NCBI GenBank assembly: GCA_034190875.2
Contig: CM067354.1
Span: 46,671,037 to 46,735,036 of the forward strand
Direction: 5' to 3'
DNA length: 64,000 nt
Source of the DNA: Urechis unicinctus
Lineage: Eukaryota; Annelida; Polychaeta; Xenopneusta; Urechidae
The notes under the pieces are model-generated. The model made no database searches and was not told where the DNA came from. It saw nothing but the letters and a program-made list of their open reading frames with translations. Shown piece by piece: positions 1-64,000 of the stretch. Positions within the stretch are counted from its first letter, which is position 1, and the number at the start of each line of letters is the position of its first letter. The position numbers were made by a program, and so were the translations under genes.

Positions 1-1009
1 TGTGAGTTTCGAAGACTGATCAGTATTGTGAAAGCCAAGGCGCATCCAATAAACTCCGCTAATTAGTAATCCTCTAGCTGCCATACATTGTATATGCAAG
101 GTGTCATCATCGCTAATGAGGTTTTAGCTCAAATTAACTATCCAAGGAAGTAAAACCTATCAAGAGCCGGCTGTGAAAGTAAACACCGGTGAGCATGCAT
201 GCAATCTCTTTTGAATAACTTCATGTTAATGGTTGTGTACCACGTCAGCCGCGCTATCCAACCGACACAACATTGTTATAGCCGTGTCAATGTTCAACGG
301 TATTTGTATTGGTCGGTGGTGTATACATGCAAATGTGAAGTAAACCACGGCCACAACAATAGCATGACTTTGCCAAATATGTGATTGTCGGCTCTAGTTT
401 GAGGTCAGAATAGGCTTGTGACTTCTGGTGACTAGAGCTATAGAAGGTTTTGTTGATCACCCTTTGGAGCGTCACTGTGCGTTAGGTCGGTTGGGCAATT
501 ATCATAACCCGTTGACTCGTGAGTCACCGATTGATGTAGTCAATGTTAGGTATGCAAAACAAGGAAGCTTTTGACAACTGGTCAGGACTAGCTTTAACAT
601 CTTTGAAAAAAGCATGTTATCAAATAATAACTAAACGACTAATATAGTGTCTATGATTCTACAAAAACCCCACTTAATCAGTGTTGCAAGTTGGCTACGA
701 TAGGGGCACGTTAAGCAGGTAGCTCTATTTAGGCATAATTTGGTATGGAAACGTCCCCGATTCACGCTTATAAAGCCATGAAGCAAGAAACCATCCGAAT
801 GGCGACTAGCAGCAAACGTGATACAGTGCGCGACGCTGCCATGAGAAGGGGTGCAAAGAGATAACATCCTATCACAAAAAGGCACCAAGCTTATGAAAGC
901 GCGATGCGCCCCGTTAAACATAGTCTTATGATTTCAATGCGCCCTATGAGTTAATGGATGCATATTAGACGCAGGACGCGCCCCAAATGACATCACACGC
1001 ATATTTATA
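1..1009. other. Unique AT-rich sequence, no gene seen
   Basis: I see only short frames that look like chance products and no repeat, RNA gene or splice-supported exon. The longest open frame is minus-strand 631-921 (96 codons). It has a cysteine- and serine-rich composition with no motif I recognise. Confidence 0.5.
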
Positions 1010-1130
1010 GAGAGATATCATATATATATATATATATATATAGATATATATATAGAGAGAGAGAGAGAGATAGAGTTAGATATATAGATATTAGATATAT
1101 AGACGCGATATATATATATATCAGAGATAT

Positions 1131-1216
<86 letters not shown>

Positions 1217-1327
1217 ATATATATATATATATATATATAGTCTATCTCTATCCGTCTGATAATGTTTCTATCTATATCTCATTTTCCCTCTAATCTCTCT
1301 CTCTATATATCTATATAAATCTCTATA
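1010..1327. repeat. Compound (TA)n/(GA)n/(CT)n microsatellite
   Basis: The core is a pure AT dinucleotide run at 1133-1214, and after one C it continues to 1239. The left flank has a (GA)n block near 1054-1071 and the right flank has matching (CT)n blocks near 1292-1303. The whole array is therefore roughly self-complementary and could fold back as a long hairpin or cruciform. Interruptions (TAGA, GACGCG, TCTATC) are concentrated at the edges, as in an array that grows by slippage in the middle. Confidence 0.95.
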
Positions 1328-4300
1328 GCAGGTCACTGTCAGTCAGCTTCAAACGACCATCATGAATCCTGGTTTCGAGAACTTATTAAAACTAAATGCG
1401 TGTCACTTCGCATCTTAAATTCACCGACGACAAAAGCAAAACCCTGCGGATGAAATTGATGAATTGCCGCTTCCGACGTGTTTTATCACAGAGGAGTCGG
1501 TGTCTACAAGAAACTATTTAATGCGCATCGTTGCTGATGGACAGCGATCTATGCATACGAGGACATTATAGACGACGCTGATGTGAAATCAATTTTCAAC
1601 ACACAAAGACTATAATATGGTAGACCGCAATCAACTCACTCGCATGGACGTTGTCTTATGCAGCTTTGTTCACCGTTTGGTTAATGCATACGCTAGCCGA
1701 GTACTTCAAAGACTAACCTTGACCTCAATCGATAAATTATTGCGTTGCAATGGACGTGTTAATAGACATCTAGCTGCACAAGTTTAAAGCGTATGTGTAG
1801 GATTATACGTAATGGGTAATGTACAACGGCAAAAGCGTCCCGCATTATTTGAAATTAATATGCAAATAATTGGCAAATTTCTTTGCTCAAGGCGATCGGC
1901 ACGGCGAGACAATCTACAATTCTATCAGTGAGCACAATAAATGCTTCAGCTATGAATATGCAATCACAAAAGAACGCCGCTGGCTAGTTGCACATTGTTA
2001 CCATTTCCATAAGCAATCGATCACTTACCTATACAGTTGATGACAATGCCACAATTCAGAGTGCCTCTTAATGGCATGTGTGCTGTTATAATGAAACAGA
2101 GAAGACAAATATCTAGTTATTGTAACGGCGCCGAGAAAGGAACAACGTATATTAATTATGTGATGAAACCCAGTTCGAAAATATGACTTGCTCAATGTAA
2201 TGGTAATGCTAAACACAGAAAACCAGTCGAAACCGCACAATTATATCAAAGCATGCGTACCATGGTTTCAGAACAGCACGCCTTTTTATGGAAATATTTA
2301 CAAAATTTCAAAACAAGCGAAATGGCTCCTAATAATTGATTTAGTTTTGCAGCACTATGTTCACGGCATCTATATTGGTATTATGAACCTAATTGCATAT
2401 TACAAATCTACTCTACCTCTGACTGGAAATGTATAAACAAATATACTATTTTATATACTATCATGTTCTGTCAGCTTCTGACAGTGAAACCCACACAATA
2501 AAACTATGGCATTCAGCTTAATGCCTTATTGATTTCATGTCGCTTCCGCAAACAGGGGGTTATAAAGGCCAAACTCATTTCACTGAAAGCGGTTGTTCTG
2601 TCCACTTTACTTTCTGATATGAAGAGAAAGATGATACATCGAAAAGGCAAAGGCGGGAGATTTTGATTTTAAGCTGAAATTTAGCTCAGCCTTTTTTGTT
2701 AAGAATTGCTTCAACTGATTAAATCTCAAATGATTCCCAATATTAATGTCATTTAATATTGGGCTTTTTATTGTATATTGTGAACCCTTTTGGTCCGAAA
2801 GTCAGATATCAGCCTAGACCCGCACTTCTGTCTATGTTCACCCACTCTAACAGGGGCGTGGGGCCTGTATGGAAGTCGCATTGCCTTTTCTAGTGATCTC
2901 ATCTTGTGTCTATGTCCTCACGAGTCAAGGAATAATCTGCAAGTACATACATCTTGCGTTGCATATTTATTTATATCCCACTACAGAAAGTAGAACAGCT
3001 TCAGCAGGCTTTGTTAAAAAACCAGTCTTTATCTACGTAGCTATGGGTCAGTGAATATATGTAACATTATCACTTGATATAACATTCTGTTATTTTATAC
3101 TATTGGTATAAGGATTGCTATATGTTAGAAGAGGTAAGTTCCCATATCATGGACCAGATAATATCAATGCTAGATGGTATAAATTATACACATGCACACA
3201 GTACTACGATATTCGAGGTACATGACACAGACATTGCACCCTTTTTACTCACAAAGGGGTTCAATCAATGAAATAACTACAGCACTTCAGTGGTCAAAAT
3301 TTTGCAACGATAGACTTCGAAATTTAGTATCATAAAAGGCCATGTCACCAGAAGGGGTACTTAGTCATAACTAATATTCAAGCTAACTAATGTACAATTA
3401 ATCAAACCTATTGCTTTTACACATTACGTTCATTGTTAAACGAAAATAAGGCGATGCTGGGATTTCAGCAAAATAAGGTCTGCTATCAGTGCTCAGAGAA
3501 TATGACTTCCAGGTGATACAGATCAGAACTCAATGGTGAGCATTATTGGAGAACCGAAATTTTCTGACAAGCCAAGGTACATACATTTAAAAAATTTACA
3601 ATATTTTACACGGTTAAAACCTACACACTCGCTTGGCTTTGAGAAGTCCTGCCACTAACATGAAAATGCTAAAATGAGATCCCTGGCTTATCATATCAAA
3701 CTTGTTTTTAAACCAAACCCTTCAATCCATCCCGTGGATACTAGCCTCACACCCCTTGCAGCTAAATAGGTACACATAAATCAGCGCCGTTACCAGTTCA
3801 CCTGGCTTTAAGTACAATAAATGGAAATACACGGAGGACGCAGAATCGCAATGCGTCGTTAGTAAGTGTCATCGTGTTACGAGCGGTGAGCAACGATATG
3901 TTCATAAAATTATGAATATAGTTTTTGCTGACGGAGTGGTTGCTAATCGTGAGACGTTTGTTAACAGCAAAGTTTCCCGTTAATGTTAGAGTCACTGGCA
4001 CTGGCACTGCATATTTTGAAATCCAACCATGATTCATGGTAACTTATGGGCTATGAATGACTTCCAAATTTACTCGTGTGATAAGACTTTTGCCGAAGAC
4101 CAAGTCACTAGAAACAATGATGTCACTTGCACACCAGCGAAAATCCCGAACCAGGTCCTTAATTATATTCGTGAGCAGATTATCGATCAAATCATACGCT
4201 GCCCCTGACAGTCTGTAATTGTTGGTGAAGTTACAGAGACTAGCAGCAACGAGCACCATAATCTGTTCCTAAGCTTCATAATACTGATTGACATTTTCAG

Positions 4301-7300
4301 TAAAACGTAGGGGACATTGTTCAATTTGAGAGCTTCACATAGCAAGTCATTACAGATATAATCTTTTGTCGACAACACCAAAAAAGGCAAACATATGATA
4401 AACCATAGCTGATAAAAACAAATAATCGGCAGCCTTTACAACTTCACCCACTTGCCTTGTATCCCATTTTGCGGATCTGGCTGTGTCAAAGGAGACAGAA
4501 ATACCCAGCATGATGGTACCAACCGAACATGACATAGACAATTATGTTTTCCATTATACAGACTGAAGATTGTGTGTAGAGCACGCTGGGTACAACGGAT
4601 TCAGGCGTTTGAAACTTTTTCAGAACTGTTCATAGCTTTTGTGTCTCGAAACCAGCTGTGCTGCTGCCCCCACATATGATCTTAATCTGCTTTGAGCATG
4701 TAAATCGGTCGCAAAAGATTTGGTGCTACCATTGTTATGTACCAATATATTCCTCCTCATTAAGCAATCATGTTAGATTGTACGATGACAAGTTTGCACA
4801 CTTGAATGTTGACCTCGTGGTAGAACAATAACTACCAGACGACTCAATATAATGAAGGTGAAAGTCAACTCAAACAAATAGGACGTATAGCGATATGAAT
4901 CCAATGATGCGTGTTAGTTGGGATCGAATCGCAAATGACCATGATATTCGAAAAAAAATTTTTGCAGTGCAGTGCCCCACTGTCAGTTTGCGAATATGCC
5001 AGCAATTAATGAGATGAGCGACATCATTTAAACTTGAGTCTTACAACTTTGGATATTTGCGTCCATCGACGATAAACATTGCAGACGTGGTATATATATA
5101 TACACGGTACTTTAGTCGTAACTTACTTTGAAAGTTATCGTTTCACACAACACATCGTCACACAGCATACTACTTTACCTATCAATCTTCAGATGACATC
5201 ATTTGTTAACCAAGTTAAGCTGTCTGATTTAAGGTGGAAAACCATTAGACAAAGACGATATGTTCCAGTCTGGACATATTTAGGTATACAGTCAGCTACA
5301 CGAGCCAATGATCAGCTAACGCATTATTTCTGCATTTCATACGCATTAGATGTAATTGCTGTATTTCATAGGATAATTAGATTATTGTCATTTGCAACCT
5401 CTTATCAGGCAATGCGCATGTACAAATATTTAAGGGAAGGTGCATAAGGTAATGATGTTCCTGCGGTCTGTTACTCTTGGTATAGCTTGTGAGGACTGGA
5501 ATTAATTGCGTAGCGTAGGCATAGACAAACCTCAGCTCTCACGAGAGCAATGTAATCAACATAGTAACATTTTGGTGTCTCCCAAGCGGGCGTGAACAAG
5601 ATGTCAGAGCCTTACACACGACAGCATTACGAGCCAAAAAACCATATTAAGCGACAACATTTCCATTTAAAATGCTTCGTTAAAAGCAGCAACACAGTAA
5701 TTACTTACAGAACTTTAGGCAATAGCTTTTTATCCCCGCTCAATTTATTTCATTGGTGTGTAAGCATTGGTCAAAACTCGTCGTATCTAATATTTGGCAC
5801 ATTATACTTAGGATAATGGTTAACCCCAACCTCTGTCGTTAGAGCACATCGGCGTTGCGTGTAACAATCGCCTCTCGGCAGTCATTAGAGGCGCTGATAT
5901 CTGCCATTAATTTTCTCCATTTATTGCTTTCGTCGACATTAAACAGCCAAACATATGTTAAACTTAACGAGCATAAACAGCTATGCTTTTCATCAGATGG
6001 CTTATTTATAATATTAAAAATATTAAAAACGCTGAGTGATTCGCTGTGGTGATAACTATTCCTTTTGCGAATGGAATACCATGATAATATTTAATGATGA
6101 TAGAGGAAAGCATGTGCACCGCATCGTTGGTGCAAAATCGATAGATTGGGTAAAATAACGCTCCAACTCAGCACTGTAAATCCAAGAATTAAGGGATGCT
6201 GATTTGTAATGACACGTGGTCGGAAACAAATGCACCATAGCAGATGAACAAGCAAAACATCTTGACGGTTACAGTCTTATACCAGTGTATAGCCCAAAGG
6301 TAGCCGGGGTGTAGCTATTTGTATCTACCGCCCACTTCATTAGGCAATACCATTAGGCAAGATAAAGACCATGCTGAAAACATAAAAACCTATACGAAGC
6401 CAAAAACACGACATACCCATTACGATGCTGAGCCCTGCTTAAGACGACTCGCTATTTACGCTCACCGTGCTTATCCCACACGACATCTCTAGGAGACAGC
6501 GCAGCTTATGCATCGTGTTTTCTACCGTCCTGACCATCTAGTCTTGCTGTATGTACTATAAACGCCTAACAGGTACTAGCGCAGGCGAAATGTCAGAACA
6601 CTACTTTATCCACAGGTTTGCTATTGAGATATATCCTCACGACGAAATGATAATTATAATGCTCAAATACTCAATACCAGTTTTAATATCCTATCATAGT
6701 TATGTTAATATAAGTACATAAATTTATAAAAAGATGTACAACGGCATTCAACAAATGTAATAGTCCTTTACGTGTTTCGATATAGTAAGTATTATGACCT
6801 GTAATTGATCAGCTATAATACAGCGGTAACCGAGAGGGTGCACGACTTTGCATTACGATAAATAATATGTGCTTCAATACATATGTATAACAAATACTCT
6901 GTAGCTCATTATAGTGAACGCCGCGTTCACCGTGGTGGCTGTTTTGGTTGTGTATTGTCAAGATATAACGACCATAGCAACAAACGAGAGAGCGAAACAC
7001 ACATAAAACAATGTTGCTGCATGTAGACCTAGAGAAAGTACATCTGTGTAGATGCGACGCACTGCTTTGCTGGGAATGATGCAACTCGACGTGTCCTTGA
7101 CGTCACCGTTCTGCTAACGCTGTCATTAATGACGCTGTGACGCTATTTTGACGTTCCCTTTGAAGGCATGGACCACTCCGCAATGGAGATTATATGACTC
7201 TCCGGGGACCTTTGCTGTCTGCATATCCTATTTATGCAGTATGTATGGGTATATATCACAAAAGACATTAGGAGTAGCAAACACCAAGCAAGTTTGATGC

Positions 7301-9309
7301 CATGTCGTCCCCGGATGTTAGCCTTGTCATTGTTCTAAAATGACCCAAAACATATATCGGCACAGCAAAAATACTTTTCCGCACATATTGCGCACATATA
7401 GTCAAACTACTCGTGGATCGTGAGTCTTGGCATGACCCATTCGTGCGAATACCGTGACACAAATTGAGTAAATGCCTTCATATATCCTCTACGTTTCTTA
7501 AGCCAATAAGCCGACTCTAAGCTGATCATTGACAATTACATCAGTGTTGCTCTGCATTAAATTCAATACTTTATTTTGATACTGCAGCCCTGACATATCT
7601 TTGTTGAGGCATAGTGTGAGTTGAAATAATTGTTGCGTTGAGTGATTGTCCCACTAGGGGCAATATTCCTGGTATCTAGATTTTGTTGGAAGAGACAGTA
7701 CACCCGAGGACTGACTCTTGATACTCCACCGATTTCGCGTGTCCAATTATGTTCCACTGCGTTCAACAAAACACTCTGGCTTCTAATCTTCTGGTCTGGT
7801 CTTGTACATGATACATCGATCCACGCGTTTGCTAGCCAACTGTTTAATGAAAATATAATATCTGTGCAAAATCATGTATAGATTAACCAAGCATTTTCTT
7901 GAATAATGCCGTGCTATGATTACCTAACGCATAATCGGAATATTTCTTTCTTGATATTTGCGTTTCAAAGGTTGGTACTTTTAGAAGATGTAGATTACAA
8001 TTATGTAATTATTGTGGCCGTGTAAGGTTTTGAAAGACTGACTTATCAGTGGTTTATACCTTCACAAGCTGTAGATAATAATTATAGGTTTGTGTTGGCC
8101 AGATAAGATTTGACATTATTAACGTTTCTCATGTCCCCTTAAATAGTATTGTAGAACATTCCATAAGCGAACCGATAATTATCTTACCTTACTGCATTTG
8201 AAGTATACAGTACGGGCACACTTTTTTGTCTTTTTGATGATTTCATTTGCGCTGGGTTCGAAACATACCGACATGTTGTTGCGTGCTTAGATATAGTCCT
8301 GGACACCTGCCGTAATTACAACATGGTTTGGTTTTATTACACACGGCAACAATAGTTAGTTCAGGACAACTTAAGGTTTATCTCAATTAGCACCCCGCGT
8401 AGTAAATCAAAAATAAAGAAAACTCAGCGGTAAAGCAAATAACAACGACTCAACATTGGCCAGCGTCAACAATTCTGATATGCCTCAAAGAGGATATTAC
8501 ATAAAACAAGTATCCCTTTGCTTTATTTCGAAAGCAATGGTTTTATCATGAAATAATACCATATCACCAGGTTCTCCTGGTATGTTATGAATACCTCATA
8601 GAGGGCAATGGGGTTGGTAATTGCTATATGACGTCCTAAGCAGAGCCCATGAGCATTTGAATTCGTTCAACTCGTATAAGATTTTCAATACTATCGATAT
8701 AGTTAAATTGCATGTATGCCTTGTTGTATGATGGCGTCAGGTAATTATTGCATATTTACTTTTGAATTGAATCTGACGTATTGTACTGTATTCGATTAGG
8801 GCGATGTGTTAGTGGGTGCAGCAAGCCGGAACATATAGAGTGATTTTCAGCAGAGAGAGTTGATGTATTGCGGTAGTTCTGGGTGGTTGTCTTTTGGAAT
8901 AATAAATGTCCGAACCACACTAATAAGTTCTTCTCGCCTTCATAATAATAATCATGCGGATTGTGTTGAATGTACGTCGCTCACCGTCAGGGGCATATAA
9001 CGCTTTTCATATTTGTTCAAACCATCAAGTCTGGCTGCCCGATCGCACACACGCAATAACCGTCGATCATCAGGTAGGATTACCACTCACTACTGCTCCC
9101 CCTTTTCTAGGTAAACTTACAGATGGATGATTGAGCATATTGAAACAGTATGTTTGTTTTCAGATGATTGAACATTATGGACAAATTACTCGTTAATTTG
9201 GTGAATCTGTTCATGTTGGAGCACTATGTGCAAACAGATTTGTCGAGATTTTCGCACTTATTCCGCATGGTTCCATTGCAAATATTGATTTATCATTAGT
9301 AAAAGAGAG
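1328..9309. other. Gene-poor AT-rich sequence, nothing recognised
   Basis: About 8 kb without a recognisable gene, repeat array or RNA gene. The longest open frame is 5079-5447 (122 codons, plus). It has no domain signature and is within chance length for this base composition. A perfect CRE palindrome (TGACGTCA) occurs at 7098-7105 but has no gene-like context. Confidence 0.5.
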
Positions 9310-9583
9310 TTAGTAGCTAGGGCAGGCGTTCAAGTGAGACAGGATCTTCAAACACAGGATACTGGCTGACCACCGTTTTGGGCCTTTTGATGTGATTTGC
9401 TGTGCTGTCGCGCACAGCTGGCTGAGAAGCATTTTGGAGGGCGTGTGGGCGCAGACCGTATTGGCTGCTTGCAGAATCTCGGACAGTATTGATTCGAGCA
9501 AACAACGTCTGCGTGAATAGTATTTTTATTAATAGTTGCGGAGCAAAGCGTAATCCTTTCCCGAACAATATATAGTATGGCAT
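9310..9583 (-). other. GC-richer segment with two overlapping open frames
   Basis: The segment is visibly GC-richer than its flanks, and two minus-strand frames stay open through it (9310-9501 and 9317-9583). One reads as a plausible globular peptide containing SKMLLSQLC and ending ILSHLNACPSY. The other is serine-, proline- and arginine-rich. I recognise no family and see no convincing splice sites. It could be an old exon or transposon fragment, or simply a GC-rich patch in which stop codons are rarer. Confidence 0.2.
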
Positions 9584-12500
9584 GACTTCCTAGCTCTTAT
9601 TGCTCTTGATTCGCCTTGTGGTCGTGTTAGAATGCCAGTTAGATATTATAATAATGCCAATAGCAATAACATTACATCTAATAAGGAATAGTGGAAAGAT
9701 ACACTGTATAAGGCACTCTCCATGATACACAAGTTTCATATATATTGACCCGGTTGTCTGAGCTTTGGCTGCAGCAACAACAATGAACTAGAGCCTTTGG
9801 AAGTGTTTGAAGTTATAATTCAAAGCAATATAACAGCTTTTATGGGCGGTGATAACTGCCTAACTTTATAAGACTGACGTATATGGCAATGGCGGATAAA
9901 GCCAAATATGTGGTGCAAAATCAATGTGTAAAAACTGTGTATGAAGCTATGCTGGAAAAATTATCGTTGACCAAGACATCCCTCTGATTACGGCAAAACT
10001 GAAATAATATATGGATGCACTACGATATCAGACACATATTTCAAATTTATGGGCAAGACTTTTAAGTGGATAGGCAAATTGCACAGTAATGATATGATGT
10101 ACCGTTAATAACGAAAAAAAATTCTGACAGGATATTTATTACTACAATGAAACTCGGACAGACCCGTATTTTCCGCACATACTTAATAGGAATTGCCAAA
10201 GATATCGTTGAAGTGCTCCTACCATATGATGACCTAAGCAATTGATAGAATGTTTGATTGCAGATAATATATGCGACAAAAAAACTAAATTCCATGTTGT
10301 AAAAGTGTTATATCATATTATTATAGTCTTTAAGTCCTGATCAGCCTGTGTGACACATGGTGCGGCTTAATCAATATTTCTGCGAAATGAGCGCCCGCCG
10401 TCCTGCCACCGTAAGTTGGAGGCAGTGACAGATTACGCATAATGCAGACAATGAATCATCCGGGCTTGCAGTGCTGCATGGCCTTACTTTGCCGTTGCCC
10501 ACCAGTCGTTACTTCGTCGGTCACATATGTAAATTGTGCTGTAGATATATACTGGCCTGTTGTATTCGGATCTTCAGATATAGATAGCAACATTCCGAAT
10601 CAGAGGAGTTTGGGTAATATTCCATAGCGTCTACGAACTGATTACCTCAAAATGAATTAGATAACAGCAGTGCCTTGTATAAGATGTAGCTGATACGACG
10701 CGACCAATCTTGCGTTGCGTTTGCAACAAATGACGAATAGAGAAAATTAAGGCATCTTCCAAAAAACACTTGCCACTAAGTAGGTGTGTCACAATATTTC
10801 CAGCTATAAACAATGTGACAGATGCTTCGTCTAAAAAATTATTCGTTATTGTAATGTACGCTCTGCAGGGCTATAAAGATTTAGTATTGATTATCATGTT
10901 GATCCTCATGGTATAAACTCTCATAATAACCAGAGCTAATTCTGAAGCTCTTACAGAAGTCAACTATATAGACAACCGTAAGTATTTCTTCGAGCAGACA
11001 TCAGAGCCCCGACAAGTAAAGTCACCTGCTAAAGTCATCAGTCTTAAGTTACTTTTGACGGGAGTCATTTTCTACAAATGTCATGCCAGCTATATACTGC
11101 ACATATGCGTATGTTAATCTGGTTCAGTGATCTGTGATGTTAACTCTACATCGTAATCGGAACAACAATCTATGTTCGCGGCTTAGCTGGCAAAAATGAT
11201 GCACGTTCATATACGCAAGCAGCCAAGTAGTATAGATTCAGCCCTTAAAGCAAATATGTTTCTATGCAGCAGTCAGACATGCTTTGATTTGTTCTATCGA
11301 CTGGTAACGAAATTTGATTCGGATGCTCCTTGTTAAATAATTTTCCCTCGTGCTATTAACGACATGTAGTTTATCTAAACACGTTAATCAGTACAGTATG
11401 GCGTTGTATACAAACAAACAAAACAGCCGTATCAGTAATAAATTATTGTATCCTTGTGATCTCAGTTGCTACGTGAGTTACTTCTATCATTGGAGGCAAA
11501 AATCGCACCGTAAATTACGGCACACATCGCAAGTTTGAACACAAACTTCAACTATCGCGGAGGTAATACCCACTATTGCGCGTGATAGGGATGCAAATCA
11601 GTATTTTTATCCTAAATTATTGCACCACTTGAGGGGCAAATTCGTAGCTTTTCTCTTTCTTCGAGCTATGGAACCTAAAACACCATCTTTTTTTTATCTC
11701 CCTTAGGCTAAATAACTATTCCCTTCGCCTGATAAGGTAAAGTAGTATCAACAACCAATGGGCTGCATGCTGCTTTACTCCTTGGCCAGAGCGTGCCATT
11801 GTTAATAGCGACCAATGGAAACATCAACAATTAAAGTTTTAACCCAGCTTATTACTAAGGTATCGCGTGAACCTGTTATCGAATATCAATCACTTGGTCG
11901 TCATTTATAAGCTTGAAGCTCAGCTATGTGACATACCACTACGTATGGTGCAGCATCATTCGCTTCAAATGACAGTATGAGCACGTGGAGTAATATTAAG
12001 CAAATACGTTGGTGAATGCGATCCAATACACACATACGGACGCCGTCATAGAAATCGCGCTGTGAATCTGGTAAAAATGTATTCATAGCAGATTCAGCTC
12101 TGGAAATTTATCGATGCAAAAGAATTTTAATGTCAATTTATTGATTATATTTAATATATTTGCTATGAATAAGATATGTGGAGCTAACCGCAGATGAACG
12201 GAAATAACCACCTCGCTATTATAAGTGGCATCATGGCGATTTCAACTTTTCTCAACCTTCTATAGTTGCATATTCTTGACCGATGATACGATGGTGCATA
12301 GATTTCTTAGTGTTATTCAAATATGCTACATGCATACAGATCGATATTGTTCATTAAGTTGATTTACATGTAAGCAGACAAACATCGCAAACATAACTAG
12401 ATTGATGGGCAAATACGCATGTGTTAGAATAGTGAATGACGTGAAATCGCACAAATATGTCAGTTTTCTTATTCACAAGGATTGCCCTGTATGGAGTAAA

Positions 12501-14384
12501 ATTCCTTAATGGTTGTCTTTTAATGGGCAAACTTGAAAATGAGTCAAATATTGAACGAGGCAGATGGCGACGATGGACATATAGGTACCATGTGCAGACA
12601 AGAACAATACATGCTAGCACCATGAATTCATTTATGCATTTGTCGTTTTCCTGTGCCGTTGCGGCGTGCGAGAGCGGCGGTTATCAAATCCCGCTACATT
12701 CATTATTTTCACAATTGCATTGTGGTGTCGTTAACATCTATGAGTACCTTCTCCATCCCATTCCTCATGGGGATAGGTTGTACGTCACTCATCGAGACGC
12801 AGTAGCACTGTAGCACCTGCAGATTATCTGTGGCAAGTGTCTAAACAAAAAATAGAGCATTAATGATCAGATTATTTACAAATATTATCAAATATTCAAT
12901 ACACCGTTTGCAAAATAATATATGTCAGCTCTGAAACCCTTAAGAAACCCTTGGTCCACTAATAGACAATGCCAGTGATTGAAGGCAAAGAAGGCCTTTT
13001 TTTATGGTTACTTTGCATCAGAATTCACAGTTCAGAGCATATTTCTCAGAATCAGTTCTGACTCAGATTATTTGATGTCGGTGATCAGAACAACCAGTCA
13101 AAATAATGCTTCCGCGTTTTACCATATCTAAACAGCCCAGTAAAGAAGGTGTTCTGGGTGAATGAAAGTAATTCAATAAGTAGCATTGCGCTGCGGTTCA
13201 ACTCACAACCCTTGTTATTTTAATTAACTCAGCACAACATGATGCACGATGGGTATTCCTCATAGACTTGTTTACTTTTAACACATGAGGCCTTGACATT
13301 TTTATATTCTTTGTTTGAGGGCAAGAACAGAATGCATGGGATGCTCAATTCTATCGTCAGCATTTGACCTTGCTTTGATAATTCTGGCTTGCGAGAATGA
13401 TGGCAAACTAATGAAAAATATCTAAGCAGTCCGCACCGTATGTTTATGCGGAATTGATGCTTTATCTAGACTAGAGTTTCGTTTCAGAAATCATGCAATG
13501 CGACACAAATGAAAGAGAGCAGGGATTCAAAACATTCCACGTGAGCAGATACAGGTGAGCGGCGTAGCTCAGGAACATGGCCATTGCTGCGCAGGTCGTG
13601 CAATTGTCACTTAATATCCTGAATCACTAAAACCCTATCATCTACGCAGATGATATTTTTCAATACGGAGTGAGTGAACCGTAAATTGAAGTTATGTAAT
13701 GTTCAATTATATGCCAACCCATATTATTCGAGTGATGATTATACAAACATAAATGTCACTTCGAATGGTGTATATATTGTGGCTGTGGATTCTGATCAAT
13801 TGCAATGGTCATGTGCTCTCTCATCGCAAGTTGTCAACGCAGTGCATGTACAACAAAGGCGGGCTTGATTATCAAATGCTACTGTGTATAACATCACAAG
13901 AAAAACATACGCCAGAAAAGGTCAACCAATATTTAGATAAGACAGGAGGATAACTAAGTGGGGTGCGCAGATTGCTACTGCAGTTTCTTGTTAATTGCAG
14001 CGGTCCTGTTTTCTGACAGCTTAGGTTGCACCTGTGTGTCGTCACCTCAGTGCGTACAGCTGTTATCGCAAGATCTATTAGAGCCATTAGTTGGATAGCA
14101 GTCCTGGTTAAGAGCGATTTGTACATGTTGTCGGTGCACCAAGCCTGTGCAGGGAAGCCAACTGCTAATTTAAGCTTTCTTTATAAAACCGCCACACTGC
14201 AACCGCCGGATTGACTGAGGACAGACATTTTGCAAGTGAGCAAAAATAGCAAAGCCCATTTGAATTACAAAACCCATCGTTTATTAGAACGAATCCACTT
14301 GAAGGTTAGATCCATCGATTGCTTATTAACTTGTATTTCTATGGACGTAGACTATAATGCAGTTATGCTGTCAGCCTCTAGAGT
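9584..14384. other. Gene-poor AT-rich sequence, nothing recognised
   Basis: No recognisable gene or repeat array. The longest frame is 12457-12813 (118 codons, plus). It shows no motif and mixes basic, aromatic and cysteine residues as a random frame would. Confidence 0.5.
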
Positions 14385-14421
14385 GGGGATGGGAGAGGGG
14401 AGAGGGGAGAGGGGTGGGGGG
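14385..14421 (+). repeat. G-rich tract with G-quadruplex potential
   Basis: Six G runs lie within 37 bases on the plus strand: 4, 3, 4, 4, 4 and 6 G (with a T inside the last cluster). Most are separated by AT or AGA spacers of 2-3 bases. This fits the usual G3+N1-7 quadruplex pattern several times over. The GGGGAGA units also look like a small purine repeat that grew by slippage. Confidence 0.85.
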
Positions 14422-14486
14422 ACAAACATTGCGTTGTTATCGTTCTCCGTCATATTATGCAGTCAGTAGTGGACTTGGATTGTCCC

Positions 14487-14510
14487 GCATCTATGCTAGC
14501 ATCTATGCTA
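14487..14510. repeat. Two tandem copies of a 12-bp unit
   Basis: The unit GCATCTATGCTA occurs twice in perfect tandem, followed by a partial third copy (GCAT). It is a small recent duplication with no visible function. Confidence 0.85.
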
Positions 14511-17500
14511 GCATTCTTTAATGATTTATAATGTCTTCCAACCGTAAGAGGCTCGTACAAAAACAATGCCGTAACGTTTCATCGAAAACTATAATTTAAG
14601 GATTTTCTCACGCAAAAACGTGTATTATTGCGCGCGACATTTTCGTTATATTCACTTATTATCTCGCAGTACATACGGTTTCAAATCGCAGTATGAATTA
14701 GATATATCAATAATTGTTTCACAGAAGTAAACCAACGTTAGATTTATCGTCCATTTCCAATGGCATTTCCAGTTTAGTCAGCAATTAGAAGGAAATGTAT
14801 TAAATTGTGACATTCTCGCTGCAACAGACATTTAAGAGAAGCATCGCAGCAAATACGCAGTATTTTGGTGTAATACTCGCGCTAGAAATCAATGATATCC
14901 GTTCATGTGTGTAAATTGCAATAGCTGACGATCGAGGTTTAGGGCCTGTAATCAAAATTAAATCCTGGATCTGGTTGTTTTGGTGTAATTTAACAGCGCT
15001 CTTTCACCGCTGAATTTTATCTTAGTAATAAACACAGCCAATCATATTAGTTGTGGGTTGTTAAACACAGTGATTGCAGAGCTCATCACCTGATATTGGG
15101 TGGTAGGTGCGCAGTTATAGCTAGATGCGATGCATGTTTGATAGGCAAAATATATACGGGGATGCCGTCAAACAGGAAATAATATCATTATTTGTGCGCT
15201 ACATAAGGACATAGTACATTTACACACTTTGCACTTTGAAAACGCAGCCGACCTTTTCGAATCAAATCACCGTAAATGCCATTTTGCCAACATGACGGGT
15301 CTATTGCTTAACTCATCTCAATAAATCGTCCCAGCTGATCAGCAGGGTCGACATACATAACTTATCATTGATCCGTAGCGCTGTCAACAGGATATCAACA
15401 ACGATAGGGGAGGGAACAGTGATACAAACAGAGACATCGGCAGACAAACAAAGACATGGAAATAATATTTGCTGCCAAGTGTCGATTTATCATTCCTGCA
15501 TAATGCCACTATCGCAAAATAACTGCTGGAAGAAACACAAACAACGTTATATATTATTAACAAAATATCCATAATCAGTTTGTTTATGATTTAAATGTGT
15601 GCAGGTCTTGTACGTGTAGCCTTTTATCGACAAATTGGCTGCAAATCCAATATAGGCTAAGGAATGTTATTCTAGTATGATTTAACGCAACATGGCGATT
15701 CCATCTCCCATTAATTGTCTGCAGTTAGGTAGCATATCATCAATAAAGGGATTCTTCATCGTCGCGTTGTAATATTACGTCTTGATGAAGATACGTGCAA
15801 ATGGCTTATGGAGCAATAAATCATCCCTTGAATTACCCTGGCATCCTTTGAAGTAAATGAGCTCCTGTCAGTTATAATTACCAGGCAGTGTCTGGCGCAA
15901 AGGCTGCGCCCCAGCTTTTGTTGCTTTGACTAATACGACCGATATCCTACCTTGGAAGTTGCTATAATAATTGGAGCGGCGTAGGGTAGGATATTGATGT
16001 AACAACACTTGCATGGTTACAGCCTAGTCATTTGCGACAGCGCTTTTTAAATTAAGAAGAAAATTAGTCTCTATTGATATCCTCGCAACCCGACGTACTT
16101 GCATCTGGGTGTAAGGAATACATGATGTTTGACGCTTTTGGTTTGTAGTCTATTGGGCACTAGTCTTACACGACGCCGTTGTCAGCCACTCTTCTGTTCG
16201 AAGGTCATTAGCGAATGCGATGTAGTTGGTTCGATTCTATCCCCTGAAGGCATTGCTTCAATAACAACTGTAACACAAAACCCCATAACGGCTATACGTT
16301 AGTGTTGCGTGTGACATGCTCTCTGAGCCTTATTATCAGTGTTGTTCATTGTTCGTCTGTGCTGGCAAGAGTGCAACCAAATGCCGTTACAAATAGCGGT
16401 GACGCTGGCATTTGGTCACGATACATTTATTACGTAAATAAATCAGTACATTGGTAGGTGTGTTGCGAAGTACATACAAAAGAGGGAGATCTTGTGTGCC
16501 ACGGGTAAAAATATAAATCAGTACTCTATATTTTATTGATATTCGGGTAATATTGCTTATTAAAATTATATAATCTGCTTATGGTGCAGCATACAACTGC
16601 CATCTATCACTAGAGTAGCAAAATGATAAATATAACTTCATGTGTCTGCACCACCATAAATTATCCGCGATAGCAGCCAGTCCATGCTGTCTAGGGCAAA
16701 CATCCTGCGAAGACATATTGAGCAATCGTAGCGCAATTAAATAATCTTTCGGCAACTACGCACAGTCTGTGTCGTACACAGATAATAGGGCATGCTTGTA
16801 TTCGCATGCTGTGAGATGTTTCCTGATACAACAAACGTCTCTTAAGTTATATGTTAATGCACTTTAGTGCTGTTCACAGCATGAATTATTGGTTGTAGAT
16901 TCCATGGAATGAACTTCATTAATGTACTGGTAATTGGTCAAACCATGTGTGCGTCCAATTGTCCGTTTCAACCGATTCCATACGCTTAAAAAGGATGGTA
17001 ATGATTGATCGCGACTTAAAAACCATTGTCACATGGAGTTGTGCCATTGCCTCTGAATCATTTCAAATACCGTTTCATAAAGTTATGAGATAGATAGCGC
17101 TGGTAAATTTGCAAAATGTGCTGCAAATGTTTGGAACTCACGGTTTGTTTAACTTCTTTCGTGCCAAGCGAAAATTCCATAAGCCTCTTTAAAGCCCTAG
17201 GTTGCGGTATTCCCAAAGGTTGTCAGAAGTAATTGTTGGTAAATGTCGATGTCGCATTGTCATGTTACGTAAGCTACAACCCTGGTTATTTTATATTAAA
17301 CGTCTCTTAAACGATACAGCCGAATTAAGCAAACGAATTATGCAATGGACTATGCAGCAACCGCTATCTGAGATTTAGTGACTTGTTGTTTTGATAAGGT
17401 TCCAGGAGGTGTATAAAGAAATCCATGGCAGAGGAAATATCTCGTCGATGTAAAACTCAAGGCTTACGGTTAAATTCTTACACTGTGACTAAACGTTACA

Positions 17501-20349
17501 CTGTTTGTCCCCTGCTGCTGTTATTGAAATCGAGCTTTATATATGACAGGCTTGGCTTGATTATCAACAATAACTTGGCTGCTCAGTAAATATTCAAGGC
17601 AATCGTAATGCGAGAGAGGCAGGTAAATTGCTAACCCGCGCCGCTGGTAATGTGTAATCGTTGACAGTGGTAACAGTTCAAAATGTATTGGTGTCAATCA
17701 AGCTATAATTGGTATGGTGCTACTATTAGGAGTCCGTCGACCTTAACTTTTCACACACAGTTTTCACACTTGAAGGAAAACCAGCAAAGATCATCACTTG
17801 CTTTCTCACGTCATAATGTATTTGATTTCCGTTTGTATCATTTATTCGGCTCTCCTTGCACTTATTGAGAGCTGCCGTGCCTTTTTTATATCGCGCAACA
17901 TTCAACTTCTCACAGAAAAGAAAGTATTCAGCTTCAGACACGACGTGTGCACCTTGTTCTCATTTGCTCGTTAGAAGACAAAGCTCCGCGTGAGTAACGA
18001 ACCCAGCAAGATGTATACATGTGAGATGCCATCAGCAAAAGCATATGGAAAATCGTAATTTGTGCACTTAATAGAATTTGTAGTCGACCGAAACTGCTGA
18101 TGCTTGTGTTCGGATGATTTATGTTGTATACGTCGATTATATTTACTTATGTGATTATGACAAACAGAACAGTACATAGATTCGACTATTCGAGGCAATT
18201 ACCAAATCATTGGCGAATTCAATATACCTCTTTCTAAATGTCAAGGCATATGGCAGTGTGATAAGATTACAAGCAATCAACACTTATCTGTTCTCCTTTG
18301 AAGCCGGGGTACATCGAGTACATGACGGCGAGAACAACTATAATACCGCGCCAAATATCTCTAAACTTGTGTAGGTTCTGAACTAGATCCGCGTGAAATG
18401 GAAAGTGAGTGTTGTTAATTGATAATATCATCGACTAATCTGCAGCTAGATATGGTGTGACCTCCCCCGCAGCTACTCAGCGGAAGGTACCAGAAGCTTT
18501 GACATATTTAACAGGATGGAGTGCGTATGGCTATTTTAATGTCCATCCTCGTAGGCTCGATCACTATAGTTGAATGTTTCCGGTCCTCACACTTTACCTG
18601 TCTGCATGATCAGTGTCGTAAATATCATTACCAATGATGCTTCATCAAATGCACTTCCGCAACAGCTCCCCAACCAGGATACTCCGGAATAAGGTGAATC
18701 AATCGTGTATGGGACTTGAAGTGTGAGCTCATGGTTCATTGACCGTAGACGAAATTATTCCATAGCTCCACAAAACCAACGTCGGCGTGGTGAAATAGTG
18801 TTATGCGATAAAACGACGCATAACACCCTGATCCTACCGACTGCCGCCACATTGATTCCAAGGTGCTGTGAAAAGCGGCCATAATCTGTACAAGCGTCAG
18901 CACATTGATTCAGTGGGCAAAGATAATAGACGAGAGGTGCAATACCTAAGGAAATATCCGGTGGAGGAAGTGATTCCAGTCGAAAGTAAATAAAACTAAA
19001 TAGGCTTCCGAATGGTAATGAGGAAGTATCAAATTACTGCGAAGGCCAGTCCCTTATTAAGTGAGTGCTAAGGACTAATACACACATAATCAGCCTCCGG
19101 GATACTGCAATATCCTATTTGTTACGGTAATTGGTTCAACTACATTTAATTTACATTGAGGTCCTATGCACATGCTCAGAAGGGACCAATCACGAAAGTT
19201 GCCGAAAACGTTGAATTCAATGCGTGTGCGTGTGCTGTACAGCCACCTAGAGAACGAATTAAATAAACACTTTTTGGCACATCCATTGTCTCTATTTGCT
19301 ATTGGTTTAGGAAAATATGTGCACCGTAAGAATAATACTGGTGTTTACATAGAGATATTTACGTGGTTATTACCCATTAGTTGCAAATATTTCATAATCA
19401 TTTCAAAAGAGCAAAAGAGAAGCGTTCGTTCAGCACAGTACATAATGCAAGTCTCGTTTGTGATAGACGTGCGCATACACATATATCGGTAAAAAAATGA
19501 ATGCATGTATCACTCGGCAGCGGCTATATATTAATCAAACCTTGCTGGTTTTGCACCTTTATCTTCTGAGTAATGTAATAAATCAACTAAATGCAATATT
19601 CGCCCTATTTTGACGTCAAATTTGAGATGGTTAAGCACCCAACCGGTCATCAGCAGGCTGACGGTGTTTTTAGAGCTTTTCTATCGGCTAGGCTATTTTG
19701 GCATAGCTCCCGGTACGAGTAACGATTAATCTCTCAACCGAAGTAACCCCCGCAAAAGCTACAATTGATGGAATCAAAGTCGCTATCAATCATCTGGAAT
19801 CATAAGAGCAGTATAATGCATAACCACAAGAGGTATTGATTACGAATTGCAACAACTAGCTGACCCCAGCAAGACAAATAACGCTTTTGCTTATATGTAA
19901 TCTATTTGCAGCTTAATAAACCAATGACATGCCTGGTACAATTAACTTTTACAATTGACTACGCACATAATAATTAATAGATAGAGCTTTTAGACTGTCG
20001 CCCAAACAATGAAAGTCTTGCCTAAATTGGCGATGCATAAATTCTGAAGTGATATAAAATCGAAGGACATCGCAATTATTTTAAGGTAGACTGTCGCGGA
20101 CATTGTAATTAAATCAATAGCACAGAACATGCAGAACAATTTGGCTGACCAAACAATCAATCGTCGAATAGCTTAGCATCTATTCGCAACATTATAAATT
20201 GTAGGAGTAGGAAAGGTGCCATGTCTTAATCGCTAGCCAACCCTGTATTATGCGTTTATATTAACGTCGTTCAATTTTCTATGTCGATGTTCTCACCATA
20301 AAAGTTGGGTAATCATTGTCGTAAACTATATGCTGAATAAACCACTCCA
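14511..20349. other. Gene-poor AT-rich sequence, nothing recognised
   Basis: No recognisable gene or array. The longest frame is 19166-19492 (108 codons, plus), with no motif. Several 10-bp perfect inverted repeats occur here, such as 18798-18807 with 18817-18826. Their number is what chance gives in a sequence of this length. Confidence 0.5.
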
Positions 20350-20370
20350 CCCCCCCCCCCCCCCCCCCCG
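20350..20370 (+). repeat. Poly-C homopolymer, 21 bases
   Basis: An uninterrupted run of C, read as poly-G on the minus strand, where it would encode a glycine stretch in a frame with no other support. It is prone to slippage, and its exact length may be an assembly artefact. Confidence 0.9.
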
Positions 20371-23300
20371 CCAAATAAAACAATGATGATATTAATAAAG
20401 AATATTTCGTGCATATGGTACAGTTAACTTCCATTGAAGGCAAAGGTAGGGTTGTTATTACTTCCAAATGCAAAATTTAACACACGTGCATGAATGATAG
20501 TACACTATGGCGAAATCACGACTTCCGGATTTTAAGATCCTCAGTAATATGATTCTTTTCCTATTATATTTACAACATTTAGGATTCAAATTACGCAAAT
20601 TTCATCATCAAGTATGTTCTGTTGTTCTGGCGTAACTTTTAATAATTTCGTAAGTTTTGATAATGCATTGATTGCCCACTTCTATTGTCCTCCGCGTTAA
20701 GAGGCATCATCACTAAAAAGAAACGAAACGTGCGCATTACATTTTCAACAGCTTCTCTGCATTATCTCTGCACATGTAAGAAATAAGGCAAATTTATGCG
20801 GCAAAATAAAAAAGTTAAAACACTAATATCGGTATCATTAGCGTTTGTAGGGAATATATGTTTCACATTCTTTTGTAAGAATCTATGTCATCGTTATATT
20901 TAATCGTGAGGAAATACAATGTAGGGTATGCTCAAACAAATAACGTCACAGTGCACCTTATTAGAAAGGACATGATTGTCAGCGACGCAAGCTACTTGGT
21001 TTTACGTGACTGTAAGACGTAACAGTTTTTATGTTGGGTGCTCATATAGTAATGAAATAAAATGAATAAGTTTAAGAGTAATCCAAAACCTTGCAGCTAG
21101 TTTGCTGTGAGAGATAAGACATATATAGAGTTGACAAATGGGCTTATTTATTGGAAGCCAGGTGCATATATATAATAAGGTGAACACCATACATCGCAAG
21201 GTGGGGGAGAAGACAACCACCACTACAAGAAAATGATAATACATTAAAAAACACTACAACAAGAATTAAAACAGTGGGCGGGTGGGCTAGGGATAAAACA
21301 TCGTGTGAGCCAAGATGGCGACAGTCACAGAAAGAACGAAGTGAAGATCGCCCCTATCGGCATCTGCAGTAATTAGAAGTCATGTGACATCCTAGCAGGG
21401 CGGCAAGCCGATAAGCAACGGGTCACATGTACAAGATAAGGCCGAGAGATCGCTAAACATTATGACATAAACTCATGCTATGATTACAAACAATACTAAA
21501 CTACAGAAATAAAAAGCCTGCATATCAATCGATAAAAGTAAGACATGATCACCACCATAAATCCAATTTAATTATATGCATATTAAATTATTATTTTTTA
21601 TTCATTTACCGTAGCACTAGTTCGATCAATATTCATCAGATACTGTTAACGGCCGCACGGAATGACAGTGCGTCAGATGCTTCATATGATATAACATAAA
21701 TTCAACTTATGTGGGTTAGCAACGATGACTATAGAATCTCGAAGGCCTTTTTTAGTTGTGTAAACATAGCAATTTGTATGCATTCATTCATGCAATATGT
21801 AGTACCTGGCACTTGCTTCAAAAATTAAATACTCAATTTATCTGATATAAGCAGGCGCCGAGCTGTATCTCACGCATTTTGAAGTGAAAAATTACCAAAT
21901 AAGTCATGCTACACATTGTGGTTATCGAGCTATGGATGTCGCATGAGCACACTTTACTATTAAATCAAAACAACTAGATAGCCGTTCACGGATTCATTAC
22001 CACTGCCTAATGATACCAATTAGCAGTCTAAACTAGTATTGTGCAACAATTGATATATGTTGTGGAATCATTAATTCAAATTGCAATATGTTTAAGGTAA
22101 CTGTTCACATAGTGTGTGAATTTCTGTTTAATCCTAATCGCAATCGCCGCCTGGTTCAATTTATTCTTAATTCAACCATTACTACCTGGCATTAAATCAG
22201 AATATTGCCTAGGTTTTTAATTAATTGCAGCCAGGTTCACATGACAAGTCCAATAAACACTTTAGCCAATTATGATACAGTTCTTGATTAATCAATAGCT
22301 ATAGACAGGACAAGGGATGTGTTTACTTATTTGATTGATATAACACGCATTGAGCTACCACAAACGTTGGTGATTAAGACAGGATACAGTTTAATATTGA
22401 TCTGATATTATTACATAATACAAGATTCTTGCAAGCTTTGAAGTCCGATTACCGGTAGATTTCCCATAGCATTTAGATTGGAAACATAGTGCTTTCATGT
22501 TTCTTTTATGGATCATATGCCGATCAGTAATGGCTGTTTTTGCCGTCGGATACCTCTGCGTAAAGCTTTAAGCTATCCATAAATACGACGGTTAGCTTCC
22601 ATATTTGCTCCTTTGCTCCTTTGCATTCTGACATCATATAAAGGTAAAGGTTCAATGTATAGTGATGTCTTTACTTAATGAGCTATGAACGTTTAAAACC
22701 TCATAACGACTTTGTACGTACGCCTTTGTCAGCGTTACTATCGCATGTGTCGTTAACAATGAGATTTCGTGAGAACGCAGTTCGAACAAGTTGGTTCTTC
22801 TGTGATATTCTTAGTGATCATGAGTTTAGTTTGATGGTAATTATATAAAATCCTCCTCATAATGTTTGTGTGGTAGTGTTGATTGCGATAAAATTACAGT
22901 GCATCTTGGCTAAAAGCGGCCTGCAAAGACATCCTCAATCAAAATGAGTATACGCACTCGTCTCTCGTGTTTTCAGTCTGTAATACTCCGTGTTGTTTGC
23001 AGCTTTGCATGGAGAGCGTTGAACTAGCATATTATATGCATTTCATCCAATACTGTCATGAACGCAGAATAACCGCTGTATTTAAAAGCTGCTGCCTTTT
23101 TAGAGACATATAATTGGTGGCATTTCAAAAGTATTTGCTTCTGCTCCGCTTTTGTTAGTCTCTGTCCGTTTTCCTAAGTTGATAGTGGTAGAATAATGAT
23201 ATCATAAAGATGTAAAATTCTGCATCAATGTACCTCAGCATAATATATATGCTAAAAAAACTTTGTAAATATGTTAGATAGGTACCCCAGGTTTAAAGCA

Positions 23301-24446
23301 TTGACTTATTAACATAAGTAAAAGACGAATATATTTAATAAATAATAACCATTATTTCCCTATTTTAAGGCTTCCAACTTACATGCAAGTCATTGTTCAA
23401 GTTCGTACACGCTCAACATATGTAAAAGCTAAGTTAAAATAAAACTCATGAAATTAATAGACTGTCCCCTTACAAATGTATTGCCTTGCCTGGTCGCTTA
23501 ATATTACATATGCAGTCCCACCCATCGTTATGAACGTCGAGGTGATTACTATTGCCTATTTGCCGTATCATCGCTAATACAGCAGCCTCACCCGGTTGGA
23601 CAACAATGGCAGAACTTTCTTCTGCAATGATCACAGAGAGAAATTAGCTTCAAATTATGTTTGCATCAGTTAAACCACAAGTTTTAAACATAATTGCTTT
23701 GGGCTTGGTCGTGCCTTTTTATTCACTTAATCCAGTTGCTGTGGCTGCCTTTTGCATAATTAAAGAAGAAATTCAATCGACTATTAGAAAATGACTACGC
23801 CCTGTTTACTTCATTTACAATCAATTTAATCGGAATGAATCGGATTCCAAAGAAAGCGTCTTGCAAAGAACCATGGCGCCTTTAGCTACCAGAGGCGCCG
23901 TAACAAGAAATTGATGGGGTAGTAATTAAGTCACTGCACTCTATTGCCTGTAGCGACGCAAGCTATGTTTTGCATTTATTTTGATGCGGGCTTAATGAAT
24001 AGTCTGCTAACTGTCTTTTATGAAGACAGCCGCAACTCTCGAGGTACCACGCGGAACAACTCAAAGCCCCGTTGTTGGTTAGTGTGTTTGTATCGTACCG
24101 ACAACAAACAGCCGAGCTGTAACGTTTATTCTATTATCATGAAACCGCAAGCTGTGAAATTTATTCCCTTTTTTTACATTATCCGTGCGATAAGTGTTAG
24201 ATGGCTTTCTGGTTGTTTGTAGAGAGCCGGGGATAAGGATCAGGAAGTAGAGATTACGGTTGGCGGGGGCGTCTGTGACAAGGAGTGTCAGGCCGGATTT
24301 GGGACGTGGTTCATAAATGCACACCCGATCAGCATACATCCATGTTATATCCGTGTACTTAATAACTTTCATTTAGCAATAAGTTTCATTTATTTAGTAA
24401 ATAAGCAAGCGATTATCACAGTTGCAGTATCAAGCAGAACGAATCC
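20371..24446. other. Gene-poor sequence with a small GC-rich patch
   Basis: No gene is recognised. About 24,240-24,330 is a GC-richer patch near the 3' end of the neighbouring LINE. On the minus strand it reads through a peptide containing EPRPKSGLTLLVTDAP. The peptide matches nothing I know and may be part of an older interspersed repeat. The short string CAAGATGGCG at 21311-21320 resembles a YY1-type translation start, but the frame closes after nine codons. Confidence 0.4.
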
Positions 24447-24564
24447 TATTAATAATAATAATAATGATAATAAGTATCTTTATTTTCGCACAGCAGGTGT
24501 ACAGGAACATTATTATTTGATACAACAGCAAAAATACACGCGAACGAATAAACAAATAAATCAG

Positions 24565-24906
24565 TTAGGATAAGCACAATTCCTTTAACAGAGCTTCAGC
24601 TTCATGTCGGGTAAGCACTGATAATGAATCTCCATCTCTAATAGAAATAAGCTCCTTTATGAGCATGGCAATATTCTCATATTCAGAATTACCTGATGGC
24701 TTAATCTTATAGCTGGAGTCCTTAATGCATTCACTATGCTGTAATAAATAACAATTATTGTTGTTCAGGGCATGCATTATTGTTCGAACATTATCGCTAA
24801 CAATTGTTCTGCTATGAAAACAACATCTACTTACATAGGATACTAAAACATTGGGGCTGTTCAGACACTTATTAAAAAATTGACGAAGCGCAACATCAGT
24901 TGATTT
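24565..24906 (-). pseudogene. LINE ORF2 C-terminal segment
   Basis: An open frame of 113 codons begins just after a stop and reads TDVALRQFFNKCLNSPNVLV, then VSRCCFHSRTIVSDNVRTI, and ends in LLKELCLS. The 'LRxxFxKFxxxxLNSxNxLVxY' style is the usual C-terminal continuation of CR1/L2/Jockey-like ORF2 proteins after the post-RT tryptophan motif. It is only about 90 bp from the LINE's 3' tail, which fits the true end of the ORF. It has no function on its own in this broken copy. Confidence 0.7.
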
Positions 24907-24920
24907 CTAAGGGGCAATTT

Positions 24921-25112
24921 TCACGAAATGAATAGTAAATACTTTAAACAAGTTCTGGACTCTAATTTCCATACAGTTCCAATACACCTCCTCCAAACAC
25001 TACACAATTTGACCAGCTGGTTGGGTCTTAAACTCCACATCGCCGACCTAAAAAAAACTACTACAGTATACTTCAAATAGTTTTTATCTAATAACAGAGT
25101 TACAGTATCCAA
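24921..25112 (-). pseudogene. LINE post-RT segment
   Basis: The second half of this frame contains LVKLCSVWRRCIGTVWKLES, matching the 'W-R-x-x-I/L-R-x-V/I-W-x-L' pattern found after the reverse transcriptase in Jockey-superfamily LINEs. It is followed by KYLLFIS and a stop. It lies between the RT palm fragment and the C-terminal fragment in the order expected of one continuous ORF2. The in-frame stop and the flanking frame changes show that the copy is dead. The residues before LRPNQ look out of frame. Confidence 0.7.
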
Positions 25113-25171
25113 AGCGAGACATAATCATATTAGTTTCGCTATCAAATCCCTACATGCACGCTGTGTATTTA

Positions 25172-25771
25172 TCAAATTCGCACAATAACCAATATTACTT
25201 CCCAAGTGCACAGCTTGTTTTCTTGTACAATAAATTCATCATTTAGTGTTAAATATACTGGACTGTCGTACGCATTGAATGCAAGCAACCGGCTTTTTGC
25301 AGAATTGAACTGCACATAGTATTCCTTCGAAAATCCCTCGCATATTCTAAGCATTGTCTTAGCCGCTGTGACTGAGGGTGCAATGAGTGAAACATCATCA
25401 GCATAACTCAAAGCACCCATATCACGATGGCCCATGTGACATTGAAAATTAGCTTCACGAAGAGGCCTTAGTAATTCATCGATATATATACAAAATAATA
25501 ATGGCGAAAGAACTGCACCTTGCTTAACACCATTCGTGCAAATAAAAGGCTCAGAGCAAGAAGCATTCCATCGGACTCTCAGGTTCTGATGTGTGTACAT
25601 ATTAATGAGTAATTGACATGTTGTTGTTGGACAGAGTTCTTTCTGGCTTTTCATATTCCATCTTGACAGATGCATTAATTTTTCTGGTTGTAGTTCTTCC
25701 GATTTTTTTTCAGAAATAAATTCAGATCTCAGATCCGAAGGGTGTTGTATAAAGCCGGCCTGGTGCGTCAC
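25172..25771 (-). pseudogene. Reverse transcriptase domain fragment of the LINE
   Basis: A 199-codon open frame, far longer than chance frames here, carries the palm of a non-LTR reverse transcriptase. Visible landmarks are LLINMYTHQNLRVRWN at about residues 54-69, the block GVKQGAVLSPLLF at 81-93 (motif 4/B-like) and the catalytic box YADD at 123-126. The thumb-side block QFNSAKSRLLAF follows at about 154-165. The first 40 or so residues do not look like RT. They probably reflect a frameshift near residue 40, since the neighbouring frame around plus 25,650 reads more RT-like. At the other end the expected HLGS.IG-type motif is only found after changing frame near 25,205, so the enzyme is broken on both sides. 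In an intact element it would copy the LINE RNA at the target nick. Confidence 0.9.
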
Positions 25772-25775
25772 GTGG

Positions 25776-26492
25776 ATGAACCTAGCCCTTGACCTTTCCC
25801 ATGATTGGTTCTATGTATCTCCTTGCTTGTGGGAACAACCTTCTCTATGCATCTGCTAGAGCCAACAGCTGTTTATGATTATGGCTGAATCCAACGGCAT
25901 TATTTCTTAATTACATTGGTCAATATGAATTGATCGTGATAAGAGGAAGCTTAAATTATATCTTAGCACTCCGTCTTGCGTGCTTGTGCTGGATTCGATG
26001 ATGCGCAGCGAGAAGATGTCTTGACTTGCTCTGATGGAGTTCGTGCAAGTTAGGAATGATCGGTCCCTATCCTTGAAATATATGTCGCGTGCCTTCTAAT
26101 CGAATCGCGAATGGCCGACCATAAAATGGACAGTATAAATTGCATGCTTCTGGGACGCTAGGCAATATCTGCACGCATAGTCTGTGGTTGTCAGCATGCA
26201 AAATGCGTAGATCAATGTGACAAGTTGGCTACTCTCCTGTTATACAATAGACAGATGCCCTTTTGATCTCTCCCACGAGGATGTAAATTTTATATGTATC
26301 GTTTGGGGCCGTCTCAACACCAATAATCATTTCTCTTGCATACAGTGCATCACGAGTTTATACTTATTGAATACGCATTACATTTAGCATTACAGTGGGA
26401 CTCCAGTTATATTATTTAACTGACGTAATACACTGCATGTTGCAATGATCTTTTTAGGCTTATGCTAGACGTTCCTATTTGCATATAAGACG
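25776..26492. other. Sequence 5' of the LINE, nothing recognised
   Basis: No further LINE protein similarity is visible upstream of 25,775. The insertion therefore appears truncated close to there, though a more decayed extension could be missed by eye. Confidence 0.4.
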
Positions 26493-26525
26493 CCCCTAAA
26501 CAACCCCTAAACAACCCCTAAACAA
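26493..26525 (+). repeat. Three tandem 11-bp units containing CCCTAAA
   Basis: The unit CCCCTAAACAA is repeated three times without a mismatch. Each unit contains CCCTAAA, the complement of the TTTAGGG telomere heptamer used by plants and several protists. The CAAC spacers mean that this is not a true telomeric array. In an animal genome it is most simply a chance microduplication. Confidence 0.9.
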
Positions 26526-29500
26526 CAAAGTCCCAAAATCTGGCCACATGAAGAGATATCGCTTGCTTTTATCGTAAATTCATCAAAATGCAAAGACGCA
26601 CCTAATACGCAGATATAACCGTAGCGAAGGTGTTCTTGATGTATTAGCCAGACGTGCTGCAAATAACATCTATGTGTATATTGCTGGTTCGACGTTGGAC
26701 AGATCCAAAACACAAAACATTGAATATTCAGTCAATTATCGGTTGTAAGAACCGGATAATATGGTTCAGAAGTGCCTGTTATGATCACATGGTTTAAATG
26801 GCGCACCTTGTCAAAATCTTCTGCATTTCTTGCGGGACTCTAGTGGCATGACAAACGGCTAAACACAAGTGATAGATATGCAACTTTTGTTGCCATAAAA
26901 TGGTCATGTATTGTTAGGACCGATGCATTACAAAACTTGAGTTACAGCATGTATAGGATGCTGTTATAATATGATAGTATCTTTGCTTTATAACTGTGAA
27001 TTGTATTGCGTAAATGATTAAGAAACGGATTTAATGACTTAGAAATTAACAACTGTGTTAGCACACTTATTACAGGCTGTGCGGTTAACGTTTGACTTTC
27101 TTTTGTTGCACTACACCGGTCGTAAGTTATTATACCAATGGCAATATGTGTATATATCAGTATGTGGTTAATGCAAGGGGGCCGAAAACAAGTTTTTGAT
27201 CTACTGGGTGCACGGTTACTTAATTTTAACCCCCTAATGATTTGGAATACCCCATTTAGGTCAAACCTGGGTGAGGGTCTAAGTTACGGAGAGATAGCTC
27301 CGATCTGTGAGATAAAATCCACTTTACAAAGCAAGATCATCACGATGGCAATAGCAAGAGAAGTAGCATGGTCGCTTATCTGCTGATCCAATCATTGCCC
27401 CCCAGAATTGCTTTACCTAGTATTAGCTTAATTTGGCGCTTTTTTGAGCACTATCTCAGCATAACGGTTTAAGTGCCAGAGCGTTATGGCAATTTATCGG
27501 CACTTTTAACTTAAAAGTACTATCCGCAGATTAGGATGTGGACAGTTATCGTCACTTAACAAGAATATGTGTGTAGGCTGTCATTGCATGTACATTGGCT
27601 CTAATACTGCATGCTAAGTAACGCATGCGCATAAAGCACAGAAAAAAGCCTGTTATACAAATATTTAAAACATACTGATGTACCACGTTGAGCACCCTGC
27701 TTGTGGTGAGGATTGCACTTAGGTTGGACTGTAATACAGACAATTGACAACAACGTTGTGCATCATGTTATTCAAGGTGTTCGACGTTGAGGCCGTCACG
27801 GTCGCTGCATGACTGTCGTTATAACGCAAATAATAGGAATGGGACGGTTGGGTGCTTGGTAGGGAGGGAGTTCGGAAGATATGTGGTGTGGTTCGGACGA
27901 TGAGGACCAGTTTGTGAGGGTGAGCATATGTACACACTAGATCAAAATCCGCCACTCTATATTCATGGCTAATTCCATATTTGGAGAAACGTGCATCACA
28001 TTCGTGTACAATAAATTGCCCAGACACAATACCACCCTTACGACCGCAAGCAGATTATGATGTTTTATATTGAATGCTCTGTTGCAATAATCAAGGACTT
28101 TCACGTTATATTATACATCTTTTGTGATGTTACTCATACGTCTTTGACCAAAAGAAACTTACCGCACTCAGACAGCAAGTGTAAACCATCGGTTGTCCCA
28201 TTATCAATGAATATGTTGACTCAAATGTGAGATGAACCTCACCGACATGCTTTTGAAAGTTCGCGTCATTTCAGCAGAAGTGTATAAGGTATTTTGAAAT
28301 GATTATTCTCAGCAACGCTTTGTCACCTGGATAAGCGGGTGGGCATAAAAAGTGGGTCTAACTTCTACATCTTCCTGCCTCGTCCCATCATACAGTCACT
28401 CCGTTGATTTGGTGATCAAAATACCTATTTTACCTACCTATGTATAGTACTTAGTTATGTTTTATATAATTTACGGATCAATTACCCGGATATAGGGCTT
28501 TTTATAGCAGTTATCCCTTTTTTGTGTGATTTTCAGAGTCCTGTAATATCATCTTACGCCAATCCATGAACCAATGCATTTCTATCTTAGTTACATATAT
28601 CAACGGCGAATATATATTTGCATATATTGTGCTACCTATTATTAGCTCAGTACATGCTTTGATATATCACATTGATACAAATGTACAATTGTATCATTCA
28701 TCAGCCTTGTTAAAGGAAGCTGGCTGTAATCAATACACAACGGTTGTAGGCATTACAAAGCTCATACTGCTTGAGCTGATTGAACGTGGTTTATTTTCCA
28801 AACATGTACGAGTCCCATTAGTCATAGCTCTGGTGAGATTATGTTGGAAGTGAAGGGTAATAGCTATTTCTATTGGGAGCCTAACGGAAAAGAGCACAGA
28901 GCCCCGTGTAAGTTGTATTCGCAGCACAACCTTTCAAAGTATTATTACGCAATCGAGCGAGTATACAACGTTTTGTTTAGTAACCTTGTTGCACTAGGCG
29001 CCAATGTTGACCTAACCACATTTTGTATAATAATTGATAGATATAGATGCTGGCCAGCGATACGCTCATTTATATGCACCAATCTGCTTATGGATAAACG
29101 GATTTGTGAGCAACGCGATGTGGTGGGCTGCGTGGTCTAAAGCCTTCGATATGCTTAAAGTCTCTTAAAAGTCCACCATATAAACCTTTTGTGTCACTCG
29201 ATCAGTTGCAACCCCAGGTAAGTCAAGAAATTCGCAGCGACAAAACTTAGATGTGATATGCATAATCTTTTCAATGCATGACAAATAACAAATTTTATCA
29301 ATCAAATTTTCGACAACCCCAATAACAGAAGTAAAATCACCTGGCTCTCTCGACAAAACCTTCCATGAGATCTGACAATATCATGGCGCATCGCTGGCTG
29401 AATGGTGATGATGACAATCACTACCAATTTCAATCCCGCAGGAACATTAATGCATTCGATTCGCTCGGTCTGTAACATCAATTGACCCAATGTTTTATTG

Positions 29501-32500
29501 CTCATGAACCAATGTTTAGGATTTTACGTGCGATTGAAATCTTTTTGAAAATTGTCTATGTTAAAAGAACAGTTTCAACTCAACACGCACTTAAAGCGAT
29601 GAATGACTGACAAAATACGTCATAATAAAAAATTGATAAAAGCTTCAGCTCCCGAAAAAATTTGAAAGATCAGAGGATAATTGGCTGGTCAACAGTAGTT
29701 TTTTCTACCAGAAATATTGGACAATGCATTAATTACGACAACATGTATCGAGAAATATCACAGAAGCTGGCTGATAATTAGGCAAAAATTAGAGCATTAT
29801 CTGGGGTACTAGTTCTCTCTGATTGTGCATGACACTGGTGTGCATAAATAATCAATAGCTGTAATTGCGAATAAAAAATTACCATAACCGCCTTGAGACG
29901 GCTTCTCACTACACGTAGGCTAATACTTGCACAGTTTCAGGTAATGGTTCATTGATAAAAGCAGATGTAGTACTGAAAATACTGAAGAGCGTCGGGTCCT
30001 CGCAACACAGTAACAGACTTCAGCACGTGCTTCAGTCTACCCAGGTACTGAGCAATGCTCAATAAGTGATCAAGATCTTCATCAACATAGATGATTGATC
30101 GATATAACTAAGACTCGTTTGTAAATGTTCACCGTACCGCTTAAGGTATAGTTATATGTCACCCCAAACAAATAAAAAACTGTTCCGGAGTTAAGTTACG
30201 TAAAATCACTGGCAAGAGCACCGCAGCTGTTTGGTTATCACCCATGCCCTAGGTTACATTAAACTCTACTTGCTTTAATAGAAAATCATCAACATGCATC
30301 GTCCGTTTCGGTTGGGAAAATATTGCAAAAAACATAAATAGTTGACAAAAACATACGTTTCGCAGTAAATTTCTTTTGCATGGTTAAAAAGACCCAGCCT
30401 TTGTGTTTGCTGTCCATACTAGACATATTTTAGCAAACGTCGACACACAAAAGATAAATTATAAAGGTGCATTCATGATAGAACAATCTTGGCGGCGCTA
30501 TCGGGGAAAACATAAAGCAAAAATGACTCGATCTGCCAAGATGCAAGCTGCGATTCGTCTTTGCAGATATTGATATTCTATCGCATGCAGCAGGATCGTT
30601 TCTACCAATGGATCGCTTTTATCGGGATTGCGCTGCAAACCCCAGTAGTATCAACTGGGAATCACTGTCACTAATTTCGAACGTATCAGTTCGGCCCCCA
30701 GTTCGACTACATCTCGTATCTCTTTCCTTACAACGATAATCGGCAAAATAAAAAAGCGTCGGATCGAACCCATCTTGCCATATGAAGATCCGATATGCTA
30801 CTCTAATGATCTATAATGATCAGACGCGTCCATGACGACATGAAGTCTTGCAGATGTCTCATCATTTCGCGATTCATTCGTGTTATCTTTGCTTAAGGAT
30901 AAATAATTGATTTGCTTCTGGTCAAAAAAGAAAGCTAAATCTTCCAGGTATCTTATAGATCATTGAACCACCGCAATTGCTTATACTCCCGTCATCGACA
31001 TGTGATCAATTTTACCGCATTATCAAAAACACATGGGATTTATATTGGTTATAGGGGTAAACATCATACGTGCATAATTATCCAGACGCATGTCATATAG
31101 TATAACTCAGCAATGGGTAATAGCCCCTGAAGCCTGGATTCAATGAGCACCCACGAGTTCAATTATCAAACGCCAATTGCTAGACGGCATTTTGTATGTG
31201 GTTGAAGTGGTGAAGATCCTACTCAAGATGCCATTGGCGTGAGTCAAACAGTTGCATAAAGCTTCACAGTGGCTAGATTGCGCAAGACAGGAGTATATGT
31301 GTAACTCCATATAAGCGGTATTTGTACATAACCTACTTGAGCCTTTCCCTGGGTGACAATGCTGATGTAAATCAAAAGTTTTGAATGTAAGCTTACATAA
31401 ATAAAACCCAACAGTGGAAGTAGCATTGGTTAAGAAACATTTGTGGCTTCTAATAATACTCCCAGAGGGCAGTATCCATTGATTGATTACATTACAAGCG
31501 TATTAATGTTTTGTTCTACAAAGTATTCTGTACGAATATGTGTGGGGGTTAAATAGTGGTGTGAAGATTTTCTGTCATGTATCAAATATTGTTACGCTAT
31601 AAGATTGTCGAGATACATTTGTATTATCTTTCTTTTAAGATTTATAACTGATGGCACATCCTAATTATCGGATATGCTCACGTTGTCATCGATTGCTGCT
31701 TAAGCCAATTCCTTGAGTTACTTTATTAACTCATAATGTATTATATCTCAAATCACAGTAGATATGTACATGGTTATTTTTTTTCTCAAAAAAAGTACGC
31801 ATTTGTTTTGCCGTTTATGGGCAATTCTAAAAGGCATTACAAATTCAGCCAGCATTTGGAAGGAAGAATTCTCGCTGCGACGCTGTCTGGAGCTCTCTGG
31901 ATCCGGCTGTTCTATTTCTGAATATTATCGTGATAGCTATGTAATTGGTTGGACACTACCCCCTATTTAATAACTTGAAGACAAAATCTAAGTGCAATAA
32001 CAACCATAGCTTAAAATCCCATGAGGAATATAGCATGGATGGCATTCTAATAAATGCATGATGCATCTCGTTTTCGGCAGTGTTATATCTAATTGCAACC
32101 AACTAAATCATACTCTTGGTTCAATGTCACAAAAGTACTTCAAATGCGTTGCCAGGTATTGTATTGCTAGTACCGAAAATGGAGGTTGATTTCATTAGCC
32201 GCAAGATGAAATATTAATCTACATCTTAGTATTGATAGCCAGGTAAGTTTAAAGGTAGTAAGCCAGATCCATATTCCAAATTAATCTTTCAAATCAACTT
32301 GACAAGATAGCAAAAGCAGTTGTTGTAGTTAAACTTGGGTGTCTTAACATGTCTGACACTTGGCACGTTGACCTTTTATGATATACAAATTGCATGTGGC
32401 GTATAATGCAGAGGAATAAGATCTGACCCAGCATCTTATATGGATTAGGGAAATACCTGCTATATTTTGCATAACTGATGGCACTCAATCATGTTGGTCT

Positions 32501-33080
32501 CTGCTTAACGTCAGTTTTCTGCAATTTCAGAGATGTTTTAGCCAATAAGAGGTAATGTTCTATGCCAACAATCTATGCACTACATACTGCTTTATAACGG
32601 CTGCAACTGCGATGATGATGATCAAAGCGTTTGTTCTGTGCCGTTGTGAACTTGACATGAACCGAACTAAGTAGCTTCTAACTAGGAGTAGGCAATGTAG
32701 AGCCGATATAAATTATAAATAGTCATGCGATTTATGCTAATATGTGTAGCCCACATCCTTAATATAGTATACTGTCAATAGTATGGCTCAATTAAGACTT
32801 CAAATCAGCTGCATCATATTTGTGAATAACAGTACGTGCTATTATACCTGTGGGTATAACATTCAATTCACGAAGTAAATAAGATGAGTGCTATTAAACG
32901 TACTGTACGGGGGTTATCTTCCCACTTACATATCGTCATGATCACTGCAGTTTAACCAATTGGCAAACGCGTTGTCTTATCATCGGTTAAAGACTTTTTA
33001 CATGTGGTTGGCTGACCATCATTTTGTGGTTGATACTTAATTTAAGGCATGAATATTTCACTGCCTCAAAAATCCCCATG
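26526..33080. other. Gene-poor AT-rich sequence, nothing recognised
   Basis: No recognisable gene or array. Adjacent plus-strand frames at 28566-28853 and 28841-29140 (95 and 99 codons) overlap in different frames and show no family motif. Confidence 0.5.
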
Positions 33081-33266
33081 CTATGAACCTCGACCGCATG
33101 ATATACCCCCAGCTTCGGTGACTGTGTTGTAAACATTTTCGCCGCCCCTCCTTCCCTGCGTCCGTATTGGTCGACCTCTGTGTATCTGGCATCCCTTGAT
33201 CGCAACATTTGCTCCATGGTAGTCTGAGTCGTCGCATAGTAACACCTGAAAATGGTGCATAATCAC
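33081..33266 (-). other. Segment open in all three minus frames
   Basis: All three minus-strand frames are stop-free across this segment (33058-33291, 33081-33266 and part of 32987-33217). The minus strand here is purine-rich and GC-richer than its flanks (GGGAAGGAGGGGCGGCG), which lowers stop-codon frequency. One frame reads MEQMLRSRDARYTEVDQYGR, which looks coding-like, but I can name no family and see no clear splice pair. Confidence 0.2.
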
Positions 33267-33291
33267 GACTATATATGCCTCTAATGACCAC

Positions 33292-36200
33292 GCTGCGTAG
33301 TGAATGTGAATTGCAATGTCAACTTTAAAACAATTCTTGCGCTAGTGAGGCCTCTTGAGTATATGTGCATGTGTGTAGGTTTACACATATGGTGAAACGC
33401 ATATTGACCTTAAGTTTAATCGACAAAAGATTCTTGCACCTCAGACGGCCCCGACCAATCCTACCAGTATCCTGTAACCTGGATTGGTCACATAACGGCC
33501 AGCTGCACAGGTACTATTTACTTTGTCAGCACTGTTTACCGTTCACGACGATTATTTGGCTCCTCTGAAAGAACAGATACTGGATAACTATGACTAGTGT
33601 CTCGATTTAGTCGCGTACAAGCATCACCTACTAAGAAACACCTTTACACCTTTATATCTAAGCTTTATTGATGCATGTGTCAACAACATGTTCGAGAACA
33701 ATCTAGGTGAAATACTGCATTGAACTTCTGGAAATGCTCACGCCTCGGTGCGAATGAGTTGGGTCAGATGAAGAGTTGTCGTGCGGATCCGCTGTTACTG
33801 TTGGTTTCGGTCACATTTTGCAGGTGGGTGATGGCTTTCTCTTGCTCATAATCTTGTTCCAGTATGGTATCAGGCAGGGATATATTATTAAACTAAACAA
33901 CATATTATGGCTAACTTGCAGCGATGTTAGGCTCTGATATATCATCCCGTTACCTTGTAGAAATCGCACCTAAACATATATTAAATTGGTTGCTATATTG
34001 AACGCAGTGAAACATGATATATCGTGCAGGCAGGATTAAAATCCCATGAATATATGCAATTTTTAGCTGCTGCTGCTTTGTGTTTATGCTGAAGGCTACA
34101 GTTTAAGGATCTTCACCGTATGACAGCCGTCAAGTAATTGATGGAGTGTGATCACCTTCGAAGCTACATTGAAGATGTGGCACGGAATGGCAAGGTGCTA
34201 AGCAATAATAAAATGGCTCTTAGAGGGAGCCCATAGCTAGCCAAGCTTACATCGTCAGCCAGTATGGTCAAACATCAGCAGAATGCAGCTTAATTGTCCA
34301 GGTTCACTTGCGCAGCACGTTTTGCATAGACCCAAAACATCCTCTGATTCGCCTCTAGTCCTCAAAACCGTCCTTACAGTTTTTTAAAGTAGTAACAAGA
34401 AACTAACAACCCAATTGGCAACATATATTCTTTTTATAAACTCATTCGAATTTTTTGCTTGGAAACCACTCTACCAGTTCTCGCCGTAGCTCCTGAAAGA
34501 GTTTTATATTTTTTAGTGCCACATTCGGTTATACCCTTGTCAGGATAAGTACCTCAACGACACGAATAATAATACTAGACTCAGCTTCACCAGGACCGAT
34601 TCATTACCGCGTTAAGTTTGAACCATTCTCTGCGGTGAAGGCTGTGCAATAGGACATCCATTCCGCAATAGCATTACTAAGCGTAAATGTCTACCGCAGA
34701 GAGAGTAATGTTACAGGCTTGTTGAATGGGGCGCATAGAAATCGCCCATCCCGAATAATAGGACAAATTATATTGCCTTGATGGGAATAGTACTTCCCTA
34801 GTTACAGAGTTAATACGCACTGAAAGAACATCGCACTGGTTGTTGTGTTCCATTGATATTAGACGGCCAAACTATGCTTTCATTCTGATTATGCGCCAAC
34901 TATTTATAAACACCACGCCGTTTAGGTCATTGCCTACCGATTACTTCAAAATCCGTGGAATAAATTTATATTCGTTCTTTTGTCGATTCCAGAACATGAT
35001 GGCCGTCACATTTCATTTGAAGTGGGTAAGGTGACTTCCTGTAAGGCTTTTTGTGCGTGTATGTGAGTATATCACTATTTCATACCCTTCACACGAGACG
35101 CGACATCTCACTCGAAAATATTTTGATCAGACAAACGGCAAACTATCGTTACGAGCATTATAAGACTAGAACATATATTTAAGTAAAGGCAATTCTGAGA
35201 AGAAACACAGCTCTTGTGTTTTGTCATATACGTACAGATTAGGTGAACGAAGCATCTAAATATCGAAACTTTTATTCGCGTTCGTGCAAAGACCGTAAAA
35301 TAACGCAGGGGAAGGGTTATTTGTCAGGCTATGAACCAATAAATCTGCCTCCGCTATAAGGGTGTGGTGCTAAACATTGAATCCTTCTTTCTACTCGCTA
35401 CTTCTACGACGTTACCTGAATTTCTATCACATGCTTAAAACCGTTATTTCACAACAAGTGGGTTAGACACTAAAATAGCTTCCAAGTTTCTGTTCTTCGG
35501 CGAACATCATTTGTGACCAACAACCCCGAAGCGCCGTTTATAACAAAAAAGGTTTTGACTATGACGTCCACTTTAGAGAACATTAGGATATAATTTAATT
35601 GGAGGTTTTAAGTGTAGATGTTTTTGATTATGTATGTTGATAGTTCGCACGGTCATGTATGGTCATTTAAATATGAAGTTACTACGAATTGTAATTTTAA
35701 ACTTACCTCAAAGATCTATTCGCATTAGGTGCTAGGAATTGCCTCACTGCATATCGCTGTTATTGTACTAATGAGCTTTGGTCTTGATTGTGAGTCCACG
35801 AGCGATCTATAATTTTGCTCATAACAGCAATGACCGTTACATCACTAATTTAGAAACTGCGGTTGTATATTAAGAGCAAATTATTTCCTGTTATTGATTG
35901 CAAGAGCACCATTAGAGAATTGTTACACATTCTGATTGGTAAAGTCTTGCATATTGGAATGTCTCGTGAACACAAGTACATGGACTTGAGAAAGTATATT
36001 ATACCCATAGTGCAATAGTCATGCAATTTTATGCCCTGCAATACAGTGGGTATGCTGTGATGTGTGCAAAATCGCTCACGATGTAACAGTTGAAGCAAGA
36101 GAACGTCAAGGATTATCAATTTATATGCTTCTGAGTAGCTTTATTCGCGGAGCCCTCGCCTACACAGAGGATGATCGTGCGATTTTGCCATCACTACCAC

Positions 36201-38102
36201 ATGCGCTGCGCCATTACAAAGCTCTTTGGCACTATGATTGGTTTATATTGTCGTTCGACCCCTAACAAAGCAGAGTTAAATTGCCGATTAGCCCCTGGAA
36301 TAGAAGGCCATTTGGAAGAGTAATTGCTTTATCCGACCAAAGCTCTTACAGACAATGACTGACAAAGTAGATACTTGACACTTTTTTTACTGTAAAAGAA
36401 GAACGAATAGCTATATTGGGTATAACTTGACCCCAAATATGACACGATCAGTTTCAATACCTAACGATTTTCATTACATGTCAAAATACTTTGCGTGCAT
36501 TAGATTGAAAGCTAGTTCGTCTACCCAACAGGTTTTGCTATATTGCAAGAAGAAGATTACTAATCAAAAAATTACAAAAATATGTGTTTTTTGTGGACGT
36601 TTCTCCGATGAATAGAGAGCAGGTTGACAGTAAACTCACAAGATAACTGTCGATTTATTTGCATTAATTTGATCTGAGAAGCAAGAACGGTTATGACAGG
36701 AGGCGCACTTAGTAGATGTATTAATGTATATCCGATGTAAAGCTATATAAGCGTATTGGCAACGCTGCTGAATTCGAAAGTACCATCATGATCCGCCCAT
36801 CCGGAATAACAGTTGACCACCTCCACCGAGCTACAGTGCTATGTTGAGATCAATTCAGGTAAACATATATGTGCTGTTAATAGATGAGCAATGAATATGG
36901 CGATTTGCCATAGCTTCACAGATCTTAGACACATAATTTCTTGAAACGTTAATCACGATTCAGTAAATTTCGGCAACATCCTGCTCAATCTTGTTATAAT
37001 ACCATCAAACGATAGTAACATTCCAAGGTATATCGTGTTTAAATTATTATAGCAGTTGCTGTTGCTATCCTGAATGACGCGGCTAAAGAGTGCACTAAAG
37101 AAGATTACATTGCTATGGTTTGCATCTTGAATATAGTTGCATTCAAGTGACTTTGTGGCTGAGACAGTGATAATTTCCTCATTTCTCTAGAAGCAAAGAA
37201 AACAAATTACCCATCAAATAACACGTTTAATGAACAGACAGATATACTGATTCATGAGCATGCCTGCAGTGAAGTGATTGCAATTTATGCATAGCGGAGA
37301 GCAATCAAATTAATTTTTAGTCACAACTCAAACCTACTTCTCATTGAAATACATTTCCATGCCCAGCCGCTGGTATTTGTATGGCATGTAACTTGGCTGT
37401 GTTCGGATGTGTAAGCTGTTAAAGGTAAAAAGCATTGTAACGTCTATAAATTTATTTGGCTCGTGTTCTGTGTATTCTGTGCACAAATAACACTTTGGCT
37501 CTTCAAGGGAAAAACGGAACGGTTATGAACTGTTTTGTGTGTCAGCCGTTTCAAAATCCCGCTACGAAATTTGCAAACGTAGGTATTTTCTCATTACATA
37601 GTGATTGTTTGTTGAACTATTTCCAAATTAGGGTCAATTTATTCCTTCATCCTGTTGTATCAGATGCCTTCGATACTATTTTGCAAGATGCAACCAAGTT
37701 AGTACTAAATTCCCATTGGTCTTCAGACAGTCATTGTGGCTAGAGACTGTGCAGATTAAATTAATAGTACACAAAGTAGAGTAGATGACTCAGTGCTTCA
37801 GCGGTCCACTTCTGTTTTGAACATTAACCTTCCAACTCAGTTTATTCATGATGCTGCTATTGAAAGCAACCGATTCCGCTGTTATGGCTGTATCAATGTC
37901 CCATGGGCATTTATATCGCTTTACTGCATTAGACTTAAAGCAAAATTATCATAGTGAATGACACAACAGTATTTGTATTGGGGAATCTAATGGGTCCCCT
38001 TTTAAATCATGTTTGACTTAAAGCAAAAAGCCAGCGCAGACACAAATGTCATGGGGAAAATGGGTTTTTCGTCATGTTTTAAGCCAGCGACACATATTGC
38101 AA

Positions 38103-38103
<1 letters not shown>
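33292..38103. other. Gene-poor AT-rich sequence, nothing recognised
   Basis: No recognisable gene or array. Frames of 60-95 codons (for example 37456-37743, plus) have no motif and are of chance length. Confidence 0.5.
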
Positions 38104-38418
<315 letters not shown>

Positions 38419-38828
38419 CATTTACACCAACGCTGTAATGATAAAATGTCAATCACCGTCAATTGGAATCCTCGTTAGGCTGATATTATTTGCATGGGCT
38501 GGTCACTCAAAGAAGTACGCATGCTCACCTTTGTTGTGGAAATTCCACTGGTTTGCCGAAGAAGACAGGATGGAAAAGAAAGAGCCGGGTTAAAATGGAA
38601 GAATCAATGTTTTGAAAACAATCGCATCAAAAGTGGCACCAAAGGCTTCAGCAGCACTCTTTATTCACAAAATTATTAAACGCATGGCTTTTGTTGCAAA
38701 GTATATATAATGTCGCTGATTGCTTGCTGTTGAAGCGCACTGACTCCAGGAACATATTTAAATCAATGTAATTAATAATTATACTGCAGCAGCATTAATC
38801 CGCGTAATTATATTGGAACATAAACAGA

Positions 38829-38993
38829 ATGATATATCCACTGTACATTGCTAACGAAGCCCTGCAGGTGAAAGAACGGGCGGTAGAAGAAGGGTGGCGA
38901 GAGTATTGCGACGTCCTGCCCGACAAGGAGAAACCGTTTACGGCCGATCTACTGAAAGAACTTGAATATATTGCACAGAACTATGTCCAGTAG
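38829..38993 (+). CDS. Small unassigned ORF or terminal exon, 54 codons
   Basis: An ATG-initiated frame ending in TAG encodes an acidic, helix-like peptide: ALQVKERAVEEGWREYCDVL, then PDKEKPFTADLLKELEYIAQ. It stands out because this 165-bp stretch is clearly GC-richer than the DNA around it. Its residue use (E, K, L, A rich, few rare residues) is coding-like and unlike the many chance frames in this window. An internal CCTGCAG before GTGAAAG could be a 3' splice site, making the real exon start near 38871 and the peptide the C-terminal end of a longer protein. I recognise no family. No partner exon was found upstream, so it may be an isolated relic. Confidence 0.35.
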   Translation: MIYPLYIANEALQVKERAVEEGWREYCDVLPDKEKPFTADLLKELEYIAQNYVQ

Positions 38994-41114
38994 TATCAAT
39001 TATACGGTTGATCACACACGTAAGGTAGTAGATGACGTAGGAATACACTGACTAAAGCGCTTAATCGGTATTTGACCAACGATTCATGTTTAGATTGATG
39101 CTATATTCGGATGTTCTGCCAATTGCTACTCTGCCATTATGATACGAGATTGTGGAGTTTGGTTGATAGTTTCGTTGCAATCTTAAAATGTGCAATAGTG
39201 GTTACGCTCGAAATGTGTGTGAGTATTGTAAGTCATTTGTTGTGAGCAATTTGATTCCGCTGCAAAGCCCCCTCAACAACCGTGCTAACGGTGATTTCCA
39301 GCTTCGAAACCTGTGTACCTTCTGCACAACCTCTGTCAGTGAACGTGCTTTACGTCTTACAACGTAAACATCCTGGCATCATGTATCATGAACCAGAGAA
39401 CGGCGCGTTAGCGCAGGTGGTTTCAATATTGTTTTTTTTGTTGCCTTCATTTATATTAAATATTTCTCGAACCAAAATATTGTTTAAAAAGCTCATGGGT
39501 GTGCATGGATGTCTATATTATTATATTTTAGGGTGCAAACTTAAAGCCACGTTATATCTTAGTATTGCTTTGCTGTGTTTATCTTATAACACAAACGTTG
39601 TATAGTCACTAATTGCCACTGGTGTGCTTTAAAATCGGGTTATTAAAGAACAGGACAGAAACATAACAACCTTCATTATCCTCTCTTGCCTCAATTCAAA
39701 TATGCAATGTGTTAAAGTGTAATGTACTTGTTAAAAGTTATATGCCCTGAACGATGTATCCGAAAAGCACTGAAAAAGAGGTTAAAATGAGTTGAAAAAT
39801 TTATGAAATTGGCATATCCATTGTATTTTGATGGTCTGAATAAGATAACCTGTATATCGACGATGTAAGAACACGATTCAAACACCTCGAACCAGGCAAT
39901 TTCAAGTAGCTTTGCAAAAATCAAGTGGGCGTTATGATCACAGTCGTCTTTCTGCGTCATTGCAATTAATATGGGAGTCGCAATCACTAGTAAATGTTAC
40001 ACTTTACCATTGCATCCAGTTCTAAATCTATGCACTGGAGGGTATGCAACTAATTCATTTACGGGAAAACGCTGCCGTCAGTTATTGCTTCGAATACATA
40101 TAGGCAAGGTGCATGCGCGAACAAAATCTGTTTTTGGCTATCTGCCATCTAGTTCACCGAAATTATAGCTGTGTGTTCATTGGTACGGCTAAAGCGAGCT
40201 AAACGTGCTTACCTTCTCTTAGCGTACTTTTATTTATGCAAACTGCAAAATATTTCAGTATTAGATAATTATATAAATAGCTCGCCATTATGTTCCTTGT
40301 ATAAGTCGAAAGATGTAGGTTTATCTGTGTGTTCACAAGGGCATTTGTCTGTCAGGTGTCCGGTGAGTGTGGTATGTAATATTTGATGAGGTCTATAAAA
40401 TATTGCAGAGAATAATAACGACAAATACCTCGTATTTGTGCTTCCGTATGACATGAAGTCTGTATCAAAATAGAGTAATAGAGGACGGCTTACTATAGGA
40501 TGGATTTTCCATTCATTGTAATGGAAAATGCAATGTGGATATACTTGAAATAGGTGAGTAACTGATATGGTCATTTTGCCATACTGACACTATCTACCAC
40601 CAAGTCGATCAGCAAATTGAATAAGTCCTTAAGTTTTGATACTTCTTTGCCAGTAAACAATTCAATCGTGAAGTCATAAACATGACTATTAACGTCCGAG
40701 AATATCAATTTATAACATTCAAGCCAAAAGATAGTGAATGTTATAGAATACGGCAATGAGAGCGCGTATTATATACATGCAATTGATATAGAGCTAGCAT
40801 GGTTAGCTGGATTTGGCCACCAATAAGCCATTGCATCTCGACGAGCAGTAACTTCAAAGCAACACCGGTTATTTAGATGGCATTAATGTTTTCTATATCA
40901 ATGGTTTTTGCTTCTGACCAATCCCATAAAGTGTACTCGCAAACTCGGATGGGCGTGTTAATAACAAAAACCGCAGCGAAGGTAACTATTTGTACGGAAG
41001 TAATAATGATCGTTCGAGTTGATATGAGTTGCCAGACGCCAAGAATGTCCTGCATGTTTTCATGAAATACAGCAAAAGTGCGGCTAAAAAAAGGCTACAA
41101 TACATAAAGCAAAC
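38994..41114. other. Gene-poor AT-rich sequence, nothing recognised
   Basis: Only chance-length frames, the longest being 39282-39605 (107 codons, plus), partly hydrophobic and without a motif. No arrays. Confidence 0.45.
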
Positions 41115-41254
41115 GCATATCTAACGCTTCAAATGTAACGCTTGTAGGCATATCTAACGCTTCAAATGTAACGCTTGTAGGCATATCTCACGCTTCAAAT
41201 GTAACGCTTGTAGGCATATCTCACTCTTCAAATGTAACGCGCAACGCCTGTAGG
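41115..41254. repeat. 33-bp minisatellite, about four copies
   Basis: Units begin with GCATATCTAACGCTTC at 41115, 41148, 41181 and 41214, an exact 33-bp period. Copies 3 and 4 share TCTCAC in place of TCTAAC. Copy 4 is degenerate and carries a small insertion (GCAACGC) before its end. Because 33 is a multiple of three, the minus strand reads an 11-residue peptide repeat (EICLQALHLKR type) without stops. That frame has no other support. Confidence 0.95.
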
Positions 41255-41997
41255 GCTTGCATACTAACCAGGGACTATGTACATATGCTAACAGCACACT
41301 GATATGATACATAATAATGAAACTATGTGGATAGTGTGCGTAAAATGCTACCTCGAAGCAGTCTCCTCGGGATATTAAAGCGAGAGGTATCCGGTTAGGC
41401 AAAGTAAGACGTATAGACGTGCAAATGACAATTTCAACAAACTTGTTCAGGCTGTAGAAGCTTATATATCACATATTACTCCCTAACTTGGACGCGACAG
41501 AAATTGTTGCGACACTTTTTGCTGGTATAGAACCTGAACGTATCTCCTTAAATTGCGCGATGCACCGCATATTGTATATGATTTTTTAAACTAGAGATAG
41601 ATACTCAACACGTATGATTTGACGATAACATGCATCTAGAGTTCTAGTGGTAACAGATGTAGTTTTGCCTTGGCTTAAATCCACATCACATCATCTCAAC
41701 GAAATGGCCGTCGGTCAGATAGCGAATGACTTCCACCACTTCAACAAAATGCGGGGTAAGACATAAAATAATAAATGTCTTGTATGTAGCAAATTTTCAA
41801 TTGCGTCGCTAATTGTGATATTCTGGCCTACGCCATATTATCGCGGCCTCTCTTTATATATATTTTGCGAAATATCTGAAGACACAAGTTAGCTTACATG
41901 GTAGAACAGAAAATAAGCGCGAACACGACACAGATGATTTTATGGCACTTGTGGGCACTGAGCTTTACTCGGTGACTTTCCTTGTAGCGCTGGCAGA

Positions 41998-42270
41998 AGG
42001 GAAGTATTCTTCTTGTTTCAGGGAACGAGATATCTCTTGTATGTCTGAGCGTTCGGATTATATTTTCTCGTTCTAGGTCTGAAACAACTAAGCAATGTTG
42101 AAGCATTTAGCGAGCTGAATGACTTCATATTATTAATGTAGTCGACTTGAAAGCGCTTAAGGGAAGTATTCGGTTTCTAAACTATTGTGTTTCTCGCAGG
42201 TCTGAAAACAACTATGACATTAGCAAAGAATATTATTAATGTAGTTAAATTCGCTGTCATTAGCAAAGAA
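41998..42270. repeat. Diverged, nested direct duplication
   Basis: The landmarks AAGGGAAGTATTC (41998 and 42160), TCTNG.AGGTCTGAAA.CAACT (about 42073 and 42197) and TATTATTAATGTAGT (42128 and 42230) occur twice in the same order. The second copy has lost about 60 bp between landmarks. Inside the second copy CATTAGCAAAGAA is itself repeated (42218 and 42258). This is the pattern of a tandem duplication followed by internal deletion and a second, smaller duplication. Confidence 0.75.
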
Positions 42271-43624
42271 CAGCTGTCACAGTATGCTTGAATATCGATT
42301 CCTTTATCTTTGTACGATGACAATCGGGAAGAAATGTTCTCCTTAAAATGACATTACGATATCCAGGCTGACAGTACTCCATCGGAAAGATCTAATTATT
42401 GTGGGCAGCTGACGCTCACGTATCAATATTTTAGCTATCGTCCCGCGCCAGATGATCAAAATATCGCTAATGCCCTAAAAAGCGGGACATCTGTGAATAT
42501 AGCGAAAGAATGCCGATCTATAATAGGACAGACGTTCTCGTTAATTAAAAATTTTGGGCTGATATATAGCGTATATCTCTAACCACCCACCCAAAAAGTA
42601 ACTCAAAATAATTAACTTGGCGCTCCTGATAATCCAGCCATAATGTGTTACATCACCATTAATTCCCGTACAAATGGAAGTTTTGTGACGAAACTTTATG
42701 TGGCGGAGAATCGAGGTGCATATTATTCGAGCCGAAAAAGTGCCCTCTGGAGTTTGATATTTTGATACAATTGAGCTTCGTGTTGACGTTGCGGTACTTT
42801 GGTTTTTACATTACAGATGACTTTTTCACACAATTAATCCCTCCTGGCTCCCAGTAAAAGAAGTGATCCATGGCAACTCACTATTGAGGGGAAGCAAGAT
42901 GTTTTGATCGATGGGCCAAATGACGTTGCGACTGAACATAAAACACTGCGCCTCTTTAGAGTTATCCAGCCGACCACTATTGTATCGGTGCTTACAAGCA
43001 AGATATATACATTTCAAATCCGAATAATGTTTCTGCTAATCTTAATATGTAACGTTTATTCCTCTATATTCTAACAGCTTGTCTTTTAAAATATTGGTTA
43101 TGATGCCACATGCTCATGAGATCCCCTGTGTCGCTCAAGGGCAAAGCATTCATTCTAGGTTCCATGGGTATCCTGCCTCCCGTAACATGGCTTAACGACC
43201 AGCCTATTTAAACACCGTTCGGGAATCATATAGTTCAGTAAAGGGAATGTTCAGTTTTTGTTGGTGATATATGCTTTAGCATTTATAGAAGAAAAAAAGT
43301 AGCAACACGATGCACAAATGATGCCTCACCACCTCTCTTCTTTCTTTAACAGCAGCTGTCTACATGATGTAGATTGCAGCATAACAATTTGCGCATACTA
43401 TTTCAGCGTTGTAATAGCCTTTTTGGGGATGATTGTTAATGAATGTATGGATACCTTTTCTCGACATTTATATTAACTTATATCTCATAATGGTGTTAAA
43501 GGCACCCGGCTTTATGCATATATTGCCTTTAGACCGTGCGATACAGTGACTAACATAGTGTAGACAAAGATAGAGCAAATGTGATGTATCATCCGTTGGG
43601 CTTCGGCATATATATATCAAATCC
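42271..43624. other. AT-rich sequence, nothing recognised
   Basis: Only short frames without motifs and no arrays until the 44-bp minisatellite begins. Confidence 0.45.
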
Positions 43625-43972
43625 CATATACACATTAGGTCGAGTAACTTACATCTCATACCGACATCCATATACGCATCAGGTCTAGTGACTCACACCT
43701 CATATTGAAAACCATATACGCATCAAGTCTAGTAACTTACACCTCATATTGACACCCATGTACGCATAAAGTCTAGTAAATCACATCTAACGTTAAAAAC
43801 CATAAACGAATCAAGTAATGTAACTAACACTTCATATCAAAAACTGCATACGCATCAAGTCTAATTTCTTACACCTCATGATGAAACAGATACACATATC
43901 TGGCTTGTAACGCACTTCTTATATTAAAACCCATGAACCCTCAAGTCCAGTAACTTCCATCTCTCACATATT
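43625..43972. repeat. 44-bp minisatellite, about eight diverged copies
   Basis: Units of the form CATATACGCATCAAGTCTAG followed by TAACTTACACCTCATATTGA start near 43625, 43669, 43713, 43757, 43801, 43845, 43889 and 43933. The spacing is constant at 44 bp although the copies differ at many positions. Early and middle copies are most alike, and the last two are the most decayed. The period is not a multiple of three, so it is non-coding. No internal hairpin is obvious. Confidence 0.9.
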
Positions 43973-46900
43973 TTGCTGCTTTAAAAGCGATTTGCATAAT
44001 AATAATGCTTTGTTCAATCATGCAGCAACAAACTGATGAATAACTTCTTTGGTGTTTACATATCCTGGTCACAAAGAATGCTTGCATCGCATTTCCTCAC
44101 TAACTGTTTCAAATCAGTCACCTTATAAGGGCTCTTCATCAAACAATGTTATTCGTTCATGTGTATGTGTTGTACCGGGGCTAAGTATGCAAATTATCCA
44201 ATATCACTGACAAAGGTTCATTTTATGAAATCTTGTGTTGCTTATATGCTGTAGCGCTCTAACAGTCTGACAAATGTATTATATCAGCGAATTCCATGAA
44301 ATGTATGCGAGATACAAACCTGTGTGGTCGATGTGTCTTTTGCTGTGTTTTATGCAGGATCTTTTTTTTATAAAGGAAGCCATCTATCGACCACAGCAAA
44401 TGTATGCATTTTAAGGAAATTCGGTGGCACCGCAGGTATGTCTCGTTCATTGTTATAGTTTTAATGCTTTGGTAAAACGGCTCTTTGAAATATTATGTAC
44501 AGGTTGTAAGCATCATATAATTTTTACACGAAAAGTTCTGTAAGTAAGTTAGCATATTAGTTACGCTTATTTCAGCGAATCAAACCAACTCAAATGCACC
44601 ATATCGTGACGGGATAATTTACAAATATTGACCAGTTAAAAATGACTTAAATTGTTTGGAAAATACATGCATTTATGTAGCTTTCCAAAAGGTTGCCGAT
44701 AATTTTACTCTCAGTAGCTTTAAACGTAAGCGAAAGATTTTTAGTTATGATACTTAGCAGGTGCAACATTGTGGCGTTAAACAGTGAATTATGCTTATTC
44801 AATACACAGGGCCATGCGTGGAATGATGACAGTCAAGCATCATTTAAACATTTTCGTATCACCCCGCATATTCAACACAATGTGCTAAAATGGTTTATGT
44901 TATGTGTTCCTCCCATAATAATTCTTTCGAAAATATTATTTATGTAGATGTAACGTTAAATAAAAAGTGCAGACGATTAGACTATCATTGCTAGAGGTCT
45001 AACGAGTGCAATCTATATAGAAGATATTCAACCTCAGGCATTAAGTATACACAAGAATAACACCGCCTCAGCAGTCTATTTATGCCGAAAACCTATCATC
45101 TACCCAGGGCCCATTCGTGCAATGTTGATAGCCGTCTGCTGGGCGATTGATATACATTGATGGACTGTTTATCTGCTGCTTTGAAGTACCTACAAAGAGA
45201 TCATCACACACTATGATTGCTACAGCAATAATCGACTTCTATGTTCGTCTAGATTGAAACTCTTTCTACCCAATAGATTGCAGGCGCATTACCAAAAACA
45301 AAAAAATAAGAGAACGCAACGAGCAGAAAATACAATAGAACGGCCACTGTCAAAACAGCTACCTGCAGATTTTGCCTTATTCATATCGCTGCTAAGCAAA
45401 ATTCAGCCAATTGAGAAGTACGGATGGAGTAGAGGTGCTAGGGTTGATGATGACAATATTCTTGAGAAATCGAGGGCTGATGGATAGATTACCTCCTGCA
45501 CTGGCGCTAGAGCCGGCCAGTATTAGTCGACTGACATATAGGAAAGATCACAGAGAAAACTCTGATCGATGATCCTTCAATATTTCGTACTTGCGTAGAC
45601 ATGAGCTATTGTACATTATGCATGGCGTATTGAGATTCTATTTTAGCAAGATATGGCATTCATCGGTTGATGAAGTTGGCGCCGAGACAACACCACACGA
45701 AATCAAGCAGATGTTTGAAAGAATGCTGAAAGTACTTACCAAATTAAAGAAATCAGTCTGGTCGGTGCATGACTGGAATGGATATGATTTACGTCCGAAT
45801 CGGCCGTCTGTTTTCTATTGTAAAGATCGGCATGTTCCCCGGTACCGTGTTTTTGCCGGGGATTGTTTGCTCCTTGTCATTGCTTGTCATTTACTCCATT
45901 ACAGCTCATGCAAATATGCAATGATGTTTAATGTCATAAGACAAAAAATGTTTACAAGCATAGCGGGAATTGTTCATATTGTCGTATGATTTTGTCGCCA
46001 CTGTGGGATGATAATCTGCCTGTTGCGAGAGAGAAATAAGGTCGGGAAAACAAAAAGAATGTTACACGTTTTCCGTGCATATCGCTTATTTGCTCCTTTA
46101 TGGATACATCGGTATATGTGAGTTCAGAGTAGGAGCGCATAGGTTTATGTAGCAGCTTTGTGATCCTCTCAAACAATCCGCTCAATGACTTTTATGAGAT
46201 CAACTTGAGCAAAACTTCCAAAAGCTCAATCAGAATATGCTGGAAGGTAAATCAACGTGCCTCTACAATAATCAAGAATATTCATGTCTGCTTGAGATGC
46301 AAATGAATGCATAATTATCGTTTCGATGAATTCGTTCATTCTTATTTTCATTGTCAACCGTAACGGATATCTGAAATTGTATATGATCCTAGGGCAGTTG
46401 CATTCAAACTTATATTGGTGTCTGTATAGCCCAACAGCAAGTAATGACCCTGATTAGGAAACGACAATAACGCGCACAGGTGAAACTTAGTAAATATGTT
46501 AATATATACTGCTCGACGTAATTGTGGAAAACATCATACTTTTCGCATTTTAAGTATAATGCAAATGTGTGTGAAAATTAACCAGCCCCGAGGCTTATGA
46601 TGGCATTGAACAACGAGACCTGGATACACGTATCCTTTGTGTATGAGGCGAGGCTATGCCTGACCGGTCTTTACCACCAATATGAGGTCACAATCCCTGT
46701 TATACTCTAGCACATAGTATCGGAACCATTAGAAGGCATTTCTTCAAACACTTCGCGCGTCATAATCCGTCAATCATTGGCAAATGTATTGAGAAAGGCA
46801 GTATGCGCTAGCTCTCTTATGTAGTATATATCTTACCTCGCAATTATACATTTTGGAACATTGTCAAATCTATACACTTGTACTCCCTATATCATCAGGT

Positions 46901-48865
46901 ATATTCATTTATATTTCTACTAAGAGCTATAGCTATAATGCATGCGCATTTACTCAACATTATTATTAAAAGACAACGTGGTCTCCTACGGAATTCAAAT
47001 GGGTGTGGGGCGGATCAGCACAAATCTTTGTTAGCAGGGCTCACCATCGCAACGGCTTAGTTAAGCGTATCTCAGGGAATTGGCTTAGTTTAAATCTTTG
47101 TGTCTTTTAGTCTATCAAAATCTTGCTGAGCATCGTCGCATCATGAGCCGTGTATATTAGCTGTAAGCCGGTCTGGGTTGGCTTCCATATTACAGTATTT
47201 GCCATGGATAGTGATTTTGAAATGAAGTCGGAGTGATAACGGTAAATGAGTCGTATTCTTTGCAGGCTGAAACTGAACCTTTACCGTGCACTGTTGTTAC
47301 CTATCACGATAGATACCAGCATCATTCGATTCTTAGGCCTCTTCAGTGTAGGAGGGAATGTAACCTTATCTTGTCTGCTGGTTTAACTAAGCCAACTTAA
47401 TTACCACGAAATATCAGGTTGGCTTACCAACGACCGAAGTTAAGGGATGATGTAGTGCTTATTAGATTACATACGTTCGAAAGAACTTATCCCGACGTGT
47501 CAAAACCCAAATACCACTGCCTCAAAGCTTAATGCGATGGCAAGGTATCCAAAGCGACTAAAGTGGACAATTTATTTTATAATGTTTTACAGACGTTTCT
47601 AAAGGTTGTCATTGATAGAGCAAACGTTCATTGCAGTTTACTTGTAATCAATATCGATCGATACCATGTTTGTTATGAATGTCGTGTCAGGGAAACAAGG
47701 GGTAGCTTTAGAACCATGCTTGCTTAACAAAGCCGCCGATCAATGATGAAATATTGATCACCTTGGCTTAATTGCGAGCACGCGTCGAGTTCAGCGCCTA
47801 ACTAGCCTCTAATAACTGGCGTTAATGTTTGTCGTGATTGTTTGGGATTGGACACAATAGCCCTGATGATTTGTTGGAAGGAATATGGTAATCCGGGGAT
47901 GTGCATTGATTACTATACATGTTATGAGGCCCTTCACGTCCACGTTACTCTGTACCTGGAAAGTTTATCGTCTCAATCTATGGTAAGTGATAACTTAAAA
48001 TGTCATCGTGAGTTTGCTCCATGCTTTCTCCCTATCAATATAGACGCAAACATTATTATAACGTGTTATTATCTATATTTCATCGGTCATCTTTTCTATA
48101 TCTGCCTCTATCAGCTGAGCAATAACTGGTGAGTCATTACTGTGAGCCTCTGGCGCCCTGCTTTGAGTGACATTATCAATGTAATCTGATAGCACATAAA
48201 AAACGGTTATTACACCAAGATGTCATAGAAAGATGTCAAATACCACGTCAAGCTACGGCTATGGCAACGTTGACATTACACGGACATTGCTTCATGCCGC
48301 GAAGCTTAGGGTTTTCATATTGGATTCTCAGACTCATGTTACGACAAAATGCTAATTCATTCGTTGTAATGGGAAAACATTATCCACATGACAGCATTTC
48401 CCTATACCATCGTCATTGCTCTCATTTATGCTGCTTATCGTAGCTAATGAACCTATTATAGTTGTGATGCACATGATCTGCCGCCAGTAGGTTTTAACCA
48501 ATGACAATATGTCATGCGCATGATGATACACAGGGTTGTCAGTTGTGTCAGTTTAAAATGATTGAAATAAATATGTATATGATGTTGGAACTATTGTTGA
48601 CTTCGATCACCCTGTTACTATTATACTATTAATTTGGTTGTTCGTGACGTCGTAAGTACGTCTGCGCGTGCTGACAAGAGCTAGTTACAGCACCTAAATA
48701 GTTTTATCATTGCTTTCTGAACAGAAAGCGCGCCGGCATTGCATTCTCTGTGCACGTGCTAGCCATTATGGATATTATAAGAGGTATTTGTATCATCAGT
48801 GATCTTCTCTGATATGTGGGCCGTGGTTAAAGAGGACGTGGACTGCAACGATTAAACAGACACGA
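43973..48865. other. Gene-poor AT-rich sequence, nothing recognised
   Basis: The two longest frames, 45254-45487 and 45591-45989 (77 and 132 codons, both plus), lie close together. I checked them as possible exons, but they show no family motif and no convincing GT-AG pair joining them in phase. A 132-codon frame is near the upper end of what chance gives here. Confidence 0.4.
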
Positions 48866-49089
48866 TGTATAGATATATAAATGTACATGTATATATGTAC
48901 ACATACAGACACACACATACACACATACACACACACAACCACATATATATATACATATATATATATATTTATATATATATACTTATATATATATGCATAT
49001 ATATATAATACGTATATATATATGTTTATATGTATACATATGTATATATCTATATATATATATATATACATATATATCTTATATAAACT

Positions 49090-49129
<40 letters not shown>

Positions 49130-49172
49130 CATGTATATTGTTTGTGTGTTTTTGCTTGCCGTGTGTGTGTGT
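48866..49172. repeat. Compound (CA)n/(TA)n/(GT)n microsatellite
   Basis: A left CA-rich block (about 48898-48942) is followed by 190 bp of interrupted (TA)n, then a right GT-rich block (49139-49173). The ends are roughly complementary, so like the array at 1.0-1.3 kb it could fold back on itself. Frames of repeated Tyr-Ile codons across it, on both strands, are artefacts. Confidence 0.95.
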
Positions 49173-50390
49173 CGCAATGTTATTGCTTTCGGCAGCTAGG
49201 CCATGTACGACTAGCGGTATGAGTATAACTGTGACGGTAGCGCCCTGCTCTAAAGAAGACTGAAATCATTTATCAACTCTATGATGAATTGATTTCCTGT
49301 TGTCAATTACACAGCTGCTACGATGCGTATATTTTATAAATGCTACTTTGGTCGTCCTATGTGCTTAGTAACGCATTTCGTCGCTTCAACTTGTTGTACA
49401 ACCTATGGCAGCAATTAAACGAAATGATATCCAAGTAGCCATAGCGTGTCTTCGTAGAGTAAATCATTTACAATGTAGTTATGCTTTTGGTATATGTGTT
49501 TGTTTTTTGTCTCTACGGGCAGTCTATTTAGAGATACCAGTAAACATAGATGCGTGTGCAAGTGGCATAACTTGGTCTACATACACTGAGAAAGCTACTC
49601 TTTTTTGCACATAGCAAAAGAGTAACATTAATATTGATTAGGTAAAAGCCGCCCGGAAGGACTACAGCCATGATATAAGTTATGTATTTCTGCATGTGTG
49701 CAACTAGTAAACAGGATGTTTAAGATTGAAATGTTTCCATGTTTACTTTATTCATGGCTATTGATCTGCTGATTTTATTTGGATCGCACGTGGCTAATGC
49801 CTCTATGAATAATGTAATCCAGAAATAAACAAAGTACAACGTTTATGATGGCGTGCCTCACGGCATTATGCCCTGATTGTATCGGAATGTATATCACATC
49901 CTGACTGTTACTTTGTCCACCCATAGTTACATTCTGCATCGTATTGAAATGACAAAACATAGAGATGGCATAATCATTTGCTGTCTTCTGAATACCAACG
50001 ACGGCATATGTTGATACCGGCTGATGTTCCTAAGTAACAACATAACATCAGCCATCCCACTTAAACGTACCACCATGGTTGTGTCATTTACATAATGCCG
50101 CCATGGGCTAAATATACAGCTATTCAAGTTAAATACGTTAACGTTTTGTAAATATAGTAAAAACTGAAATACTCTGGTAGTTCAGATTATTAATCGAAGG
50201 TAGTCTTCAAAGCCTTTAAGTTGCATTTTTCACAGAGCTATTGCATATACCAACACCCATAGCCATATGTGATCTGAATCAATGATTTTTATGAATATCA
50301 TCCCCCACATTTGGTAACCCAAAAGCGTTCCAGTCTGCAGAGATAACAGCTTAATATGAATGAATTTATGTAAACATAGTACGTGCAGCT

Positions 50391-50514
<124 letters not shown>

Positions 50515-52163
50515 GTTATTGATATGGATTTGAATAATAGACTGTTGAGCTCTGTACAACTCGACTGCTGTATATCCCTAACTAGCGCTGTGACTTGTCA
50601 TCACGTGCCAAGTATATAACCGTGTGCAAGGAAACTAACCATATGGGTTATACACACTATTATGTTTATAAACGGAGTTCAAAGCTCTAGGAGGTGAAAA
50701 AATTTAATCGTCACAAAAAAATCATAATGCATCAGTTGCAACGGAATAGCTCGTGCAAACGTGACCCCCAAGATAGCATAAACCGCAATGACTTGGTCAC
50801 CATTCCTTGTTTAATTCAAATGGCGCCGTTAAGTGCAGGTTGGGTCATGTAGATAGCAGTCGGCAATACGTAGCTGCATTGTAACCTCTCTGATTGAATA
50901 AGCAATGACCATCTTTTCACTCTTAAACAAGGCTACATTGAATGATTCAAAGGCAATTCAGTTTTTCGTTAACCCCAATGAATAGTCGATTGAATCATGA
51001 TCATAGTGCATGAGTAGATTATGTTACAACTGCCTTCAGCAAGCATTAATTGACGACGGAAAAATGCTACTGGTGTGGTGCGAGGCTGCCGTTGCCTTGC
51101 AACTATTGTTATATTCCAAAGACAATGAAAACTGACTTGAATACATGACATCGAATATTAGATTAGGTAAGTTTGAGCTAAATAAAGCAACACATCGACG
51201 ACAACACGTTGCTTTTAGTAACATTTTAAAACATATGCATACGTTTATATTCTTGAAATCAGATTGAAATTTTACAACACACTGATTTCATATAATCGGC
51301 TGACAAATCCAATGCATACCTTGGACATTTGTTACAATCGGCTTCTACCAAGATATCCGCCATGCTAGTGAATAATAAAATGATGAATAACCACATTCAC
51401 ACATGCACATCTGTTCATATTTCAAGTAAATGGTGAGGCTATTTAAGAAGGTAAGGCGAGAACAAATGTGCGATAAAATATACCAAGTTCGGATTTGACT
51501 TTTTATTGATAGTTTGGTGTCACGCTATGGCTCAATGATTACGTAAACAACAAATGTGATATTGTAGGACAATTTATACTGTGGCATTTCTTCAGGGAAT
51601 CAGATTTTTATTCTTGTCTATCCAGTTATTATAAACCTATTTGTAAGCCTGAATGTAAATAATGTTCATGTACATAGGTACGAAACATCTGGCCTCTGGA
51701 AGTTGAAAAGGATGAGTATATTCTTGGAAACCCCACATGAGCAATCAGACGTTGCCACTTTCCCGATATGCTAAGCTCAACAGCCCCATATTATGAAATA
51801 TTCCCTTCTTATATTAAGGCTGAATGCTAGATATTGCTTGGTGACGCTCACGTGTAAATGGTCTACGTTCCATTCATTCACTTAGGCGAAAATGCTAAAA
51901 CTGCATATTTTTTTCAATATGATAGCCTACATGGGCCACCTGTATCTAAGGTCAGATAGAACCATATGCATATCGGTATGTCGTCCTTTTTTCGCCAAGC
52001 TTTGTTCAACAGTCAATGCAAGGATTAAACGACAAACGACAACCGCTGCATATATGTGTGCCAATACTCTTATATAGTTCTATGCTAATGCAAACACCCT
52101 AATTTATCTACACATATATTATACATTTTCAATATGTGTGCATATATATAGATTGTGACGCGT

Positions 52164-52167
<4 letters not shown>

Positions 52168-52218
<51 letters not shown>
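52168..52218. repeat. (AT)n microsatellite, 51 bp
   Basis: An uninterrupted AT dinucleotide run. Confidence 0.97.
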
Positions 52219-52221
<3 letters not shown>

Positions 52222-54323
52222 TATCGAATTGATTTCATGATGCACAATGCCCTTCCTGAGTCTTCAACTAACCCTTAACCTTTTTCAATGAGAGGTTAGC
52301 CTCTAAGTTGAAGATTGAAAAACAAATGGATTACGAAAATTGCTCGAAACCGACTCGAGGATACTGAATTGAAATGGCAATCCATTATTTGTCTGGGCAG
52401 TGATATAATTCGGTTAATTTTAGGTTGTCCCACACAATTTTGGGACGAATTAGTGTGAGTTTCATCGAAAGTCTGAGAGTAATTAAATCGTTTATAGCTG
52501 CTATCGTTCCCGTCGGCCTGGCACATATTTGCACAGACGGAAACAGCAGTCATCCTACTGAGCAAGCAGGCTGGGTTGTGAGTTATGGGCTAGCTCTAAG
52601 CAGACGTTTGTAAGAAGCGATGTAATTTGTCCCAGTGTCTAATCTTATACACATTGCTTTAGCAACATTGTCGAGCCGCATTCGTTGTAGCGTCTGTAGC
52701 TGACTCTATAACTATTAACCGGACCATGTCACCTCATTATTAAATGTAATTGTGAGTATACTGAAACATTTCATTCACTTTTTCAGCCAACTTAATGGCT
52801 TATCATCTAGCATTAGCTTTCAAGGTTAATTCAATGTGTAGTAACTGAATAAATACTACCATCGGCACGTAAACGTGTATTAGATTGCTTCTTGACGTGC
52901 GAATGGCAACAAATAAAGCAATATATCGTCCAGTTTAGTACTTTTGCTGCTAGAGGTGATAGTCATGATGCAAAACTATCACCCAAATTGTTGCAAATCA
53001 GATTTCAGTGCCAAATCTGGGCTCATTTACGAACTGCATTTACACAAGTGAACCCAGTGCTCGATAACATCCGTAGGTAACGTCTATTTAATCCTAGTTC
53101 AGGGAACTCATTCAAGTCCTGGTTGTAGAACAGTGCCTCTCTTATTAAGTTAATAATGGGTCGTTGTAAGGAACCTCTACCATTCTCAGAAACGGTCGGA
53201 TCATTATTATCATCTTGATCTAAACGTTGCCATTTTGCCATTATATTGCAAGAAGAACCCAACGCCCTTAATTTGTCGCACATGTCGGTTAAATGCAGTT
53301 TAGCATATGGCAGATCTGTGTCTCTGCAGCGCGACTGCACTGTGTTGATATACAGCATAACCACCAAGGCAGAAAGACTTTTATCTCTTTAGAGGGCGCA
53401 AACAAGGCGAAATCTATTGTCAGCAGCTCACGGAGCTTCGACCGTTATGTAACACAATAATTAGTTGGCTGCAATAAACCCAATATATGCTTGCGACCAT
53501 CTGTGCGATCGCATAAGGGTAAATGAGATTGCATGTAAGATGTCTGCATACTGCATTCATTATTCTACTGCAAAATGCTATACCTCTTATTCAATGTCGT
53601 TGATACGCTATGTGCTTAACATGGTATGCTGACAATTTCGTATGCAGCCTCAACGGTCCCCAGGCAGAAGATGGCGTTTTTGATTAAAGACATTAAAAAA
53701 GTAAATTCTATTGTGATATGGAAGTAGTATAGTCGGGATAATTTCGATCACTTGAAGGACTGGTGTAAAGTAATTGTTAAATATTTCACTTACGAGTGGC
53801 CTTATAGTCGAGTAGCTTTCTAGAAATTAAAAGTATGCGTAGTATTCTGCGTTGTTTAAAACTGAGGGGGTCATGATTAGCCATCTTGAAGTCTTTTCTT
53901 GGCGTTACTTTGCGAGTGGCATGTTGTGAGGCTCCGATAGAGTTGTGTTTGAATTAATCCATACCCAGAACAGCGCCATATTGTCTTTTGGGCTTCCCAG
54001 ACTTGATTTACCACTTAAGGGATATTCACTATTCTTTGACACTGTCAATTACTTTGGGGCCGAGAGTAAATAATTGATTGCCCTATGCCTGATATCACCT
54101 GTCGTTAGATGTACGTTCGGCAAAGGCTCAACTGTGTGAGATCATGTCCACAATAAACCAGGTGAAGAGACTATCATACATTGTGGCTCCAGCTCTCCAT
54201 TTCGCCTAAATAATTTTCAGTCATTATGGTTGAGTCATTAACTAAAATCACCATTTCTTGTTTCTGTCAGTAGTATGTAAAGTATATAACCAAAACCTAC
54301 TTTGGAAGTAAGCCTGTGTACTG
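52219..54323. other. AT-rich sequence bordering the gene-like island
   Basis: The longest frame is minus-strand 53023-53367 (114 codons). Its Asp-, Asn-, Arg- and Leu-rich composition is somewhat protein-like, but it has no motif and chance length. I see no exon that I can connect to the P2X7-C-like domain at 54.3-54.7 kb. Confidence 0.4.
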
Positions 54324-54656
54324 TCAATTCTTGTCAAAGAAGGGGTATCTGATCTTCCACAAACAACAAGAGAAAGTTACTCTCCTGTTGCACTCCCCCA
54401 AAAAGCCATGAATACACAGAACCAATTGCTGATAGGCGCCGTATATATGCATCTTTTTTTTGTGGTCATCGTCAACCGCATCTAACTCCCATAGCAAGTC
54501 CTTTCCGGTACCTATTAATAACCTCAATGACCATCGGGTCAAGCACAACTCCTTTCATCTGAGGTAGTGCATATGTGCAAAATTCTGGGCTGTTGGTGCA
54601 ACATTGCCGCTCCACAGGTGTAGGCATTTCCCTACATTGAAGGCAGATGCACCAGT
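54324..54656 (-). pseudogene. P2X7 C-terminal-like cysteine-rich domain, frame-shifted
   Basis: Read 5' to 3' on the minus strand, the first frame (54656 down to about 54501) gives WCICLQCREMPTPVERQCC, a further Cys, then VLDPMVIEVINRYRK. Moving one base at about 54501 (inside GGAAAGGAC), the second frame continues DLLWELDAVDDDHKKKMHI, YGAYQQLVLCIHGFLG, NRRVTFSCCLWKIRYPF and a stop. The order W-C-x-C-x2-C, a Cys pair, a hydrophobic L-D-x-x-V segment, then YxAYxQxxxxxHGxLGxxNRxVxxSCxxxxIRxxFP is the signature of the P2X7 intracellular 'ballast' domain. That domain binds zinc through its cysteines in the receptor. In invertebrates it is common as a stand-alone domain of unknown role. There is no P2X channel part here. 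The exon probably begins at 54656 after a 3' splice site (CTTCACCAG). The one-base shift breaks it, or is a sequencing error or a tiny polymorphism. Confidence 0.78.
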
Positions 54657-55013
54657 CTGGTGAAGTGGTAGTTTATGGAGGGTGGAATCCTTCTTTCAGC
54701 GGAGTGGGTTGTCGGGGGATTGTAAGCGCAAACTGTGGCTGTCTGTCTAACCATCAACTAGCAACTGCCACATCCCATCCAAATCCAGCCACCACACAAA
54801 AATGGGAAAATAGTATGAGTAATTGAAAGTCTTCATTTCGATGGATTGAATATCTTCAATGCAAATTGCTCTCTGTGACCAAAATTGCATGAAGGTTTTT
54901 GGAGCAGCTCAAGAGTGTTAACTGCTGAGTTGTACATTACATTCAATTTTTCTTTCCATGACAGCTCTAAGATTTAGCAGCCACTCCACTCTGCTGTAGG
55001 GCCTGGTTAGTTA

Positions 55014-55461
55014 TTAGTATGTTGCCAATGTATCCTCTGCAAACAAGATTGACTCGTTTTCGGCCTGTCCAGGTCTACAAACAAATGAAAACAAGTAGAA
55101 ATATATGGTTTGATAAGTCCAACATGGGACCCCCTATTTACTGGCAAAGTGATTCAATTAGGTAAGGCAAGCCCAATAGTACCTTGTTTGAAGAAGGTGG
55201 GGCTCCTTTGTCACTTCTTCAGGCTGGTCTGCGACCTCCGTCAACTTGGACACCTGTGTCGTGGTGAACAATTTCAAACTATTAAGCACATCCTTACGAG
55301 TAATAATGGATGTATAAAATTCAATAAAATACTCTTGATAAGAATCCAATTAAAAAAATATTAGAACCAACCTCAGTTCCACACTTTGTTTTATATAACA
55401 TTCGAAAACTCCAATTAAACGAGAGTCATACAAGAAATGTAGGAATCAAAAGATTCACCAT
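55014..55461 (-). CDS. Candidate three-exon small gene, unknown product
   Basis: On the minus strand three pieces join in phase: exon 1 (55461-55432), intron 1 (55431-55332, GTATGA...CAAGAG), exon 2 (55331-55183), intron 2 (55182-55075, GTACTA...TTTGTAG after a T-rich tract) and exon 3 (55074-55014, TAA stop). The total is 240 nt, 79 residues. The start sits in a good context (CCAAAATGG). Exon 2 ends in the hydrophilic stretch QVSKLTEVADQPEEVTKEPH and exon 3 reads GQAENESILFAEDTLATY. Exon 2 with its donor, and the exon 3 acceptor, are the best-supported parts; exon 1 is the weakest. I recognise no family. It lies just upstream of the P2X7-C-like domain on the same strand and could be its 5' part, but the phases do not join directly. 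I chose among frames by eye, so chance is a real alternative. Confidence 0.3.
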
Positions 55462-55591
55462 TTTGGCTGCTTGCGTTTCCACTTTCTGTCGAATCTATAC
55501 TGCTCGTGACGTCACGACTATGTGCTGTGAACAAATGACCCTTCTATACGCATGCGTCATTTCCCATCCACATGTGCTCTTGTTTGTAAAC
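55462..55591. promoter_or_regulatory. Possible divergent promoter
   Basis: These 130 bp separate two outward-facing ATGs in good context (minus ATG at 55461, plus ATG at 55592). They hold two perfect 10-bp palindromes: GTGACGTCAC at 55506-55515, which contains a full CRE (CREB/ATF site), and ACGCATGCGT at 55548-55557, close to an NRF-1-type GCATGCG core. Paired CRE and NRF-1-like elements are typical of short bidirectional promoters in animals. The stretch is also CpG-richer than most of the window. No TATA box is visible. Expression evidence is lacking, so this is inference. Confidence 0.25.
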
Positions 55592-55693
55592 ATGGATGTG
55601 ACCGATGGATTTCGATACGGTGTAATCGACGATATAGTGTTGAAACAGTCCGCAAAATGGATTATATGGGTTCCAAAAGAGTTGTTCTATTAA
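55592..55693 (+). CDS. Short ORF facing away from the minus-strand gene
   Basis: ATG in the context AAACATGG opens a frame of 33 codons (MDVTDGFRYGVIDDIVLKQ at its start) ending in TAA. It could be the first coding exon of a plus-strand gene, with possible donors at GATACG/GTGTAA or nearby. I could not join it in phase to the exon at 56642. The residue use is coding-like but the length carries no weight. Unrecognised product. Confidence 0.2.
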   Translation: MDVTDGFRYGVIDDIVLKQSAKWIIWVPKELFY

Positions 55694-56202
55694 ATAGAGA
55701 AAAACAATCGCATGCCATTTTTTTGAAAAAAATGCACCTTTAACAATTGTCCGAAATGATTGACTTAGCGCATTGAAATTGATGAGGCTTGTCTGTTGTG
55801 ACGTTATCATCCCCCAATTGGCGATCAGTAAATAATACTGTGACAGAAGGCATGCAGCGAAAATCTCCTTTGCGAATAGACCACCATGATAATCGCCGCC
55901 GATCTGACATTAAATTACCTTTCTGTTGCGACACATACCAATACTTACTACCAGAGCAATAATTTCCACATACGGTTTCTATCTCCGATAAGTGTACAGC
56001 TAAAGCGTATCGTGGTTGCGTATGAATTGATACGTAGGACCTAAATGAGAGATCGCGAGTTATAATCCGCTACATGGTCCTTTGGTTTTTATAATCGAAA
56101 GCTTTTGGGTTATATCGATGATATCCTTGGAGAAAATCATCTTTAATGGATAAGCACGCCCCTTGACCATACATCAATTAAAAATAGACCTGAAGAAGCG
56201 GA

Positions 56203-56241
56203 ATGCAAAGCTTGGCGGATGAAAAAATTAACTTTTTGAAA
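56203..56241 (+). CDS. Candidate first coding exon with a strong donor
   Basis: A short frame beginning ATG reads MQSLADEKINFLK. It runs into AAAG/GTGAGT, one of the best 5' splice sites in the window, with one base left over. The other two frames across the segment contain stops just before the donor, although one of them (NRPEEAECKAWRMKKLTF then stop) also looks protein-like. It could pair with the acceptor at 56641 either as a coding exon or as a 5' untranslated exon. Boundaries are approximate. No family recognised. Confidence 0.2.
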
Positions 56242-56641
56242 GGTGAGTTGCAATCGTTTGCTCAATCCGTTTTTTTGGTTTTTGCGTTGTGATGACTCAT
56301 TTATCTGACCCAGTGCTTTCCTTGTAGTCACCCTGTTTCTTTCCTTATTAATTGTTTTTATGCTATTTTGATTAAAATAATCTGTTGCAGTTGTTTTGTA
56401 AATAACAAAAACACCAGGTTAGTGTTTCCTGCACTAACCCCAATCATTTGTACCTCGTCAAATACAAGCAGAAGCATGGGTATGGGGATTGTTGGGAAAC
56501 TGCTTGTTATCGCCACATGAATAACCCAGTCAATACAGTTGTGGTTTATTGAGGTGTTGTCATCCTTTTTGCAAGCTTGAACACTAAGCCAAGTTGAATA
56601 TGCTTGTGTGTTCTAAGCATATTGTGTTTGTGTATTATCAG

Positions 56642-56760
56642 GTATAGGGACATCCTGCCACCCTACATTAATATGGCCCAGGTGGCTGCATATATCCGCC
56701 CCTCAATAAAGAACTTACCAAAGATGCATCACCCATTTCACAGAGACTCAGTTCCAAGAG
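56642..56760 (+). CDS. Candidate internal exon with good splice sites
   Basis: A 119-bp segment lies between TTTGTGTATTATCAG (3' splice site) and CCAAGAG/GTGAGG (5' splice site). Only one frame is open through it: YRDILPPYINMAQVAAYI, then RPSIKNLPKMHHPFHRDSVP. An internal ATG at 56673 lies in an ideal start context (AATATGGC) and could be the true start if the upstream exon is untranslated. If the donor is not used, the frame runs on 11 codons to a stop at about 56791. I recognise no family. It belongs to the gene-like island at 54.3-57.9 kb, on the strand opposite to the P2X7-C-like domain. Confidence 0.3.
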
Positions 56761-56797
56761 GTGAGGGAAAAAACTCTGGGACAAGCCAGTAATATAG

Positions 56798-57013
56798 CTT
56801 GGCCCATGGAAGGAAGAGCTCCCATTTTGGCAGGCTATGCAAAGTCACAATGCATACGGATATGCTCCCTATGGCAAAGTCCCTGACCCGTTTCAATCAG
56901 ATTGGGGCTCACAAGATGGCCTTGCGCCTATTGTACCATACATGGTCAGTATGAACAACAAGCTGACCCTCAACAGCCATCTCGACTACTTTTACCTGAT
57001 TCAGGGCCAGTAA
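56798..57013 (+). CDS. Candidate terminal exon, aromatic- and proline-rich
   Basis: A stop-to-stop frame of 71 codons reads PWKEELPFWQAMQSHNAYGY, APYGKVPDPFQSDWGSQDG and so on to YFYLIQGQ and TAA. It begins 37 bp after the donor at 56760. A possible weak acceptor (GGAAG before AGCTCCC) would join it in phase to exon 56642-56760, but it has no pyrimidine tract. The frame at 56902-57153 overlaps it and is also protein-like (GQYEQQADPQQPSRLLLPDS), so one of the two may be the true frame after an indel. The AT-rich, T-rich DNA after 57153 looks like a 3' untranslated region. Product unknown. Confidence 0.25.
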   Translation, partial: LGPWKEELPFWQAMQSHNAYGYAPYGKVPDPFQSDWGSQDGLAPIVPYMVSMNNKLTLNSHLDYFYLIQGQ

Positions 57014-57153
57014 TTTTGTACAACAGTCGACTTTGTCATCTCGAGGTTTTTATCTCTAAGAGCATGGCGATTGTACCTGTGCCGCGTAACAATGACTTTA
57101 TTGCTGCTATGGCTGCAAAGTTACAGCTTTTTCAGAGACTACTTCAGAGATGA

Positions 57154-60100
57154 TGTGCTTGATTCCATATATATTAACAATTTCTGTTACTGGATTTGTG
57201 AACTGATTTTTTTCATAAAATGATTATTTACCTGCACCTCTAGCTGCATAATGTCTGTGGTGGAATATATGATAAACTCTTTGAAGTCCAAAGTGTTTTA
57301 TTTCTTGGTGCTTTAATATAAAATACATCAATGAAAATCCGATCCCATTATTAACTTGTTTGACGAAAGAAACAAGCATTAGTAGGTTACAAAACCATTT
57401 AATGAGTGAAGGTGTATTATGAATTACATATAACAGTTCATGGTATGAAATGACAATTATATAACACCCCAGGGATAAGACCTTTCAGTGAGATTCATTT
57501 GATAACGCACTCTGAATGAGACATTTGTAGATAAATTTGATATCCTCTCATCCACATTTTATCAACATCGCACATCACGTAAGGCAGTAATGGGGACAAT
57601 ACACACCCGAAAGTTACATAGCATATAAACAGAGGAAATCTGGTTCGTTGGTTCCATTTTGAAAGTTTGTCGTACACGACGCGCAACGCATTGACAGTGA
57701 CAACTTCACGTTATTCAATACGCCAGTATCTATATCACATGTCAGCATAGCGTAGTGCCAACTGTGAGAATTTGTCGTCTAATTTTAACAAAATGGAAAC
57801 AAATATTGTGTAGTTACACGTCAACCACGAAATCAGCGACATCTTCCGGCCGAGCGCGGAATAGCAATGCTCTGTGTCGCCACCTATCGAGCCAAGCGAC
57901 AACACAGTCTCACATTGACGATCAGAACATATTAAATCAGCAGAATGGAGCGGAAGAGAAGCACTATGCATATATTGCTGCGTGCGTGCCAGCCCATAGT
58001 TACTACATACTTTGACAACAAATTTATGCTACTATTGACATTTATGTTACTCGGGCGTCTTGTTTAAGGGTGGCAAGAACCACCCCGCAATGGTTATTAT
58101 ATAGCCATCTTGAGCTGTTTATTGTCTGCGTTTCCTGGAGCGGAGGATACTATGGGCTAACGGTAGATTCTAACATTCCCAGTGGCTACATAATAAATCA
58201 GTCAGGAGAGTCAATGGCCTAAGAATAACTGGTGTCAGGTCAGTACAGTAAACCAAGTTGAGAGCCATCTCGCTTTGACAAATTGTCTGATATGTGTCAC
58301 TGGTTGGCGTATTATTTAATGATAAATTGCTCTTGCACTGACTTTATATTACTGAGCGCGATGTAGTGTTATGACTTGCGCTGGTTGCTAGCTCTAGTAC
58401 AATGGGGCAAAGGTTTTGTGTAGGAGCCCAGGTATGTGAGTTGAGTAATGCCGGCGTCACCGATTTTCTGTTAAGAAGTATGACAGCATAACCGATGCAG
58501 TTATGATTGAGCGGGTAACAAGAACCTAACGTGGTGCAACTATGTAGCGCGGCCATCATTCCCAAGACTTACACGAGTCTGTAAGTAGAATAAACCAGCG
58601 AATAGATTTATTTGCTTGCTGAACTGGAAACAGGCGGTGTCGCCATTTTATGATAGAATATTTTGTGCACGGTATGCCATTCATCACACAATGAAGGGAA
58701 TGATGTACCAGGCTTTTGATGTATTTAATATGCATTGTGTAGTTTACACATATTGTCAAGCACATAGAAAACCCTTCGTAAACTCCGGCGCTTGGCAGAA
58801 TTTTAATGGCTGCATCTTCTGTTATAGTTGGACGTGCCTCTTGTCAGATTATTCAGCCTGAAAATTCGCTTCACCTTAGTATGAACCAAACTATAACAAA
58901 TTAACTCAATCGTATGAAATATCGACGGAACATACGATAGATGGGTGTTTATTGTTCGGAGATATCATTAGTGTCATGGAATCAATACTTTATGCTCACT
59001 TCGTCATGACAAAAACAAAATATTCAGATGATGTTTGAGATGGTAATCTGAATATGAAATTTGAGACTGCAATTGCAGGCATTGTAAAATAATGTACAGA
59101 AAAGAAGCGGTTCTGTCTCTTTCCATACTTGGCGAGCTGTCAAAATATGTTTGACACCCTTCTGACACCTTCTATGTTGTTGTGTGAATGGTCTTTGCGG
59201 GAGAACGTTCACCCCTATTGCTGCTACCTCCATCCGTCATTGCCATTTCAATTATTGCAATTAATAGCTGCGTAATAAGTAATAAACAAAGTATGTGAAA
59301 ACATTCTGTCATAGATAATATGTAGTTTTGGAACCGCCTTGTATTTGGGGTGCCTTTTGTTCTTTCTTTTTATTATTAATTAAAGAACTTGGCTAAGGCA
59401 ACAAGCTGATGAACAGACCCCTGAAGTCTGCAACGGATCAAACATGGAGCCTAATGAGAAACGTTTACCAATCACTGTCGCATAAGTGACTCTAATGCTG
59501 AAACTGCATCCATCACGTCAAAAGGCCTGTGAGTAGTATATAAGAGTTATCTATACCAGTGTTGATGGGTTAATCTAAAGATTGCTCATTAACGCAATTA
59601 CTGGGTCGACAACACATGGTTAACAACTTTGTGTCGACCCCAATGTAATATTCGTATTGATGCACTAATAACTTTAAATGATGACAGTTACAAGCGCTGG
59701 CGAAACCTCGGTGTCGGGACCAAAGGAAGAGGGGAACATTTGGTGCTACATAACAATCTGGATACTGTAGTAACGATTTATAGAGCGAGATGTAAGTAAA
59801 AAGTGTGACATAACATTAGATCAATTGCCATAATATGCTTTTCCTCTGTCATGAACGATGGGTTCATGGCCTTTGTATCATACTTGATTCCGAGTATCAC
59901 CATGTAATGGTATGTCAATAAATTATGCTCCCAGCATATTTATATATCTAAATCACACAACGAAATAATGCCTGCTTTTTTGTGTGTACTTTTTGCTGTG
60001 TCAAGGCTTCAGATTTGCGTACCGAATACAAATAAATACACATCAAAAGTTGAATGACTAGGTAGCGTTGACAATTGCTTCTGCATAATTGAGGCTGAGT

Positions 60101-61263
60101 AGATATTAAAAGGTCTGATGCTTTAACATCCCCATTGTCATATGCGTGGGCATAGTTAAAATGTGTTGGGGTAAATCCTGTTATTGACCGAATGTCTGTA
60201 ATGCTGAAATAAAACAGTCATCGCTCTCTACCACTCAAAGAAATATTTGCCATTCCCAGACCAAATTATTTATTGGATTGCTTAACACGCGGTTTTACCA
60301 TGGGAACGGGCATTACAGACACGCTTTGTAGCATTGAAATCGAATAACACACACCATATTGATCGATATACATAATGAGCTGTTTGCATTACCGTATTCA
60401 GTAGCATAGATTTATTGACATTGCATTAGAATCATCAGCCTGTTATCGGGATAATAAATACATGCAACGCCTACCATTTCCTCATATATTATAGCACTAT
60501 AGATGTAGCATTTTTCATATTATTTACCACGACATTCTTTGAATACTATACAGCAAAGCACAGGATGTGGTTTTTTTTCTGAAGGTTTTTGTGCGCCATA
60601 TTCATCGTTGCATTTACCATGTGTCAATTTGCTGATTGCTAATGCACAAATGCAGTGCCGCTTATTAGGTTCAACCGATGATCTACCTTACGACTCTGTC
60701 AATAGCCTACCGACAAGGTCGTGCTTGCTATTTTGTAATGCCTCATGTATTCATAAACATTGACCTTTACTTGCATTGTAACAAGCGTCGTGTATGCGCC
60801 CTAAATCCTCAATAACGGTGATGACACTTATATATACAATTCACGGTAGCAAGATAGCTAGCAATTAAAGTGATGTATTTGGAAAAGGTTGGCTATTTTA
60901 AGGAGTGATACATTTTCAAGGCAGAGCTCGAATATGGCCACATATCTATAAGCTTTGCCTCCCTCTTAACTTATCCAACCAAACCACCTTATAATAGGTG
61001 TTGTCCTTATTTTCATGCACTGCGATGGTTTTGAGTAGTTTGAGGCATATTTCTAAGAATTTTTGGCCAGGGGCCCACGGGTCATTTTGGGGAGTCGGGC
61101 GGTCATTGAGTCGACTACAAATCTAGTGCGGCGTTTCACGTCGCAAACTGATCGCCAATAACTTGGTTGATGCCTGGCCGATGTCCAGCAGGGTATTGCA
61201 CGCATCGGACGCGCTCTACATAATTTCAAAGTACAAGTCCCATAGAAACAACAACGACAACGA
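57154..61263. other. AT-rich sequence with two start-like CpG-rich spots
   Basis: At 57840-57890 the minus strand has a CpG-rich stretch with CCGGAAGATG (an ETS-type site overlapping an ATG at 57842). A second well-placed ATG lies at 57657 (TCAAAATGG, reading MEPTNQISSVYML). Either could be the 5' end of the minus-strand genes of the island, but I could not join them in phase to anything. From 58 to 61.2 kb I see no gene or array. A 9-bp inverted repeat at 59603-59640 is noted and not interpreted. Confidence 0.35.
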
Positions 61264-61307
61264 GATGCCCGAGGCAAATAAGGGGGACAGAAGGGGGCAC
61301 CCACAAG

Positions 61308-61347
<40 letters not shown>

Positions 61348-61803
61348 CCCAGAAAAAAAACGTCCAGAGGACGAGACGGTGAGTGGAAGCAAAGTGAGTG
61401 AATAAGAAGACGATGTGTTTCCCTCCCAGCCAGCAGACCTCAAAATTCACAGAGGCCTTAGACGAGCGCATTGCCTCCTACTTTGAGGACCTTCCGGCCT
61501 TTAATGACATAACAAACACTGACTACAAAAACAAGGTAAAGATAAAGGCACTGCGGAAGGTATTTGCAGACGAGTTGGGATAGACGCGTGGGCATGTTTT
61601 AAAGATCATCAATTTGATTTCATGCTTACCAATAATTTTCCCGCCAGTCATTATTTCGAAGTGTTTTATAATTTACAGTTTTTTGCATTGTTTCCTTTCC
61701 ATCTGCTTACATACCCAAAATCATGCCGCGGCTTCGGTCAATGCGCTTTGAATATTTCAAGCTGAGGGACAAAACGCAGAAAAGGAAGTCTGGCAAGGAA
61801 TAG
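61264..61803 (+). pseudogene. MADF-domain gene fragment with poly-proline leader
   Basis: Exon 1 (about 61264-61378) starts at ATG and reads MPEANKGDRRGHPQE, a run of 12 prolines encoded by a pure C tract, then RPEKKRPEDET, ending at a strong donor (ACG/GTGAGT). A 55-bp intron (61379-61433) ends in TTTCCCTCCCAGCCAG, and exon 2 continues in the same phase: FTEALDERIASYFEDLPAFN, TDYKNKVKIKALRKVFADEL. This matches helices 1-2 of MADF (Adf-1-like) DNA-binding domains, where a Trp usually sits at the ALRK position. Helix 3 and the basic tail appear at 61723-61803 (RSMRFEYFKLRDKTQKRKSG), but a stop at 61575-61577 and a stop after KSGKE interrupt the model. Such proteins are chromatin or transposon-associated DNA binders. 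I favour a decayed copy, or a gene whose remaining introns I misread. Confidence 0.55.
61310..61346 (+). repeat. Poly-C homopolymer, 37 bases
   Basis: An uninterrupted C run followed by GCCC. On the plus strand it supplies the poly-proline run of the MADF-like fragment. On the minus strand it yields meaningless glycine-rich frames. Its length is likely to be unstable or misassembled. Two of three length changes would shift the downstream frame. Confidence 0.95.
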
Positions 61804-61857
61804 TGTCTCTTTGTTCTAAACATTCTTTTTTTACCGTTCCATTTGCTATTGCTGCAG

Positions 61858-61981
61858 GTTGGCCGCCAGAGTATCTCTGCAGGCAGATCGGCGACTAGTT
61901 GCTATCCGCCAGTCGGCGTACGGCAATAAAGAATCGGTCGGCCGCCCTGGCGGATACCGTAGGGGTGTTGCAGGGACATAG
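61858..61981 (+). CDS. Possible further exon of the MADF-like fragment
   Basis: A pyrimidine-rich 3' splice site (CCATTTGCTATTGCTGCAG) precedes a GC-rich stretch open for 40 codons: LAARVSLQADRRLVAIRQSA, YGNKESVGRPGGYRRGVAGT, then TAG. It lies 55 bp after the interrupted MADF helix 3. GC-rich DNA gives long frames easily, and I know no family with this sequence. Part of the stretch is a 10-bp inverted repeat (61903-61912 with 61947-61956). Confidence 0.2.
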
Positions 61982-64000
61982 GCAGACATCGGACGAGTGC
62001 CAGCTCGACACCGGCCGATAAAAAATTATTCGAGCGTTGATAAGACGATTCAAATGAGACGAAAAGATAACAATTGAGCAGGTTTAGCAGCTTCACAAAA
62101 ACGGATACATAATACAATTGCAATGGAGTAGATTTTTGTTTGAAAATAGAAATAGATATAACACCTCAGTTGTGCAGGCCTAACAAGGCGTCATACCTTG
62201 ACTGTTGTGCAATAGCATTATTTCCGAAAGGGTACATCGTGGGTCGATAACAAATAAAGGCAGTTCGCCTATGAGTCATTGTACTTAATTTAATGAGGCG
62301 ACTACAAATGCAGCTATCACTGCTTGGTCAGGCTTACCGAAGCTTACATTGACAACGATGAGATCATGTCTTTTCAGATAGCTTATTGAGTAACTGACAT
62401 AGATACCAATGCCTATGACGTCGTTTACAAGCGGCCTATTAGTTCACCGCGCCAGTCTTATATATATTAAATAAGCATAAATTCACTTTTCCACCATCCT
62501 AAACAATGCTATTCGCTTTTCCATGTACCAAATATCGGGCAAATACGACATTTGATGGTCTTTAATGTTTACAGATTAGCGCCTTAGAAATTACATGCAT
62601 GATTACGTGATGAAATAGAGATGTCAGAGGCTTTGCCTTTATATGCGCTGCTTTTATCAGCTGCGCCGGGCTCTTGCCTATTGCCACCCCTTTAACAACA
62701 TGAATCTAATTTATTAATCTCGTAGACATGATTATGTCATCGCACACATTAAACCACATAGGCACTTGTGATAATGGTGTCCAAATATAAGCAATAACAA
62801 TCATTCCTATTGTACCAGCTTTTCAATATTTGCAGTTATTCAAATTGTGGCCAGTATTCTATACAACGACATAATAACTGCTGGGCATGTCCTCCTTTTT
62901 TCAAAAACTATCCTGGAAACAAAAGCAATAAATCAGCGCTGCTTAATAAAAGAGTGGCCCTTTCAAAACTGCCATATACGTCTGGAGATTAAACAATACA
63001 AACAGACATTCACAGTATCAATCATTGTCGAGGAATGATGAGGAAACCCCATTTTATATGCCATGGCGCGTAGTAGAGTGTATGTGCTTGAATAATTAAT
63101 GAAAGACTTCAAAGGCAGCAAACTACAACCTGCTTAAAACGATGTAAACACAGACAGCGAGAGAGATGGGTCGACTAGGTTACCGGCTTGCACGCAAGAA
63201 TGCACTGTTTAGTGAGTCGAGTGATTTGCATAAGACTGTGCCCAAGCCGTACCCGATCTTTAAAGTCGTAGCATAAAAAGTAATATCCCATACACATCGC
63301 TATATATGTTGTTGAATTATTCATAGCTTCACTGGCATTAAAGGTAGTGCGGAAGTTGCAAAAAAATACCCTTCCCCTTGCATAATCCACAGTTTTACTG
63401 AGCTACGTGTACCAAGTTATTTTTGTATTCATTGTCTGTCAAGCAAAGCAGGTCTTAAGCGCCAGGATGCACAAATTATTTGTCAATGTCCATTTAATGT
63501 TACGGGCTATGACACTATAATGGCAGCACACCAAGAGACCATCGTTGTGCAAATATGTTGGGGTGACAAATTTTCCTAAGCTGAAAACGTGTACGTAAAA
63601 CATGGATCAGATTATTGATGGAAACAGCGCACGCAAGGATTGATACATTATGCACCAGCGATATCTTTGCGCCTAGGATGCCATTAAAGGAAATTATATA
63701 CATCCTAATGAAGGTAAGGTAAGATATGGTAAGACTTTTCCTACCATCATTGATGATTCTTGTTAATGTCTTCGAGGGGCGCACTTATCACTAAGCAAAG
63801 TGCATTTTGCATCGTAAACCACGACGCCAATAACCACTTGACTAGATTTAAGCTGTACGTTTAATCTTTTCTCAAAATTTTAATGCCCCTACGAATTTTA
63901 TTATCGCTCAAATTCATATATAGCTCTCGTTTGCAACAGAAATGCGGTACCACACGCTCGCTGACATATCTTCATTCTTTGAGCAGGTTAATCCCGGAAA
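61982..64000. other. AT-rich sequence, nothing recognised
   Basis: Only chance-length frames (up to 89 codons, minus, 63515-63784). No repeat array or RNA gene seen to the window edge. Confidence 0.5.

Follow-up and report, generated by a model that had tools for sequence, protein, structure and literature searches.

A P2X7-type ballast domain in Urechis unicinctus is a decayed KolX gene of a Kolobok-type transposon

Published ballast domains and the domain in the window

According to excerpts of PMC9587614, Kol0 Kolobok transposons encode KolX proteins with the ballast fold, seven cysteines of the ballast domain coordinate zinc, and P2X7, and likely NANOR too, arose from KolX. The same excerpts give a TTAA target with 5′-RR and YY-3′ termini as the mark that separates Kolobok from piggyBac, and a C/DxxH block between the second D and the E as a signature of Kolobok and four other superfamilies. 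Channel-free ballast domains occur across animals and are taken as a small gene family in excerpts of PMC7016195. Within the collection of papers searched, PMC9587614 was the sole one found for KolX together with Kolobok.

We analyzed a window of 64,000 nucleotides from Urechis unicinctus (C13:46671037-46735036; the genome comprises 1.19 Gb in 926 contigs), in which a first-pass annotation had described a stand-alone P2X7 ballast-like domain split by a one-base frame change. All of its motifs at window positions 54324-54672 were found on the minus strand, with WCxCxxC and ERxCC in the frame at 54472-54672, and YGAYQQ, HGFLG, NRRV, SCC and IR in an overlapping frame at 54324-54554. Compared with the Pfam family P2RX7_C, for which the curated cut-off is 23.5 bits, the first half lies above this value at 31.2 bits (E = 2.6e-7), and the other half, taken by itself, lies below it at 14.2 bits (E = 0.04). 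When the two frames were read through as a 115-residue piece, the score rose to 44.3 bits (E = 2.4e-11), and it dropped to 40.8 bits when the shift was placed differently. With stops written as X, the two frames covered profile positions 75-135 and 137-191 of 192 (the second at 14.9 bits), and because these positions adjoin, the frames are neighboring pieces of one domain: a first half with zinc cysteine positions 1-6 of seven (54504-54672, minus strand), and a second half with AYxQ, HGxLG, SCC and IR (54327-54503, minus strand).

The read-through domain also matched solved P2X7 chains (E = 1.9e-4), for which the first half by itself gave only E = 0.33 and the second half by itself no match. 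Using an extra test profile built solely from two P2X7 chains, we found that the two halves ranked first and second among the 1669 window frames of at least 25 aa, at 16.6 and 11.0 bits, respectively. None of 60 dinucleotide shuffles reached 16.6 bits (best 13.3), and two exceeded 11.0 bits, so the second half by itself is within chance, and its position directly after the first half is decisive. Eight cysteines (C8, C10, C13, C24, C25, C32, C102 and C103) were invariant between the window copy and the two chains. The first seven of these we take to be the zinc-coordinating ones, and all seven zinc cysteine positions are retained. The P2X7-type ballast domain at 54324-54672 is thus real, as the first-pass annotation had it. 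A structure predicted for the read-through domain from the single sequence was set aside (mean pLDDT 49.2); a Foldseek comparison of it with the PDB returned 23 matches at E up to 10, none at E ≤ 0.001 and none to P2X7.

The annotated start at 54324 coincides with the final base of a TGA stop (54324-54326), and homology runs past it into the pentapeptide QYTGL (54309-54323, minus strand), a KolX tail remnant consistent with the Y(S/T)G motif given for the tail in excerpts of PMC7016195. Homology likewise continues upstream beyond a TAA stop at 54673-54675, where the upstream part of the KolX frame (54676-54753, minus strand) is the counterpart of an open 139-aa frame in a related locus, L020, that scored 78.3 bits against P2RX7_C.

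In its domain and cysteine pattern the window copy resembles the ballast of the P2X7 receptor (P2RX7_C, PF20478). That it is part of a P2X7-type receptor gene or pseudogene, a reading favored by the similarity of the read-through domain to the solved chains, is nevertheless vanishingly improbable. The 15 genomic matches to P2X channel exons (PF00864; 25 of 25 candidates scored) all lie on C15, in three places, and the window is on C13. Among the ballast matches listed (150 of 2591 candidates scored), the nearest is more than 4 Mb from the channel exons, and given this distance no P2X7-type fusion was seen among them. Six-frame Pfam analysis of window positions 47000-61799 gave P2RX7_C as the sole match above a cut-off, channel domains were absent around the window copy, and no P2X channel domain was found in the same gene as the window ballast. 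The first-pass annotation was therefore right that no channel part lies nearby; unlike that of the receptor, this domain sits within a transposon.

The transposon around the domain and its relatives

Of 2591 P2RX7_C candidates in the genome, 150 were scored; this gave at least 150 matches, all of those listed being above the cut-off. A search with the window DNA at 54250-54760 (511 bp) gave the count of further copies that had been called for, namely at least 39 others with 88-92% identity (of 660 candidates, 40 were scored, one of them the window copy itself). The picture of scattered, partly broken copies of an expanding family was hence well founded. For 34 of the 39 scored copies, the match ended precisely at the equivalent of window position 54281.

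Flanks were fetched for 20 P2RX7_C loci. TTAA and both termini were recognized by pattern in seven (L009, L010, L011, L012, L014, L021 and L023), and L020 is an eighth locus with TTAA at both ends, its 5′ end being degenerate. A single TTAA end was present in L013, L016, L017, L022, L025 and L026, with an additional second end lacking TTAA in L017; in L028 the 5′ end is altered and the 3′ end lacks TTAA, and no trustworthy termini were found in L015, L018, L019, L024 or L027. Altogether, 12 of the 20 fetched loci are without one or both clean TTAA ends. L010, L011 and L012 have about 6.8 kb in common at 96-97% identity with TTAA at both ends (the fetched stretch of L010 ends at the 3′ TTAA), and their inverted repeats start with AGAGGCTGTTCAGCC. 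A second kind of repeat, AGGTGCATTT or nearly so, was found in L009, L021 and, with the degenerate 5′ end, L020. Both terminal-repeat groups have 5′-AG and CT-3′ termini, which together with TTAA fit the Kolobok mark described in excerpts of PMC9587614.

The window copy carries the 5′ side of such an element. Read on the minus strand, the TTAA target site at 55740-55743 is followed by AGGTGCATTTT, 15 bases that are identical at the 5′ end of L017, L021 and L026 and differ by one change in L009. The 5′ terminal inverted repeat AGGTGCATTTTTTTC, which starts with 5′-AG and matches the relatives' ends, occupies 55725-55739 (minus strand), and the 3′ terminus of L013 falls in the same terminal-repeat group. 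The 3′ partner, ATGCACCT followed by TTAA, is present in L009, L013, L020, L021 and L025 and has been lost from the window copy. TTAA and 5′-RR/YY-3′ termini were hence both found in the relatives and, on the 5′ side only, in the window copy, the 5′ end of which was recognized only via the fetched relatives.

Alignment to L020, a relative of 3977 bp, delimited the copy to 54281-55739 (minus strand), the 5′ part of a Kolobok-type DNA transposon from which an internal stretch and the 3′ third are missing. Window positions 55743-55385 and 55384-54281 aligned at 86.7% and 88.5% identity, respectively, and L020 element positions 361-1506 and 2596-3977 have no counterpart. At the junction 55385/55384, L009, L021 and L028 likewise carry additional DNA, of varying length. 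No DNA match was found between L011 and the window.

When the window was searched alone for TTAA-flanked terminal repeats around the domain, the best of 2832 pairs scored 7, within the range of 30 controls (4.5 to 9.5), as expected with the 3′ end lost. Other inverted repeats in the window reached 26.6 bits at best (20 control placements, 23.5 to 32.8). No Rfam family was found in the window at gathering scores, and no relatives were found among the viral contigs, genome contigs and phages collections. Elsewhere in the window, we observed a reverse transcriptase fragment at 25175-25810 (minus strand; RVT_1, 58.4 bits) that is part of a retroelement, and tandem arrays at 41115-41240 and 43624-43955 whose repeat units measure 33 bp and 44 or 88 bp.

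Open KolX frames were found in L011 (169 aa, 101.3 bits against P2RX7_C) and L009 (180 aa, 106.2 bits), which gives these relatives the second protein that characterizes the Kol0 lineage. On the strand opposite KolX, L012 has a 364-aa transposase-like frame. Using this frame as a tblastn query, we obtained matches in 8 of 21 sequences (L012 itself, L010, L011, L013, L016, L018, L022 and L023) and none in window positions 49501-59450 or in L020; the L013 match (27% identity, E = 1e-22) was the sole one in the terminal-repeat group of the window copy. The L012 region contains the blocks DGRSDSPG and VTDAHPQ, with DVWH and NHFW in another frame, and that of L013 contains DGRMDSPG, VTDQHPQ and DIWH. 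DVWH is also present in L011 and L018, so that DVWH or DIWH occurs in all four loci inspected (L011, L012, L013 and L018), and this DxxH block sits outside the reading frame of the longest open frame. Because Pfam gave the opposite-strand frame no name, its assignment follows from signature and context, by which it looks like a putative DDD/E-type transposase.

A piggyBac transposon carrying a KolX-like protein is an extremely improbable source of the copy. The 5′-AG and CT-3′ termini are as for Kolobok and unlike piggyBac, DxxH occurs in the transposase-like frames of the relatives, and the cysteines are present here, while piggyBac versions are without most of them according to excerpts of PMC9587614.

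Taking the relatives as a guide, a full-length Kolobok-type element would have two genes on facing strands, one for KolX, the protein showing the P2X7 ballast pattern, and one for a DDD/E-type transposase. By analogy with the published class, the transposase would recognize the terminal repeats and insert the element at TTAA. KolX would probably have an accessory role in the transposition complex, as one of its subunits. Transposition carried the family across the chromosomes.

Several further features of the fetched loci were noted. Upstream of KolX, L011 has a 199-aa open frame (5841-6437, minus strand; 206 aa in L012) with a dense cluster of CxC-type cysteines; neither version had a Pfam match, and it may be an additional transposon gene or a 5′ exon. 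Beside the Kolobok copy in L022 lies a Pao-type retroelement frame (8840-9949, plus strand; Peptidase_A17, 122 bits). L021 has a 163-aa open frame (742-1230, plus strand) with no Pfam match, which is reminiscent of capsid-like proteins of Polinton-type elements.

Four additional loci, L041-L044, came from a group of 59-aa matches to profile positions 143-191. They represent a second KolX family, have 3.1-3.5 kb in common at 95.8-98.6% identity and do not match the window at the DNA level. We had considered these matches as a half-domain family and dropped this idea because a cysteine-bearing frame for the other half lies upstream in L041, L043 and L044; an upstream piece was listed in these three of the four loci, and in L042 none of at least 55 aa was listed. 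Judging from the arrangement of frames, KolX of these loci seems to be split into two exon-like pieces, apparently by an intron. L043, the one locus of the four that was scanned, has a THAP domain on the opposite strand (46.2 bits).

Lesions of the window copy and its subfamily

To describe the state of the window copy, we used an alignment of 21 rows representing 20 other distinct copies, L020 and L037 being one place. The split in the domain was confirmed as a single extra base on the minus strand, absent from all 20 other copies, which the alignment places at 54504 with an uncertainty of about two bases (54501 in the first-pass annotation). A second private extra base lies at 54308, and the TAA at 54673-54675 (minus strand) is also private, with sense codons in 20 of 20 other copies. 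The TGA at 54324-54326 (minus strand) is of a different kind: all 13 other distinct subfamily copies also carry a stop here (12 TGA, 1 TAA), and all 7 distant copies carry a sense codon. Its presence throughout the subfamily indicates that it spread along with it. From the reading frames, KolX of this subfamily may simply be shorter, by 12 residues relative to the open L009 frame.

Across the aligned stretch, the window copy has 29 private substitutions; L028 has 42, and the remaining 12 of the 13 other copies have 2 to 15 each. Its 23 private coding changes fall on codon positions in the ratio 8, 7 and 8, and its K2P distances from the 12 nearest copies are 0.073 to 0.108 (mean among the 13 copies, 0.061). 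Together with the private lesions, the codon-position spread and the divergence give the picture of an old, unconstrained copy; no intact frame under constraint was found in it, and as far as can be told from these lesions it is most likely inactive now. It lacks an internal piece and the 3′ third and has acquired an extra base and a stop.

These observations bear on a rival reading, in which the copy would be either a ZCD (NANOR-like) host gene standing by itself or a KolX that had become domesticated; we judge this reading highly improbable. Such genes are known in animals from excerpts of PMC7016195 and PMC9587614, and the retention of all seven zinc cysteine positions would suit one. The private stop, the private frame change and the 8/7/8 distribution of coding changes argue against it, however, and leave the earlier suggestion of domestication unsupported; moreover, members of the repeat family to which this DNA belongs have TTAA ends. 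The window copy shares with NANOR-like ZCD proteins (PTHR36981; PMC7016195, in excerpts) a ballast domain without a channel, but those are taken there as host genes and this one is a repeat copy. NANOR itself is seen in PMC9587614 as a probable domesticated KolX.

The window domain is instead a decayed KolX gene of a Kolobok-type transposon, and the feature as a whole is almost certainly a dead fragment of a Kol0 cut-and-paste element, not the stand-alone domain first described. With the published Kol0 transposons this family has in common the seven-cysteine ballast pattern, the TTAA target, the 5′-RR and YY-3′ termini and a transposase-like second gene; it differs in that the window copy is broken and 3′-truncated, that the transposase is assigned by signature and context only, and that the subfamily stop shortens KolX. 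The copy is a further, broken member of the already published KolX/Kolobok kind, and the origin of such copies is already in print. The role of stand-alone invertebrate copies had been called unclear; their origin is explained in excerpts of PMC9587614.

Implications for KolX and P2X7

The location of KolX within a transposon explains the scatter of ballast copies in this genome. "P2X7-like" pieces scattered across an animal genome can turn out to be genes of transposons. This calls for caution against annotating such copies as P2X7 receptors, and the finding agrees with the view, put forward in excerpts of PMC9587614, that the P2X7 ballast was gained from a Kolobok transposon. Open and broken KolX genes in one genome would suit a test of KolX function.

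We give roughly even chances to the proposal that the shared stop first removed the conserved C-terminal tail from KolX of the window subfamily, which then multiplied, largely as transposase-less copies. If this is true, neither the tail nor KolX in cis would be required for movement, and one genome would hold at least three Kolobok-type lineages with KolX genes built differently, a natural series in which to study the function of KolX and its acquisition by P2X7.
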